DNA of 47,037 nucleotides, taken from positions 1-47,037 of the forward strand of contig CASEYV010000004.1 of the NCBI GenBank assembly GCA_949292245.1, in the 5' to 3' direction. Below, one piece after another: positions 1 through 47,037 of this stretch. The notes under the pieces are model-generated. The model searched no databases. It was not told the origin of the DNA and saw only the letters and a list, made by a program, of their open reading frames with translations. Both the position numbers and the translations under genes were made by a program. How positions within the stretch are numbered: position 1 is the first letter of the stretch; every line of letters begins with the position of its first letter. Source of the stretch: an uncultured bacterium. GTDB taxonomy: Bacteria > Bacillota_I > Bacilli_A > RF39 > UBA660.

Positions 1-99
1 AAATATGAAAATTAAATTACTAAAAACGAAAGATAAATATTTATATACATTTGAAAGGTATTGTAGTATAAGTGATTATTTAATAAATGGAAAAGAAAT
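1..99. repeat. 99-bp terminal direct repeat, left copy (circular contig overlap)
   Basis: Bases 1-99 are identical to 46939-47037. The right copy continues the preceding gene without a break, and the ribosome site of the gene at position 5 (GGAGGG) is only visible at the right end. This means the sequence is circular, or circularly permuted, with a unit of 46,938 bp. The size is typical of an assembler k-mer overlap, so a true 99-bp terminal repeat in virions is the less likely reading. Confidence 0.95.
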
Positions 100-859
100 A
101 CGAAAAACATTTAGAAATGATTGGTATGTTATAGATGAATACCCTAAAATTTTCCAAAAAAAAGAAACTATAAAAATCAATGAACGATGGGAATTAAAAA
201 ATAAAGAATTATATAATGAAACAATACCTTTGGTAGTAGATGAACATTCGAAAGAAAAATACAAAAATCTTGTAGAAAGTGATTTATACAATTATACCTA
301 TAATGAAAAAGAAGTATTAAACGATATAGAATTAGAAGTTGAAGAAATTGGTGTTATAGATGATGATGTACCGTTCGAACATAAAGAAATGATTGAAACT
401 TCTTACGGTTGGTATTCAAAAGGAAAAGAAGAAGTTTATTTAATAAACGAAATTGTTTTTTCTTTAAAAGATAATTGCTTAACACCATCGCCAATCAAGG
501 AATTAACAAAACCGTGTATGTTATGTAAAGATTATTTGTATCAAATATTAACTGATTATATTAAAAGAAATATCGATTTGAAATATGCTAAAGTTAAAGA
601 CGATTATAATTGGAAATTTACTGTAGTTACAAATAATCAAAGACAGATGTGTATTTTATCATGGTTAAACGACGATAGTGATAAAAAATGGACTTTAAAA
701 GACTTATATGCAATTAATTTTAAAGAATTAGTAAAAAAATTAGAAAGGATGGAAAAAGAAGTAATTAGCTATATTAATAAAGACCATGTGTGCCCATATT
801 GTGATGGTACAGGTTGTATTAATGATAAATTTAATATAAGTAAATGGTTTGAGGAGTGA
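5..859 (+). CDS. Hypothetical protein with C-terminal Cys-pair motif
   Basis: This 284-aa protein is not recognised. It is rich in Lys, Glu and Tyr, has an internal CMLC pair near residue 170 and a C-terminal zinc-ribbon-like CPYCDGTGC segment near residue 265, so metal binding is possible. The start ATG at 5 overlaps the stop of the previous gene (ATGA across the circle junction, 46943-46946), and its ribosome site GGAGGG lies at 46932-46937. It is part of the long early operon that runs from 44.0 kb through the junction to 7.4 kb. Confidence 0.8.
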   Translation: MKIKLLKTKDKYLYTFERYCSISDYLINGKEIRKTFRNDWYVIDEYPKIFQKKETIKINERWELKNKELYNETIPLVVDEHSKEKYKNLVESDLYNYTYNEKEVLNDIELEVEEIGVIDDDVPFEHKEMIETSYGWYSKGKEEVYLINEIVFSLKDNCLTPSPIKELTKPCMLCKDYLYQILTDYIKRNIDLKYAKVKDDYNWKFTVVTNNQRQMCILSWLNDDSDKKWTLKDLYAINFKELVKKLERMEKEVISYINKDHVCPYCDGTGCINDKFNISKWFEE

Positions 860-863
860 AAAT

Positions 864-1226
864 ATGAAATTAGAAGTAGGAATGCATTGCTATAACAAAA
901 CTAATCGTAAGCTAGGAATAGGAAAAATAATAAGCTTTCAAAGAAATAATAATGCAAATATAAAATATAAAAACGATATTGAATTAGTGTCAGTAGGAAA
1001 CGTAGAAGCAAGTCACAATATAATAGATTTAATAAAAATAGGGGATTATGTTAACGGATTTAAAGTAACTGGATTAGATTATCAATATACAACAAAAGTA
1101 CATAAATTAAGTTGTAATAATGAGTATGGACAAGAAGGAATTTTGATTATACCATCTGAAATAAGAAATGTTGTTACAAAAGAGCAATTCGATTCAATGA
1201 AATACGAGGTTGATAGTAATGAATGA
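864..1226 (+). CDS. Hypothetical phage protein (120 aa)
   Basis: The start is taken at ATG 864 because GAGGAG at 851-856 lies at ideal distance; an in-frame TTG upstream has no ribosome site. The protein has two similar segments (GMHCYNKTNRKLGIGKI and IGDYVNGFKVTG) that look like small beta-barrel strands, and ends in VVTKEQFDSMKYEV, a tail seen in small phage proteins of Bacillota. Function is unknown. It sits in the early accessory operon and overlaps the next gene by 8 bases. Confidence 0.75.
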   Translation: MKLEVGMHCYNKTNRKLGIGKIISFQRNNNANIKYKNDIELVSVGNVEASHNIIDLIKIGDYVNGFKVTGLDYQYTTKVHKLSCNNEYGQEGILIIPSEIRNVVTKEQFDSMKYEVDSNE

Positions 1227-1554
1227 AATTGAAGAATATGCGTTTAAAGAAGTAAGAGAATTATCAAACATTGATAAAGATGAATTATTAGAAATAATAG
1301 ATTTCTTACAAAAAGATAGAAAACAATGGATTGAACAATTTACTAAAATACATAATGAAAGTATCGATTTAGCTCGAAAATACAATAAAGCATTGCAATT
1401 ATTAATTGATTATAATCTACCTTGCGAGATAGATAGTTTTAACACTAAAGAAGAAAATATAGACTATTGTTCACAAAACTGTAGTGTAGATGAAAGCGTT
1501 TATTTAAAATGCTGGGATAGATTTATCGAACAAGAATTAAAAGAGGTGAAATAA
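1219..1554 (+). CDS. Hypothetical protein (111 aa)
   Basis: ATG 1219 is preceded by GAGGT at 1206-1210. The N-terminal half is helical and charged (EEYAFKEVRELSNIDKDELL), and the C-terminal half carries several cysteines (CEIDS, CSQNCSVDE, KCWD) that could bind a metal. No family is recognised. The gene overlaps the stop of the previous gene, indicating translational coupling in the early operon. Confidence 0.7.
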   Translation: MNEIEEYAFKEVRELSNIDKDELLEIIDFLQKDRKQWIEQFTKIHNESIDLARKYNKALQLLIDYNLPCEIDSFNTKEENIDYCSQNCSVDESVYLKCWDRFIEQELKEVK

Positions 1555-1556
1555 AT

Positions 1557-1745
1557 ATGGCAAGAGAACTTCATAAGAAAAAAAATAAAGAATTATATGC
1601 TATATATTCAACGGTATCAGAAGATTATATAACTGATTTTTTGCCATTAGATAAGATAAGAAAAATGTGGTTGGAAGATTTAATTGAAGACGTAAAGAGA
1701 AAGTTAGATGCGTGGTTAAAAGATGTTAATAAAGAGGTGGAATAA
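1557..1745 (+). CDS. Small hypothetical protein (62 aa)
   Basis: A short, highly charged, mostly helical protein with ribosome site GAGGTG at 1543-1548. It has no recognised domain. It ends one base before the next start, which again carries a GAGGTG site, so it is an integral part of the early operon rather than spurious. Confidence 0.6.
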   Translation: MARELHKKKNKELYAIYSTVSEDYITDFLPLDKIRKMWLEDLIEDVKRKLDAWLKDVNKEVE

Positions 1746-2003
1746 ATGATAATACCAGAAGAGTTAATAGACCATTTAGAACACGAAATTAACATAGGTA
1801 ATGTAGATAAAAAAGTGCAAAATTTAATTTTAATAATATCAGAAGAAAATCAGCAACTAAAAGAAACAATAATTAAAGCAATAGAGTTAATTAAGAAATG
1901 TGTTGAATTACAATTAAAAGAAGATTATTTAATGAATAGAGCAAACTTAATGAATTATAATTGTAATTTACTCAATATTTTAGAAAGTAGTGATAATAAA
2001 TGA
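1746..2003 (+). CDS. Small coiled-coil hypothetical protein (85 aa)
   Basis: ATG 1746 follows a GAGGTGG ribosome site. The central segment ISEENQQLKETIIKAIELIKK is a heptad-like coiled coil; similar ENQxLKxQ segments recur in the proteins at 44764 and 45337, suggesting a small family of related accessory proteins in this operon. The stop overlaps the start of the MazG-like gene by 4 bases. Confidence 0.65.
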   Translation: MIIPEELIDHLEHEINIGNVDKKVQNLILIISEENQQLKETIIKAIELIKKCVELQLKEDYLMNRANLMNYNCNLLNILESSDNK

Positions 2004-2314
2004 ATATAGAACCTAAAGAAAAATTATTAAAGATAATTAATCATTACGGAGTTATACCACAATTAAAATATTTTCAAAGCGAAGTATTCGAGTTAAACGA
2101 GGCTATAATAAATCGTGAATTAAAAGATACAGTTGAGTATGAAATACCTTTAACTGAAATAATTGGAGCTAAAGACCATATAGCCGAAGAGATAGCCGAT
2201 GTTATGGTAATGTTAGAACAATTTAAGCTATATTATGGTATATCAAGTGAAGAAATAATAAATATATTTTGGAGTAAAGTAGATAGACAATTAAAGAGAA
2301 TGGAGGAAGAATAG
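2000..2314 (+). CDS. MazG-like nucleotide pyrophosphohydrolase
   Basis: The 104-aa protein has the metal-binding pattern of the all-alpha NTP pyrophosphatase family: an ExxEL motif (SEVFELNEA, about residues 28-36) and, after a helix, EEIADVMVMLEQ (about residues 63-74), whose E and D residues would complete the Mg site. Enzymes of this family hydrolyse (d)NTPs to NMP and pyrophosphate. In phages they may clean nucleotide pools or blunt alarmone signalling; which substrate applies here cannot be read from the sequence. It is translationally coupled to the gene before it. Confidence 0.7.
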   Translation: MNIEPKEKLLKIINHYGVIPQLKYFQSEVFELNEAIINRELKDTVEYEIPLTEIIGAKDHIAEEIADVMVMLEQFKLYYGISSEEIINIFWSKVDRQLKRMEEE

Positions 2315-2316
2315 AT

Positions 2317-2568
2317 ATGAATAAAAAATTAAAATGTAAATTAAGAGATGATAAACAAGATGAATTTATAGAAAAATACGACTTTGATAGTTATAAATAC
2401 GCTGGGGTAGAAGATAAATATTATTTAAAATTAACAAGATATTTAATATTAGACCAAGATACTTTAGAAATATTAACGCCAACAAATAAATTAGGACAAG
2501 AAGAAATTGATTTATTGGCTAAATTAGAAGCAGAAAACATGCTTGAATTTTATAAGTTAGGAGAATAA
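2317..2568 (+). CDS. Hypothetical protein (83 aa)
   Basis: ATG 2317 follows a GGAGGAAG ribosome site that lies within the end of the MazG-like gene. The product is acidic with no recognised domain; the segment KLTRYLILDQDTLEILTPTNKLG looks like a short beta structure followed by a C-terminal helix. It is part of the early operon. Confidence 0.65.
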   Translation: MNKKLKCKLRDDKQDEFIEKYDFDSYKYAGVEDKYYLKLTRYLILDQDTLEILTPTNKLGQEEIDLLAKLEAENMLEFYKLGE

Positions 2569-2573
2569 ATAAT

Positions 2574-2849
2574 ATGAAACTAATATATACAGGAGATTTT
2601 GATAAATTAAAAGATTTTGGATTTGAAGTCGGAGAAGATTACTTATATGAAAAAATGCACGTTGATAGTTATTACAATGGAAGTAAATCAGTAGTAATTG
2701 ATGAAAATACAAAAGAAATATTTATAGTTTGTTATAACTTTAGTTATAATGAATGTAATATGTCAAAAAAAATAATAAATAAAACATCTTATATTAAAAA
2801 ATATATAAAAGATTTAATGCAAGCAGGACTTGTTAGAAAGGAAGAATAA
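2574..2849 (+). CDS. Hypothetical protein (91 aa)
   Basis: ATG 2574 is preceded by GGAG. The N-terminus (MKLIYTGDFDKLKDFGFEVG) resembles the start of small phage proteins in which a short beta-alpha unit is followed by a line of beta strands (SVVIDENTKEIFIVCYN). A homologous layout is common in Bacillota phages, with no known role. It is followed by 46 bases without a gene before the RNA repair enzyme. Confidence 0.65.
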   Translation: MKLIYTGDFDKLKDFGFEVGEDYLYEKMHVDSYYNGSKSVVIDENTKEIFIVCYNFSYNECNMSKKIINKTSYIKKYIKDLMQAGLVRKEE

Positions 2850-2895
2850 ATGAATTAATAGATGTAGTAAATGAATTAAGAAAGTAGGTGAAAGA

Positions 2896-5058
2896 ATGAG
2901 AACCTTAGTAATATTAAGAGGTAGTCCTGCAAGTGGAAAATCAACTTGGGTAAAGAAAATGGGATTAGAAAATTACACTTTGTGTGCCGATACGATTAGA
3001 TTATTAGTTGAAAGCCCTATAATTGTACCAGATAAAAATCATAGAGTAATTAGTCAAAAAAACGATAATTATGTATGGCAATTATTATTTGAATTGTTAG
3101 AAAAAAGAATGAGTCGAGGAGAGTTTGTTGTAATAGATGCTACACATAGTAGATCAAGTGATTTTAGCAGATATAATAAGCTATGTGAAAGATACAGATA
3201 TAGACGATATTATGTTGACTTTAGTGATGTGCCTATCGAAGAGTGCAAAAGAAGAAATTCTTTAAGAGAAGATTATAAAAGAGTACCTGAAAATGTTATT
3301 GATAAAATGTATTCAAGATTAAAAACACAATCTAAAACTAGCGGTTGGGTGGAAGTAAATAAAGATAATTTTTGGAATGAAATAGGAATAAAGTTATTTG
3401 ATTTTAATCATTACTCTAAAGTTCATATTTTTGGAGATATTCACGGATGTTATAATCCATTAAAAAAATATTTTGATGAAAATCCTTATAATGTTGATGA
3501 AATGTATATTTTTTGTGGAGATTATTTAGATAGAGGATTACAAAATAAAGAAACGTTATTGTTCTTAATGGAATTAGCCAAAAATAAAAATGTATTGCTT
3601 TTGGAAGGTAATCATGAAAAATGGTTAAATTATTATTCTTTAGATGAATGTGAAAATATCAAAAGTAAAACATTTTTAAACAAAACTATGCTTGAGATTA
3701 TTGATATTGATAAAAGTGAATTAAGAAATTTTTATAGAAGAATTGGGCAAATTGCATATTTTGGCTATGACGGTAAGACATATTTAGTATCTCACGGAGG
3801 AGTAAGTTATGTTCCAGATGAATTACAATTAGTGGCTACCGAACAGTTTATTAACGGCGTTGGTGATTATAATGCACAAATAGATGAAATATTTTTAGAA
3901 AATGAAAGAGATAAAAATATTATACAAGTTCACGGACATAGAAATACTTTTGAAATAGATGGAAATCAATGTTCAGTTAATCTTGAGGGAAAAGTTGAAT
4001 TTGGTGGCTTTTTAAAAGTGTTAGTATTAGAAAAGGGAAAAAATCCATCTATAGGTAAAATAAAAAATGATTATTTTGGTGAACCTGAGGAAGTTGATGA
4101 ATTTAACGAGTGTCGAGCTAAGATAATTGATATACCTATGGTAGAACAATTAAGGATGTCTAAAGATATCAAAGAAAATGTTTTAGAAGATAATATTAGC
4201 TCGTTTAATTTTACAAGAAATGCTTTCTATAATAAAAACTGGAATGAATTAACTTGCAAAGCAAGAGGATTATTTGTAGATGCATTGAAAAATAAAGTTG
4301 TGGCTCGTGGTTATGAAAAATTTTTCAATATAAATGAAAGAAAAGAAACAGAACTAGAACATTTGTTGATAAAATTTAAAAATAAAAAAGTAACTTGTTA
4401 TAAGAAAGAAAATGGTTATTTAGGAATTATGTCTTGGGTAAATGGACAATTATTTATTGCAAGTAAGTCTACCAATAAAGGCGACTATGTTAATTGGTTT
4501 AAGAATATTTATGAAAATAGCGATATAGATAAAAAAGCATTAGAAGAATATTTAAAAACAAATGATGTATCATTGACATTTGAAGTTATTGATATAGAGA
4601 ATGATCCTCATATAATTGAATACGACAAATCAAAAATAATATTATTAGATATTATTCATAATGATTTTGAATTTAAAAAAGAACCATATGAAAAAGTATT
4701 AGAATTATCAAAATTAATTAATTGCTCTTATAAAACAATATATAAAGTATTTAATGATATCAGAGATTTCCACAAATGGTATTTAGAAAATACAAACGAG
4801 GATGATATAAGTAAAAAAGATATTGAAGGTGTTGTTATAGAATGTGAAGATATAATGACTAAATTAAAATTCCCATATTATAACTTTTGGAAGTTTATGA
4901 GGAGTATAAAAGAAAAAGTTGCAAAAAATCATAACATTAAATTTTCAAACTTATATAATGCAGAAGCAAATTATTTTTACACATGGTTAAAACAACAAGA
5001 TGAAGAAATATTACAAAAAGATATAATTACATTAAGAAAAATGTATTATACAGAATAA
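2896..5058 (+). CDS. pnkp: Three-domain RNA repair enzyme: polynucleotide kinase-phosphatase-RNA ligase
   Basis: This 720-aa protein joins three activities. Residues 1-160 are a polynucleotide 5'-kinase with P-loop GSPASGKST (9-17) and an Arg-rich lid (RRNSLREDYKR). Residues 175-375 are a calcineurin-type phosphoesterase with GDIHG (180-184), GDYLDRG (208-214), GNHE (238-241), SHGG (299-302) and HGH (346-348). Residues 430-720 are a T4 Rnl1-like ligase: KARGLF, ARGYEKFFN (470-478), the adenylated-lysine motif KENG (504-507), FEVID and EGVVIE, then a basic KLKFPYYNFWK motif. Enzymes of this make-up heal and seal broken RNA, notably tRNAs cleaved by host anticodon nucleases. No Hen1 methyltransferase gene is nearby, unlike bacterial Pnkp operons. 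The six phage tRNAs fit a tRNA-protection role, which is inference. Confidence 0.9.
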   Translation: MRTLVILRGSPASGKSTWVKKMGLENYTLCADTIRLLVESPIIVPDKNHRVISQKNDNYVWQLLFELLEKRMSRGEFVVIDATHSRSSDFSRYNKLCERYRYRRYYVDFSDVPIEECKRRNSLREDYKRVPENVIDKMYSRLKTQSKTSGWVEVNKDNFWNEIGIKLFDFNHYSKVHIFGDIHGCYNPLKKYFDENPYNVDEMYIFCGDYLDRGLQNKETLLFLMELAKNKNVLLLEGNHEKWLNYYSLDECENIKSKTFLNKTMLEIIDIDKSELRNFYRRIGQIAYFGYDGKTYLVSHGGVSYVPDELQLVATEQFINGVGDYNAQIDEIFLENERDKNIIQVHGHRNTFEIDGNQCSVNLEGKVEFGGFLKVLVLEKGKNPSIGKIKNDYFGEPEEVDEFNECRAKIIDIPMVEQLRMSKDIKENVLEDNISSFNFTRNAFYNKNWNELTCKARGLFVDALKNKVVARGYEKFFNINERKETELEHLLIKFKNKKVTCYKKENGYLGIMSWVNGQLFIASKSTNKGDYVNWFKNIYENSDIDKKALEEYLKTNDVSLTFEVIDIENDPHIIEYDKSKIILLDIIHNDFEFKKEPYEKVLELSKLINCSYKTIYKVFNDIRDFHKWYLENTNEDDISKKDIEGVVIECEDIMTKLKFPYYNFWKFMRSIKEKVAKNHNIKFSNLYNAEANYFYTWLKQQDEEILQKDIITLRKMYYTE

Positions 5059-5062
5059 AGAG

Positions 5063-5569
5063 GTGATAAATATTGAAGAAAAAAGATACATAATTAACAG
5101 TGATCTTATTGTTATTGACGAATTAGAGCCGGGTGAACAATATGTCAAATTATCGCAAGGTGATAGAGTATTCAGAAAAAGCGCTAAAGACTATTTAAAA
5201 AATGCAAAAGAAATAAAGTATTCATTTATAAAAATCAACCCTAAAATTTATGAATATTGTAGAAAGTATTCAATATTACAAACTTTAGTATGTCATATAG
5301 GATATATGGATAACATTTTGCAGTTTGACAATGGTAAGATAATAACTATAAAAAATATGTCTGAACTTTGTGGTGTTAGTAATTCAACAGTAAGAAGGCA
5401 AGTACAAGGAATGATTGCTGATGACATTTTACATAAAATTAAAGAAAACAAAACTACATATTTTATGTTGAATCCGTGGCTATGTATGCGAGGAAAGCGA
5501 ATAGATATAAAGACATATAATGAATTTTGTATGTCGGACATAAGAAACAAAACAGAAAGAATAAATTAA
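5063..5569 (+). CDS. Winged-helix protein, RepL-like
   Basis: The 168-aa protein has a C-terminal winged helix: ITIKNMSELCGVSNSTVRRQ (about 93-112) is a helix-turn-helix, followed by DDILHKIKENKTTYFMLNPWLCMRGK, a wing and a tail that resemble RepL-type replication and regulator proteins of Bacillota plasmids and phages. It could be a replication initiator or a transcription factor; it is one candidate for the activator of the GGAGT promoters. Start is GTG 5063, five bases after the previous stop, with only a weak ribosome site. Confidence 0.55.
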   Translation: MINIEEKRYIINSDLIVIDELEPGEQYVKLSQGDRVFRKSAKDYLKNAKEIKYSFIKINPKIYEYCRKYSILQTLVCHIGYMDNILQFDNGKIITIKNMSELCGVSNSTVRRQVQGMIADDILHKIKENKTTYFMLNPWLCMRGKRIDIKTYNEFCMSDIRNKTERIN

Positions 5570-5585
5570 AAAAGGTTGGTGTAAT

Positions 5586-5795
5586 ATGGATAAAAATAAA
5601 ATTAATGATAATTTATATGATATGTGGAATTTAGTTAATCAACACAAAAAATTATTCGAATTTTGGAAAAAATATCAAAATATGAAGAATGAAGATGATA
5701 TTAGAAATAGACTTGAATATTTAAAGAAAAATCCAGAAATTAAACAACGAACTGAAATAGAATGTCTCATGTGGTTGCTCAATGAGGTTGAATAA
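5586..5795 (+). CDS. Small hypothetical protein (69 aa)
   Basis: ATG 5586 follows AAAGGTTGGTG. The product is helical, charged and Asn/Lys-rich with no recognised fold. It lies between two DNA-binding protein genes and overlaps the start region of the LexA-like gene, whose ribosome site is inside its last codons. Confidence 0.6.
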   Translation: MDKNKINDNLYDMWNLVNQHKKLFEFWKKYQNMKNEDDIRNRLEYLKKNPEIKQRTEIECLMWLLNEVE

Positions 5796-5799
5796 GATA

Positions 5800-6018
5800 A
5801 TGAGAAAACTAAGTATAAAGCAAAAACAAGTTTTAGAGGCGATTGAGTTTTTCATAAATAAAAATAACTATCCACCTACCTTAAGAGAATTAGCAAATAT
5901 GTTAAAATGTGATACTCGTCCAGTATTTGAAAAATTAATGGTACTAGAAGAAAAAGGATATATAAAAACAACTCCTAGTCGTGCTAGAAGTATTGTCATT
6001 TTAAAAAAAATAAAATGA
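5800..6018 (+). CDS. LexA-type winged-helix DNA-binding protein without peptidase domain
   Basis: The 72-aa product matches the N-terminal DNA-binding domain of LexA almost throughout: LSIKQKQVLEAIEFFI, then PPTLRELANMLKC, then FEKLMVLEEKGYI and SRARSIVIL. The S24-type autoproteolytic domain of LexA is absent, so it cannot respond to RecA in the usual way. It may compete with host LexA or regulate phage promoters. ATG 5800 is chosen for GAGG at 5784-5787; an upstream ATG at 5782 lacks a ribosome site. Confidence 0.75.
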   Translation: MRKLSIKQKQVLEAIEFFINKNNYPPTLRELANMLKCDTRPVFEKLMVLEEKGYIKTTPSRARSIVILKKIK

Positions 6019-6025
6019 GGTATTT

Positions 6026-6325
6026 ATGATTAATGTTAGTGATTATATTAAATTGATTTTGAAAAAGAAAAATTGGACAAACATTAAATTATGTGAAGAA
6101 ATAAATAAAATAGAAGAAAAACTAGGTGATTCTAGAACAACGAGACAAAATATAACTAACTATCTCAATGGCAATCATGATATGCGACCAAAATGGTTAG
6201 TTAAAGTAGAAAGAGCATTAGAATTACCACAAGGTACATTAGTTAAAATGGTAGCACCGCCAAATAGCAAAGAAGGGAAAAGCGAATTAAAAGAATTGAT
6301 AAAAAAGGTAGGTGAAATCAAGTGA
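6026..6325 (+). CDS. XRE-like helix-turn-helix protein (99 aa)
   Basis: Residues 1-65 have the layout of a lambda-repressor-like HTH: SDYIKLILKKKNWTNIKLCEEI, then TTRQNITNYLNG as the recognition region, then the conserved RPKWLVKVERALELPQG. The C-terminal 30 residues are a charged tail. It is a probable DNA-binding regulator in the early operon; target unknown. The last codons overlap the start of the next gene. Confidence 0.6.
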   Translation: MINVSDYIKLILKKKNWTNIKLCEEINKIEEKLGDSRTTRQNITNYLNGNHDMRPKWLVKVERALELPQGTLVKMVAPPNSKEGKSELKELIKKVGEIK

Positions 6326-6516
6326 AAACTATTTTAATTATATTATTAGTGTTATTAGCATTGTTAATTAGCATCGGAACATCAAGTTTAATATTTTGGG
6401 GTCTAGGTAGTTTAGTAATATGGGTATTTAAAATTAATTATGTATGGACTTTTTGGCATGGGTTAGTTTGTACTTTATTGTTTTTAGTATTAAAAGATAT
6501 ATTTAATAGAAAGTAG
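6322..6516 (+). CDS. Small membrane protein with two transmembrane segments
   Basis: The 64-aa product begins at GTG 6322 with ribosome site AGGTGA. Two hydrophobic segments are seen: residues 3-35, long enough for one or two spans, and residues 38-58 (VWTFWHGLVCTLLFLVL), ending in a short basic tail. It resembles small phage membrane proteins of unknown role and is not placed where a holin is expected. Confidence 0.65.
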   Translation: MKTILIILLVLLALLISIGTSSLIFWGLGSLVIWVFKINYVWTFWHGLVCTLLFLVLKDIFNRK

Positions 6517-6523
6517 GGATAAA

Positions 6524-6958
6524 ATGAACAATATTTTAATTATAAGCCAAGATGAGAAATTTACAGGTTTTTGTAAATATATAGGGATAGGTCAAAGACA
6601 ACCTAAATTAGTAATTGGTGATGAATTGTCTGAACTATTAAAAGAAAAAAATGTTACTGTTGATGAATTAATCAATTTAGTTGGAAACAGTTATAGAGAT
6701 AATATTAAAAGGATAATTGATAATCAAGAACAACCTAAACCAAAATTAGTGGAAATGATTACTAATAAATTAGGTGTTGATAAAGATTATTTTGAAGATA
6801 AAGAATTGGAAAATGTGATTGTCACAGATAATAATATTATTGTCGCAAAATATGATACAAATGATAGAGCGTTTGAAGTAAAAGCAGGATTAGATGAATA
6901 TATAAAGTCATGCCTTAAGGCAGACATTCCAATTATATTAACATTTCCAAAGGAGTAA
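6524..6958 (+). CDS. Probable HTH-containing protein (144 aa)
   Basis: Residues 25-85 resemble an XRE-like HTH: LVIGDELSELLKEKNVTVDELINLVG, then SYRDNIKRIIDNQEQPKPKLVEMITNKLGV. The N-terminus (CKYIGIGQRQPKL) and the C-terminal domain (IPIILTFPKE end) are not recognised. It is a second candidate regulator in this stretch. ATG 6524 follows TAGGGAT. Confidence 0.5.
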   Translation: MNNILIISQDEKFTGFCKYIGIGQRQPKLVIGDELSELLKEKNVTVDELINLVGNSYRDNIKRIIDNQEQPKPKLVEMITNKLGVDKDYFEDKELENVIVTDNNIIVAKYDTNDRAFEVKAGLDEYIKSCLKADIPIILTFPKE

Positions 6959-6962
6959 TAGT

Positions 6963-7211
6963 ATGGCAAAATATGTAGATTATACATTTGAAAATTGTGA
7001 ATGCCAATGTGATGAGTGTGGATTTGAGTCAATTATAGATTCAACTGATTATAGTGATATAAATAAACAATTAAAAGATGATAACTGGGTTATTAAAAAA
7101 ATTGGCGATTATTGGCATGAATTTTGTAGTGAAGAATGCTACGAAATATTTATAAATAGTGAAAATATAAAGAAAGAAGGAATGAAAAATGATAGTAAAA
7201 GCAATATTTAA
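6963..7211 (+). CDS. Zinc-finger-like hypothetical protein (82 aa)
   Basis: The protein has a CQCDECGF cluster near residue 14 and a second HEFCSEECYEIF cluster near residue 54, a pattern like treble-clef or zinc-ribbon domains. Ribosome site AAAGGAG precedes ATG 6963. It overlaps the next gene by 23 bases. The role is unknown; a DNA or RNA contact is possible. Confidence 0.65.
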   Translation: MAKYVDYTFENCECQCDECGFESIIDSTDYSDINKQLKDDNWVIKKIGDYWHEFCSEECYEIFINSENIKKEGMKNDSKSNI

Positions 7212-7428
7212 AAATAAAGATTATGATTATTTTAGAGATAAAACAACTAATGAAAACATAGAGGATCAAGTTAAGAGGTATTATGGTGATGTGTTCGAGT
7301 GTGATGATGAAATTGCCAAAGAAAGAATAGAAAAAGGTTTTGTTGTGAAAGCAACTAAAAAAGAAGAAAAAGAATATTATGATAGTCTTGACACGAATGA
7401 CGAAATAACTAATAACGAAAATAAATAA
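7189..7428 (+). CDS. Small hypothetical protein before the terminase (79 aa)
   Basis: ATG 7189 follows AAGGAATG. The product has a short beta-alpha fold (VKAIFKNKDYDYFRDK) and the segment ERIEKGFVVKATKKEEKEYY, resembling the small acidic proteins often found at packaging or head gene borders; compare the 71-aa protein at 14021. It is the last gene of the early operon before the leader hairpin of the terminase. It does not look like a small terminase. Confidence 0.6.
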   Translation: MIVKAIFKNKDYDYFRDKTTNENIEDQVKRYYGDVFECDDEIAKERIEKGFVVKATKKEEKEYYDSLDTNDEITNNENK

Positions 7429-7436
7429 AAAAAATA

Positions 7437-7477
7437 GTGTAGTACTCTCTTAAAGGGAAAATAAAAAGAGAGAGTGA
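7437..7477 (+). promoter_or_regulatory. Late leader hairpin, copy 1 (TerL)
   Basis: The sequence GTGTAGTACT (7437-7446) is followed by CTCTCTT, a loop holding AAGGGAAA (7453-7460), and AAGAGAG with the ribosome site GAGAGAGTGA just before ATG 7482. The stem places the Shine-Dalgarno region in the 3' strand. The same arrangement with other stem sequences occurs before four other late genes. Confidence 0.75.
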
Positions 7478-7481
7478 TAGA

Positions 7482-9248
7482 ATGAATTATAAAATTGGTG
7501 ACAAAATCACCATAAAACAACAACCAACAAATTTAGATAGTACTTTTAATGATATTTTATCGGTTCTTCGTTCGCCAAAAATAAAAGAAATCGACAAACT
7601 TACATGGTGCGATAGTATATTGGCTATACTCGAAGAAATGTATAAAAAAGACGAATTAGGAAGTGTTAAAGTAGCAAAACATAAACTAATTCCTATATTA
7701 GAAAAATTAGTAGAAGGGAGCAAAATAGAAAATATGGCTCTCTTTTTTGATTATTATAAAAGAGTGTATAGTTTTTGTGCTAGACGAGATTTTGAATCGT
7801 TTGTTGACTATATAGAATGGAATATGCCTAAAAAAGTATTAGCTAATCGTAGAGAATATTTAAAACCATTAGTTGATGCTTTAAATAGATGTGCATTTGA
7901 TTCAAAATTAGAATACATTATTGCCTCATATCCACCAAGTAGTGCGAAAACATATTTAACTACTATGTTTAGTGCGTGGGCATTTGGATTAAGCATAAAT
8001 AATTCGATTATAAGATTATCTTACTCTGATGAGTTAGCTTTAGGAGCTAGTAGAACAATAAAAGGTTGGTTGTCTAGCCCAGAGTTTGCCGAAATATTTC
8101 CTTTGTTTAAATTATACAATGGTAAACCTTTTAGTACTGAAAAAGAGTCAGATTGGACTATTAAAAATTCTTATGTAGCCAAATCTAACCACATAGCAAG
8201 AAGTAGAGGCGGTTCAGTAACTGGAGAAAGAGCATCATTTGCAATTATACTTGATGATATGTTAAAGGGTGCAGAAGAAGTTAATGCTATAAAAATACAT
8301 GATGATATGTGGAACAAATGGAAAACTGATTGGATTAACAGAAAAACTGATGATCCAATAACTTATATTTTTGTTGGTACACAATGGAGTAATACTGATA
8401 TTTTGAATAAAATAATTGAAGAAAGAGATTCGTATTCAAGATTAATACCGACAGATAACAAGTTTGTTATGGAAAGTGAGGACCATTCTACTGTTGTTAT
8501 AAGAGTACCATTGTTAGATGAAGACAATCATACTACATGCCCATTTTTATATTCACAAAAAGAAGCAATAAAGCTAAAAGAAAGTACAGATCCGTTTTTA
8601 TTCAGTTGCGTATATCAACAAAATCCAATCGCACCAACTGGGCGAGAATTTGATGATACTTTATTGTTGCATTTTGAAGAATTACCACAGGATGAGTATG
8701 GAAATATTGCGTGCAATAAAGGAGCGGTTGCAACATTGGACCCAGCAAGAAAAGGAAAAGACAATGTATCTATGCCAATATGTAGACACGGCTACGATGA
8801 TTTTTATTATTTAGTTGATTGTTTATTTCAACAAAAACCAATGACAGATTTATATGATGATATTGTAGACAAAATAATTGCGAACAATGTTATATTGCTT
8901 GTTATAGAAAACAATACAGATACTTCATTGCCTAAATTAATAGAAGAAAAATTACATCAAAAGGGATATTATATGTGTGAAATAAGAACTAAATATAATA
9001 CTCAACCAAAAGAGCAAAGGATTAAAGACAATAGAGGAATCGTAAGAAGTCGAATTAAATTCAAAGATAAATTAACTTATACGCCTAATAGTGATTATGG
9101 TAGATTTATGTACAATCTGAATATGTATTCGTTTGATTATCCAAACAAACATGATGATGCACCCGATTCTATTTCAATGATGGCTAGTGAAATTATTATG
9201 GGTAAATCAATATTACCTAAGGCTAAACCGTTTAAAAGAACGTTTTAA
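7482..9248 (+). CDS. terL: Terminase large subunit (DNA packaging ATPase/nuclease)
   Basis: At 588 aa the protein is of usual TerL length. The ATPase part has an atypical Walker A (PPSSAKT, 151-157), Walker B IILDD (255-259) and the coupling segment VGTQWS (298-303). The nuclease part has ATLDPARKGKDN, VLLVIENNTD and a late HDDAPDS, giving the acidic metal site of an RNase H fold. It drives DNA into the prohead and cuts concatemers. No small terminase gene lies directly upstream. It is preceded by a late leader hairpin. Confidence 0.93.
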   Translation: MNYKIGDKITIKQQPTNLDSTFNDILSVLRSPKIKEIDKLTWCDSILAILEEMYKKDELGSVKVAKHKLIPILEKLVEGSKIENMALFFDYYKRVYSFCARRDFESFVDYIEWNMPKKVLANRREYLKPLVDALNRCAFDSKLEYIIASYPPSSAKTYLTTMFSAWAFGLSINNSIIRLSYSDELALGASRTIKGWLSSPEFAEIFPLFKLYNGKPFSTEKESDWTIKNSYVAKSNHIARSRGGSVTGERASFAIILDDMLKGAEEVNAIKIHDDMWNKWKTDWINRKTDDPITYIFVGTQWSNTDILNKIIEERDSYSRLIPTDNKFVMESEDHSTVVIRVPLLDEDNHTTCPFLYSQKEAIKLKESTDPFLFSCVYQQNPIAPTGREFDDTLLLHFEELPQDEYGNIACNKGAVATLDPARKGKDNVSMPICRHGYDDFYYLVDCLFQQKPMTDLYDDIVDKIIANNVILLVIENNTDTSLPKLIEEKLHQKGYYMCEIRTKYNTQPKEQRIKDNRGIVRSRIKFKDKLTYTPNSDYGRFMYNLNMYSFDYPNKHDDAPDSISMMASEIIMGKSILPKAKPFKRTF

Positions 9249-9252
9249 TGCA

Positions 9253-9278
9253 AAAATCTCATTATTTGATGAGATTTT
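9253..9278 (+). terminator. Hairpin after TerL, possible terminator
   Basis: An inverted repeat with arms AAAATCTCA and TGAGATTTT (extendable by two pairs) lies four bases after the TerL stop. The 3' arm ends in TTTT and is followed by A, so it would be a weak intrinsic terminator or a mRNA-end stabiliser in the + direction. Confidence 0.5.
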
Positions 9279-9320
9279 ATACTTTGGACATAGCGTTTTT
9301 TCTATAAATAAGGTATAAAC

Positions 9321-9369
9321 ATAACCGAAGGACCCAGTTTTTCCCTTAATTGGTCCTTTAGTGCTACAC
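9321..9369 (-). promoter_or_regulatory. Late leader hairpin element, inverted copy
   Basis: On the - strand this reads GTGTAGCACT, then AAGGACC, a loop with AAGGGAAA, then GGTCCTT and CGGTTATG. The 5' box and loop box match the + strand copies exactly, and the 7-bp stem is different again. No gene follows on the - strand (ATG opens only a 6-codon frame), so its role differs from the sense copies. Confidence 0.65.
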
Positions 9370-9410
9370 GGGAGCATAACCGTAATTAAATTATTGTTGT
9401 GTTCCCTAAT

Positions 9411-9447
9411 TTTATATTTTGGGGAAACCCGAATATAAAGGTGGTGA
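9411..9447 (+). promoter_or_regulatory. Portal leader hairpin, degenerate copy
   Basis: Arms TTTATATT (9411-9418) and AATATAAA (9432-9439) enclose a loop with GGGGAAA and are followed directly by ribosome site GGTGGTGA. The loop resembles the late leader family, but the upstream GTAGCACT box is missing. Confidence 0.5.
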
Positions 9448-9450
9448 ATC

Positions 9451-11022
9451 ATGGAAAATGAAGTGATAGTAAATGAAACAGTCGAAGAAAATACAAACAT
9501 ACAAAGACCGACAGAACAACCGATGACGGCTATTCAACAAGAAGATACAAGGTTATTCGGAAGGAAAATTATTTACGCCGATTATGAACCGGAAGATATG
9601 AATGAAAACACAATTCAACAAATACTTTGCGATGTGTTTAGTTTACATTTACAAAATGCTTATGAAATTCAATATTTAGAAAATTATTACAAAGGGATTC
9701 AACCAATTTTAAATAAAGTAAAGGAAGTAAGACCGACAATTAATAACAAAGTTGTTGAGAACAATGCTTATTATTTAGTTGAATTTAAGAAAAGTTTTGT
9801 TTTTGGTAAACCGATTCAATATGTGCAACGTGGTGATGTCGCTAATAAAGAAGTTGGGGCTTTAAATAGCTATATGATTGCCGAAGACAAGTATTCAAAA
9901 GATACGGAACTTGCAGAAAATTTATATATAGCAGGGATAGGACATCGTTTGGTGTTACCGGAAATAAATGAAGACAGTCCGTTTATGATTGAAAATCTTG
10001 ATAGTAGAACAACTTTTTGTGTTTATTCAAGTAGATTGCCACATAGAAAGTTATTTGGGTGTACATATACGCGGGGTGTTAAAGATTATGCTATTAAAGG
10101 AAGCGTTTATACTAATAATGCTTATTATGAGTTAGGTGGTAATAATACTTATACTGGATTTGAAGTCAAATTCATAAAATGGCATGTACTTCATGAAATA
10201 CCGATTTTCGAATATTACTTAAATAAATCACGACTTGGAATAATTGAAGTAGTTATGGATATTTTAAATGCTATTAATAGGGTAACTTCGGATGAAATTG
10301 ACGGATTAGAGCAATATGTCCAAAGTTTGTTAGTATTTGTAAATCAAGATATAGACAAAAAAGATTTGGATGAAGTTGTTAAACTAGGTGCAGTTAAGAT
10401 ATATTCTCCAGAACCTGGGAAACAAGCTGACTTAAAATTACTATCAAATAATATAGATCATGCTAATACAAAAGTAATTCACGATAGAATGTTTAACACA
10501 GCTTTAAATATTGTTGGAATACCTAAAAATAGTGATAAAGCTAGTGGTGGCGATACTGGACAAGCTAGATATTTAGGTGAAGGTTGGACTATGGCTGATT
10601 CAAGAGCTGATGGCGATGAAATGGAATTTAAGAGATGTTCTAAACCAGAACTTAAAATGATATTAAGAATATGTCGACTTGCTCCAAATAGTGAAATAAA
10701 AAGTTTAACATTGAAAGATATAGACCAAAAATTTACTAGAAACAAATCAGATAACTTCTTGGTAAAATCACAAGGAATGATGAATCAAATTCAAAGTGGT
10801 GTATCACCAGATGTTGCGATGACAACAAGTGGATTATATAGCGATCCAAATGAAACGTTTAACAAATCGATGGAATTTTATGGTGGTATAGAAAATTGGA
10901 TTAAATTATTTATAGGACAAGCCAGCAAACAATTACAAGAAAACAAAAGTAATGATGAGGAAAATAATGGTAACAGTTTTTCTAACAAGACAAACAACGA
11001 TGAAACAAACTTAGACTCTTAG
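9451..11022 (+). CDS. Portal protein (SPP1 gp6-like)
   Basis: The 523-aa protein has the layout of the SPP1-type portal family: an N-terminal extension, an early segment YLENYYKGIQPILNKVKEVRPTINNKVVENNAYYLVEFKKSF near residue 70 typical of the family, a central stem region with VMDILNAINRVTSDEIDGLEQYVQ, and an acidic, Asn-rich C-terminus. It would form the dodecameric ring at one capsid vertex. It starts after GGTGGTGA at ATG 9451. Unusually, four tRNA genes separate it from the scaffold gene. Confidence 0.88.
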   Translation: MENEVIVNETVEENTNIQRPTEQPMTAIQQEDTRLFGRKIIYADYEPEDMNENTIQQILCDVFSLHLQNAYEIQYLENYYKGIQPILNKVKEVRPTINNKVVENNAYYLVEFKKSFVFGKPIQYVQRGDVANKEVGALNSYMIAEDKYSKDTELAENLYIAGIGHRLVLPEINEDSPFMIENLDSRTTFCVYSSRLPHRKLFGCTYTRGVKDYAIKGSVYTNNAYYELGGNNTYTGFEVKFIKWHVLHEIPIFEYYLNKSRLGIIEVVMDILNAINRVTSDEIDGLEQYVQSLLVFVNQDIDKKDLDEVVKLGAVKIYSPEPGKQADLKLLSNNIDHANTKVIHDRMFNTALNIVGIPKNSDKASGGDTGQARYLGEGWTMADSRADGDEMEFKRCSKPELKMILRICRLAPNSEIKSLTLKDIDQKFTRNKSDNFLVKSQGMMNQIQSGVSPDVAMTTSGLYSDPNETFNKSMEFYGGIENWIKLFIGQASKQLQENKSNDEENNGNSFSNKTNNDETNLDS

Positions 11023-11123
11023 CAGTCAAAAAGGCAATATAAGAAACTTTGATGGAAGTACAACATCTATAAAGCCTTATATGTAAGTCCAAGCCAAAGA
11101 AACTTTCGAAGCCTTTGGTTAAT
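11023..11123 (+). other. Spacer between portal gene and tRNA cluster
   Basis: A non-coding stretch with one clear hairpin, arms CCAAAG and CTTTGG near 11093-11119, directly before tRNA-Thr. It may be a processing leader for the tRNAs. No promoter with a good -35 and -10 pair was seen, so the tRNAs are probably cut from the late transcript. Confidence 0.4.
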
Positions 11124-11197
11124 GCCGATTTAGTTTAATGGTAGAACAATGCTCTTGTAAAGCATATATGATTGTTCGATTCAGTCAATCGGCACCA
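11124..11197 (+). tRNA. tRNA-Thr (TGT)
   Basis: Perfect acceptor pairing GCCGATT/AATCGGC, D arm with AATGGTAGAAC, anticodon arm ATGCT-CTTGTAA-AGCAT (anticodon TGT), T arm GATTG-TTCGATT-CAGTC, and an encoded CCA at 11195-11197. Reads ACA threonine codons, which are common in this AT-rich genome. Confidence 0.93.
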
Positions 11198-11201
11198 TAA
11201 T

Positions 11202-11275
11202 ATTTCGATGATGTAATGGTAGCATAACAGTCTCCAAAACTGTTTGTCTAGGTTCAAGTCCTAGTCGATTTGCCA
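11202..11275 (+). tRNA. tRNA-Trp (CCA), imperfect acceptor stem
   Basis: Anticodon arm ACAGT-CTCCAAA-ACTGT gives anticodon CCA. The T arm CTAGG-TTCAAGT-CCTAG is perfect and GCCA ends the gene, with G discriminator as in Trp tRNAs. The acceptor 5' strand ATTTCGA pairs with TCGATTT only at 5 of 7 positions, with two adjacent T-T mismatches, so function is less certain. Confidence 0.8.
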
Positions 11276-11276
11276 T

Positions 11277-11350
11277 GTGGTATTAGTTTAATGGTAGAAC
11301 GATAGTCTTCCAAACTATCGGTATCAGTTCAATTCTGATATACCGCTCCA
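11277..11350 (+). tRNA. tRNA-Gly (TCC)
   Basis: Acceptor GTGGTAT/ATACCGC pairs fully with one G-T wobble. Anticodon arm ATAGT-CTTCCAA-ACTAT gives TCC, T arm ATCAG-TTCAATT-CTGAT is good, and TCCA is encoded at the 3' end. It starts two bases after the previous tRNA. Confidence 0.92.
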
Positions 11351-11351
11351 T

Positions 11352-11428
11352 CTAGCATTAGCCTAGTTTGGTAAGGCACTGCATTTGGGATGCAGAAATC
11401 AGTGGTTCGAATCCATTATGCTAGACCA
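11352..11428 (+). tRNA. tRNA-Pro (TGG)
   Basis: Acceptor CTAGCAT/ATGCTAG is perfect. Anticodon arm CTGCA-TTTGGGA-TGCAG gives TGG, and the T arm ends in ATCC before the acceptor. ACCA is encoded at the end. It is the last of four tandem tRNA genes between portal and scaffold. Confidence 0.93.
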
Positions 11429-11547
11429 TAGTTTATAACTGTTTATCAGTTGTATATAAATTTGCTCATCGTACAGAGCATAAATCGTACGACACTCAAA
11501 TTTGCACCATACAATGTGCCTAAACTTGGCGAGTGGGAAAGGAATAT
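11429..11547 (+). other. Leader between tRNA cluster and scaffold gene
   Basis: Non-coding. It holds a dyad CACTC...GAGTG whose 3' arm is followed at once by GGGAAAGGA, the scaffold ribosome site, with an inner hairpin GCAC...GTGC. It resembles the late leaders in sequestering the start region but the box order differs, so it is not counted as a copy. Confidence 0.4.
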
Positions 11548-12174
11548 ATGAAAGAAAAAATAACAGAAATTTGGAATAATACAGAATTAGATAATGAAGC
11601 AAAGTTAACGGCTTTATTAGATGAAACTAAAAATTTTGTTCCAAAAGCAAGAGTTGATGAATATGCAAAAAGAGTAACAAATTTGGAGAACGAAAAAGAA
11701 CAATTATCAAATGAATTTGAAGATTTCAAAAAAACAAAAATGACAGATGACGAAAAGAGAGTCGCAGAATTAAATAAAATTGAAGCTGATAAAAAGGCAA
11801 ATGCAATTACTAAAAGTGAATTAGCAGTAAAAGGATTATTTTTAGATAATGGGATAAAGATTACTGATGAAGATGTAGAGATTAAAGAAACTTTACAAAA
11901 TATTGTTAGTGAAGATTATGATAAGTCTATTAAATTGGCTAATAACTTTATTTCGTTACTAAATAAAACAAAAGAAAACGCCGAAAAAGAAACAATAACT
12001 AATTTGCTTAACGACACACCAAAACCAGTTGGTGGTACGCAAGCAACTCCAAATATAGACAGAATTGCCGAATTAAAATCACAACTTGATGAAGCTGTTA
12101 AGAAGAATGATACGATTGCACAAGTTCAAATTACAAATGCAATTTTCGAAGAACAAAAAAAGAAAAAAAATTAG
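11548..12174 (+). CDS. Capsid scaffolding protein (gp20-like minor structural protein)
   Basis: The 208-aa protein is acidic, almost all helical and has a central coiled coil (about residues 40-100, ending KTKMTDDEKRVAELNKIEADKKA) of the type found in SPP1/A118-like scaffold proteins. The C-terminus is basic (EEQKKKKN), as expected for capsid contact. It lies directly before the major capsid gene. ATG 11548 is chosen for the ribosome site GGGAAAGGA; an in-frame GTG at 11533 has none. Confidence 0.82.
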   Translation: MKEKITEIWNNTELDNEAKLTALLDETKNFVPKARVDEYAKRVTNLENEKEQLSNEFEDFKKTKMTDDEKRVAELNKIEADKKANAITKSELAVKGLFLDNGIKITDEDVEIKETLQNIVSEDYDKSIKLANNFISLLNKTKENAEKETITNLLNDTPKPVGGTQATPNIDRIAELKSQLDEAVKKNDTIAQVQITNAIFEEQKKKKN

Positions 12175-12178
12175 CTAT

Positions 12179-12225
12179 GTGTGGCACTTCGTTTAAAAAT
12201 AGGGAAATAGAAAAAAACGAGGTGA
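12179..12225 (+). promoter_or_regulatory. Late leader hairpin, copy 2 (major capsid)
   Basis: GTGTGGCACT (12179-12188), then stem CTTCGTTT pairing with AAACGAGG (one G-T pair) around a loop with AGGGAAA. The ribosome site GAGGTGA is inside and just after the 3' arm, 7 bases before ATG 12232. Confidence 0.75.
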
Positions 12226-12231
12226 TTAAAT

Positions 12232-13260
12232 ATGACAGGTACAGAAACTGTACAATCATTTAGTGTTCCTAATTATTCAGGAATATTATACAATAAAGCA
12301 AATACAAAAACTCCATTTTTAAATATGATTAGTGGAAAAACAAAATACACAAATTCAGTAGAATTTGTATGTGGACAATATTATACAAGTGAGGAAGGTG
12401 CTATTCCAGCTATTAGTGAAACCGCATCATTAACAGCACCAGACGCAACATTTGTAACAAGAGCACAAAATAGTAATGTTACACAAATATTTATGGAATC
12501 TGTTGCTATTTCTTACGCAAAACAATCTAATATGGCTACATTAAGTGGTGTTAATATTGCTGGACAAGTAGCAAATCCACAATATGAGTTATCTTTCCAA
12601 GTAGCACAAAAAATGGATAAAATCAAAAGAAGTATTGAAAAAACATTTATTCAAGGAACATATAATAAAGCTACAACAGATGCAACCATCAATAAAACTA
12701 GAGGCATAGTTGAAGCTATTACAACTAATGTTGTTACTGCCGGAACAAAACCATTAGATATTTGGTTAGTAAACGATGCACAACAAGAAATCTATGATGC
12801 ACAGGGTGATATTAGCAACTTATATTTATGGACTAATACAGTTGGTTTAAATCAATTACAAGCCGATGCTATTAAATGGGGTATGAAAATGGGAGAACCA
12901 TATATGAGTGCTTATGGTGTTCAAGTATGGGATATTATCTTACCATTAGGAACAGTTCATATTGCTTTAGGTGAATTTTTACCATCTGGAACAGCATTAT
13001 TATTAAATTTTGATGTAATTGGACCAGTAGAACAACCAGTACCAGGCAAAGGAAATTTCTTCTTAGAACCATTAGCAAAAACTGGTGCAGGGGAAAAATA
13101 TCAAATTTTTGGTCAAATTGGATTAGATCACGGACCAGAATGGTATCATGCTAAGATTACTGGATTAACAACAACATTTACTAAACCAACACCAACTATT
13201 GATGTTAATGTAACAAATTCAACTGATGCTCCTGTAAATACAAAAGAAGTATCAGCTTAA
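12232..13260 (+). CDS. Major capsid protein (DUF5309 / SU10-like)
   Basis: The 342-aa protein has the hallmarks of the DUF5309 capsid family: an N-terminal SFSVPNYSGILYNKANTKTPFLNMI, the Q-V-F-region NVTQIFMESVAISYAKQSN, LSFQVAQKMDKIKRSIEKTFI near residue 125, and a late GQIGLDHGPEWYHAKITGL. It would form the HK97-fold shell. It has no leader-peptide domain; scaffold is a separate protein. It has its own leader hairpin and is followed by connector genes. Confidence 0.88.
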   Translation: MTGTETVQSFSVPNYSGILYNKANTKTPFLNMISGKTKYTNSVEFVCGQYYTSEEGAIPAISETASLTAPDATFVTRAQNSNVTQIFMESVAISYAKQSNMATLSGVNIAGQVANPQYELSFQVAQKMDKIKRSIEKTFIQGTYNKATTDATINKTRGIVEAITTNVVTAGTKPLDIWLVNDAQQEIYDAQGDISNLYLWTNTVGLNQLQADAIKWGMKMGEPYMSAYGVQVWDIILPLGTVHIALGEFLPSGTALLLNFDVIGPVEQPVPGKGNFFLEPLAKTGAGEKYQIFGQIGLDHGPEWYHAKITGLTTTFTKPTPTIDVNVTNSTDAPVNTKEVSA

Positions 13261-13291
13261 TAAAATTCTTTTAAAGTAAGGAAGTGTATTT

Positions 13292-13633
13292 ATGAGTCGA
13301 GAAGAACAACTAAAAAAAATGCGACTAGAAATTTTAGGTAATGTTACCGACGAATCAAAAGATGATTATTTTAAGGATAAGCTAGACGACGCAGAGGTTG
13401 TTGCTCTAAATGCACTTTTTCCTTATGATTTTAGTCAAAAAGAATTAGACAAAACAAACAAAAGACTAGCGAATTGGCAAACAAGGTGTGCGATTGAATT
13501 ATATAAGAAAATGGGTACGACTAATGTTCAATCATATAGCGAGAATGGATTAACAGTAACTTATTTAACTGGATTAATATCTAGTGAATTATTAAGCGAA
13601 TTAACACCACCAAAAGCAGGTGTTCCAAGATGA
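13292..13633 (+). CDS. Head-tail connector protein
   Basis: The 113-aa product is predicted all-helical with the segment DDYFKDKLDDAEVVALNALFPY and NWQTRCAIELYKKMG, which fits the gp15/gp6-like adaptor family that binds the portal. The C-terminus ISSELLSELTPPKAGVPR is typical. It overlaps the next gene by 4 bases. Start ATG 13292 follows AAGGAAG. Confidence 0.75.
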   Translation: MSREEQLKKMRLEILGNVTDESKDDYFKDKLDDAEVVALNALFPYDFSQKELDKTNKRLANWQTRCAIELYKKMGTTNVQSYSENGLTVTYLTGLISSELLSELTPPKAGVPR

Positions 13634-14013
13634 TAACGAAAATTAATGCTAATCCAAGTGATTGGGTTAAAGATGTTTATATTGCGAGTAAAATTCGTGT
13701 TGATTTAGACGAAGAAGGCAATGAAATTACAATTTATGATAAACCTAATAAAACACCTTATAGATTTAATTATCAACCAGTTAGTACTGATGCCGAGATT
13801 GCTGAATTTGGTGAAAATGCCAAAATAATGAAAAAAGCAGTTATCCCTGTTTCATATCAAGGTATGTTTAAAGAATTTGATGTTGCATATCTTGATGGTG
13901 TGACACCAGTTGGCGAAATGCAAAATGGAGATAACGCAAATTATAGATTATTGCCACCTAGAGATGGTAATTCAGTTATAATTATATATTTTGAAAAACT
14001 TACCGGAAAGTAG
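13630..14013 (+). CDS. Putative head closure (stopper) protein
   Basis: The 127-aa protein is mostly beta and lies at the position of the stopper/head closure protein in SPP1-like gene orders. It contains a repeated loop-rich centre (YQGMFKEFDVAYLDG) and a C-terminal strand SVIIIYFEKL. Assignment is from position and fold impression, not from a firm motif. Confidence 0.5.
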   Translation: MITKINANPSDWVKDVYIASKIRVDLDEEGNEITIYDKPNKTPYRFNYQPVSTDAEIAEFGENAKIMKKAVIPVSYQGMFKEFDVAYLDGVTPVGEMQNGDNANYRLLPPRDGNSVIIIYFEKLTGK

Positions 14014-14020
14014 GTGTACT

Positions 14021-14236
14021 ATGTATAAATTTACAAACGGAATAATCGTTTTCGATGAAACGACTAAAAATAATCTTATCAAAGCTGGACATAAACTTGT
14101 TAAAGAAGAAGTTACTTGTGATGAAAAAAATATTAATGAAGTAGTCGAACCAAAAGACGAGGTACTAGATGAAAACAGTATTGACAATGGAATTGTCGAA
14201 GAAAAGCCTAGAAGAAGCAAAAAATCTTCTAAATAG
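14021..14236 (+). CDS. Small acidic protein (71 aa)
   Basis: ATG 14021 follows TAGGTG. The N-terminus MYKFTNGIIVFDETTKNNLIKAGHKL is folded-looking, and the rest is acidic with a basic tail RRSKKSSK. Similar small proteins occur between connector and tail genes of Bacillota phages, without known role. It overlaps the following gene by 68 bases. Confidence 0.6.
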   Translation: MYKFTNGIIVFDETTKNNLIKAGHKLVKEEVTCDEKNINEVVEPKDEVLDENSIDNGIVEEKPRRSKKSSK

Positions 14237-14678
14237 ATTTGCTGATTTTTATGAAAAGGGCATAGATAATGCTGTCAGATATGCAACAGAAGCGATGTAT
14301 AAGAAAGTTTTAGAATATTGCTATGCTAACGGTATTTATAATCATGCAAATGAAGTAAAATGGGATTACAATGAGAACACTAAAGTTGGAAGAGTTTGGA
14401 CTACTGATATGGTCTTAATTTTAAATGAGATGGGTAGTGGTATTGTAGGAGCGAACAAACCTCATCCAAATCCCAACCCAGCATTTAAAAGTTGGAAATA
14501 TGATGTTAACGAACACGGCGAAAAAGGATGGATATATCCTAAAGATGACGGAACTTACGGTTGGACAAGAGGTTTACCAAGTAGACACATGTTCTTTGAT
14601 GCCTTTAACGATATTAAAGATGAAATAGGAAATATTGTAGAAGTTGAATTACGAAAGACGGCAGGTGATTTATATTGA
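14169..14678 (+). CDS. HK97 gp10-like tail completion protein
   Basis: The 169-aa product has an N-terminal helix pair, the pattern VWTTDMVLILNEMGSGIVG followed by an HPNP loop, and RGLPSRHMFFDAFNDIKDEI, a Ser-Arg-His region typical of gp10 family proteins in which ARPF/RHMF precedes the last helix. It probably joins the tail to the head. The start ATG 14169 has GAGG upstream; the long overlap with the preceding gene is unusual. Confidence 0.7.
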   Translation: MKTVLTMELSKKSLEEAKNLLNRFADFYEKGIDNAVRYATEAMYKKVLEYCYANGIYNHANEVKWDYNENTKVGRVWTTDMVLILNEMGSGIVGANKPHPNPNPAFKSWKYDVNEHGEKGWIYPKDDGTYGWTRGLPSRHMFFDAFNDIKDEIGNIVEVELRKTAGDLY

Positions 14679-15118
14679 TAGTAGAAAATTTATTTGAAAC
14701 TATTATTTATCCACAAATAAAAGAATATGTAGAACAAAATTCAATATATAACCCGACTGTTACCAAAACAATGCCACAAGAAAGTAAAGTTTTCCCGATT
14801 GTTCCAACTAAACTATTGCCAGTAACTAATCAGTACAATAATTTAAGTTATGGTGAAGAAACTTATACATTTGGAATTGAAATAGATGTTTATGCAGAAG
14901 ATAAAACAATTAATAATAAAAAAGTATCTAAAAGAACTATCTGTAATGAAATAACTGAAGTTATTGTAAATTACTTTAAAGTTAATTATCGTGTTACTAT
15001 AAAAGTTGAATTAGATGCACCAAATGTAGATAGTAATATACATAGAAATAATATAAAGACAACTGGAAAATTAGATACAAAATATGGATTAGATAAATTA
15101 GTTATCTATCCGAAATAA
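14675..15118 (+). CDS. Putative tail terminator protein
   Basis: The 147-aa protein starts at TTG 14675 after CAGGTGA and overlaps the gp10-like gene by 4 bases. It begins with a helix (VENLFETIIYPQIKEYV) and continues with strands (YTFGIEIDVYAED), the pattern of gpU/gp17-like tail terminators, and sits directly before the tail tube gene. Assignment rests on order and fold impression. Confidence 0.6.
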   Translation: MIVENLFETIIYPQIKEYVEQNSIYNPTVTKTMPQESKVFPIVPTKLLPVTNQYNNLSYGEETYTFGIEIDVYAEDKTINNKKVSKRTICNEITEVIVNYFKVNYRVTIKVELDAPNVDSNIHRNNIKTTGKLDTKYGLDKLVIYPK

Positions 15119-15160
15119 ATGTAGCACTTCAAATTGTAAGGGAAATTACAATGAGAGGTG
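15119..15160 (+). promoter_or_regulatory. Late leader hairpin, copy 3 (tail tube)
   Basis: GTAGCACT (15121-15128) starts a two-part stem. Outer CACTTC pairs with the ribosome site GAGGTG (15155-15160), and inner ATTGTAA pairs with TTACAAT around loop GGGAAA. This is the clearest case of Shine-Dalgarno sequestration. ATG 15169 follows. Confidence 0.8.
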
Positions 15161-15168
15161 AATAATAA

Positions 15169-15597
15169 ATGTTAGATTTAGGTATTGAATTAAGAGTTAA
15201 AGAAGAAGCGGAAGAAACCTATAGCAAAGCTGTTTTAGTAGCAGTTAAGGGTATGCCAGCAACTGGACAAGCAGGTGGTACTGTAGAAACAACTACTTCA
15301 AGCGATTCAGTAAAAGTATACGTTGCTGATCGTCCAGATACTGGAGATATGGATTTTACATATAATTATTCTGAAACTAATTTAGAAGCAGTTAATGATG
15401 TTTGTGATAATACACAGAAAGATATTTTAATTAAGTTGCCTGATGGTACTGGATTTGAATATAAAGGAACAATTCAGACTTGGGTAAATGAGGTATCAGT
15501 TGGTGGTATTATCGAATGTACTTTACATACTGTTCCTAGTGTTGCACCAGCATATAAAACAGCAGAAGAAGTAACAGCATTAATAGCTACAGCATAA
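15169..15597 (+). CDS. Major tail (tube) protein
   Basis: The 142-aa protein has the short beta-barrel layout of siphophage tube proteins: ETYSKAVLVAVKGMP, GTVETTTSSDSVKVYVADR, DMDFTYNY, then KLPDGTGFEYKGTIQTW and VGGIIECTLHTVPS. The family builds stacked hexamer rings around the tape measure. Context (after terminator, before chaperone and tape measure) agrees. Confidence 0.85.
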   Translation: MLDLGIELRVKEEAEETYSKAVLVAVKGMPATGQAGGTVETTTSSDSVKVYVADRPDTGDMDFTYNYSETNLEAVNDVCDNTQKDILIKLPDGTGFEYKGTIQTWVNEVSVGGIIECTLHTVPSVAPAYKTAEEVTALIATA

Positions 15598-15619
15598 CAA
15601 AAGAAAGTAGGGAAAAACA

Positions 15620-15958
15620 ATGAGAAAATTAGAATTAAAAATTAATGATAAAGATTATCAATTACAAATGACTAGAGATAGTATTAAATGGTTAGAGGCA
15701 AATGGCTTTTCTGTTGAAGACTTTAACAAAAAGCCAATTACTTATTTTGATTTGCTATGGGCTAGTTTATTTATGGCTAACCATAAAGATGTAAATCCAA
15801 ATTTAGCTTTAAAATTAATGGATACTTATGAAAAAAGCGGTAAAAAAGTTGCAAATATCGTTAAGTTTGCGATTGAAGAATATCAAGCTTTTATGAATGC
15901 CCTATCCGATACAAGCTCGACGGAGAACGACGAGGAACTAAAGATAATCGAGATATAG
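15620..15958 (+). CDS. Tail assembly chaperone, short form (gpG-like)
   Basis: The 112-aa protein (MRKLELKINDKDYQLQMT..., SIKWLEANGFSVEDF, LLWASLFMANHKDV) matches the DUF5055-type tail chaperones that precede tape measure genes. A second open frame (-1) overlaps its end and continues to 16404, the lambda gpG/gpGT arrangement. It binds the tape measure during tail assembly and is not expected in the virion. ATG 15620 follows AGTAGGGAA. Confidence 0.8.
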   Translation: MRKLELKINDKDYQLQMTRDSIKWLEANGFSVEDFNKKPITYFDLLWASLFMANHKDVNPNLALKLMDTYEKSGKKVANIVKFAIEEYQAFMNALSDTSSTENDEELKIIEI

Positions 15959-16404
15959 TAGAAAATGAAGAAAAAGGTAAACAATACAAAAACTTAACAG
16001 ATTGGTTTTATGATTTGTTGCCTATGGCAATTACATATGGTATGTCTGTGAAAGAGTTTTGGGATGGAAACCCTGACTTGTTCTGGGCATACCGTTTTTC
16101 TTATTTTGACAAATTAAAACGTGAACAAGAAATGTTCAATAATAATGCTTGGCTACAAGGGGCTTATTTTCATGAAGCAATATCGGTGGCATTGTGTAAT
16201 GCTTTTGGCAAACGAAAGGTTGAATACTCGAAAGAACCATATAACATATATAAAGACAAAGTTGAAGACAAAACAAAAGCGAGCGATGCTTTAGTAGCTA
16301 AAATAAAGGGAAGAGTATCACAGGTACAATCAATTTTAAAAAATAAAGAAAGTAGCACTACTGAAAGGGAAACAATCCAAGAAAGTGGTGAGCAAAATGG
16401 ATAG
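15877..16404 (+). CDS. Tail assembly chaperone, frameshift extension (gpT-like part)
   Basis: This -1 frame is open from 15877 and has no good start: the only early candidates are TTG 16015 and 16018 without a ribosome site. The segment DWFYDLLPMAITYGMSVKEFWDGNPDLFWAYRFSY is the typical gpT-like part. Production by -1 slippage near the end of the upstream frame is therefore likely. No canonical X-XXY-YYZ site is seen in the overlap; T-TTT-ATG at 15889-15895 is the best candidate. Coordinates give the open frame, not a free-standing gene. Confidence 0.7.
   Translation, partial: RISSFYECPIRYKLDGERRGTKDNRDIVENEEKGKQYKNLTDWFYDLLPMAITYGMSVKEFWDGNPDLFWAYRFSYFDKLKREQEMFNNNAWLQGAYFHEAISVALCNAFGKRKVEYSKEPYNIYKDKVEDKTKASDALVAKIKGRVSQVQSILKNKESSTTERETIQESGEQNG
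16352..16391 (+). promoter_or_regulatory. Late leader hairpin, copy 4 (tape measure)
   Basis: GTAGCACT (16352-16359), stem CACTAC pairing with GTGGTG (one G-T pair), loop containing AAAGGGAAA. The 3' arm holds the ribosome site GGTGA of the tape measure gene. Unlike the other copies it lies inside a coding region, the end of the chaperone extension. Confidence 0.75.
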
Positions 16405-19400
16405 TACACAAACACTAGAACTGCAAATAAAATCAAAATCACAAGAAGCGAAAAACAGTGTAGACAGTTTGGTTAAGAGTTTAACTGGGATAGAAAATGT
16501 ATTAACAAACATATATACCCGATTAGGCAACATTGAAAAAAAATCAAACACGAGTGTTAACAAGACAATAAGTGACATTGATGAATTAAAATCTAGATCA
16601 GATAAGGCAACAAATAGTATTAACAAACTTAGTAAGAGTTTAACATTAAGTGGAACTTATGTAGCAATAAAACGTTTCACAGGTCAATTTTTGGATTGGA
16701 TGAACGAAGCTGTTGATTATACCGAACAATTAAATTTGTTTAATGTAGTATTTAAGAACATTGAGAAAGATGGAGTACAAACTTTTTCGACTTTAGGCAA
16801 AGAAGCAACACAATTTCAGTATAGACTTAATGAAGCCTTCGGAACTAACAAGACACAAACTTTTTATATGCAAGGTATCTTTCAATCTATGGGTGAATCA
16901 GTTGGCATTCCGGACACGTATTCTGCAATAATGTCAGAAACGATGACTAAATTATCTTATGACCTAGCATCTTTGTATAACAAAACCGAAAAAGATACAG
17001 CTGAGGCTATAAGAGCTGGTGTATATGCTGGGCAAACTAAACCTTTAAGAAGTTACGGTATTGATGTTACCCAACAAACATTACAGCCGATTCTTGAATC
17101 ATTGGGAATTGATGATAGAACAGTAAAACAAATGACGCAAGCTGAAAAGGAAATATTGAGATATATTGCCACAATGAAACAAGCAAAAGTTGCGATGGGA
17201 GATTTGGCGAATACCATAGAATCTCCAAGTAACCAATTAAAAGTTTTTAGACAGCAATTAGTAGAAACGAAAGTTGCTCTTTCAAGTTTGTTTATGGGAA
17301 CATTTGCAAACGTATTGCCTTATTTTAATGCATTTTTAATGGTAGTTAAAGAAGTAACAAAGTCACTTGCAGATATGTTCGGTATAGAACTTACCGATTA
17401 TAATTCTGGTATAGCTAGTCAGGAAGATGCTTATGTAGATTTAGAAGATAGCATAGACGGTGCAGTTGAGAGTGCAAAAGAATTGAAAAGGCAAACATTG
17501 GGATTTGATCAAATAAATAATATTAACGAAAATAAAGATTCTGGAAGTGGCAATGGTTCGAATTTAATTGATGGAATTGATCAAAGATTGCTCGATGCAA
17601 TCAAAGGCTATGATAATGGTATGGAAAGTGTAAGAATGAAAGCTACACAAATCAGAGATAACATTATGGAATGGTTAGGCTTTACTAAGGAGATAGATCC
17701 CTTAACTGGCGAAGTTAGTTTTAAATACGAGGGAATTAATAAAACTTTAGGTAATATTTGGAAATCCTTTATGAACTTAAATACACAAGGTAAAATACTT
17801 GTAGGAATAGGACTGTATGCATTGGTTAGTAAATTATTAGGTGGTACAAAAAAATTAACTACTGCATTAGGTGCGGGAACAGGACTATTAGGAGGTACAA
17901 AAAAACTATTATCTCCTATGAAATCCTTATATAAGTCGTTAGATAACGTTAATTATTATAATAAATCATTAACACAAGGATTGAAGGAAGGAATAACAAA
18001 TTGGTCCAAATCTTTAACTATGGCAGATAGATTTAAAGTATCTTTAATTGGCATTTTAGGTTTATCAACAAGTATGAGTGGAATGGCATCTGCAATGAAA
18101 AGTGTATCGGATGAAGGATGGAACATGGGAAATTCGTTACAAGCGGCAGCTAGTGGTTTTGGTAGTATAGCTAGTGGTGCTTATATTGGGTCGATATTTG
18201 GTCCTTTAGGTACTGCAATCGGTGGAGCAACTGGAGCTTTGTTAGCTCTTATTAGTGCTACTGATGGATATGAAACAGAAAGTGAAAAGATGTTGGAAAA
18301 GACAATGGAGTCTAATGAGGCAATGAAAGAATATGTGAATTCAATTAATGAAACAAAAAAAGCATTGGAAGATAAATTGATTTCTGACTTATCCGTAACA
18401 CAGCATCATGAAAATTTGTTACAAGAAATGGAAGAATTAATCGATGCAAATGGAAAAGTAAAAGAAGGTTATGAAGATAGAGTCAACTTTATTCTCAACG
18501 AATTGAATACAGCGTATGGAACGGAATATGAACTAATTGATGGCATTATAAGTAAAAATGGTGAGCAGGTAAAAAGCTACGAAGAGATAGAGACAGCAAT
18601 TCATGGAATTATAAAAGCAAAGCAAGCTGAAATAATTTTAAATGCATACGAAGAAGAATACACAGAAGCATTAAAGAGAAATTTAACTAATTTTGCAAAA
18701 AAAGAGCAAGCTTTAAAAGACTTGGTATCAGCACAAGAGGCGGTAAATAAAAAGCAACAAGAATGGGAACAAATTGTCGCAACAACACCTACAAATTTAT
18801 TAAGTGTTGAAATGAATAACTATAATACTGAGTTGAATAAATTAAAAGAAAACTTAAAAATAGCAGAAGAGACATATAATGGCTATGTTAAACAATACGA
18901 AGAAGATAGTAAGCTAATAATAAACTATGAACAATTAAAAACAGATGTCCTTATGGAAAATTATGAGAATTTAGAAGAAAAAATCGTGGAATTAACAAAT
19001 GTTTACGAGAAAGAGAACAATGGTCAAGTAGAAAATGTGAAAGCTACAATGTCTGAACTCTTGAAATACTATAAAGAACAAGGCGATATGATGCTAGAAA
19101 CCGTCAAGGAAAACGGTGGAGAAATTACAAAAGAATTGGAAACTCAAGCTTATTCTAATTATAAGATAGTCTTGAATTCGTTAATATCCCAATCTCAAAC
19201 CATAGATGGTATGACAGATGAAATAGTGAATACATGGATAACTCTGGCAAAACAAAGTGAAGCTGGATTTTTGGAAGGTTTTTCAAAATTGCCAGAAGAT
19301 ATTCAATCTGAAGTTGTTGACAAAATGCAAGAAAAAGGTTATTCGATTAGTGAAGAGTTGCAGAAGGGAATAAATAAAATAAACCCGAAAATCAATATAG

Positions 19401-19846
19401 ATGTTGACACTAAAAAGGCAAGTGGCAAACTCACTACTTGGATGGAAACCATAAGAAAAACCCTAAATTCTATGCTAGATAATATAGAAATTATGAACAA
19501 TAATAATAGCGGTTTTAAATCTAACGGAGGAGCTTATTTTAATGGCAAATGGCATAACATACAGCAGTTTGCAAACGGTGGTTCACCATCCCACGGAACT
19601 TTATTTTGGGCTGGCGAAGCAGGTGCAGAAGTGGTAGCGAATGCAAATGGAAAGACAGAGGTGCTTAATCAATCACAAATCGCTAGTACAATATATAGTG
19701 CTGTATATAATGCTATGAGTCAATTCAGTGGGCAATCTAGCGAAATAGATGTTTATGTTCATACTGATGAAGGAACAGTAATAGATAGAATAGAACAAAG
19801 AATAAAGCAAACTGGACAATTTCCATTTACAATTCCGACATACTAA
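16397..19846 (+). CDS. Tape measure protein
   Basis: At 1149 aa this is the longest protein in the window. It starts with a coiled coil (residues 1-90), has a conserved tape-measure core (about 100-330, with MQGIFQSMG, LYNKTEKDTAEAIRAGVYAGQTKPLRSYGID), a Gly/Ala-rich hydrophobic stretch near 590-625 (GAYIGSIFGPLGTAIGGATG), a long coiled coil and a C-terminal GTLFWAGEAGAEVV segment common in Bacillota phages. It sets tail length and may help DNA passage. ATG 16397 is chosen by the ribosome site GGTGA at 16387-16391. Confidence 0.92.
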   Translation: MDSTQTLELQIKSKSQEAKNSVDSLVKSLTGIENVLTNIYTRLGNIEKKSNTSVNKTISDIDELKSRSDKATNSINKLSKSLTLSGTYVAIKRFTGQFLDWMNEAVDYTEQLNLFNVVFKNIEKDGVQTFSTLGKEATQFQYRLNEAFGTNKTQTFYMQGIFQSMGESVGIPDTYSAIMSETMTKLSYDLASLYNKTEKDTAEAIRAGVYAGQTKPLRSYGIDVTQQTLQPILESLGIDDRTVKQMTQAEKEILRYIATMKQAKVAMGDLANTIESPSNQLKVFRQQLVETKVALSSLFMGTFANVLPYFNAFLMVVKEVTKSLADMFGIELTDYNSGIASQEDAYVDLEDSIDGAVESAKELKRQTLGFDQINNINENKDSGSGNGSNLIDGIDQRLLDAIKGYDNGMESVRMKATQIRDNIMEWLGFTKEIDPLTGEVSFKYEGINKTLGNIWKSFMNLNTQGKILVGIGLYALVSKLLGGTKKLTTALGAGTGLLGGTKKLLSPMKSLYKSLDNVNYYNKSLTQGLKEGITNWSKSLTMADRFKVSLIGILGLSTSMSGMASAMKSVSDEGWNMGNSLQAAASGFGSIASGAYIGSIFGPLGTAIGGATGALLALISATDGYETESEKMLEKTMESNEAMKEYVNSINETKKALEDKLISDLSVTQHHENLLQEMEELIDANGKVKEGYEDRVNFILNELNTAYGTEYELIDGIISKNGEQVKSYEEIETAIHGIIKAKQAEIILNAYEEEYTEALKRNLTNFAKKEQALKDLVSAQEAVNKKQQEWEQIVATTPTNLLSVEMNNYNTELNKLKENLKIAEETYNGYVKQYEEDSKLIINYEQLKTDVLMENYENLEEKIVELTNVYEKENNGQVENVKATMSELLKYYKEQGDMMLETVKENGGEITKELETQAYSNYKIVLNSLISQSQTIDGMTDEIVNTWITLAKQSEAGFLEGFSKLPEDIQSEVVDKMQEKGYSISEELQKGINKINPKINIDVDTKKASGKLTTWMETIRKTLNSMLDNIEIMNNNNSGFKSNGGAYFNGKWHNIQQFANGGSPSHGTLFWAGEAGAEVVANANGKTEVLNQSQIASTIYSAVYNAMSQFSGQSSEIDVYVHTDEGTVIDRIEQRIKQTGQFPFTIPTY

Positions 19847-19884
19847 AAAAGTGTCAATCGTATAAGTAGTCTTGACACTCGATA
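19847..19884. terminator. Bidirectional terminator between tape measure and lipoprotein genes
   Basis: Arms AGTGTCAA (19850-19857) and TTGACACT (19872-19879) form an 8-bp stem, with A-run on the left and T-run on the right, between the convergent ends of the tape measure and lipoprotein genes. The lipoprotein stop codon lies within the left arm. It would end transcripts from both sides, although the late operon must read past it. Confidence 0.75.
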
Positions 19885-20192
19885 TTTTTGATTATAATTT
19901 CATAATCTTGAATATTAGATAAGTTTCCAGTATATAAGCATTCTACATTTTTTACTTCACCAGATTCCAAAACGAACGAATAAATACAATTACCTTCTTC
20001 CGTTAATTCACCGTTTTTATAAACTAATTTAATATGAATATGATTACATTTTTCATTAGAACTGTTTTTGACACTACCAACGCTATGATATAAACCACCT
20101 ATTTTCTCCCACCTAAAATTTGAAGCTTCAAATTTTTTCCCACATCCACACAACATAATACAACATACTACTAATAATAATATTTTTCTCAT
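19854..20192 (-). CDS. Lipoprotein, likely lysogenic conversion (moron) gene
   Basis: The 112-aa product has a signal peptide (MRKILLLVVCCIMLCGCGKK) with a lipobox ending in C, so it would be anchored outside the host membrane. The mature part, with SVGSVKNSSNEKCNHIHIKLVYKNG, resembles the FxLYD domain of bacterial lipoproteins. It is the only - strand gene in the late module, with its own promoter and a shared terminator: the usual form of a moron expressed from the prophage. ATG 20192 is preferred because AGGAG then lies 7 bases upstream; the ATG at 20198 is too close. Confidence 0.8.
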   Translation of the reverse strand: MRKILLLVVCCIMLCGCGKKFEASNFRWEKIGGLYHSVGSVKNSSNEKCNHIHIKLVYKNGELTEEGNCIYSFVLESGEVKNVECLYTGNLSNIQDYEIIIKNIECQDYLYD

Positions 20193-20215
20193 AAACATTC
20201 TCCTTATCCATTCAA

Positions 20216-20245
20216 ATTATATCAAATAAATTAAAAAATGTGTAG
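20216..20245 (-). promoter_or_regulatory. Promoter of the lipoprotein gene
   Basis: On the - strand a perfect -10 TATAAT (20221-20216) lies 24 bases before the start codon, after an A/T-rich spacer. No good -35 box is present at 17 bp (the position overlaps the late leader element on the other strand), so it is a weak or regulated promoter. Confidence 0.5.
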
Positions 20246-20279
20246 CACTTTCTTTCGAAGGGAAATTGAAAGACGGTGA
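20240..20279 (+). promoter_or_regulatory. Late leader hairpin, copy 5 (distal tail protein)
   Basis: GTGTAGCACT (20240-20249), inner stem CTTTC/GAAAG around a loop with GAAGGGAAA, outer CACT pairing with GGTG (20275-20278), which is the ribosome site of the next gene. The element overlaps the upstream region of the lipoprotein promoter. Confidence 0.78.
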
Positions 20280-20283
20280 AAAA

Positions 20284-20727
20284 GTGATAAAGGAATTTAC
20301 TTCAAACGGATATAAATATGTTTTAGCAAGTCCAGTTCTTGTAGTTTCAAAAGTAAAATTAAATAACATAGATATATCTAAATATTTGTCTAATCAAACA
20401 AAAGTGGGTTGGTATGATGTTTCTAAAAACAGTGGTAGAGACACAACAAACGCCGATGGCACCATGATATTAAATGTTATATCAACGAAATATAGACTTG
20501 ATTTAGCAACAAGACCATTGACGGAAGATGAAATAGTAGATTTTTTCACAGAAATAATAAAAGCACCAACATTAACAGTTCAATTTCTAGATCCATTTAC
20601 AAAAACATGGAAAACTATATCTTGTTATCGCGGAGATAGAACAGTTCAAGCGATGTTACCTTACAATACACCAGATGGACTTGTGGAATTATATAATTCG
20701 GTTACACAAGCGATTATAGAATTGTAG
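20284..20727 (+). CDS. Distal tail protein candidate (DUF6711-like)
   Basis: The 147-aa product has the pattern VSKVKLNNIDISKYLS ... TKVGWYDVSKNSGRDTTNADGTMILNVI ... KYRLDLATRPLTEDEIVDFFTEI, known from small proteins between tape measure and tail hub genes of Bacillota phages. By position it is the distal tail or an adaptor ring. The start is taken at GTG 20284 after GGTGA, although spacing is short; an in-frame TTG at 20266 lies inside the hairpin. Confidence 0.65.
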   Translation: MIKEFTSNGYKYVLASPVLVVSKVKLNNIDISKYLSNQTKVGWYDVSKNSGRDTTNADGTMILNVISTKYRLDLATRPLTEDEIVDFFTEIIKAPTLTVQFLDPFTKTWKTISCYRGDRTVQAMLPYNTPDGLVELYNSVTQAIIEL

Positions 20728-20734
20728 GTGTTAT

Positions 20735-22420
20735 ATGGCAACTACAAACTTCATAAACGAATGTAAAAATCGTGCTAATGGAAACAGATTAGGAAAGATT
20801 ACTGTCGAAGGTGTTACATCGCCAATAACTAATAGTGATAATTTACAAAAAATCAAAATTAGTGGTGGATGTTATGTTGATGGAAATATCATTGGAACTG
20901 TATATGTAAAAAGTTTAACTGCTAACTTTACTGCAAGAAATAGTAATACTGATTTAATAGATAAAACTATATATGCACAAATTGGCGTAAAATATGCCGA
21001 TAATTCAACAGAATATATAAATATGGGCAAATATATTGTAGACAAGCCAATTAACGAAAAAACGGCAAATTTATCGCAAATAACGGCATATACAGAACTG
21101 ATTAATAATTTGGATAATAAATATGAGTGCAGTATTGATTTTTCTAATAATGATGTGACGTTAGAAGATTTCTATATTGATGTATGTAATCAATTAGGAC
21201 TAACTCCAACGACAACAACATTTATAAACAGTACAATACCAGTTCTTGCCAACCCATTTACAAATGGTGAAAAAAACAGGGTGGTATTGCAAACTGTCGC
21301 TAAAATTGCTTGTTCTTGGGTTGAAATAGATGACGATACTAATAAAATTGACTTATGTTGGTTAAGTCAAAGTGAAACGCCGGATTATACATTTTATTTA
21401 AACGACTACGCAACTTTAGAAGGCGGAGAAATAAAATACGGACCGATAAATTGTCTTATTATAAAAAACAGTCAAATTGATGACGAAAACGTGACTAACA
21501 AAGATCAAGAAAGTATTGATTTGTATGGCGAAAATTCAATAGTAATTAGCGAAGATTACATTTTATACAATGCCGAATTAAGACAACAAGCTATAAATAA
21601 TATATGGAATAGAGTTCATAATATGACTTATGTTGATGCCAAACTAATAACATGTTATGGAAAACCTTTCTTAAAACTGGGAACTAAAATAAGGATTCAT
21701 ACAAGTGAAACAGAATATTTTGATACTTATGTTTTGAAACATGATTTTACTTATGACGGAACATTTCAGAGCGTTATAGAAAGCCCAGCGCTAACTAAAC
21801 AAGAAATAAAGACAAAACAAGATATAACATTACAAGAAAAATTATCCAATACCGAAATAGAGATAAATAAGCAAAAACAACAAATCAATGCAGTTGTATC
21901 TACACAAAACGAACAAGGCGAAACAATAGCACAATTACAATTAAACTCGGAAGAAGTAAACATAATTATCAGTCAAACCAATGAGAATGTTAATGAATTA
22001 AATAACGCAGTTGTTGAAAACCAAAACAACATAGCTAGTCAGCAAGACGACATTTCAAATTTAAATGCTAACCTATCAAATACAAATGATGAATTAAATC
22101 AAGTAAAAAATGATTTATCTACGGCTAACAGTACAATAAATGAAATGAAATACACATTTACAACTGATGAATTAAAGATACAGTCAGCCAATGATCCTAT
22201 TAATTCAGCTTTGGACAACCAGGGTATTAGAGTTTATAATTACACGACATTAAAATCAGTCTTAAATGATAAAGGTAGTGGTTTTGACGATTTAATCGTT
22301 ACAAATACAGCTCAAATTGCTTATTTAAAATTTGTAAAAGCTACTGATGAAGATGGAGAACCAGTAACAGATATACACCATTTGGTTTCTAACATTCAAA
22401 CAGTAGAGGATTTATTGTAG
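20735..22420 (+). CDS. Tail hub / tail-associated protein with C-terminal coiled coil
   Basis: The 561-aa protein begins with a gp27-like hub domain (residues about 1-360, with IKISGGCYVDGNIIGTVYVKSLTANF and YINMGKYIVDKP) and continues with a long coiled coil (about 365-470, many Gln/Asn heptads) ending in a fibre-like tip. Such proteins cap the tail tube and connect to receptor-binding proteins. No peptidase motif is seen. ATG 20735 follows TAGGTG. Confidence 0.75.
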   Translation: MATTNFINECKNRANGNRLGKITVEGVTSPITNSDNLQKIKISGGCYVDGNIIGTVYVKSLTANFTARNSNTDLIDKTIYAQIGVKYADNSTEYINMGKYIVDKPINEKTANLSQITAYTELINNLDNKYECSIDFSNNDVTLEDFYIDVCNQLGLTPTTTTFINSTIPVLANPFTNGEKNRVVLQTVAKIACSWVEIDDDTNKIDLCWLSQSETPDYTFYLNDYATLEGGEIKYGPINCLIIKNSQIDDENVTNKDQESIDLYGENSIVISEDYILYNAELRQQAINNIWNRVHNMTYVDAKLITCYGKPFLKLGTKIRIHTSETEYFDTYVLKHDFTYDGTFQSVIESPALTKQEIKTKQDITLQEKLSNTEIEINKQKQQINAVVSTQNEQGETIAQLQLNSEEVNIIISQTNENVNELNNAVVENQNNIASQQDDISNLNANLSNTNDELNQVKNDLSTANSTINEMKYTFTTDELKIQSANDPINSALDNQGIRVYNYTTLKSVLNDKGSGFDDLIVTNTAQIAYLKFVKATDEDGEPVTDIHHLVSNIQTVEDLL

Positions 22421-22430
22421 GAGGTGAATT

Positions 22431-24299
22431 ATGAATATAGGTGAATGGTATTCGTATACTGGGACACCAGAAACGTCTACATTTTCTCATGAAGCAGGAA
22501 TTGATGTAATGGTAGTAAGTCAAAATCAAATAAACAATACATCTTTGATAAGAATTAGACCGTGGGGAATTAAATTGAGTGGTAGTACTTACAATCTAAA
22601 CCAACAAACTTTAACAGTTCAAGTCGATGATTTAAGTAAAACTTCAAAAACTTCAAAAACTTCAAAAACTTCAAAAACTTCTTACGATTTTAGACAAGCA
22701 ACTATTGATGAAAAGTTTTATTTAACTGATAATTATCCGTTTAAAAAGGCTAGTGGTAGTGGCAGTTTAGTTGATGGTGCTTACGTTTATGATTTTACGA
22801 TTACACATGAAGATGATGGTACTAAAACAATACCAATTTATGCTTTAATACCATTTCACAATAGTGCTTCAGGAAGAGATTGGGTTGTTGATATTGATTT
22901 AGAATTACCAGCTATAGCAAGAGCAAATACGGTTGTTATTTCAAAAACGTACATTGACGATCCAATTAATATAGCGATCAACAAAACCGATGATTCTTTT
23001 ACAACAACATTAATTTATAATGCAGTAAATACCGATGGAACAGTAACCACAGAAGAAATCGCAAATAAAACCGCCAACAAAAATATAAGTTACACAATTT
23101 CAACAGAAAAATTAACAACAATTCTTTCTAAAAATAAAACGTCTACGAGTGTTTTAGGGATTTTATATGCGTATACATATTCTGGAAATACACAAATTGG
23201 TCAAAAATCCTATGATTTGACTTTGAACATAGAAGAGACCCCACCTATTGTGTCGGCAACAGTTGTGGATACTAATGCTACTACAATCGCACTAACTGGC
23301 GATGGTTCCAAAATAATTAAATATATTTCAAAACCAAAAGTAACAATAACTGCTCAGGCTCAACAGCAAGCCGATATTTCAAGTTATTCTACGGTTTGGG
23401 GCAATTCAAGTTCGACAGCTCAAGAAACAACGTTCAACAGTGGTATAGATAGTAATATCGTAACTGTGTCGGCAAAAGATAGTCGTAATTGGGTAGGCGA
23501 GGAAGAATATGATTTAAATGCTCTAGGGAAATATATTGAGTATATTAAGCCTAATTTCAGTAAGTTTACTTTAAGTCGACCTGAAACGACATCTAATACG
23601 ATAAACGCTGATTTAACTGGTGTTTGGTTTAATTCTTCATTTGGTGCTACTTCAAACACATTAGAATTTAAATATCGCTATAAAGAAAAAGGTGGAGAAT
23701 ACGGAGATTATCAAACAATTACTTTAACAACAAATGAAAACAATTTTAGCTTTAACGGAAGTTTAGGCAGTTCATTTAATTACCAAAAACAATATGATTT
23801 TGAGTTTATTTTGACAGATAAATTGATGAGCGTTATAACAACATTTAATCTTGAAAAAGGTGAATCAATTATAAGAGTTGCTGAAACTTATGTTAGAATT
23901 TTAGGAGACATAAAAATTAAAGGGAATATAAATATAAACGATGAATTATTAGATGATTTTATTATTGAACAAAATAAAAATTCTAATGGAAATTATATAA
24001 AATATAAAAAAGGCTTTTTGTTACAATTTGGTACTGTAGTAGCACCGGCAGATCAAACCTATGCCGATTTAAATTTTCCAACGGCGTTTTCAAATAGCGA
24101 TATACTCGATATTAGAATTCAAGCAGGAATTAGATATATTGGTGGGGCTGGTTATGGTGGTTCTGCACAATTAACAACATTAACGACACCACAAATTCAA
24201 ACTAATTCATCAGGTTTTATTTATAATGTAAAAACAGATGGGACAGCACCAAATTTCCAACGTCATCTAGAATGGCTGGCTATTGGAAATTGGAAATAG
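22431..24299 (+). CDS. Tail/baseplate fibre protein with in-frame SKT repeats and gp53-like end
   Basis: The 622-aa protein is almost all beta, like the DUF859 fibre family, with Ig-like modules in the centre and a C-terminal tip ending HLEWLAIGNWK like receptor-binding gp53-type domains (preceded by LLQFGTVVAP). Near residue 70 a tandem repeat encodes SKT five times. It is likely the host-binding or baseplate protein. Ribosome site AGGAGGTG. The last codons overlap the upstream region of the next gene. Confidence 0.75.
   Translation: MNIGEWYSYTGTPETSTFSHEAGIDVMVVSQNQINNTSLIRIRPWGIKLSGSTYNLNQQTLTVQVDDLSKTSKTSKTSKTSKTSYDFRQATIDEKFYLTDNYPFKKASGSGSLVDGAYVYDFTITHEDDGTKTIPIYALIPFHNSASGRDWVVDIDLELPAIARANTVVISKTYIDDPINIAINKTDDSFTTTLIYNAVNTDGTVTTEEIANKTANKNISYTISTEKLTTILSKNKTSTSVLGILYAYTYSGNTQIGQKSYDLTLNIEETPPIVSATVVDTNATTIALTGDGSKIIKYISKPKVTITAQAQQQADISSYSTVWGNSSSTAQETTFNSGIDSNIVTVSAKDSRNWVGEEEYDLNALGKYIEYIKPNFSKFTLSRPETTSNTINADLTGVWFNSSFGATSNTLEFKYRYKEKGGEYGDYQTITLTTNENNFSFNGSLGSSFNYQKQYDFEFILTDKLMSVITTFNLEKGESIIRVAETYVRILGDIKIKGNININDELLDDFIIEQNKNSNGNYIKYKKGFLLQFGTVVAPADQTYADLNFPTAFSNSDILDIRIQAGIRYIGGAGYGGSAQLTTLTTPQIQTNSSGFIYNVKTDGTAPNFQRHLEWLAIGNWK
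22638..22681 (+). repeat. 9-bp tandem repeat inside the fibre gene
   Basis: The unit ACTTCAAAA occurs four times in full from 22641 to 22676, with partial units on both sides, and encodes repeated Ser-Lys-Thr. The unit is a multiple of three, so slippage would change linker length but keep the frame. Confidence 0.9.
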
Positions 24300-24313
24300 A
24301 TAGAGGTGAGTTA

Positions 24314-24937
24314 ATGAATAATATTGCAAATTTTTTAAATGATTTCTCACTTTTAATCCTTGCAATTAGTGCTATTATTGTTGCTATTATAAAACTTTAT
24401 AAAAACACAAAAAAAGAAATAGATACATTACCAAAAAAAATAAAGAATCAAGTTAATATTGATGATTCTATTATCTCAAAGATGGAAGATTTAAAAGAAT
24501 TTTTAAATGCTGATAGAGTACAAGTTTACGATTTTCATAATGGTGGACATTATGCAAACGGACGAAGTGCATTAAAGACGAGTTGCACTTATGAAGTGAT
24601 TCGAACCGGAATAAGTCATAAACAAAATTATTTGCAGTCAATACCCTTGAGCTGTTTATCTCGTTTTGTAAGTAAATTAATGAATGATGGCTTTTTAGAA
24701 GTTAGAAATCTTGAAGAAATCAAAGATGAAATGCCTTCGACATATCAATTAAAAAGAGATATGCAGATAAATTCGTTTTATGATGTGATTTTAAACAATA
24801 AGAATGGCGAGCCAATCGGATTTTTAGCTATTCAATATGTTAAAAATAAATACAATATTTTAACAGAAAATGATAAAAAAGAAATCTTAAAGATGAAATA
24901 TTTTATTGAAGAACAATTAGAAAAAATGATGAAATGA
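24314..24937 (+). CDS. Membrane-anchored GAF-like domain protein
   Basis: The 207-aa product starts with a transmembrane helix (residues about 8-26, FSLLILAISAIIVAIIKLY), a short coiled linker, and a folded domain with ADRVQVYDFHNGGHYANG, SALKTSCTYEVIRTG and GEPIGFLAIQYV, which has the strand order of GAF sensor domains. Such proteins are found near holin genes in Bacillota phages; their role is unknown, and a signal-sensing part in lysis is inference. ATG 24314 is preferred for GAGGTGAG upstream. Confidence 0.65.
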   Translation: MNNIANFLNDFSLLILAISAIIVAIIKLYKNTKKEIDTLPKKIKNQVNIDDSIISKMEDLKEFLNADRVQVYDFHNGGHYANGRSALKTSCTYEVIRTGISHKQNYLQSIPLSCLSRFVSKLMNDGFLEVRNLEEIKDEMPSTYQLKRDMQINSFYDVILNNKNGEPIGFLAIQYVKNKYNILTENDKKEILKMKYFIEEQLEKMMK

Positions 24938-24947
24938 GGTGAAAGAA

Positions 24948-25199
24948 ATGGAATTAACAGAAATATTAACTATTGTTACTATTGTTGTTACATGGATTTT
25001 TGGTGTTATAGCAAAAAAATGCGGTTGGTTTAATAATAACCTTATACCGTTGCAAAACATTGCTATCGGTGTGATTGTGGCTGTTATTGAGTGGATAATT
25101 ACAAAAGATTTCAGCACAGCTATAGCATTAAGTGGTATTCTGGCAGGCGGTGCTTACGACATATTCCACAATTTAGAAAAAATAGTTAAAAAGGGATAA
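24948..25199 (+). CDS. Holin
   Basis: The 83-aa product has two membrane segments (about residues 3-22 and 35-58) separated by an Asn-rich turn, a C-terminal charged tail (HNLEKIVKKG) and the sequence GILAGGAYDIFHNL typical of Dp-1/phage holin families of Bacillota. It makes the membrane holes that let the endolysin reach the wall. ATG 24948 follows GAGGTG at good distance. Confidence 0.8.
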   Translation: MELTEILTIVTIVVTWIFGVIAKKCGWFNNNLIPLQNIAIGVIVAVIEWIITKDFSTAIALSGILAGGAYDIFHNLEKIVKKG

Positions 25200-25254
25200 T
25201 AAATATTTTTCTTTTTTTGATAATGAAAAATATGAAAATTGAAAAAAGGTGATA

Positions 25255-25614
25255 ATGATGAAAGAAAAGAATTTAAAAATGACTCGTGGCGATACTGTAT
25301 TATATGCGATTGATTTAAGGGATTCAAATGGAAACACGATTGAGTTTAATGAAGATATTATGCTTTATTTTACGGTAAAAACCAATACAATAACAAATGA
25401 TATGACATTTCAAAAATATACTGGAAATGGTATCGAATATTCTGATATAGACAAAAAATATCATTTGGTTATTAATCCGGCTGATACTTCAAATTTAAAT
25501 TATGGTGTATATATGTATGATATTACTGTTAAAACCGATGAGGATAATTTTACTGTTCTCAAAGGCAAATTAACGCTTGATTATGAAGTAACATTTGTCG
25601 AAAATGAGGTGTAA
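25255..25614 (+). CDS. Baseplate/fibre-associated protein (BppU N-terminal-like)
   Basis: The 119-aa protein has the layout KMTRGDTVLYAIDLRDSNGN ... LYFTVKT ... VINPADTSNLNYGVYMYDITVKT, as in the N-terminal domain of BppU-type baseplate proteins and short proteins of the same fold in gut phages. It likely binds the baseplate and carries or precedes a receptor-binding part. AAGGTG precedes ATG 25255. Confidence 0.65.
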   Translation: MMKEKNLKMTRGDTVLYAIDLRDSNGNTIEFNEDIMLYFTVKTNTITNDMTFQKYTGNGIEYSDIDKKYHLVINPADTSNLNYGVYMYDITVKTDEDNFTVLKGKLTLDYEVTFVENEV

Positions 25615-25616
25615 GG

Positions 25617-25922
25617 ATGGAAAAAGAACTTATATTAACTTTAGAAGAGGAAAAGCCTATAGATTGTTTCCTAGATTTCATAAAAGGAAACGACGGAGTA
25701 GGTATTGCAACAATAACTTCTGGTACACCTGTTCAAAATGACGATTATACATTAACACCAATTACATTTGAAAAAACAGATGGTAGTAGTGTAACGGTCA
25801 ATGTGAGTGCAAAAAATGGAAATCAGGTAACAAAAATAAGTCAATTACAAAATGACAGTGGCTTTATAACGGAAGAAGATTTATTTAGGATTTTACCTGA
25901 TGGTGATGAGGTGGCTTATTGA
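25617..25922 (+). CDS. Short fibre protein (101 aa)
   Basis: A small protein with a collagen-like short GNDGVGIATITSG segment, a beta region (TPITFEKTDGSSVTVNVSAKNG) and a C-terminal QVTKISQLQNDSGFITEEDL, a motif found in phage tail fibres just before the tip domain. It is probably a fibre connector. Ribosome site GAGGTG lies in the previous gene's end; spacing to the next gene is an overlap. Confidence 0.6.
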   Translation: MEKELILTLEEEKPIDCFLDFIKGNDGVGIATITSGTPVQNDDYTLTPITFEKTDGSSVTVNVSAKNGNQVTKISQLQNDSGFITEEDLFRILPDGDEVAY

Positions 25923-26743
25923 TGAAAGTAATAACAAATGATGAAAATTATACTAAAATAGCTGATGCAATAAGAGAAAAAACAGGAAAACAAGATAAAT
26001 TTTTGCCAAATCAGATGGCTGAAGAAATAAAAAATATAAAATCAGATATAGAACCAGAACCACCAGATGATGGAAAAACAAGATTTTATATAACTTTATA
26101 TACCAATTTAAGGGCGGATTATAAATTAAATATTAATCAAAGTATTGCAAATGGCGCAATAATTGATTGGGGAGATGGAAGCCCAACTGAAACTAAAGAA
26201 GAAATAGGTTATATAACTTTTAATCACAAATATGAAAATGCAGGGGATTATATTATATCGATAGAAAATATAGGAACTAACGAGCTTCGTTTGGGGAAAA
26301 ATTCTCAAACAGAGACAATTTTTGGAGAAGTTTACAATGAAAACGAAATATATGCTAATTCCTTAAAAAAAATGATTATCGGCAGTGATGTTTCAACTTT
26401 GACAAATTATTGTTTTTCCGGTTATAGTTCGTTGGGTAAAGTAGAAATAAAAAATGGAGTTTCTAGTTTTGCAAGTGGATGCTTTTCTAATAATGGTTCA
26501 TTGACAATAGTTACTATTCCAGAAAGTGTCTCATCAATATATTATCAATCTTTTGTTTATTGTCGAGCTTTAAAAGAAGTTCACATAAAAAGAGATGTCC
26601 CACCATACGTATCAAATTCTAATATTTTTTTAGGAACACCAACGGATATGATAATTTTTGTTCCTGTTGGGACTTTAGAAGCATATAAAACTGCAACAAA
26701 TTGGTCAAAATATGCAGACCAAATGGTGGAGGAAGAATTATGA
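25922..26743 (+). CDS. Receptor-binding candidate with BspA-like leucine-rich repeats
   Basis: The 273-aa product has an N-terminal attachment segment (YTKIADAIREKTGKQDKFLPNQMAEEI, common in gut phage fibre proteins), a PKD-like part with IDWGDGSPTE, and C-terminal BspA-type repeats (LKKMIIGSDVSTLTNYCFSG, GKVEIKNGVSSFASGCF, TIVTIPESVSSIYYQSFVYC) closed by VPVGTLEAYKTATNWSKYAD. BspA repeats are typical of surface-binding proteins, so adhesion to host or mucus is likely. ATG 25922 fits GAGGTG; a TTG lies one codon earlier. Confidence 0.78.
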   Translation: MKVITNDENYTKIADAIREKTGKQDKFLPNQMAEEIKNIKSDIEPEPPDDGKTRFYITLYTNLRADYKLNINQSIANGAIIDWGDGSPTETKEEIGYITFNHKYENAGDYIISIENIGTNELRLGKNSQTETIFGEVYNENEIYANSLKKMIIGSDVSTLTNYCFSGYSSLGKVEIKNGVSSFASGCFSNNGSLTIVTIPESVSSIYYQSFVYCRALKEVHIKRDVPPYVSNSNIFLGTPTDMIIFVPVGTLEAYKTATNWSKYADQMVEEEL

Positions 26744-26937
26744 TAATAAGAGAATTTTATAAAAAACGTAAAGATAATATCAATTTATATAGAATATATT
26801 CCGATAATAATTTTAAAATTAGACAAATTGAAACAAATTTTATATATGATGAAGCAATAGATATTGAAAATTCTAATTATACATATGAAGAAACAAGCGA
26901 AACAATAGAAAAAGAAGAATTTGCAAATTATATATAA
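26740..26937 (+). CDS. Small hypothetical protein (65 aa)
   Basis: ATG 26740 overlaps the previous stop (ATGA) and follows GGAGG. The product is charged and Tyr/Asn-rich without recognised domain. Its location between receptor-binding and lysis genes suggests a chaperone or XkdX-like small protein, but the sequence does not match that family clearly. Confidence 0.6.
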   Translation: MIIREFYKKRKDNINLYRIYSDNNFKIRQIETNFIYDEAIDIENSNYTYEETSETIEKEEFANYI

Positions 26938-26991
26938 TGCCTTAAATCAAAGGCAAAAAAATAAATAAAAAAAATAGAGGAGAGTGATTTT

Positions 26992-27795
26992 ATGAAATTT
27001 ATACCAAGATTTGAAGCACCAAGCAAAAACGATGAAAATTATTATAGCAACAAAAATGAATATTACAAAAATGGATATGGAATGCCAAATTGTACCGCAT
27101 ATGCTTATGGACGCGTATTAGAATTATTAGGATATATTCCTGAGGGATTATACTATGGAAACGCTGAAAATTGGTACGTTGGAACTAAAAATTTAGAAAA
27201 GGGACAAACACCAAAATTGGGTGCTATTGCTTGCTATAGAAGTGGCAAAACTGGAAATTCATCAGATGGGGCAGGACATGTTGCTATGGTTGAAATTACT
27301 GATGGAAAGGATTTTGAATGTTCGAATAGCGCTTATAAGGGAACTAATTTTTATATGACAAAAGGCTACGATACAAAAAATAACAAAACTTTTCAAGGAT
27401 TTATATATTTACCAGTAGAATTTGAAGAAGAAACTGAAACTAATGACACTTCATCTACCACATCTTTCAAACCAGGAGATAAAGTGTTATTAAAATCTTC
27501 AGCTACAGTGTATCAAGGTGCTTCTAAAGGCGTTAAAATACCTAATTCTGTGAAAAATAAAACCTATACCATTCAAGAGATTGATAGCAAAGGGAATTTA
27601 TTATTGAAAGAGATTTTTTCCTGGGTATTGGGTAATGAATGTACACCATTAATTGAGTATACAGTAAAAAAAGGTGATACATTATGGAAAATAGCAAACG
27701 AATACAATACAACCATTGATGAATTAGTAAAGTTAAACAATATTAAGGATCCTGATGTAATCATAACAGGACAAGTGCTAAAAATACCAGCTTAG
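26992..27795 (+). CDS. Endolysin: CHAP domain plus SH3-like region and LysM
   Basis: The 267-aa protein has a CHAP amidase/peptidase domain with the catalytic Cys in MPNCTAYAYGRVLELLG (near residue 35) and His in AGHVAMVEI (near residue 97), an SH3-like region (about 155-215) and a C-terminal LysM domain (YTVKKGDTLWKIANEYN ... VLKIPA) for peptidoglycan binding. There is no signal peptide, so it relies on the holin. Ribosome site GAGGAG. The stop lies in a strong terminator hairpin. Confidence 0.92.
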   Translation: MKFIPRFEAPSKNDENYYSNKNEYYKNGYGMPNCTAYAYGRVLELLGYIPEGLYYGNAENWYVGTKNLEKGQTPKLGAIACYRSGKTGNSSDGAGHVAMVEITDGKDFECSNSAYKGTNFYMTKGYDTKNNKTFQGFIYLPVEFEEETETNDTSSTTSFKPGDKVLLKSSATVYQGASKGVKIPNSVKNKTYTIQEIDSKGNLLLKEIFSWVLGNECTPLIEYTVKKGDTLWKIANEYNTTIDELVKLNNIKDPDVIITGQVLKIPA

Positions 27796-27810
27796 GCTGG
27801 TATTTTTTTT
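27784..27810 (+). terminator. Terminator of the late operon
   Basis: Perfect 8-bp stem ATACCAGC/GCTGGTAT with loop TTAG followed by eight T residues. The endolysin stop codon lies in the loop. This is the strongest intrinsic terminator in the window and ends the late transcript. Confidence 0.92.
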
Positions 27811-28044
27811 GAAAGGAGACAAATTTATTATTTTGGTCTTATTTTGGTCTTGTTTTGTGATAATATTAATAAAAATTAATGAATTTTATATTGACAATTA
27901 AACAAAAAATATTGACATTAATTCCTTTAAATATAAGGCTTAATGCCGTTTTTCCTTTATTTTTCAATAAATTGTGCTCATAGGTAAAAGTCAAATCCAA
28001 TCGGGGACGCCATTTGTTCATTAAACCTTATAAAATAAGGTTTT
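27811..28044. other. Putative attP region
   Basis: The stretch between endolysin and integrase genes is non-coding. It holds paired TTTTGGTCTT repeats 11 bp apart (27831-27840, 27842-27851), matched by a second pair at 28053-28073 just inside the integrase gene. Between the pairs lies a GC-richer segment (about 27989-28012) with AATCGGGGACGCCA, which resembles a tRNA 3' end including CCA. Arm-type repeats around a tRNA-like core are the usual form of an attachment site for a tyrosine integrase. Confidence 0.6.
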
Positions 28045-28047
28045 TTA
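28023..28047 (+). terminator. Hairpin with T-run at the integrase 3' end
   Basis: Arms AAACCTTAT and ATAAGGTTT (9 bp, loop AAA) are followed by a T-run on the + strand and overlap the integrase stop at 28045. It would stop + strand read-through into the integrase gene. Confidence 0.7.
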
Positions 28048-29229
28048 TTTTTCTTGGTCTTGCTTTTGGTCTTGTTTATCTAAAACCCAAATTAACTTGT
28101 TTTGTGAATTTGGATATAAATGTGCATATGTGTTTAAAGTTGTTGAAATGCTTTCGTGACCTAAATATTCACTTATTATTTCGATAGGTATTCCGTTAAA
28201 AATGCACATACTAGCAAAAGAATGCCTGAAATCGTGAATTCTTATATTTTTGTTTATTTTTGCTTTTTTACAATTCATATCACATTTTCTTTGTAGAGTG
28301 GTTAGCTTTATTTTTGATAATCCAAATATTATTTTGGTATTTGTATTTTTGTATTTCTGGAAAATTTTATTAACTATATTTAACATTTTTATTTTTCTAT
28401 TAGAACGATTAGTTTTAGGATCTGTACTTTCCTTTCCATTTTTAGGATTTATAGATTTGTTTATATTAATTTCATTATTGCTAAAATCTATGTCGTGAAT
28501 TGTTAAAGCTAATAATTCGCCCCGTCTCATACCAGTAAAAAATAAAAGTGTAAAAAAATCTTTATATATATCATTTATCTCAAATTTTATAAATTCATCA
28601 AATTCATTTTTTGTTAAAAAATTTATTTCATTTTTTAGACTTCCTTTTGATTTCCTAAAATTTCCGACAATACTTGCAACGTTTTTATTTAAATTGAAGT
28701 ATTTACAACCAAAATTTAATAGTGATACTAAGGTGACATGAATTGATTGCTTAAAGGAAATAGAAAGCTTATATTTTCCTGTGGTTCTTTTTGAATTTTT
28801 GCTTTTTATTACATTTTCTTTATCATCTAAATATTTATGAAAATCTAATATATCTTTATTTGTTAAATCAAGTATTTTTTTACGACCTAAAAATGGCTGT
28901 ATATGCAAATGATAATTATCTTTATTTTTTCTTACAGTAGAAGGTTTTAATTTTTTTTCGATATATTTGAAATATTCTTTCGATAAATCATTTAAAGTTA
29001 ATTTTTCATATTTATTATATTTTTTCTTTTGTAAACTAACTTCTTCCCATTCAGCTTCTTTTTGACCTTCCCGTCCGATCCAGTTTTTGTTATGTCTAGT
29101 TATTTGTTTTTTATTACCGAATTCATCTTCGACATAGGTCCTAATATAATATTGTTTTTTTCCGTCCACTAATTTATCAATTTTTATCCCTGACTTTTTA
29201 TCTAAAATTTGTTCTGTATAAATAGGCAA
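28045..29229 (-). CDS. int: Tyrosine integrase
   Basis: At 394 aa it is a full-length phage integrase. An N-terminal arm-binding part (residues 1-65), a core-binding SAM-like domain (about 78-185) and a catalytic domain are visible, with the Arg of TGMRRGE (near 235), HDFRH (332-336), LGHES (356-360) and the Tyr nucleophile in NTYAHLY (368). It joins attP to a host site. Start is TTG 29229 behind AAAGGAGGG. A GGAGT-type promoter lies 40 bases upstream. The C-terminal codons for DKQDQKQDQ overlap the arm-site repeats. Confidence 0.93.
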   Translation of the reverse strand: MPIYTEQILDKKSGIKIDKLVDGKKQYYIRTYVEDEFGNKKQITRHNKNWIGREGQKEAEWEEVSLQKKKYNKYEKLTLNDLSKEYFKYIEKKLKPSTVRKNKDNYHLHIQPFLGRKKILDLTNKDILDFHKYLDDKENVIKSKNSKRTTGKYKLSISFKQSIHVTLVSLLNFGCKYFNLNKNVASIVGNFRKSKGSLKNEINFLTKNEFDEFIKFEINDIYKDFFTLLFFTGMRRGELLALTIHDIDFSNNEININKSINPKNGKESTDPKTNRSNRKIKMLNIVNKIFQKYKNTNTKIIFGLSKIKLTTLQRKCDMNCKKAKINKNIRIHDFRHSFASMCIFNGIPIEIISEYLGHESISTTLNTYAHLYPNSQNKLIWVLDKQDQKQDQEK

Positions 29230-29269
29230 TTTTTATCCCTCCTTTTAATTGCCTCCCTTCATAATTAAT

Positions 29270-29302
29270 ATGATACCACAAAAATCACTCCAATTTCACT
29301 CC
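29270..29302 (-). promoter_or_regulatory. GGAGT-type promoter 1 (integrase)
   Basis: On the - strand, GGAGT boxes at 29302-29298 and 29291-29287 are 11 bp apart. The -10 TATCAT (29275-29270) starts 16 bp after the second box and has an extended TGG. There is no TTGACA-like -35. It drives the integrase. Confidence 0.75.
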
Positions 29303-29493
29303 AATTTTATTTTTTTGTAAAATACAACGAACAAATGTTTACTTTTTCGATATGTTGATGTATAATTATTACAAGATATTTTTGGTAATTTTTACCAACT
29401 TAATGGAAGTGATTGGAAGGAGATGCGGTATTGTGTATAATATAATTGTAGTATGTAGTAGTTGTAGTAAATATAGAATAAAAGGGGTACGAT
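29303..29493. other. Intergenic region between integrase and small-peptide gene
   Basis: AT-rich and non-coding apart from a promoter. It includes a perfect dyad TTGGTAA-TTT-TTACCAA (29382-29398), a likely operator, and a promoter with TTGGAA (29413-29418), 17-bp spacer and TATAAT (29436-29441) facing right. Confidence 0.6.
29413..29441 (+). promoter_or_regulatory. Promoter of the 31-aa peptide transcript
   Basis: TTGGAA and TATAAT separated by exactly 17 bp, with a second TATAAT right after. A perfect dyad 15 bp upstream could bind a regulator. The transcript would be about 150 nt, ending at the terminator 29572-29596. Confidence 0.6.
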
Positions 29494-29589
29494 ATGTTGG
29501 TTGAACTATACATAATACTGCAGAAAGAAAGTTTGTATGATTTATTTATCGAATACATTCATACAAAAGAAAAAGGCACTATTTATTAG
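29494..29589 (+). CDS. 31-aa peptide gene beside the repressor
   Basis: ATG 29494 follows AAAAGGGGT at good distance. The peptide (MLVELYIILQKESLYDLFIE then a Lys-rich tail) is amphipathic with an N-terminal hydrophobic half and matches no known family. It has its own promoter and terminator and converges on the repressor gene, overlapping its last codons. It may be a regulatory peptide, or the transcript may act as an RNA. Confidence 0.45.
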   Translation: MLVELYIILQKESLYDLFIEYIHTKEKGTIY

Positions 29590-29596
29590 TGTCTTT
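29572..29596. terminator. Bidirectional terminator between peptide and repressor genes
   Basis: Arms AAAGGCACTA and TAGTGTCTTT form a 10-bp stem with one G-T pair, holding the stop codons of both convergent genes. Confidence 0.7.
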
Positions 29597-29917
29597 CAAC
29601 ATTTCTACAATTTTTAATGCTTTTTCAAATTCTTCTATAGTTAAATCGTCACCGACCATAAGACCAGCTTCTTTTAATGTTGTTTTTAGTTTTTTGCTTT
29701 TGTCAAGATCATCTTGATTAAAACCTAGTAAATAATCAGTTGTTACATTAAAGTATTGAGCAAGTTTAGTAACTATTTCAAAGGGTGGCTGCGTTATGTT
29801 GCTCTCCCAATTTGAAATTGTTTGTTTTGCAACACCACATACACTACTTACATCTTCTTGTGTCATGTTTTTATTTTTTCGCAATTCTTTTAATCTATCT
29901 CCAAACAGATGAATCAC
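29579..29917 (-). CDS. CI-like repressor (XRE family)
   Basis: The 112-aa protein has a textbook lambda-repressor-like HTH: FGDRLKELRKNKNMTQEDVSSVCGVAKQTISNWES (residues 5-39), followed by FEIVTKLAQYFNVTTDYLLG and a C-terminal helix pair. It lacks the S24 peptidase domain, so induction is not by RecA-stimulated self-cleavage. It likely maintains lysogeny by binding the dyads between 29.93 and 30.09 kb. The start is uncertain: GTG 29917 is only one base from AAGGA, and a start a few codons later is possible. Confidence 0.85.
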   Translation of the reverse strand: MIHLFGDRLKELRKNKNMTQEDVSSVCGVAKQTISNWESNITQPPFEIVTKLAQYFNVTTDYLLGFNQDDLDKSKKLKTTLKEAGLMVGDDLTIEEFEKALKIVEMLKDTNK

Positions 29918-29933
29918 ATCCTTTTTTACTTTT

Positions 29934-29959
29934 TATATATATACTAAAGTATATATATA
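29934..29959. promoter_or_regulatory. Operator-like palindrome upstream of the repressor
   Basis: Arms TATATATATAC and GTATATATATA (11 bp) around TAAA lie just upstream of the repressor gene, between its start and its -10 box. This is the best candidate for autoregulation by the repressor. Confidence 0.65.
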
Positions 29960-29960
29960 A

Positions 29961-29990
29961 ATTATACCACAAAACTATTAAAAAGTATTG
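29961..29990 (-). promoter_or_regulatory. Repressor promoter
   Basis: On the - strand an extended -10 TGGTATAAT (29969-29961) is present; the -35 position reads AATACT and is poor. The operator palindrome lies at the start of the transcript. Confidence 0.6.
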
Positions 29991-30060
29991 ACATATTAAT
30001 TTAAAAATCAAAAAAATTTTGATATTTTTAATCAAAAACAAAAAAAAATGGTAAAATCTA

Positions 30061-30089
30061 TTGACATAGTCAAAAAAACTTGGTATTAT
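30061..30089 (+). promoter_or_regulatory. Early rightward promoter
   Basis: TTGACA (30061-30066), a 17-bp spacer and TATTAT (30084-30089) with extended TGG. This is a strong vegetative promoter divergent from the repressor. A dyad ATCAAAA/TTTTGAT at about 30007-30024, upstream of it, is a possible operator. Confidence 0.8.
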
Positions 30090-30140
30090 GTATACAGTAG
30101 CAGAGAGGTAAACGAAAAAATAAAAGTTTTTCACAAAAGT

Positions 30141-30173
30141 GGAGTGATTTCGGAGTAACTATCATGCTACAAT
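30141..30173 (+). promoter_or_regulatory. GGAGT-type promoter 2 (early leader RNA)
   Basis: GGAGT at 30141 and 30152 in the unit GGAGTGATTTCGGAGT, then TACAAT at 30168-30173 with extended TGC. Spacing from second box to -10 is the same as in the other three copies. It starts the structured leader 52 bases after the early promoter. Confidence 0.75.
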
Positions 30174-30179
30174 GAAAAT

Positions 30180-30545
30180 GTGATAGGTAGTGTAATCATA
30201 ACATACACCTGAATGCAAAAAGAGAATAGGTTCGTCCTGAGAAAATGAAACCTATTCCAATTAACAAGTGAGAAATTATTCTCTGCAATTATTGACAATC
30301 TTAACAAGCAAAATGTTACCGTTTTTGAAAGAATAATTGCTTTTGAATAAATTCTCTAATTCATGTAGGAGCAAATGCTCACCATCTTTCTTTTAGAGAA
30401 TTTCTCCTCAAAAAAAGTGTGCTACACATACACCACTCATCACAAATGTATAAGATAACACCTATGACAAATAGTACTTAAATTGTACTATAAAACACCT
30501 AGAAAGTCAATAGTTTACTATTAATTAATGATAGGTGTTTTTCTT
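30180..30545 (+). ncRNA. Structured leader RNA with terminator (attenuator-like)
   Basis: No gene is present in this stretch. Long stems are: GAATAGGT/ACCTATTC (30224-30231/30250-30257), GCAATTATT/AATAATTGC (30285-30293/30332-30340), an 11-bp stem AAATTCTCTAA/TTAGAGAATTT (30349-30359/30393-30403) that holds a GAGC-AAAT-GCTC hairpin, and a final terminator strand ATAGGTGTTTTT. The terminator strand can pair with either of two 5' partners, AACACCTAT (30457-30465) or AAACACCT (30493-30500), which is how attenuators switch. It may be a free small RNA or a switch controlling the early operon. Confidence 0.6.
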
Positions 30546-30575
30546 ATACCCAAAATTTGAGAGAAAGGAGAGAAT

Positions 30576-30827
30576 ATGCAAACAATTAAAACTATTGACA
30601 CTTTGTTTTATAAAGAACTTGGTAAGAAATTAAGGATAATTAGAGAAAAAAGAAATATGACACTTAAAGAACTATCACAACTGACTGGTTATTCTCGACC
30701 ACTAATAGATCATTGGGAATTGGGATTAAATAAAATTAAACCTAAACAGCTAGAAAAACTTTGTGAAGCATTAGATGTCACAAATAACTTACAGGTTGAA
30801 GTGAAATTAGGATTTTTATTAGAATAG
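30576..30827 (+). CDS. Cro-like / XRE helix-turn-helix regulator
   Basis: The 83-aa protein has an XRE HTH with KELGKKLRIIREKRNMTLKELSQLTGYSRPLIDHWE (about 13-48) and QLEKLCEALDVT. It is the first gene of the rightward early operon, the place of Cro. GAAAGGAGAG precedes ATG 30576, directly after the attenuator-like terminator, so its expression depends on read-through. Confidence 0.8.
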   Translation: MQTIKTIDTLFYKELGKKLRIIREKRNMTLKELSQLTGYSRPLIDHWELGLNKIKPKQLEKLCEALDVTNNLQVEVKLGFLLE

Positions 30828-30838
30828 GAAGGTGGAAT

Positions 30839-31651
30839 ATGCAACATAGTTTTGATGTGAAATTAGCAAAAGATTATGGGATTTTAGAAGCAATTTTGAT
30901 ACAAAACATTTATTTTTGGATAGAAAAAAATAAAGCAAATAATAAGCATTTTTACGATGGTAGATATTGGACTTATAATTCAAAAAAAGCTTTTAGTGAA
31001 TTATTCCCATATGCTAGTGAAAGACAAATAAAGTATTCATTAGAAAAGCTTATAAAGGCAGAAATTTTAGTTACTGGAAGTTACAACAAACAGTGGTCTG
31101 ACAGAACATTATGGTATTCATTTACAAATAAAGGTTTATCGATTATACAAAAATGCCAAATGCACAGTACAAATTTGTCCAATGAGAATAGACAAAATTG
31201 TCCAATGACAACAGACAATAATGCCCAACCAATACCATATATAAACACAGATAAAAACACAGATAATAAACAAGAAAAAGAAAATAATAAATTATTTTCT
31301 AAAGAAAGTTCAAAAAAGATTGTTAAATCTTCTATTGATGAAGAATTATTTGCAAGATTTTGGGATGTTTATCCCAAAAAGAAATCTAAAGGCAGTGTGG
31401 AGAAGTGGTTTCAAAGAAATAAACCCAGTTCTGATATGGTAGATATTATGATAGATAAAATAAATCAACTAAAAAGAACAGAACAATGGGGAAAAAATGG
31501 TGGTCAATTTATTCCTTATCCATCGACTTGGTTAAACAACAAAGGCTGGGAAGATGAAATATCACAAGAAGATATTGTTGAAACTGATGAAGAGGAAACA
31601 GCTAGATTAATGAAAGAAGTAGAAAGAAGAAAGGCTAAAGGTGAATGGTGA
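30839..31651 (+). CDS. Replication initiator (winged-helix replisome organiser)
   Basis: The 270-aa protein has an N-terminal winged helix (FDVKLAKDYGILEAILIQNIYFWI ... YTNSK-type segment, ASERQIKYSLEKLIKAEIL), an Asn/Lys linker, and a C-terminal domain with ARFWDVYPKKKSKG and GGQFIPYPSTWLNNKGWEDE. This ending is the hallmark of phage O-like/replisome organiser proteins that open the origin and load helicase. An origin is often inside or near such genes; no clear iterons were seen in its linker. Confidence 0.82.
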   Translation: MQHSFDVKLAKDYGILEAILIQNIYFWIEKNKANNKHFYDGRYWTYNSKKAFSELFPYASERQIKYSLEKLIKAEILVTGSYNKQWSDRTLWYSFTNKGLSIIQKCQMHSTNLSNENRQNCPMTTDNNAQPIPYINTDKNTDNKQEKENNKLFSKESSKKIVKSSIDEELFARFWDVYPKKKSKGSVEKWFQRNKPSSDMVDIMIDKINQLKRTEQWGKNGGQFIPYPSTWLNNKGWEDEISQEDIVETDEEETARLMKEVERRKAKGEW

Positions 31652-32236
31652 TTGACCATTGATGAAACTAAACAGGTTATTGACAAAATAAAAATATATC
31701 GTCCAACATTTTGTACACAGTTTGACAAAAGCGAATTTGATAAACTGAAATTAGAATGGTTTAGAATATTTGAGCCATATGACTATATAGATGTGGATAG
31801 AAAATTGGATGAATACTTTGAAGATAATGAAAATTTTGGAAGATATCCTGATCCTTACTATCTTACAAAATATCTTGTAAAAATCGAAAGTAAGATGAAA
31901 CCTGGGATTATGTATATATCTTGTCATATTTGCAATAAAAAAATCGAAATGTGCAATTTTGACAAACATTTTGATAGATGCAGTTCGATCGATTATGTAT
32001 GTCGCAACTATACGAAATATTTTAATAAGACAATAGATAAAAGTGCATTATGTAAATTGTCAAATATTGAATTTGGGCAAAGATATTGGGAGTTTTGTGA
32101 ATTATTAGTGGATAAACCTGGACTTTCTAATTTAGAAAAACGTGCTTTAACTAATGCCATATTAACTCATTATGGTAAAGAACCTTTATATGAAATAGAA
32201 GAAATGGCAAGAAAAATAGGTGAAGAAAATGATTGA
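31652..32236 (+). CDS. Helicase-loader-like protein (G39P type) with zinc-binding C-terminus
   Basis: Residues 1-75 (DETKQVIDKIKIYRPTFCTQF, KLEWFRIFEPYDYIDVDRKLDEYF) match the SPP1 G39P family of helicase loaders/inhibitors. The rest has CHICNKKIEMCNFDKHFDRC, a probable zinc site, and a helical tail. It likely hands a host replicative helicase to the initiator; no phage helicase or polymerase gene is present. Start TTG 31652 after AAAGGTGA. Confidence 0.65.
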   Translation: MTIDETKQVIDKIKIYRPTFCTQFDKSEFDKLKLEWFRIFEPYDYIDVDRKLDEYFEDNENFGRYPDPYYLTKYLVKIESKMKPGIMYISCHICNKKIEMCNFDKHFDRCSSIDYVCRNYTKYFNKTIDKSALCKLSNIEFGQRYWEFCELLVDKPGLSNLEKRALTNAILTHYGKEPLYEIEEMARKIGEEND

Positions 32237-32564
32237 TCTATTAGATTTAAGCAACTGGAAAAAGCAAAAAGATATTATATTAGAACTTCATAGAGAATAT
32301 GGAATAAATATTTCATCTCGCGAATGGCGTACTCAGGTGGAAAGATGGAACAAAAAATTTGCCGACGGAGAAGTTGACATTTATATAACACATTCTAACT
32401 CAAAAGGCTTTAAAGCTACAAAGGATTATAATGAAGCCAAAATTGCGAGAAATGATTATATGAAAAGAGCCATAAATATGATAAAAAAGGCTTATGATTG
32501 TGACAGAGGATTTAGAAATTTAAACAACTATAAATTTGATTATGAAAGTGGTGAATTGAAGTGA
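32229..32564 (+). CDS. Hypothetical protein (111 aa) in replication operon
   Basis: ATG 32229 lies after AGGTGAAG. The segment REYGINISSREWRTQVERWNKKFADGEVDIYITHSNSKGFKAT resembles small proteins that accompany initiators in Bacillota phages and has a winged-helix look, but no function is established. It overlaps the previous gene by 8 bases and the next by 4. Confidence 0.65.
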   Translation: MIDLLDLSNWKKQKDIILELHREYGINISSREWRTQVERWNKKFADGEVDIYITHSNSKGFKATKDYNEAKIARNDYMKRAINMIKKAYDCDRGFRNLNNYKFDYESGELK

Positions 32565-32932
32565 GAATTGTTGATGTATTTAAAGAAAAATGGCAAATTG
32601 TTGACGAAAATATGAAGATGCGGAAAGGAAAATTTGAAACAGAGCAAAAACTAATTGACAAAGGCAGGGAATTAGAAGAAATAAACAAAAAATACATTAA
32701 TTTGCTTGAAGAAAAAAGTGAACAATTTGATTTATATGTTAAATATCAAGAGCAATGTGTATCGTATGCTAATGAAAAACGAGAATTAAAAAAACAACTA
32801 GCCGAATCAAATGAAAAATGTACAATGTTAAGTTTACAAAGTGAAGAATTAATAAAAAAAATTGACAAGCTAGAAAGAAAAACAAAAACTTTAATGAATC
32901 AATTAAAAAAGCAAGATGAAAAATCAACTTAG
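32561..32932 (+). CDS. Coiled-coil protein (123 aa)
   Basis: Starts at GTG 32561 after GGTGAATTG. Almost the whole protein is a Lys/Glu-rich coiled coil (ELKKQLAESNEKC, LIKKIDKLERKTKTLMNQLKKQ). It has no catalytic motif. It overlaps the start of the following small gene. Confidence 0.65.
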   Translation: MRIVDVFKEKWQIVDENMKMRKGKFETEQKLIDKGRELEEINKKYINLLEEKSEQFDLYVKYQEQCVSYANEKRELKKQLAESNEKCTMLSLQSEELIKKIDKLERKTKTLMNQLKKQDEKST

Positions 32933-33092
32933 TGAAAATATCGAATATAGTTATGATTGGCTTGTTAAAGAAATAATTAAAACTGATTTTGAACAGAAGA
33001 AGACTGGGAAAATCAAGTATGTAAAAATGACTAAGATAGATTTATTAAAATTAGTACAGAAATTTATAAAATTAAATGAAAAAGGTGAGTAA
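32916..33092 (+). CDS. Small hypothetical protein (58 aa)
   Basis: The frame starts at ATG 32916 inside the end of the preceding gene and ends right before the ERF gene (its stop touches the next ATG). The product is basic and helical (EYSYDWLVKEIIKTDFEQKK, KIDLLKLVQKFIKL). The tight packing on both sides supports a real gene. Its GGTGAG end provides the ribosome site of the ERF gene. Confidence 0.6.
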   Translation: MKNQLSENIEYSYDWLVKEIIKTDFEQKKTGKIKYVKMTKIDLLKLVQKFIKLNEKGE

Positions 33093-33818
33093 ATGAAAAA
33101 TGTATTAAATAAATTATTTAAAATCCAACAAGAATTAAAAGTTCCTAAAAATCAAAGAAATACATTTGGCAATTACAATTTTAGAAGCTGTGAAGATATT
33201 ATGGAAGCAAGTAAGCCAATATGTTCTAAATATAATTGTTTAATAACTTGTAGTGATGAAATTACAGTTTTTGGCGAACATAATCCAAATCTCTATGAGG
33301 AAAAATATTACGATAAAGATTTAAAAAAAGAAAATGTGAAAACTAATTCTGTAGGGCAACAAAGATTTTATGTTAAAGCTACAGCTACATTATATGACTT
33401 AGATAGTGAAGAAATTATTAGTACTGTAGCTTATGCAAGAGAAGAAGAAACAAAAAAAGGCATGGACCAATCGCAAATAACAGGTGCTAGCAGTAGTTAT
33501 GCTCGTAAATATGCTTTAAACGGATTATTGCAACTTGATGATAATAAAGATGCTGATACAAATGAGTATAAAAATCAGCAAGAAAATAAACAAAACTCTA
33601 ATTTGCAATCGAAATCTAAAAAAACTCAAGCCGATTTAGAAAAAATGGATCAAGGACAACTCCAAGCAATTAGAATTTTACTTAATAAAAATGAAGAATT
33701 AAAAAAGAAAACATATGAAAAATTAAAAATTGAACATTCGGAAGAATTATTAAATAAACTAACGAAAAAACAAGCAACTTCATTGATAAAACAATTAAAA
33801 GAAAAGGTTGGTGAATAA
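33093..33818 (+). CDS. erf: ERF-family single-strand annealing protein
   Basis: The 241-aa protein has the ERF signature: LFKIQQELKVPKNQRNTFGNYNFRSCEDIMEA near the start, RFYVKATATLYD, and TKKGMDQSQITGASSSYARKYALNGLLQLDD near residue 140. It anneals complementary DNA strands in phage recombination, together with the nuclease encoded next. The C-terminus has a three-helix end domain (QLQAIRILLNKNEELKKK). Confidence 0.9.
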   Translation: MKNVLNKLFKIQQELKVPKNQRNTFGNYNFRSCEDIMEASKPICSKYNCLITCSDEITVFGEHNPNLYEEKYYDKDLKKENVKTNSVGQQRFYVKATATLYDLDSEEIISTVAYAREEETKKGMDQSQITGASSSYARKYALNGLLQLDDNKDADTNEYKNQQENKQNSNLQSKSKKTQADLEKMDQGQLQAIRILLNKNEELKKKTYEKLKIEHSEELLNKLTKKQATSLIKQLKEKVGE

Positions 33819-34702
33819 TGAAAATTACAAATTTGCATAATATGCCCGATATGTTAGTTAGAGCAGTTGAAAGAGAATATATATATCGAGACAAAAGATA
33901 TTCAATAACATCATTATTAGAACCACAACGAATTATTGCTTTAAAAAGAAGATATAATGACCAAATAGAGCAAGATATAACAGATTGTATGTTTATGTTG
34001 CTTGGTACAAAAACACATTTTGAATTAGAAAATATTGAATTAAAAGAAAATGAATTTGTTGAAGACCATTTAGAATATACATTTGAAAATGGTTATACTC
34101 TATCTGGAATTATAGACCATTATGATGATAAATATTTAGACGATTACAAAACTTGTAAAGCATACTCATTAATATTTAAAAGTGATTATGATAAGTGGAA
34201 AAAGCAGTTACAAATGGGTTCATATCTTGCTTATAAAAAAGATGGTAAATGGCGAAAAAAAGGAAGAATAGTCGCTTTAATAAAAGATTGGAATAGATTA
34301 GATGCTCAAAGCAAAAGTGATTATCCTAAATATCCATGCCAAGTAATCAACTTTGATTTAGGTACACCAAAACAAGTAGAAAAAATGATATTGGAAAAAT
34401 TTGATATGGTCATTGAATTAGAGCAAATGTCAGATGAAGAATTACCACTTTGTACAGCAGAGGAAAGATTTAATAAAGGTACAACTTGGGCAGTAAAAAA
34501 GAAAAAAAATAAAAAAGCCTCTAAAGTTCATGATAGCGAAGAAGAAGCAAAAAAGCATTTGGAAAATCTAGAAAAGGACTATCCAAATGAATATGAAATA
34601 GAAAAACGTGAAGGACAAAACTTGCGCTGTGAGTGTTATTGTAATGTAAATATGTTTTGTTCTTATTACAAATCGAAATATATGAAGGGAGAAGAAAAAT
34701 GA
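33818..34702 (+). CDS. PD-(D/E)XK nuclease (Cas4/RecB-like recombination exonuclease)
   Basis: The 294-aa protein has a RecB-family core: HFELENI, GIIDHYDDKYLDDYKTCKAYSL with the D...DxK active site (about 107-120), QLQMGSYLAYKK, and C-terminal cysteines RCECYCNVNMFCSYY that could hold a metal or Fe-S cluster as in Cas4/AddB. A basic insertion VKKKKNKKASK precedes them. It probably makes the 3' tails used by the ERF protein; start and previous stop overlap by one base. Confidence 0.82.
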   Translation: MKITNLHNMPDMLVRAVEREYIYRDKRYSITSLLEPQRIIALKRRYNDQIEQDITDCMFMLLGTKTHFELENIELKENEFVEDHLEYTFENGYTLSGIIDHYDDKYLDDYKTCKAYSLIFKSDYDKWKKQLQMGSYLAYKKDGKWRKKGRIVALIKDWNRLDAQSKSDYPKYPCQVINFDLGTPKQVEKMILEKFDMVIELEQMSDEELPLCTAEERFNKGTTWAVKKKKNKKASKVHDSEEEAKKHLENLEKDYPNEYEIEKREGQNLRCECYCNVNMFCSYYKSKYMKGEEK

Positions 34703-34785
34703 TAAAAATAGGTAAAAAAGAAATAGAAGAAATTTTAACTAGATATGGAATCATTGATAAGAAAGGAAAATTGGTGACTGAATAA
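34699..34785 (+). CDS. Very small protein (28 aa)
   Basis: ATG 34699 lies 8 bases behind GGGAGAAG and overlaps the stops of neighbours on both sides (TAATG at its end). The peptide MIKIGKKEIEEILTRYGIID with a short charged tail looks like a helix-hairpin. Similar mini-proteins occur in phage recombination operons, but the function is unknown. Confidence 0.5.
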   Translation: MIKIGKKEIEEILTRYGIIDKKGKLVTE

Positions 34786-35351
34786 TGAAATTTAAAGTTG
34801 GTGATAGAGTAAAAGTAATTGATCGTATGCAATGTTATAGTACTTACGAAAAATGGGTTGAAAAATATTGTAAACAATACAAAAATAATTGGGTATATAA
34901 TAGTTTAGTTTCTAACGGAATTATATGTGAAATAAAAGTAATAGCTCCACATATTAACTTTGGTTGTTACGTTTATCTAATACAAGATATTAAAACTGGG
35001 GAAGTTTATATAATGGGCAAAAAAGGAATTACTAAAACTAAAGAAAAATACTTCAAGTCGTTACCAGACGATTATACAGGAACTATCGAAGTAAAAAATG
35101 GCTATATAGTAGAGCAAGAGATACTTGATGATGTTGAAAAGAAATATTTAACTAATGTCATTAAACCATTTAAAAATAAAGTAAAAGGTATTTCAAAGCG
35201 ACCTAATGTGAATGAGAAAGCTTATATAGATATAATAATTAACGACAATACTAATGTTTTTCTTCCTGATTTTAAGAATGATACTATGTATAAAGGAATG
35301 GTTGAAAATAAAGAATATACATTAAAGGAGCTAGGATTAGATGTTAAATAG
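34785..35351 (+). CDS. Hypothetical protein (188 aa)
   Basis: The N-terminus MKFKVGDRVKVIDRMQC is an SH3-like/KOW-type barrel start, followed by mixed segments and the end DTMYKGMVENKEYTLKELGLDVK. This kind of protein occurs next to SSB genes in Bacillota phages. A role in nucleic acid contact is possible. It overlaps the SSB gene by 11 bases. Confidence 0.65.
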   Translation: MKFKVGDRVKVIDRMQCYSTYEKWVEKYCKQYKNNWVYNSLVSNGIICEIKVIAPHINFGCYVYLIQDIKTGEVYIMGKKGITKTKEKYFKSLPDDYTGTIEVKNGYIVEQEILDDVEKKYLTNVIKPFKNKVKGISKRPNVNEKAYIDIIINDNTNVFLPDFKNDTMYKGMVENKEYTLKELGLDVK

Positions 35352-35730
35352 AGCAATATTAGTAGGGCGAATATCAACTGACTTGGAATTAAAATATACA
35401 AACAATAATAAGTCATATTGTAGATTCAATTTAGCAGTCAATAGAATAAATGAAGGTACTGACTTTATTACTATTGTAGTATGGAATAAACAGGCTGACA
35501 ACCTAGTGCAATATCAGAATAAAGGTAGCTTAATATTAGTTGAAGGTGCTATTAGCGTTAATAATTATCAAGACCAAAATGGTAATAACAAAACATCATT
35601 TGAAATAATGGCACATAATGTACAATTTTTAGGAAACAAAAGTAAAGCTACTGATAATTCCAATACAAATGACAATGATCCATATGAAGAAATGTCAGAA
35701 GAAATTGATTTAGATGATATATTAGATTAA
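35341..35730 (+). CDS. ssb: Single-stranded DNA-binding protein
   Basis: The 129-aa protein has the SSB OB-fold signature: MLNRAILVGRISTDLELKYT, FNLAVNR, DFITIVVWNKQADNLVQYQNKGSLILVEGAI, SFEIMAHNVQFLG, and an acidic C-terminal tail ending in EEIDLDDILD, similar to the tail that binds partner proteins. GGAG precedes ATG 35341. It works with ERF and the replication proteins. Confidence 0.93.
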   Translation: MLNRAILVGRISTDLELKYTNNNKSYCRFNLAVNRINEGTDFITIVVWNKQADNLVQYQNKGSLILVEGAISVNNYQDQNGNNKTSFEIMAHNVQFLGNKSKATDNSNTNDNDPYEEMSEEIDLDDILD

Positions 35731-35740
35731 GGAGACAATT

Positions 35741-36205
35741 ATGAACGGGCAAGATATAGATATAATAGAAAATTTAATAGAGGCAATATCTATTTTAAAT
35801 AAAACTGATGAATATTTAGAAAATTTAGTTAATATGCTTTCTGAATGTGATAGTCTTAAGAGTGATTATGAACATCTCATCGAAAATACACCTGTTGAAG
35901 ATGTTAATTTAAGACAATTATATTTAGATATGCAAGAAAATTTTGTAAAAAGAAGAAGAATTAAGAATGATATAACATTAAGAGACAACTATAAAAATTT
36001 AACAGCAAGACTCAATAATTCAACTAATCGAGAATTTTTATTGCAAAGTATGAAAAATGTACAATCTAAATTTAGCACAAATTATCATAATCGTATTTTA
36101 ACAGATACTGACCTTGAAAAATTGAAAAATGTAGATGAACAAGAAGTTAAGAAAACTAGAGGTAGACCTAAAAAAATGAAAGATGAGGTAATAGAAAATG
36201 TTTAA
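35741..36205 (+). CDS. Hypothetical protein with AT-hook-like motif (154 aa)
   Basis: Helical, charged protein with a C-terminal TRGRPKKMK, which is an AT-hook-like GRP core flanked by basic residues, so binding to the minor groove of AT-rich DNA is possible. The rest is not recognised. GGAG precedes ATG 35741. It overlaps the next gene by 8 bases. Confidence 0.65.
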   Translation: MNGQDIDIIENLIEAISILNKTDEYLENLVNMLSECDSLKSDYEHLIENTPVEDVNLRQLYLDMQENFVKRRRIKNDITLRDNYKNLTARLNNSTNREFLLQSMKNVQSKFSTNYHNRILTDTDLEKLKNVDEQEVKKTRGRPKKMKDEVIENV

Positions 36206-36416
36206 TAAAAAGAAAAAAATGATTGACAGATTAAAGCAAGAGCTAAAATCTAATGCAAATTATTACGATAAAAAAATAAGTGAATTGAAATTTGAAAATT
36301 ATAGTTTAAGGACAGAAAATGACAGATTAAAAGAAGAAATCAATACATTAATTAAACCATCTAAAACCATTAAAAAAACGCCTAAAAAAACATCTAAACA
36401 ATCTGAAATGGTATAA
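36198..36416 (+). CDS. Small coiled-coil protein with basic tail (72 aa)
   Basis: Residues 5-50 form a coiled coil (RLKQELKSNANYYDKKISELKFENYSLRTENDRLKEEI), followed by a Lys/Thr/Pro-rich tail that resembles histone-like tails. GAGG precedes ATG 36198. No function is known. Confidence 0.6.
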   Translation: MFNKKKKMIDRLKQELKSNANYYDKKISELKFENYSLRTENDRLKEEINTLIKPSKTIKKTPKKTSKQSEMV

Positions 36417-36418
36417 AT

Positions 36419-36751
36419 ATGGACTGTATTCCTTACATCAATGATTTACAAATAGAAATACAAATTTTAAAAGATGTTAAGGCGAATGGTAATTGTGATA
36501 TAGCAATAATCGAAAAAAAAATAGAAGAAAAAGAACAATTATTGAATATTTGTAAAATTAATCTGAATAAATTATCTAATAATCAAATATGTTATAGACT
36601 TTATTTATATATGTTAGATGGTTTATCACCTAGTCAAGCAGTGAAAAAAATAGCCGATGAAAATTATAAAAATGATAAAAAACCTACAAGTATATCAACA
36701 ATTTGGGAAAAATATTACAAAAAAATGAAAAAAATGATAGAATCGGAGTGA
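36419..36751 (+). CDS. Phage transcriptional regulator candidate (ArpU/sigma-like, 110 aa)
   Basis: The protein begins with a coiled segment and ends with LSPSQAVKKIADENYKNDKKPTSISTIWEKYYKKMKKMIE, an HTH-like arrangement reminiscent of ArpU/RinA-type late regulators and sigma region 4. Such genes sit at the end of early operons and turn on later ones. Its stop codon is part of the first GGAGTGA box of promoter 3, so it is the nearest candidate for the activator of those promoters. The family call is tentative. Confidence 0.5.
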   Translation: MDCIPYINDLQIEIQILKDVKANGNCDIAIIEKKIEEKEQLLNICKINLNKLSNNQICYRLYLYMLDGLSPSQAVKKIADENYKNDKKPTSISTIWEKYYKKMKKMIESE

Positions 36752-36777
36752 TTTCGGAGTGATTTCATTGATATTAT
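36745..36777 (+). promoter_or_regulatory. GGAGT-type promoter 3 (tRNA and large RNA operon)
   Basis: GGAGT at 36745 and 36756, 11 bp apart, in GGAGTGATTTCGGAGTGATTTC, then TATTAT (36772-36777) with extended TGA, 16 bp after the second box. It faces the non-coding operon. A second TATAAT at 36777-36782 overlaps it. Confidence 0.75.
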
Positions 36778-36778
36778 A

Positions 36779-36878
36779 TAATTGTGATAGAAATATCACA
36801 ATTTATTGCAAGTGTCACAAAGACACGCTCCTTTCTGAAGTTAGGAAAGTATTTGCCTCCGTTCGTACTTTCCTAAAT
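36779..36878 (+). ncRNA. Hairpin-rich leader of the tRNA operon
   Basis: Three hairpins in a row: a 10-bp stem AATTGTGATA/TATCACAATT capped by GAAA (36780-36803), GTGTC-ACAAA-GACAC, and an 11-bp stem TTAGGAAAGTA/TACTTTCCTAA (36841-36876). This density is not expected by chance. It forms the 5' part of the operon transcript. Confidence 0.6.
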
Positions 36879-36951
36879 GGTGGGGTAGTGTAATGGTAGC
36901 ACATGAGGCTCATAACCTTAAGGACGAGTTCGAATCTCGCGACCGCAACCA
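36879..36951 (+). tRNA. tRNA-Met (CAT), imperfect acceptor stem
   Basis: Anticodon arm TGAGG-CTCATAA-CCTTA gives CAT, D arm GTG...CAC and T arm CGAG-TTCGAAT-CTCG are good, and CCA is encoded. The acceptor GGTGGGG against GACCGCA pairs at only four positions. It may be elongator Met, or Ile with modified CAT, or a decayed copy. An extra base pair can be gained if T at 36878 is included with a bulge. Confidence 0.7.
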
Positions 36952-36955
36952 ATAT

Positions 36956-37031
36956 TCTTGGATAGACAAATGGTAAAGTCATCACACTTTGAATGTGAAG
37001 TTTGGTAGTTCGAATCTATCTCCAAGAGCCA
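36956..37031 (+). tRNA. tRNA-Gln (TTG)
   Basis: Perfect acceptor TCTTGGA/TCCAAGA with G discriminator and encoded CCA. Anticodon arm TCACA-CTTTGAA-TGTGA gives TTG. T arm GGTAG-TTCGAAT-CTATC is good. It starts five bases after tRNA-Met. Confidence 0.93.
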
Positions 37032-38255
37032 ATTTAATGTTCTTTGAAAATAATAAATAAATGAACCATATGAAAGACTATAATACAATATAGTATGGAT
37101 ATTATCTTGTTCTTGTTAGTCGTAAGTGCAGATTTGCGATGGATCGAGTACAATTTGTTGGCAACAACAATATTGAAGACCTAGAAACTAGGAAAAAAGA
37201 TAATAGTGGTTTATTATGAAATGTTATAAGGCACAGAACTAATCGCCGACAACTATTTAACTGACCTGATAGAGTATAAAGGGTTGATAAAACTCGCTAG
37301 TAGTAATGCTGTGGTAGGTAGAGCGAAAACGAGATACCAATAAGTCGGTATTGCAGTTGAAACATAGTGATATGTATATAAGATTAGAAGCTGGTACAAG
37401 TAGCACAAATCTGCAAATTGAAAATTAGGTACGTTGAAAAAAAGTTTTGATAGTTAACAAATACTTAAAAAGTCGTCTAACGTGTGTGAAAGTTGTTGGA
37501 AAGAATCCAATGTAGTCTAAGGCATATTTAATATGCTAGGTATTAGAGGAAATAAGGTCGCTCTTTATCAGGACTAATACTTGCTAGTGGCTGAATAATA
37601 ATTGTTCATAATGAATTAGTATGAGAAATACCATTTATTTATTATTTTTGAGGAACATTAACACTACTTTATAGGTAGTGTACTAATTGATAAAAAATCG
37701 TGTAAAAATGTTATGGATGATATTGAGAGTATCGTATGGGTTAGTAACAGCCTTATAATTATATTAAAATGTAAAATTTGCAATAATTACATAATTAAAA
37801 TAATTATGAAAGCGTATGGTAGGTATCAAGAGGGTTTGCGATGTCCTTATTAGTTAGTACAGTGCTTATAAGCATTATGATACATAAATAGTCGAGGAAG
37901 TTTTAACACATTAAGTTGTGGTTTAGAAAGTCTTTATATACACTGTACGCGTCAGTGTCCTAATATTGGAAAAACTAAGACGATAGGTTGATGACCTTTG
38001 TATCGGGGATTATAACGTACACAGTCGGCTATTAATAACAATAGTGGTTATAGTCTCGGGATTGAGTTAGTGCAAATCTAATTGACGGGAATTGGTATCC
38101 CCAGCCTATCTTCGGCGACCAAAATATAGGTTAAACACAAAATAGAAGAAAACTATGCCTAGTACAAATAGGCAGATACCATATCGCCTTTATTGGCGAC
38201 GCAATGATATGCAATGTTTATAGTAAGTGCACTTGTCTATAAATCTTGCTTATAT
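37032..38255 (+). ncRNA. Large structured non-coding RNA (GOLLD/ROOL-type candidate)
   Basis: About 1.2 kb with no usable reading frame, higher GC than the flanks, and very dense local pairing. Clear stems include TTGTT/AACAA (37155-37167), CCTAG/CTAGG (37180-37192), GCATAT/ATATGC (37522-37536), GTATTAG/CTAATAC (37540-37546/37574-37580), ACACTAC/GTAGTGT (37661-37681), CATAATTA/TAATTATG (37790-37808), CGATAGGT/ACC..TATCG (37981-38005), CCTAT/ATAGG (38105-38130), TGCCTA/TAGGCA (38156-38174), CATATC/GATATG (38180-38211) and TATAG/CTATA (38219-38241). Length, tRNA neighbours and prophage context match the giant ornate phage RNAs GOLLD and ROOL, whose roles are unknown. Which class, if either, cannot be settled by eye. 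Confidence 0.75.
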
Positions 38256-38350
38256 GGGGCATGTAGCTTAATGGGTAGAGTTTGTATCGTAATAACCGGA
38301 AATGATACTTAGTCACGGTTGATGTCAGTTCAAGTCTGACCATATGCCCC
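38256..38350 (+). ncRNA. tRNA-like element at the end of the large RNA
   Basis: Acceptor-like GGGGCAT/ATGCCCC is perfect, a D-arm-like TAGCTTAATGGGTAGAG and a perfect T arm GTCAG-TTCAAGT-CTGAC are present. But the region between has no 5-bp/7-nt anticodon arm: instead GTATCGT/ATGATAC closes an 11-nt loop, there are three extra bases before the acceptor 3' strand, and no CCA follows. It is a tRNA mimic or a degenerate tRNA. Confidence 0.6.
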
Positions 38351-38371
38351 TAATCAAAATGGAATTTAAGA

Positions 38372-38397
38372 AGGGAGAAAAATGTTCTCTCTTTTTG
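38372..38397 (+). terminator. Terminator of the non-coding operon
   Basis: Stem AGGGAGAA/TTCTCTCT (8 bp, one G-T) with loop AAATG and a T-run. It closes the 1.6-kb tRNA and RNA operon just before the HNH-like gene. Confidence 0.8.
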
Positions 38398-38419
38398 TAT
38401 TTAATAAACGAAGTATAAT

Positions 38420-38836
38420 ATGCGAGAAATAACAAAATTAATGATAAACCAATTTAGAATTATGAAATTGGGTTACGATTTTATGGGCTATAAAGTAGAT
38501 AAAAAAAGTAGTTTAAGCTTTCATCATCTTATAGTGCCAAGACGCCTATGTAGCCAAAATGGTTTAGGTGAGGGCTATTTATGGTGGAATGGTGCAATAT
38601 TAAGACAAGATAGATCACACGATTATCTACATTTAATAGAAGCAAAAGATTATGACATATTTCTTGCTATAACAAGTGAAATGATAGACGAAAACATAAA
38701 AGGCTATTTAGACATAGACAATTTAAAAAAAATAAATGAATTATTAAAAATATTTGAAAGAGAATATTGTTCAGATAGAAGTAAAAAAGGAAAGTTATTA
38801 ATTAAAGATAGTTATTATAGGAGAGCAATTTTATGA
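38420..38836 (+). CDS. HNH-like protein (138 aa)
   Basis: The segment SFHHLIVPRRLC (about residues 33-44) followed by GAILRQDRSHDYLHLIE (about 60-76) is the HNH-type pattern of two His clusters with a later His, as in small phage nucleases. Zinc-binding CxxC pairs are missing. It could act in recombination or packaging; the ribosome site before ATG 38420 is weak. It overlaps the RusA gene by 4 bases. Confidence 0.65.
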   Translation: MREITKLMINQFRIMKLGYDFMGYKVDKKSSLSFHHLIVPRRLCSQNGLGEGYLWWNGAILRQDRSHDYLHLIEAKDYDIFLAITSEMIDENIKGYLDIDNLKKINELLKIFEREYCSDRSKKGKLLIKDSYYRRAIL

Positions 38837-39261
38837 AAGTAATTAAATTTACAATATTAGGTAAGCCACAGGGTAAAGCACGACCTAGATTTCGCAAAAT
38901 AGGTGACTATGTATCAACATACAATACAAAGAAAACCGTAGAATATGAAAAATTGGTAAAATCATCAGCAATAAAGCAATGTAAAGACGACTTAGATAAA
39001 GAATATAGCGATAATGTAAAAGTGACTATAAAAGCCTATTTTAAGCCAAATAAGAGTATCTCTAAAAAAAAGTATAATTCATTAATTGGAAAAAAGTTTT
39101 TAAATAAACCAGATGTTGATAATATTGCAAAAATAATATGTGATTCGTTAAATGGGATAGCATACAAAGATGACAAACAAATATCTACGTTAAAAGTAGA
39201 AAAATATTATGATGACGAAGAAAGAATAGAGGTTGAAATAGAATATGGAATTAGTGGTTAA
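38833..39261 (+). CDS. rusA: RusA-like Holliday junction resolvase
   Basis: The 142-aa protein has the RusA pattern GKPQGKARPRF near the start and the acidic active site KPDVDNIAKIICDSLNGIAYKDDKQI (about 93-118). It cuts Holliday junctions made by phage recombination, e.g. before packaging. TAGGAG precedes ATG 38833. Confidence 0.92.
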   Translation: MKVIKFTILGKPQGKARPRFRKIGDYVSTYNTKKTVEYEKLVKSSAIKQCKDDLDKEYSDNVKVTIKAYFKPNKSISKKKYNSLIGKKFLNKPDVDNIAKIICDSLNGIAYKDDKQISTLKVEKYYDDEERIEVEIEYGISG

Positions 39262-39571
39262 AGCAATAATGGTGACAATATTTGTTATTTTATGTTGTTT
39301 AATTATATCTAAAGGGATAAATACACAATTAGGAAAAGAAAGAGACCACCAAAAAAAGTTAAACAAAGAAGTATTAAATTTATACCAAAATAAACAATTA
39401 GAAGTAGATATGTTAATGGCAGTATTAAGACACATTAAGGAACAATTATTACTATTAAAATTAAAAGATTGTCCACTAGAAGAATATAAAAATATTCCGC
39501 TTGAAATCGCTGATTGGATTGAAGAAATTGAAAAAATTAAGGGGTTAAAAGATGATGGGATATATAAGTAG
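39245..39571 (+). CDS. Membrane-anchored coiled-coil protein (108 aa)
   Basis: N-terminal membrane segment (VVKAIMVTIFVILCCLIISKG) followed by helices and a charged end. It resembles small phage membrane proteins of the replication end, and could anchor DNA or another protein. The gene overlaps RusA by 17 bases and the next gene by 20. Confidence 0.6.
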   Translation: MELVVKAIMVTIFVILCCLIISKGINTQLGKERDHQKKLNKEVLNLYQNKQLEVDMLMAVLRHIKEQLLLLKLKDCPLEEYKNIPLEIADWIEEIEKIKGLKDDGIYK

Positions 39572-39797
39572 ATATGATAGGACGTTTCTTGCATTTGTCA
39601 AAAAAAAATATAAAGACTATCAAGTAGAATTTGGTTTTTGGGACGATTATGCTTTGTGGTTGTACGAAATATGTCTACGAAACGATAAGGCATATTATAA
39701 ACAACTGGAAAAAGATTTATGGCAATACGTGGAATTTCAAAGCGGTAAAGAAAGAGATAAGAGAGGTAAGCTAAATGACAACTGGGAAAAAGATTAA
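39552..39797 (+). CDS. Small hypothetical protein (81 aa)
   Basis: ATG 39552 (or the adjacent ATG 39555) follows AGGGGTT. The product is aromatic-rich (FGFWDDYALWLYEICL) and ends in a basic stretch. No family recognised. It overlaps the next gene by 23 bases. Confidence 0.6.
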   Translation: MMGYISRYDRTFLAFVKKKYKDYQVEFGFWDDYALWLYEICLRNDKAYYKQLEKDLWQYVEFQSGKERDKRGKLNDNWEKD

Positions 39798-40476
39798 CAG
39801 AACAATAAATAAGGCGGAAAAAGATTTGAAAAAAGAAAAATTAGTTAGAAAAATAAAAGAGGAAACGAAAGAACACTTATTACCAGCAATGCAAACAAAA
39901 ATGAATGATGTTGTAAATTATGTTGTAGATATATTGAGAGAAGAAAAAATATTAAGTTCAAATCAAATAATGTCAATTCTTGCTAGAAAAAGTTTGAACG
40001 AAATGGCTATGGGTATGTATCAAGTGTCATACACACCAACAGAAATAGCCATAGCATTTAATATATACCTTGATATGATAGATAAAATAAACCAAATAAC
40101 TAATTTTCCGCCAACCATACATTCATTTACTACTTTGTTAGGAATAACACCTCAAACATTTTATAATTGGCTATCGGATCCGGAAAAAAAAGAAATAGCA
40201 AGCTATATAAAAGCATATTTTATTGGTGCTATAAATACTGCTACATTAACAAAACAAGTTGAAACAATAGCCGGTATTTATACAACCAAAACAATGGGCT
40301 TAATTGAAGAACAACAGCCGATAGTAATAGAACATAAAAAAGAAACTAATATAGACAAGATCAATGCTCAATTAAACGCATTAAAAAAAGATGGGAAAAT
40401 TATCGATGCTGAATTTGAAGAAAAAGATTTCGAAAATTCGGAAAAAGATTTTGGAGGAGAAAAAGATTATGACTAA
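39775..40476 (+). CDS. HTH protein, possible small terminase subunit
   Basis: The 233-aa protein has a long N-terminal helical part, an HTH-like SFTTLLGITPQTFYNWLSDPEKKE (about 123-146) and a C-terminal part with IKAYFIGAINTATLTKQVETIAGIYTTKTMGLIEEQQPIVIEHK, which recalls DNA-packaging small subunits. No other TerS candidate exists near TerL, which supports this weakly. It could also be a regulator. GAGAGGT precedes ATG 39775. Confidence 0.45.
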   Translation: MTTGKKINRTINKAEKDLKKEKLVRKIKEETKEHLLPAMQTKMNDVVNYVVDILREEKILSSNQIMSILARKSLNEMAMGMYQVSYTPTEIAIAFNIYLDMIDKINQITNFPPTIHSFTTLLGITPQTFYNWLSDPEKKEIASYIKAYFIGAINTATLTKQVETIAGIYTTKTMGLIEEQQPIVIEHKKETNIDKINAQLNALKKDGKIIDAEFEEKDFENSEKDFGGEKDYD

Positions 40477-40681
40477 AGTTGTTGGAGTAAAGATAGATAC
40501 TAAATCACCACATACAAAAGATAAAATTTATTATTATAAAACGGAAAAAGATTTTAAGCGTGGTGATGTTATAGATATAGTGGTTGAAACCGGTGGTAGT
40601 CCGACCGCGACCGTTGCAATCGCCAATAGTAAAAAGAAACATAATGTTCCTTTGAAAAATCTGGAGCTTGACCACAATTAA
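40470..40681 (+). CDS. Small beta-rich protein (70 aa)
   Basis: ATG 40470 follows GGAGG and overlaps the end of the previous gene by 7 bases. The product (VGVKIDTKSPHTKDKIYYYKTEK ... DIVVETGGSPTATVAIANSKKK) looks like a small beta barrel and matches the style of short proteins at the end of phage early operons. Function unknown. Confidence 0.65.
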
Positions 40682-40711
40682 AAATGTTTTACTTTTCACA
40701 ATAAACATGAA

Positions 40712-40739
40712 AACTTCACTTTTTTAAGTGAAGCTTTTT
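40712..40739 (+). terminator. Terminator of the rightward replication operon
   Basis: CTTCACTT-TTTT-AAGTGAAG (8 bp) followed by C and a T-run, at the meeting point of the + strand operon and the - strand operon. Confidence 0.88.
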
Positions 40740-40794
40740 ATAATATATATATTTTTTTATTGCAATATTTTTTTTATTTTTAAATTTCACTTTA

Positions 40795-40866
40795 TTATTT
40801 TGGTTTTTTAGCAAAGTCACAAAATCCACACCAAATAGCGAGTACAATTATAAAAAACATCAACAT
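40795..40866 (-). CDS. Very small membrane peptide (23 aa)
   Basis: On the - strand, ATG 40866 follows GGTGA and encodes a hydrophobic peptide (MLMFFIIVLAIWCGFCDFA with a short basic tail). It directly follows the serine recombinase, overlapping none of it. Such peptides can be toxins or membrane regulators; it might also be untranslated. Confidence 0.4.
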   Translation of the reverse strand: MLMFFIIVLAIWCGFCDFAKKPK

Positions 40867-40867
40867 A

Positions 40868-41560
40868 TTATTCACCATTTTTTAATTTCTTTAGTATTAT
40901 TTTGTGATCTTTTGTTTCGTATTTTTCATAACATTTTTTTAAATCTCGTCTAAAAGTATCGATAGGGTATTTGTAGTATAATGTAGCTTTTGCTTGACTA
41001 ACATTATCATTAACCATATGATCGAGGGTTCTTATAAAATTTTCTTTGTTGCTGTTTTCTTCTCTTGGTCGTCCCAATTTTGTCCCTCTAATTCTGGTAG
41101 CTTTTAATCCTTCTTTAGTTCGTTGGCTTATTCTTTCGCGTTCTTTTTGTGCTGAATAACACATCAATTCTAGTAATTGTTCTTTGATTAGTCTAGTTTC
41201 TAAAGTATCAAGCATCGATTTTCGATTAGGTAAATTATCACTTAAGATAGGTAAGTCAATAATGATAATATTAATGTTGTTATCGTGTAGCCTTTTCCAT
41301 TCGGCTTTTATGCCGTCCCAATCGCGACCTAGTCGATCAATCTCTTTTACAATTAAATAATCATTTGGCTTTAGTTTATTTATTAATATTTGATACTGTT
41401 CACGGTTAAAAGTTTTACCAGTAAAAACATCTTGAAAGATGTTTTCACTAGGTATAATTATGTTGTTTTGTTTTTGCCATTCGATGATTGCTTCATTTTG
41501 TCTGTCTAATTTTTGCTTATTTGTAGACACTCTTTTATAGTAATAAAAATTATTATTCAT
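40868..41560 (-). CDS. Serine recombinase (resolvase/invertase family)
   Basis: The 230-aa protein has a resolvase N-terminal domain with YYYKRVSTNKQ (catalytic Ser12, Arg10), VKEIDRLGRDWDGI and long helix E with ERERISQRTKEGLKA, then GRPRE and a C-terminal HTH region. Its size is that of small resolvases/invertases and not of large integrases. The phage also has a tyrosine integrase, so this enzyme may resolve multimers or invert a segment. ATG 41560 is chosen for GGAGGTG. Confidence 0.88.
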   Translation of the reverse strand: MNNNFYYYKRVSTNKQKLDRQNEAIIEWQKQNNIIIPSENIFQDVFTGKTFNREQYQILINKLKPNDYLIVKEIDRLGRDWDGIKAEWKRLHDNNINIIIIDLPILSDNLPNRKSMLDTLETRLIKEQLLELMCYSAQKERERISQRTKEGLKATRIRGTKLGRPREENSNKENFIRTLDHMVNDNVSQAKATLYYKYPIDTFRRDLKKCYEKYETKDHKIILKKLKNGE

Positions 41561-41808
41561 TAACACACCTCCAAACCTCCGTTTTTTTTGCATATTTCCA
41601 TCATAATATTATAAGCTTTTAATAATTTATAATAGTCTTGTTCATTTTCAGCACTATCAAAGCAATTACCTAAAAAAGCCATTAAGTCGTTGAATAAAAT
41701 CATTATAAATTGATATATCTTAAATTCATCAAGTTCATTTTGAATATTTTCTATAATTTCATCATATTTTTTAATATTTAATTTTTTAAATTTTCCAATA
41801 TTAGACAT
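41560..41808 (-). CDS. Small helical protein (82 aa)
   Basis: The product is helical and acidic (YDEIIENIQNELDEFKIYQFIMILFNDLMAFLGNCF) with a Gly-Gly end, without known family. It is translationally coupled to the recombinase (stop and start overlap) and starts inside the end of the following 24-aa frame. Confidence 0.6.
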   Translation of the reverse strand: MSNIGKFKKLNIKKYDEIIENIQNELDEFKIYQFIMILFNDLMAFLGNCFDSAENEQDYYKLLKAYNIMMEICKKNGGLEVC

Positions 41809-41875
41809 TTATAATACCTCTTTCAATCATTTTATTTAATAATAAATTAATTATTTTTTGTTCAATTTTATCCAT
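41801..41875 (-). CDS. Very small protein (24 aa)
   Basis: ATG 41875 on the - strand follows AGGAAG. The frame ends inside the next gene's start region and provides its ribosome site (GAAAGAGG). It could be a real micro-protein or a translation-coupling leader. Confidence 0.4.
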   Translation of the reverse strand: MDKIEQKIINLLLNKMIERGIINV

Positions 41876-41891
41876 TTTTATGCTTCCTATT

Positions 41892-42281
41892 TTAATTTTC
41901 TAAACTTTCTTTTAATTCTGTAATGGCTTCATCTATACAATAAATAAAGTCATCTTTTTCAACATCTCTTAAATTTCCATATCCATCAACAACATAAAGC
42001 CCACATACATTATTAACATTATTAAACATATAAAACAACCTATCTTTTCCAAAATTTTTAATTTGATAATCGATGTAATATTCTAACGTTTCATCGTCTA
42101 CAAACTCAACTAAATCTTGCGTTGTATCATATAAATATAAATTATCTTGAGCCTCATTGTCATAATCAATCATAGTATTAATCATATTACAATAATTTTC
42201 TTCGTTATCATAACCTAAATTGTCTTTTAATTCTTCTAATTTTTTAATAGTTTCTTTTTTTAATTTATTTAAATTTTTCAT
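41892..42281 (-). CDS. Acidic hypothetical protein (129 aa)
   Basis: Starts after GGAG. The protein is strongly acidic (many Asp/Glu, e.g. YDNEAQDNLYLYDTTQDLVEFVDDETLEYY), which is the composition of DNA mimics and of anti-restriction proteins, but no such family is recognised. It is in the - strand operon with SSB-like and recombinase genes. Confidence 0.6.
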   Translation of the reverse strand: MKNLNKLKKETIKKLEELKDNLGYDNEENYCNMINTMIDYDNEAQDNLYLYDTTQDLVEFVDDETLEYYIDYQIKNFGKDRLFYMFNNVNNVCGLYVVDGYGNLRDVEKDDFIYCIDEAITELKESLEN

Positions 42282-42283
42282 AA

Positions 42284-42568
42284 TTAAAAATTCTCCTTTA
42301 TTTTATCCAATATTTTAATATTATCTTCTAAATTGCTATTATCTAGCATATAGTTAATATAATTTTTTATGCCTTTTTTAGTCTTTAAATTAAAGTCATA
42401 AGCAATTTTAAAGAATCTACTTTTCGCATTTTTATTTAGTTCTTGTAATTCTTTTTCGATAACCTTGTCAGACTTATCTATTAATATTACTTGTCTAGTA
42501 ACTGGATTAAAATAACCCTTTTTTTCTCTTTCAAGTTCGTATTTTTCTAATATTGTGTATCTTTTCAT
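42284..42568 (-). CDS. Basic hypothetical protein (94 aa)
   Basis: A Lys-rich protein (TILEKYELEREKKGYFNPVTRQVILIDKSDKV) with helical C-terminus. No known domain. Two bases separate it from the next gene, so translation is coupled. Confidence 0.6.
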   Translation of the reverse strand: MKRYTILEKYELEREKKGYFNPVTRQVILIDKSDKVIEKELQELNKNAKSRFFKIAYDFNLKTKKGIKNYINYMLDNSNLEDNIKILDKIKENF

Positions 42569-42595
42569 ATTATCACCTAGTAGAGAAGAGTAAAT

Positions 42596-42892
42596 TTACT
42601 CTTCATTTTCCTTTCTAGTTGATAAGAATGTTACTTTTTCGGCGATAACTTCTAATTTTTTGTTTTTTTCTAATCTTTGTAATCTTCCTCTAACTCCGAT
42701 TAGGTCGCCTTTTTTTACATATTCTTTTGTAGTTTCTGCGATTGTTCCGTAAATACTAACATCAATGATATCAATTTCATATTCTCCGCTGATATTTTTG
42801 AATGATTGCGGTATTGCTAAAGTAACAATTACCTTTTTTTGTTCTTGTTTTATGTCGTGAACTCGACCTACTAAAATAATTTGATTTAACAT
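42596..42892 (-). CDS. SSB-like OB-fold protein (second SSB)
   Basis: The 98-aa protein starts MLNQIILVGRVHDIK and continues with EIDIIDVSIYGTIAETTKEYVKKGDLIGVRGRLQ, the same OB-fold pattern as SSB but shorter and without the acidic tail. It may bind single-stranded DNA in lysogeny or serve the recombinase operon. GGAGG precedes ATG 42892. Confidence 0.75.
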   Translation of the reverse strand: MLNQIILVGRVHDIKQEQKKVIVTLAIPQSFKNISGEYEIDIIDVSIYGTIAETTKEYVKKGDLIGVRGRLQRLEKNKKLEVIAEKVTFLSTRKENEE

Positions 42893-42928
42893 TTTTTCAT
42901 TCCTCCCAATTAGTCAAGTAAATCACTC

Positions 42929-42957
42929 TTGACATTTTCTAAAATTTAATATATAAT
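42929..42957 (+). promoter_or_regulatory. Consensus promoter of the antisense small RNA
   Basis: TTGACA (42929-42934), exactly 17 bp, TATAAT (42952-42957): a full consensus vegetative promoter on the + strand, divergent from the SSB-like gene and facing the 3' end of the 63-aa peptide gene. Confidence 0.88.
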
Positions 42958-42963
42958 TGGAAG

Positions 42964-43081
42964 CAGGAAAGGAAAAAATCCTTTTCTATATACGACTATT
43001 CTTTTTAAAAGAAATAGTTATATATTATTTTTTTTATTTGAGTTATCTTGTGTTTTTGTGGACTTAAGATAACTCTTTTTA
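42964..43081 (+). ncRNA. Small antisense RNA with intrinsic terminator
   Basis: The predicted transcript of about 118 nt has three hairpins: AAAGGA/TCCTTT (42968-42984), ACTATTCTTTT/AAAAGAAATAGT (42995-43018) and the terminator GAGTTATCTT/AAGATAACTC (43040-43075) with T-run. It carries no credible gene and overlaps the last 77 bases of the - strand membrane peptide gene. Promoter and terminator are both strong, so a constitutive small RNA is likely. Confidence 0.7.
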
Positions 43082-43196
43082 TTTTGTTTGCTAGATTTCT
43101 AAAATCTTTCATAAATAAGTAGTTAATTAGTAGTATGATCGATATAGAAATTATTAGAAATATTGTTATTTCATACAAAATACTTAATATGATCAT
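43005..43196 (-). CDS. Small membrane peptide, type I toxin candidate (63 aa)
   Basis: The peptide has one hydrophobic span (about 3-29, ITIFLIISISIILLINYLF) and a basic C-terminal half (KDFRNLANKIKRVILSPQKHK), the make-up of TxpA/Fst-like type I toxins. It has a perfect consensus promoter, an AAAAAGGAG ribosome site and a short leader of about 40 nt. The convergent small RNA covers its 3' end. No sequence family is recognised, so toxicity is inference. It is also the first gene of the - strand operon. Confidence 0.6.
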   Translation of the reverse strand: MIILSILYEITIFLIISISIILLINYLFMKDFRNLANKIKRVILSPQKHKITQIKKIIYNYFF

Positions 43197-43242
43197 TTTA
43201 TCAACTCCTTTTTGTTGTTCCCTTTCCTTACTTCCTATATAA

Positions 43243-43271
43243 ATTATATCATTTTTTATTTATTTTGTCAA
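43243..43271 (-). promoter_or_regulatory. Consensus promoter of the membrane peptide / - strand operon
   Basis: On the - strand TTGACA (43271-43266), 17 bp, TATAAT (43248-43243). It would produce the peptide mRNA and, by read-through, the SSB-like to recombinase operon, because no other - strand promoter was found before 42892. Confidence 0.88.
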
Positions 43272-43642
43272 TGCTTTTTAAATAATTTAATCATATTTTT
43301 TTCTTTAAATCACAACGATTATTCGTAATTAAATATAAATAAATTTGGCTTGTGCTATGTTACATGAATATCTTGTTTTTTATTATATTGTGGTATTAAT
43401 ATTGACTTATTTATTACTATTGATTGGTAATTTTTATTGTTATATTAATTTGTTATATTAATTGGTAAGTAACAAAACACGGTTTTTTTTGTAACGCTAA
43501 AAAAACGTATATTTTTAAGTCATTTTTAACATTTTAATTAAAAAATATTGTTATTTTTGTACTATTTGTTATATACATTGGTATTACATTGAAAAACAAA
43601 GAAATAATTGTAATTAAAACGTTCGTTTTCATTATGAGGTAT
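43272..43642. other. AT-rich intergenic region with direct repeats
   Basis: No gene is seen. It has a tandem 13-bp repeat TTGTTATATTAAT (43437-43449, 43450-43462), a related TTGTTATATACATTGG further right, and a palindrome AAAACG-TT-CGTTTT near 43617. Such an AT-rich repeat region between divergent modules could be an origin or an operator array. Confidence 0.45.
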
Positions 43643-43683
43643 ACCCCATCCCTATTTTTAAAGCGACCATATGGGGCTTTTTT
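43643..43683 (+). terminator. Probable terminator
   Basis: CCCCAT (43643-43648) can pair with ATGGGG (43671-43676), and AAAGC with GCTTT, followed by a T-run on the + strand. It would isolate the downstream promoter from read-through. Confidence 0.55.
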
Positions 43684-43742
43684 ACTCCCAAAAATATACC
43701 AAAAAATAATAAAAACACAATATATTTATATAAAAATATCAA

Positions 43743-43770
43743 CGATCATGAAAAGATGATTGTTTTTTTG
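43743..43770 (+). terminator. Probable terminator before promoter 4
   Basis: CGATCAT/ATGATTG (7 bp with one G-T) around GAAAAG, followed by seven T residues. It lies 20 bases upstream of the GGAGT boxes. Confidence 0.65.
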
Positions 43771-43789
43771 TGTGTTTTGTGCAAAAATC

Positions 43790-43822
43790 GGAGTGATTTC
43801 GGAGTAAAAAATTTGTTACAGT
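43790..43822 (+). promoter_or_regulatory. GGAGT-type promoter 4 (44-kb operon)
   Basis: GGAGT at 43790 and 43801 in GGAGTGATTTCGGAGT, then TACAGT (43817-43822) with extended TGT at the common 16-bp distance. It would start the long early operon that runs through the junction to 7.4 kb. Confidence 0.7.
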
Positions 43823-43949
43823 ATAGATACAAGCATTATAGAATAATAAATCATTCTAAAACTGTCGGATATAGACATAGAGGGATAAAAATACTAAAAA
43901 TATATAGTTAGGCTTTATAAAACAAAGTCAAATAAGGAATTAAAAAAAG

Positions 43950-43998
43950 TTCATCAATGAGCAAATTTCATACGAAAAGAGGTTCACTGGTGAGCAAA
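43950..43998. promoter_or_regulatory. Pair of GTTCA-N4-TGAGCAAA boxes
   Basis: Two copies of GTTCA, four variable bases and TGAGCAAA start at 43950 and 43983, 33 bp (about three helical turns) apart. The cores TCATCAATGA and TCACTGGTGA are each dyads with changes on both sides. They lie between promoter 4 and the first gene and may be operators or RNA hairpins. Confidence 0.5.
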
Positions 43999-44013
43999 AA
44001 ATGAGGTATAAAC

Positions 44014-44190
44014 ATGAAAAAGAGGTATTATTCACTATATAAAGGCGATATTGAATTAGCATTTGGAACAAAAGAAGAAATAGCCAAAAAAATGGGTGTA
44101 AAAAAGAGGACATTAGATTTTTATAATACTCCCACTTACCAAAAAAGAGGTACAGGTAAAAAAAGAAGATATTTAGTAGAGGTAGATTAA
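44014..44190 (+). CDS. Small HTH-like protein (58 aa)
   Basis: First gene after promoter 4, with GAGG upstream of ATG 44014. The segment GTKEEIAKKMGVKKRTLDFYNTP is a short helix-turn-helix of the AlpA/MerR kind, and the end KKRRYLVEVD is basic. It may be a regulator, for example of the boxes just upstream. It ends two bases before the methyltransferase start. Confidence 0.65.
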   Translation: MKKRYYSLYKGDIELAFGTKEEIAKKMGVKKRTLDFYNTPTYQKRGTGKKRRYLVEVD

Positions 44191-44192
44191 AA

Positions 44193-44753
44193 ATGAAAGT
44201 AGATATATATAATACAGACAAAAAATATAACATTATTTATGCTGATCCTCCGTGGCAGTACAAAGTTTGGTCAAGAGATACCGGGTTGAAAAGAAGTGCT
44301 GAAAGTCATTATCATACCATGCAAAAAAAAGACATACAGGATATGAAAGATGTTATAGATAAAATTTCAAATGAAAATTGCGTTTTATTTTTATGGGTAA
44401 CAGTTCCGTGTTTGTTAGAAGGATTAGAATTAATAAATTCTTGGGGATTTACTTATAAAACAATCGGTTTTACTTGGATAAAGACAAATAAAAAAAGTGA
44501 TAGCTTATTTTGGGGAATGGGATATTATACAAGAGCAAATACTGAATTATGTTTATTAGCAACAAAAGGGAAACCACTAAAAAGAATTAGCAAGTCAGTT
44601 CATCAAGTTGTAATGTCAAAAATAAGAGAACATTCAAGAAAACTAGACGAAGTACGCGATAGGATAGTAAAATTATTTGGCGATTTACCAAAAATAGAAT
44701 TATTTGCAAGGCAACAAGTCAATGATTGGGATTGCTGGGGAAATGAAGTGTGA
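44193..44753 (+). CDS. MT-A70 family N6-adenine methyltransferase
   Basis: The 186-aa protein has the catalytic DPPW (residues 16-19, in NIIYADPPWQYKVW), VLFLWVTVPCLLEGLELINSWGF, TIGFTWIKTNK and HSRKLDEVRDRIVKLFGDLPKIELFARQQVNDWDCWGNE, a full MT-A70 domain. It likely methylates adenine in phage DNA and so may protect from restriction; target motif unknown. No partner nuclease is nearby, so it is a solitary methylase. Confidence 0.92.
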   Translation: MKVDIYNTDKKYNIIYADPPWQYKVWSRDTGLKRSAESHYHTMQKKDIQDMKDVIDKISNENCVLFLWVTVPCLLEGLELINSWGFTYKTIGFTWIKTNKKSDSLFWGMGYYTRANTELCLLATKGKPLKRISKSVHQVVMSKIREHSRKLDEVRDRIVKLFGDLPKIELFARQQVNDWDCWGNEV

Positions 44754-44763
44754 GGTGAAATAA

Positions 44764-45099
44764 ATGGGCGAAGAATACAATTATAATATTGGTAAATATA
44801 CGATTGGGGTAGATACAAACGGTGAAGACGGAATTGGCTTAACTGTTGCGATAATAGAGAATGACAAAATTAATTTTTTAGGTTCTTGTTATGGTGATAA
44901 TGCTAGGTGTATTGATTTACTAATACGAGAAAATCAAGAATTAAAAAAACAACTTGAAGAAAAGAATAATAAATTAAATAGTATTCTTGATTATATAGAT
45001 AGTAACATATTTATTGAACAATTTGAAAATGCAGGTAATGAAAATAACGTTAGAAAAGAAATAATTAAAAGGATAACGAATGATAAAGAGGTGGAATAA
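44764..45099 (+). CDS. Hypothetical protein with coiled coil (111 aa)
   Basis: ATG 44764 follows GAGGTG. The N-terminus (YTIGVDTNGEDGIGLTVAIIENDKINFLGS) resembles the first two strands of an RNase H-like fold, but no catalytic set follows; the centre is a coiled coil (ENQELKKQLEEKNNKL). Role unknown. Confidence 0.6.
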   Translation: MGEEYNYNIGKYTIGVDTNGEDGIGLTVAIIENDKINFLGSCYGDNARCIDLLIRENQELKKQLEEKNNKLNSILDYIDSNIFIEQFENAGNENNVRKEIIKRITNDKEVE

Positions 45100-45336
45100 A
45101 TGAATAAAGAAGAATGGGAAGATTATTTAAAATTAGCTAGTGAAATAACAGAAAAATTAGATAATACAGCAACTTATGAAAGTTGGTTAATCATTCAAGA
45201 ATATGTAGATAGATGTCAAGAACGAAATCAAAAATACAAAGAAGTAATAGATAAATTAAAAGAATTATTAAGTGATGACTTTTTAGAAGTAATAGGTAGA
45301 GAAACATTGTTAAATATTTTAAAAGAGGTGGAATAA
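45100..45336 (+). CDS. Small helical protein (78 aa)
   Basis: Ribosome site GAGGTGG at the end of the previous gene. The product is mostly helices (YLKLASEITEKLDNTATYESWL) without a known domain. It is one of several consecutive genes that share the same GAGGTGGAATAA junction. Confidence 0.6.
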   Translation: MNKEEWEDYLKLASEITEKLDNTATYESWLIIQEYVDRCQERNQKYKEVIDKLKELLSDDFLEVIGRETLLNILKEVE

Positions 45337-45678
45337 ATGATAAGTGGTGCAAGTGATGAAGAATTAGATATAGCAATAGCTAGAGCAGATGTCTTACTAG
45401 AATTACAGCCTAAAATAGATGAACTAAAAAAAGAAAATCAAGAATTAAAGAAACAACTAGAAGAATGGATAGATTTATTAAATATGTTTAAAAATCAACA
45501 AAAAGAATTTATAGCCTATTTAAAAAATGAAAAAGATAGATTAGCAAGAGAAGTTAGTCCTATTTATGAAGATGATTTAGGTACAGCAAGATTAGTAAAT
45601 GAAGATATATTTGAGGAAGTAAATGAAATTTTATCAAAATATAAAGAAATAATAGGTATTGATAATGAAAATAATTGA
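45337..45678 (+). CDS. Coiled-coil protein (113 aa)
   Basis: Acidic coiled coil (LKKENQELKKQLEEWIDLLNM) closely similar in its core to the 44764 and 1746 proteins, so these may have arisen by duplication of one accessory gene. It overlaps the next small frame by 14 bases. Confidence 0.6.
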   Translation: MISGASDEELDIAIARADVLLELQPKIDELKKENQELKKQLEEWIDLLNMFKNQQKEFIAYLKNEKDRLAREVSPIYEDDLGTARLVNEDIFEEVNEILSKYKEIIGIDNENN

Positions 45679-45790
45679 TAAATTGAAAAAAGAATTTGGT
45701 TATTACAAAAAATATAAAAACTTAAAGAATAAAAATAAAAGATATAGAAGAATAATAAGAAAATTAAAGGAAGAGTTAGGAGATAAATAA
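45665..45790 (+). CDS. Small basic protein (41 aa)
   Basis: ATG 45665 opens a Lys/Arg/Tyr-rich frame (MKIIDKLKKEFGYYKKYKNL, then RRIIRKLKEEL) that ends by overlapping the YopX start (TAATG), with TTAGGAG inside its end as the YopX ribosome site. Strong positive charge suggests nucleic acid contact. Confidence 0.5.
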   Translation: MKIIDKLKKEFGYYKKYKNLKNKNKRYRRIIRKLKEELGDK

Positions 45791-46305
45791 TGAGAAAAAT
45801 AAAGTTTAGAGGAAAAGTAGCTGATGAACCAAATGAGTGGGTATATGGTTATCTAACAAACGAAAATACCATTTATCAGCCAAGAGAAACGAAATATTCG
45901 AAAAATTGTGGTGTTGGTGTATTTACTGTTATTCCAGAAAGTATAGGTCAATTTACCGGGCTATACGATAAAGATGGTGTAGAAATTTACGAAGGGGATG
46001 TTATAAGACTTGATGATGAATATCGAAAATTAATAAGTTCTGCAACTGCAAAATCAGAAGAAGATTTATGTAGAAAAGATTGCATAATTGGTTTTAAAGA
46101 TGGTGCCTTTATGTATGGAAGAAATAAATATAAGCCAGAAGATTTAGATACTTATTTATGGCTTAGTGAAAAAAATTGTACAGTAATAGGAAATATTTAC
46201 ATAGACCAAGATGGAGTTATTCAATATAATCAATTTAAGTGTTATAACGAATTATCTAGTATTGTTTATGATTTAGTAGAGGAAGTAGATGAAAATAAAT
46301 GCTAA
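45790..46305 (+). CDS. YopX family protein
   Basis: The 171-aa protein starts with MRKIKFRGKVADEPNEWVYGYL and has ESIGQFTGLYDKDGVEIYEGDVIRL and CTVIGNIYID, the signature of the YopX family, which is widespread in Bacillota phages and has no proven function. TTAGGAG precedes ATG 45790. Confidence 0.9.
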   Translation: MRKIKFRGKVADEPNEWVYGYLTNENTIYQPRETKYSKNCGVGVFTVIPESIGQFTGLYDKDGVEIYEGDVIRLDDEYRKLISSATAKSEEDLCRKDCIIGFKDGAFMYGRNKYKPEDLDTYLWLSEKNCTVIGNIYIDQDGVIQYNQFKCYNELSSIVYDLVEEVDENKC

Positions 46306-46601
46306 AGATTAAAGATATATATAGTTTTCAAGATATAGTAATCTGTGCTTTGAGATATGCTTTAGGAAGAAAAACATATATAACGGATTCAGTAGCCGAG
46401 TTCATTAAAGAATATCCAGAAATAATAAATGAAAGAGTTAAAAAAGTAATGTTACGAGACTTAAATGAATATATAGACAGGCGTAGAGTTTTTTGCTCTG
46501 ATGATGAATGCGATTACCAAACTTGGTTATCATTAAAGGAATGGTTGGAATGTATAGATGTAACGAATGCAAATACAAATTTGGACAAGCTAAAGAGATA
46601 A
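46299..46601 (+). CDS. Conserved phage protein of unknown function (100 aa)
   Basis: The segment FQDIVICALRYALGRKTYITDSVAEFI near the start and a late YQTWLSLKEWLEC are found in a common family of small phage proteins from Bacillota. Function unknown. It overlaps YopX by 7 bases. Confidence 0.75.
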   Translation: MLKIKDIYSFQDIVICALRYALGRKTYITDSVAEFIKEYPEIINERVKKVMLRDLNEYIDRRRVFCSDDECDYQTWLSLKEWLECIDVTNANTNLDKLKR

Positions 46602-46717
46602 GTGCAGAGGAATTTTACGGTGTTAGTGATTTATTTGATTATAGCTGTGGCGAGAAGATAAAGGTATGTCCAAATTGTGGAAGTAATGATATTGAGGTGG
46701 AAGATGAAGAAGATTAA
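46550..46717 (+). CDS. Zinc-ribbon protein (55 aa)
   Basis: The protein begins MYRCNECKYKF and ends KVCPNCGSNDIEVEDEED: two CxxC pairs about 38 residues apart form a zinc ribbon. ATG 46550 is chosen for AAAGGA upstream. It overlaps the genes on both sides, like most genes in this operon. Confidence 0.7.
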   Translation: MYRCNECKYKFGQAKEISAEEFYGVSDLFDYSCGEKIKVCPNCGSNDIEVEDEED

Positions 46718-46946
46718 AGAAAAATGGGCTAGCTTGTTTATACCTAAAAACACACAGTACTGTCATCATAAATTTAAAAAAAGTAAGAAATACGGTATGT
46801 GTGCCAAACCATGTAGATATTTAAAAATAATATATACTAGCGATGATACACCATTAGAATATTGCAAATTGATTAATCAAATATTAGATATACAAGACCA
46901 AGTGAAAGATTGTGGTATTAATGATGATTTTGGAGGGAAAATATGA
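46704..46946 (+). CDS. Small Cys-rich basic protein (80 aa)
   Basis: ATG 46704 follows GAGGTGG. The product has CHHKF, MCAKPCRYLK and later single cysteines, and a basic N-terminus (MKKIKEKWASLFIPKN). A small metal-binding fold is possible. The stop overlaps the start of the gene at the circle junction (ATGA). Confidence 0.65.
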   Translation: MKKIKEKWASLFIPKNTQYCHHKFKKSKKYGMCAKPCRYLKIIYTSDDTPLEYCKLINQILDIQDQVKDCGINDDFGGKI

Positions 46947-47037
46947 AAATTAAATTACTAAAAACGAAAGATAAATATTTATATACATTTGAAAGGTATT
47001 GTAGTATAAGTGATTATTTAATAAATGGAAAAGAAAT
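46939..47037. repeat. 99-bp terminal direct repeat, right copy; 5' end of the first gene
   Basis: Exact copy of bases 1-99. It contains the first 95 bases of the 284-aa gene (from ATG 46943), which is complete at the left end, so it should not be counted as a second, truncated gene. Confidence 0.95.

Follow-up and report, generated by a model that had tools for sequence, protein, structure and literature searches.

In tailed phages, the timing of late gene expression is usually credited to transcription, through sigma factors, antiterminators and activators. The window analyzed here, a 47,037-nucleotide stretch of DNA from an uncultured bacterium, carries five late phage genes preceded by hairpins that involve the Shine-Dalgarno (SD) sequence. 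This raises the question of whether these genes are switched at the level of translation as a set, and by what. In this study, we examined the hairpins, their relatives and the surrounding DNA. We consider that a phage small RNA (sRNA) of approximately 80 nt, encoded between TerL and portal, is likely to be a trans-acting translational activator of virion genes, and that this one sRNA probably turns on most virus-particle proteins together.

All five hairpins described in the initial annotation were found at their places on the forward strand. Target element E1 (7437..7481) lies before TerL (ATG 7482), with box 1, GTAGTACT, at 7439-7446, the loop box AAGGGAAA extending to 7460 and the SD (GAGAGTG) in the 3' arm (fold z -3.1); its box 1 is a C-to-U variant that is G.U compatible with the sRNA. 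E2 (12179..12231) precedes the major capsid protein (ATG 12232; box 1 GTGGCACT at 12181-12188, loop box at 12201-12207, SD GAGGTGA), and E3 (15119..15168) precedes the major tail protein (ATG 15169; box 1 GTAGCACT at 15121-15128, loop box at 15139-15145, SD GAGGTGA, fold z -4.8). E4 (16350..16396; box 1 at 16352-16359, loop box at 16366-16372, SD GTGGTGA, fold z -3.7) sits within the 3' end of the ORF preceding the tape measure (ATG 16397). E5 (20240..20283; box 1 at 20242-20249, loop box at 20259-20265, SD CGGTGA, fold z -2.6) precedes a gene starting at GTG 20284. Profiles confirmed the identities of TerL, capsid, major tail (tail tube) protein and tape measure. The name "distal tail" given earlier to the fifth gene found no such profile match; it is purely positional, since the sole matches were DUF6711, below the Pfam cut-off, and phrog_1194, of unknown function (hereafter the Dit-position gene).

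Box 1 (GTRGYACT) is present in 9 copies across the window where 1.8 would be expected, and none of 100 shuffles reached 9. AGGGAAA follows 6-12 nt 3' of box 1 in five copies, all 5' of the named genes, and the spacing between the boxes (6-13 nt in the window) tracks stem length. Compared with dinucleotide shuffles, the five leaders have fold z scores of -2.0 to -4.8. The stem pairs quoted previously are present in the window sequence, and the proposed pairing of CACT in the 5' box with the GGTG/AGTG of the ribosome site was also confirmed: at the stem base, CACU pairs with the GGUG of the SD.

Relatives were searched with capsid and portal queries because the TerL query gave one relative only, and the comparison covers one phage family. 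The same element precedes homologous genes in approximately 40 relatives, phages as well as prophages of gut and rumen Bacilli; the capsid-gene copy is kept in approximately 37 related contigs, and the TerL copy is absent in one sub-clade. Among 92 distinct copies, the native arms pair with a mean energy of -7.79 kcal/mol versus -5.34 kcal/mol when the 3' arms are swapped (z = -15), and swapped arms were as good as native ones in 0/300 trials, both overall and within each gene. The forward strand folds better in 75 of the 92 target hairpins, and the SD is always downstream of the forward-strand copies. The earlier view that stem pairing is kept while bases change, as evidence for an RNA structure, was borne out by this arm-swap test, and it also withstood the search for further copies and for covariation, both of which were found.

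The SD is predicted to be buried in these leaders. Over 99 leaders, its predicted unpaired probability is 0.13 in the free state and 0.51 with box 1 occupied, and occupying only the loop does not release it in the predicted accessibility. Target genes tend to bury their SD, a tendency not shared by the non-target genes of these phages, the Dit-position gene being the exception in this comparison, for which SD sites were chosen automatically. The capsid leader of phage L012 has both boxes, and its SD is not buried. Covariation, predicted accessibility and the control genes together support cis sequestration of the ribosome-binding site by the target leaders, as the initial annotation had proposed.

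A sixth occurrence of both boxes, overlooked until now and key to the system, is a single copy on the minus strand, at positions 9340-9367 in the gap that separates TerL from portal. On the forward strand, this locus encodes the putative sRNA (9327..9406), consisting of hairpin H1, a single-stranded anti-box 1 and hairpin H2, with a fold z of -6.2, covariance-model matches and covariation. H1 (9327..9359) presents the loop UUUUUCCCUU (about 9337-9347), antisense to the AAGGGAAA target loop, with the minus-strand AGGGAAA match at 9340-9346. Anti-box 1, AGUGCUACAC (9360..9369), is antisense to the target GUGUAGCACU, with the minus-strand GTAGCACT match at 9360-9367. H2 (9370..9406), a stem followed by a U-rich tract, resembles a leaky terminator and also covaries. 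The two exposed sRNA segments are thus antisense, in antiparallel order, to the two boxes of the target leaders.

In every element-bearing phage with sequence covering the TerL-portal region, the sRNA occupies this position, and its covariance model (R1) gave matches at E < 1e-7 in element-bearing phages only. With this model, the sRNA was not found in 17 GC-rich relatives or in L115-L121, and relatives without elements lack it. GTGCTAC of anti-box 1 shows no change in 28 sRNAs, while 9 of the 10 pairs of H1 are altered on both sides; H1 and H2 together have 14 such pairs, a number reached in 0/500 shuffles. H1 has 35 G.U versus 8 A.C, and the forward strand folds better in 26/28 sRNAs.

A putative -10 box (TATAAA) for a transcript of sRNA and portal lies at 9314..9319 on the forward strand and is enriched in relatives, 70% of which have at most one mismatch to TATAAT versus 33% of shuffles. 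No promoter passed a sigma-70 consensus scan of the window interval, and near-consensus sigma-70 promoters are present in L011 and L004. A terminator scan of the same interval was negative and H2 is not a classic terminator; a U-rich tract follows H2 in most phages, with a U fraction of 0.63 in the 14 nt 3' of H2 versus 0.30 overall T. The sRNA may exist as a separate molecule of about 80 nt, or the segment could stay attached to the portal mRNA as its 5' leader. Upstream, a terminator-like palindrome with a U-tract lies 3' of TerL (9253..9282, forward strand), and palindromes of differing sequence follow TerL in many relatives, as judged by eye; TerL is therefore putatively in a separate transcript.

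Changes in the sRNA are matched in the targets (CCCUG/CAGGG, CCCC/GGGG and GGUG/CACC). In L126, the sRNA loop CCCUGG faces target loops CCAGGGA, CAGGG and CCAGGGAA, and in L004 the sRNA CCCC faces GGGG in the TerL and capsid leaders. In the tape-measure leader of L006, L008 and L028, the arms read CACCAC/GUGGUG, so the cis and trans partners change together. The co-occurrence of sRNA GGUG with target CACC is significant (Fisher p = 5e-4, shared ancestry ignored), and 4/20000 between-phage swaps were as good as the native sRNA-target pairing, again with shared ancestry ignored. Transition-type deviations in core box 1 are 17 G.U and 0 A.C, and those in the loop are 9 G.U and 1 A.C. In L129, box 1 position 8 is mismatched with three of the four extracted targets. 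Overall, pairing between the sRNA and the leaders is well supported.

The computations demonstrate both structures, their covariation, the complementarity with its co-change and the strand polarity, and a mechanism can be proposed around them. Each target leader would be shut by pairing of the hairpin-base CACU with the GGUG of the SD. The first contact would be a kissing interaction between the sRNA loop (UUUCCCUU) and the target hairpin loop (AAGGGAAA). The single-stranded sRNA segment AGUGCUAC would then invade GUAGCACU, with the unpaired GUAG as toehold, and strip CACU from the SD, the AGUG/GGUG of the sRNA imitating the SD being displaced. Sequestration and sRNA binding are mutually exclusive, as CACU pairs either with the SD GGUG or with the sRNA AGUG/GGUG. 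Production of the sRNA would then allow ribosomes to initiate jointly on TerL, capsid, tail tube, tape measure and the Dit-position gene. In cofolding with the sRNA, predicted SD accessibility rises from 0.44 to 0.84 for the Dit-position gene, from 0.14 to 0.37 for capsid, from 0.04 to 0.38 for TerL and from 0.15 to 0.43 for tail tube; the tape-measure leader hardly opens (0.15 to 0.19). We think it fairly likely that a virus-encoded sRNA serves as a master switch, which would use loop contact, strand exchange and SD mimicry to open five SD-locked leaders that belong to head, packaging and tail genes and are spread over at least two transcripts.

The pairing evidence agrees with either direction of regulation, and the same sRNA might instead repress its targets, if pairing 5' of the SD blocked ribosomes or recruited RNase III and so tuned or delayed the virion proteins. 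Most phage antisense RNAs repress, according to the available part of one review (PMC12197685), and the L012 capsid SD is open already. However, the SD is already hidden in the leaders when no sRNA is bound (unpaired probability 0.13), occupation of box 1 exposes it, the sRNA does not cover it, and CACU serves for pairing with the SD as well as with the sRNA, as in strand-exchange activators. Repression is thus unlikely, and the modeled folds point to activation. Still less probable is a leader acting in cis, in which the sRNA segment remains part of the late mRNA throughout and coordinates translation by long-range pairing inside it. TerL and its element are upstream, past the terminator-like palindrome and therefore out of cis reach from the sRNA/late transcript, and the U-rich tract 3' of H2 in most phages also speaks against it, although the segment does stand where the putative late transcript begins, 5' of four of the five targets, and H2 is no classic terminator.

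Phage coat and RegA proteins are known regulators that bind such sites, and conserved boxes around variable stems would also be expected if a phage or host protein recognized them as an operator for repression or activation. This explanation predicts neither the reverse complement of both boxes at one conserved locus, within its own covarying hairpin, nor the co-change with the targets and core deviations that are G.U but not A.C. Complementary RNA accounts for the boxes without a protein operator, which is very improbable; of the two switches suggested earlier, a protein or a small RNA acting on the set, it is the small RNA that the conserved, covarying and co-changing antisense sequence supports. 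A DNA-level site for a late activator or packaging protein, with five forward copies and one reverse copy, would make the sRNA locus the same bipartite site inverted, and box co-change alone would fit. Yet neither fixed spacing nor strand-symmetric conservation was found: the spacing varies, the hairpin arms covary and fold better on the forward strand, core deviations are G.U rather than A.C, and forward copies always precede an SD, which leaves this reading a negligible chance. Also rejected were a protein sponge, which would carry copies of the boxes where the sRNA carries complements, and transcription terminators in the leaders, which have no U-tracts.

Searches of the open-licence literature yielded no account of a comparable system, and no Rfam family reached threshold, gathering or permissive, at the sRNA (9200-9460) or the capsid-leader region. 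In synthetic toehold switches and riboregulators, a trigger RNA invades an unpaired toehold 5' of a hairpin that hides the ribosome-binding site; the window system differs in being natural, in its extra conserved loop-loop contact and in having one trigger for several mRNAs. The trans-activating "anti-antisense" sRNAs of the DsrA/RprA-rpoS, RNAIII-hla and PhrS-pqsR pairs open an SD-sequestering leader via its 5' arm. These are host-encoded with usually one activated target each, whereas the window sRNA is virus-encoded, with a multi-gene regulon made up of the phage's own virion genes, and a predicted loop-loop contact. PhrS is cited in PMC4825925. IsrK of the Salmonella prophage Gifsy-1 is likewise a prophage sRNA at an operon head with a leaky terminator (target orf45-anrP), and its short form acts in trans, binding a phage mRNA that is translationally inactive and exposing its ribosome-binding site (PMC4825925). 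With a single target ORF, IsrK governs an antiterminator and toxicity (PMC4825925), whereas the window sRNA matches five virion-gene leaders, one on a separate transcript, through a shared two-box code; the absence of an Rfam match for the sRNA gives no sign of homology to IsrK or another Rfam family. The CI RNA of phage P4 also pairs with complementary sites (seqA/seqC) in its own transcripts (PMC4825925); it causes transcription termination for immunity, whereas the window elements lie on SD sites without terminators. STnc6030, a phage-derived RNA acting on the BTP1 tailspike virion gene, is encoded in cis and represses that one gene as an antisense RNA, which serves superinfection exclusion (PMC12197685), whereas the window sRNA would pair in trans over short segments with several genes and is predicted to activate them. 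Nor is it encoded opposite a target, as repressors of the Sar, OOP and STnc6030 type are, since its locus is the TerL-portal gap and it shares the strand of its targets.

If the proposed activation is true, conserved RNA-RNA gating of virion-gene translation would add a new layer to phage development in a phage lineage of uncultured gut Bacilli; it would be a natural multi-output toehold switch and the post-transcriptional equivalent of a late transcription activator. The pairing code predicts that compensatory changes in sRNA and leader will break and then restore translation. The system may also provide a ready orthogonal regulator for synthetic biology and a marker for recognizing the phage lineage. 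Six of 385 other genomes of the order carry the sRNA, all within the host family of the window, and it is therefore not a general host gene. Two-box pattern scans of viral contigs gave many matches, of which the sRNA-like ones, by script and by eye, belong to the same phage lineage; the remaining ones look like chance coding matches. Among annotated phages, the closest relative of the portal protein has 37% identity.

The window is a complete contig (47,037 bases) in a 1.69-Mb genome bin of 108 contigs, and its phage late region encodes TerL (phrog_38 match), an SPP1-type portal, an SU10-type major capsid protein, a major tail (tail tube) protein (phrog_158 match), a tape measure (phrog_1535 match) and, in the Dit position, a gene that matches DUF6711 and phrog_1194 only. 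The hairpin element described in the initial annotation is present 5' of all of these except the portal gene. It consists of GTGTAGCACT (box 1, ending in CACU), a stem whose sequence varies, a loop containing AAGGGAAA (loop box) and a 3' arm bearing the Shine-Dalgarno (SD) site. All five leaders give better folds than shuffled versions of themselves (z -2.0 to -4.8). That inventory of boxes was incomplete, since an additional match to both boxes lies on the minus strand at 9340-9367, in the gap between TerL and portal.

On the plus strand this antisense locus reads GAAGGACC-CAGUUUUUCCCUUAAUU-GGUCCUUU-AGUGCUACAC-GGGAGCAUAACC...GUUGUGUUCCC. It comprises two hairpins, H1 and H2. The H1 loop is antisense to AAGGGAAA of the targets, and the single strand between the hairpins is antisense to GUGUAGCACU. 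The two segments have the order and polarity needed to pair at the same time with any one of the five leaders. The fold of the 82-nt RNA has z = -6.2. A terminator-like palindrome after TerL, a putative -10 box before H1 and a U-rich tract after H2 suggest a separate small RNA (sRNA), with read-through into portal, that would act on TerL in trans; we infer that it is a discrete molecule. In three relatives (L011, L028 and L029) tRNA-like sequences follow H2 and might define the sRNA 3' end. At 9395-9430 of the window and in many related phages, GUUCCC of the H2 3' arm can alternatively pair with GGGAAC just 5' of the portal SD, a possible attenuator or portal control.

Both the target hairpins and the sRNA are RNAs of the plus strand. 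This strand gave the better fold for 75 of 92 target hairpins, 26 of 28 H1 and 25 of 28 H2, and H1 cells held 35 G.U against 8 A.C. Among the 28 sRNAs, 89% of cells were paired, against 81% in shuffles and 41-50% in slid structures. Both sides had changed in 14 of 21 pairs, and every covariation measure, with kinship ignored, exceeded 500/500 shuffles. Native pairing of target arms averaged -7.79 kcal/mol versus -5.34 when arms were swapped between elements; within each gene it was better than all 300 swaps (kinship ignored).

The capsid protein query found 80 loci; the query with the portal alignment found 44 in viral sequences and 7 in host genomes. Those in host genomes come from Bacilli/Bacillota MAGs, and some lie on 93-248 kb contigs and are therefore probably prophages. 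The element stands 5' of the capsid gene in the AT-rich close group of capsid matches, mostly also before the tail tube, tape measure and Dit-position genes, and before TerL in part of the group. Every element-bearing phage whose sequence covers the region upstream of portal carries the antisense locus there. With its covariance model (R1), element-bearing phages score E < 1e-7, and nothing comparable was found in 17 GC-rich relatives or in the element-free L115-L121; weak minus-strand matches at the same place are the mirror of H2. Within the order of the host, six of 385 genomes contain the sRNA, and all six belong to the host's own family.

The evidence for sRNA-target pairing is drawn from one phage lineage, in which the two partners change together. 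The sRNA loop CCCUGG of L126 is matched by CCAGGGA (tail tube), CAGGG (tape measure) and CCAGGGAA (Dit-position), and CCCC of the L004 sRNA by GGGG in both the TerL and capsid leaders. In the sub-clade L006/L008/L011/L028 and in L012, AGUGCUAC of the sRNA is replaced by GGUGCUAC, and CACU of the Dit-position and tape-measure leaders by CACC (CGCC in L012) (association of GGUGCUAC with CACC, Fisher p = 5e-4 over distinct elements, kinship ignored). L006, L008 and L028 have CACCAC in the tape-measure leader, perfectly complementary to GUGGUG of the SD, so that cis partner, target and sRNA agree. The stem of the L012 Dit-position leader is wholly replaced (GCCUUCCUC/GAGGAGGC around AGGAGG), and this leader is still complementary to its own sRNA (ACGUAGCGCC/GGUGCUACGU). 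When sRNAs were swapped among 21 classes, pairing became weaker (-22.50, against -23.33 for native partners), and 4/20000 swaps were as good (kinship ignored).

It is very unlikely that the boxes are instead sites in DNA or for a protein, as such a site would give no preference for G.U over A.C. When 95 elements were compared with the sRNA of the same phage (kinship ignored), the core of box 1 (positions 3-8) showed 17 G.U and 0 A.C, and the loop box 9 G.U and 1 A.C; for positions 3-5, which lie outside the cis hairpin, the counts were 9 and 0. The variants GTAGTACT and GTGGCACT listed in the initial annotation are precisely changes of this G.U-compatible kind. Conservation is lower at positions 1-2, where the helix ends and where A.C and other mismatches occur, and position 8 of L129 fits the pairing model poorly.

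Pairing with the sRNA is predicted to expose the SD. Over 99 leaders, its mean unpaired probability was 0.13 when free, 0.51 with box 1 unavailable and 0.12 with only the loop unavailable. With SD sites chosen automatically, the SD was buried more often in target than in non-target genes of the same phages, the Dit-position gene excepted. In cofolding of the window sRNA with its own leaders, by a program that cannot represent loop-loop contact, box 1 paired with AGUGCUACAC and the SD was freed in 4 of 5; the tape-measure leader opened weakly. These results suggest a model in which loop contact would provide recognition, GUAG of the leader would serve as toehold, and CACU would be exchanged from the SD to the sRNA, switching translation on. 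Activation is the model's reading, and the kissing step is presumed; the L012 capsid leader fits poorly.

As modelled, the mode of action is that of a trans-activating sRNA. The closest case on record, IsrK of Gifsy-1 (PMC4825925), is encoded at the head of an operon and switches on an inactive phage mRNA in trans, although it does so for one ORF and another purpose. No such family was found in Rfam, and the passages that a keyword search of a 2025 phage-sRNA review reached (PMC12197685) included none on an sRNA activating a set of virion genes. Within the open-licence literature and Rfam, the sRNA is not a member of any described family.

Another structured and conserved RNA, a double pseudoknot in which two helices cross, occupies 11467-11545 in the leader of a scaffold-like gene (ATG 11548). 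Its sequence is unrelated to that of the five elements and matched no Rfam family at threshold. In this RNA 84% of cells are paired, both sides have changed in 14 of 23 pairs, and 0/500 shuffles reach its covariation score; the outer helix, least supported (61% paired), ends adjoining the SD. It is possibly a cis-regulator of scaffold synthesis. Four tRNA genes (Thr, Trp, Gly, Pro) lie at 11124-11428, between portal and the scaffold gene. At 37042-37650 and 36879-37028, a ROOL RNA (RF03087, 167.7 bits) directly follows tRNA genes. Inside ORF 22431, ACTTCAAAA is repeated in tandem in about five copies at about 22641-22682.

Follow-up and report, generated by a model that had tools for sequence, protein, structure and literature searches.

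The locus described here raises the question of whether a small membrane peptide and an RNA read towards it from the opposite strand form a type I toxin-antitoxin unit, or whether the RNA acts mainly on the genes downstream. We examined it within a 47,037-nt contig from an uncultured bacterium; the window refers to this whole stretch. An earlier note had described two perfect TTGACA-17-TATAAT promoters as the only such pairs that it found. Our scan bore this out, as the window contains just these two pairs, which converge across the gene for a 63-aa peptide (Table 1). Dinucleotide-shuffled windows contained a mean of 0.05 perfect pairs, and two together occurred in 0 of 200. The ATG of the peptide ORF is preceded by a GGAG (AAGGAG) Shine-Dalgarno sequence 8 nt upstream, and a Shine-Dalgarno-led ORF of at least 63 aa was found in 0 of 1000 shuffles of the 385-bp region. 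The single span and basic tail claimed for the peptide were also confirmed: residues 6-24 are hydrophobic (KD19 2.7) and the net charge C-terminal to the span is +8. The product is thus a small, hydrophobic, single-span peptide with a charged flank, as is typical of type I toxins.

The + strand sequence predicts an overlapping antisense RNA gene with its own promoter and terminator. The predicted RNA has a folding energy of -33.6 kcal/mol and ends in an 11-bp stem followed by TTTTT (43040-43080). Our simple terminator scan, limited to loops of up to 8 nt, missed this hairpin because its loop exceeds that length. In agreement with the earlier note, the terminator lies inside the peptide gene; the ORF and the antisense RNA overlap by 77 nt (43005-43081), and the RNA is fully complementary to the mRNA over these coding nucleotides and the 3′ flank. 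The promoters, the Shine-Dalgarno-led ORF and the RNA fold all exceed chance expectation. The GC content of the locus is 21%. An inverted repeat, GTCAAG-N9-CTTGAC (42912-42934), is located at the −35 element of the antisense promoter and also in the SSB leader. Two loci described below conserve it, L150 and, in part, L111, and it could be an operator or a leader hairpin.

Table 1. Features of the locus and of the neighbouring operon genes, in window positions.
Feature	Position	Strand	Evidence
Peptide mRNA promoter, TTGACA-17-TATAAT, TG extended −10	43243..43271	-	12/12 consensus match
Antisense RNA promoter, TTGACA-17-TATAAT	42929..42957	+	12/12 consensus match
63-aa peptide with one span and a basic tail, putative type I toxin	43005..43196	-	ORF, Shine-Dalgarno, hydropathy
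mRNA leader motif GGAAGUAAGGAAAGGGAAC, recurring at antisense RNA 5′ end	43217..43235	-	
Antisense 5′ motif GGAAGCAGGAAAGG, twin of mRNA leader motif	42959..42972	+	
Antisense RNA, three hairpins, putative antitoxin	~42963..43081 (~118 nt)	+	fold z -6.1
Antisense RNA intrinsic terminator, within peptide gene	43040..43081	+	inverted repeat I17
SSB gene, second in operon	42596..42892	-	Pfam SSB 4e-12; 57% identical to SSB at matching place in G038
Serine recombinase (resolvase/invertase) gene, last in operon	40868..41593	-	

The two ends of the contig are identical over 99 bp (window 1-99 and 46939-47037), and this terminal overlap shows it to be a circular molecule. Its genes include those for a large terminase, portal and tail proteins, a lysin, an integrase and a repressor-like protein; most functions were assigned by eye from sequence, and the integrase by PHROGs. 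This combination of structural, lysin, integrase and repressor-like genes indicates that the contig is probably a complete temperate phage. The peptide gene is the first of a - strand operon in which it is followed by genes for SSB, proteins of 94, 129 and 82 aa, and a serine recombinase. Because the window promoter scan found no second good-quality - strand promoter ahead of the SSB gene, the peptide and SSB are probably encoded on one transcript. A second, different SSB-like gene is present in the phage at 35341-35730, in addition to that at 42596-42892.

Gene context led to related loci in other phages. A prophage in the host-family genome G038 (G038:C6, L111) was reached via a neighbouring 233-aa phage protein. 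It contains, in the same orientation as the window, a TTGACT-17-TATAAT promoter, a membrane peptide of 66 aa preceded by a similar Shine-Dalgarno sequence, a convergent antisense promoter and an antisense RNA with its terminator inside the peptide gene, followed by SSB, small ORFs and a serine recombinase. An SSB profile search led to the IMG/VR contig L150, in which the unit and gene order match, with convergent promoters, an antisense terminator inside the peptide gene and an 83-aa Shine-Dalgarno-led peptide. Thus, the order peptide, antisense RNA, SSB, small ORFs and serine recombinase is common to all three phages. Conservation of the whole arrangement in L111 and L150 supports the type I geometry, and the layout is real, because other phages keep it in the same place.

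The arrangement is conserved while its sequence has diverged. The segment from the antisense promoter to the SSB start is the best conserved, with 88% identity between the window and L150 and 71% between the window and G038, and the corresponding values for the peptide promoter are 82% and 61%. For the leader and the peptide-coding sequence, identity across the three phages is at chance or close to it, and no mutual relationship was detectable among their peptides. All three peptides overlapped by the antisense RNA are small and predicted to span the membrane, with different charge layouts: a basic tail in the window, a basic N-terminus in G038 and possibly two spans in L150. In L158 (8280-8440), a contig almost identical to L150, a deletion just downstream of the peptide/antisense unit removed SSB and left that unit intact; the recombinase remains. 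In G490 (L166 580-775), the leader of an SSB/recombinase operon contains a convergent promoter pair and a structured antisense RNA with a strong terminator hairpin, and no peptide ORF was found beneath the promoters. The antisense RNA counterparts in L111, L150 and L166 have fold z values of -5.7 to -6.5. The cassette is absent from G347, a related prophage.

The 5′ sequences of the two window RNAs are nearly alike (GGAAGUAAGGAAAGG in the mRNA and GGAAGCAGGAAAGG in the antisense RNA). Because they share this motif, the leader of an mRNA reading past 42,960 could base-pair with the 3′ flank of that mRNA. This pairing, which presupposes an mRNA that extends past 42,960, is predicted at -24.7 kcal/mol vs -11.2 ± 2.2 kcal/mol in shuffles (0 of 1000). 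The shared motif by itself was found at the window locus in 93/5000 and 96/3000 shuffles, with a z value of -1.3 in a stricter 50-nt test. Counted for each locus, the shuffle frequencies were 6/3000 for G038 (0.002), 23/3000 for L150 (0.008) and 96/3000 for the window (0.032). The motif sequence differs in each of the three loci, and such locus-specific versions are what selection for pairing would produce. The 5′-motif repeat in yonT/SR6 was not significant (405/5000 shuffles).

Searches by sequence similarity found nothing usable as a peptide homologue in viral contigs, 85k genomes, 196 relatives or plasmids. The earlier note had suggested looking for homologues beside antisense RNAs in prophages; no peptide homologue was obtained, and what recurred was the same layout in G038 and L150. 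Its statement that the peptide is close to no known toxin family also stands, as none of the toxin models in Pfam, NCBIfam and PHROGs (TxpA/BsrG, YonT, Fst/Ldr, Hol_Tox) was matched. The weak matches to other families in these databases were far below cut-offs and biologically unrelated, and matches in other genomes with E values of about 0.001-0.01 were judged to be chance similarity of hydrophobic stretches. The antisense RNA had no Rfam match, and no DNA similarity was found in phages. Most IMG/VR SSB matches and the SSB neighbours in the genus were without a peptide/antisense unit, and among 282 host-family genomes the window was the sole match to its antisense promoter and SSB leader.

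We also searched by geometry. An IMG/VR scan for convergent perfect promoters 270-300 nt apart, in which the reversed pattern served as the control, returned 50 stretches vs 0 for the control. The matches were mixed: L063, L085 and L095 have small hydrophobic ORFs and shared 5′ ends, and in many others, which are larger phages, a protein gene and a hairpin RNA face each other. We rejected these matches as proof of toxin function because many are other gene/RNA pairs and only a single peptide came near a toxin family (Hol_Tox, E 0.043, below cut-off). In the phage contigs L049, L051, L055, L057, L067, L070, L087 and others among L048-L097, many of them 50-146 kb, a GC-rich hairpin RNA (5′ GGAAAAACGCGCC or similar) has a perfect promoter that faces the promoter of a protein gene, a recurring and unexplained arrangement.

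A stricter scan of 85k genomes required matching promoter geometry together with a Shine-Dalgarno sequence and an ATG. It returned six loci, four from uncultured gut Bacilli/Tenericutes and one each from a Eubacterium and an Oscillospiraceae genome, and in all six the promoter is accompanied by a small hydrophobic ORF. Two more loci, in the host family, were added when the promoter pattern was relaxed slightly. None of the peptides tested from these loci matched a named toxin family, and the loci are therefore candidates rather than controls. L100, L101, L103, L104 and L107 are a candidate small-peptide/antisense family from uncultured gut Bacilli with peptides of 20-22 aa (MQYLVILVIIIILLKQDSKN and MQLIIVFAMIVFYTVVALKSKD) and repeated 5′ ends; the L107 locus is carried by the host-family genome G286. 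Single candidate type I loci are L106 (1501-1846), L105 (7460-7797) and L102 (96-425), with hydrophobic peptides of 24, 34 and 39 aa, respectively, which had no toxin family match where tested.

Comparison with known systems refined the parallel drawn in the earlier note with txpA/RatA and bsrG/SR4 of B. subtilis. The type I layout was upheld, being conserved in independent phages and published for yonT/SR6 (PMC5848175), and it is the latter that the locus resembles more closely, because the unit appears polycistronic and the start of the antisense RNA falls between the peptide gene and the one after it. The locus shares a convergent 3′-overlapping antisense RNA and a phage-borne single-span peptide with txpA/RatA and bsrG/SR4, whereas its peptide differs in sequence and length and its unit is probably polycistronic. 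The yonT/SR6 pair of SPβ consists of a 58-aa toxin on a polycistronic mRNA and an antisense RNA of ~100 nt with a 3′ overlap of ~65 nt, and SR6 overlaps both the yonT 3′ end and the next gene (PMC5848175). Both loci are prophage-borne and encode a peptide of ~60 aa with an N-terminal span and a basic tail, and in both an antisense RNA of ~100 nt, starting between the peptide gene and the next, covers the mRNA 3′ end (~65 nt as published vs 77 nt here). Both also have sigma-A promoters with an extended −10 (PMC5848175; SPβ sequence). On gene order and promoters, the locus has the yonT/SR6-type organisation, a 3′-overlapping antisense RNA in a probably polycistronic phage operon. In contrast to yonT/SR6, the peptide has no detectable family match, the terminator sits inside the coding sequence, and the gene that follows encodes SSB rather than a second toxin.

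The C. difficile pairs CD2907.1-RCd9 and CD0956.2-RCd10 are convergent, overlapping prophage pairs with demonstrated toxicity, and the C. difficile type I toxins have no homology to B. subtilis toxins (PMC6563280). As described, these modules resemble the locus in being carried by prophages of an AT-rich Firmicute and in encoding a hydrophobic N-terminus and a lysine-rich C-terminus; the available text of that report makes no mention of an SSB/recombinase operon (PMC6563280). Because the C. difficile toxins are unrelated in sequence to other known toxins, missing toxin homology weighs little against the type I reading. Long-distance mRNA 5′-3′ pairing, which is possible in the window, occurs in aapA/IsoA of Helicobacter pylori and in hok/Sok (PMC6733600). 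Unlike in those systems, the window pairing does not clearly cover the Shine-Dalgarno sequence and requires an mRNA past 42,960.

On balance, we favour reading the locus as a type I toxin-antitoxin-like unit with yonT/SR6 organisation, situated at the start of the SSB/serine-recombinase operon of a temperate phage. The - strand promoter would produce an mRNA whose first gene encodes a small single-span membrane peptide, and over-expression of this peptide would harm the host membrane or envelope. The + strand promoter would constitutively produce an antisense RNA of ~118 nt. This RNA would pair with the peptide mRNA over its final 77 coding nt and its 3′ flank, and the duplex would be cleaved (by RNase III in Bacillus systems), with loss of the message. 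If the mRNA continued past 42,960, pairing of its leader with its own 3′ flank could keep translation of the full-length message low until processing, as for hok and aapA. Upon phage loss the less stable RNA would disappear first, thereby freeing the peptide. What the sequence shows is the anatomy of the unit, its departure from chance and an arrangement kept despite diverged sequence; transcription, toxicity, pairing in vivo and a role in prophage maintenance are what we infer. Points against the type I reading are the lack of a toxin family match, the unrelated peptides and their differing charge layouts, G490 with no peptide, and the modest motif in the window.

The main alternative, possible though in our judgment less likely, is that the antisense RNA mainly switches the whole operon (SSB, small ORFs and serine recombinase), the peptide being a non-toxic accessory membrane protein or leader gene. 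The antisense RNA and convergent promoter would then block or trim the leader mRNA in the lysogen. The earlier note had raised control of the whole operon, and this is supported as a serious alternative or addition. In its favour, the SSB operon has no other good - strand promoter, the antisense promoter and SSB leader are the best conserved segment, the operon leader of G490 carries the promoters and structured RNA and has no peptide beneath them, and the peptides diverge completely. However, known type I toxins diverge equally fast (PMC6563280), all three overlapped peptides are small and membrane-spanning, and the pair in G490 may have no relation to the others. Moreover, L158 retains the peptide and antisense RNA despite the loss of SSB, although its recombinase remains. 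A type I-like unit and operon control can also coexist.

Small single-span phage peptides often serve in superinfection exclusion or have holin-like roles, which, together with the missing toxin family match, lends support to the idea that the peptide is another such phage membrane protein whose dose the antisense RNA merely tunes. We consider this improbable, as the precise 3′-overlapping antisense geometry is conserved in three phages and no recognised lysis or exclusion gene adjoins the locus. That an AT-rich stretch acquired accidental promoter matches is very improbable. The GC content of 21% does favour promoter-like words, and the window has no overall enrichment of promoter-like sites; against this stand the rarity of perfect pairs in shuffled windows, the absence of matches to the reversed control pattern and, already sufficient to refute it, the conserved loci in other phages.

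Having weighed these alternatives, we retain the type I-like unit as our preferred reading and tentatively add that, in this gut phage lineage, one antisense RNA may jointly control a fast-evolving membrane peptide and the downstream SSB/serine-recombinase operon, with the RNA and its promoter as the conserved core and the peptide exchangeable. If so, one RNA switch would serve both prophage maintenance and the recombination genes. Sequence searches cannot keep up with the divergence of type I toxins; in this case promoter geometry and operon context revealed the module, which recurs in phages of little-studied gut Bacilli with its peptide changed beyond recognition. The outcome is a set of testable toxin candidates and a simple search for convergent consensus promoters, which also turned up several further small-peptide loci within that host group.
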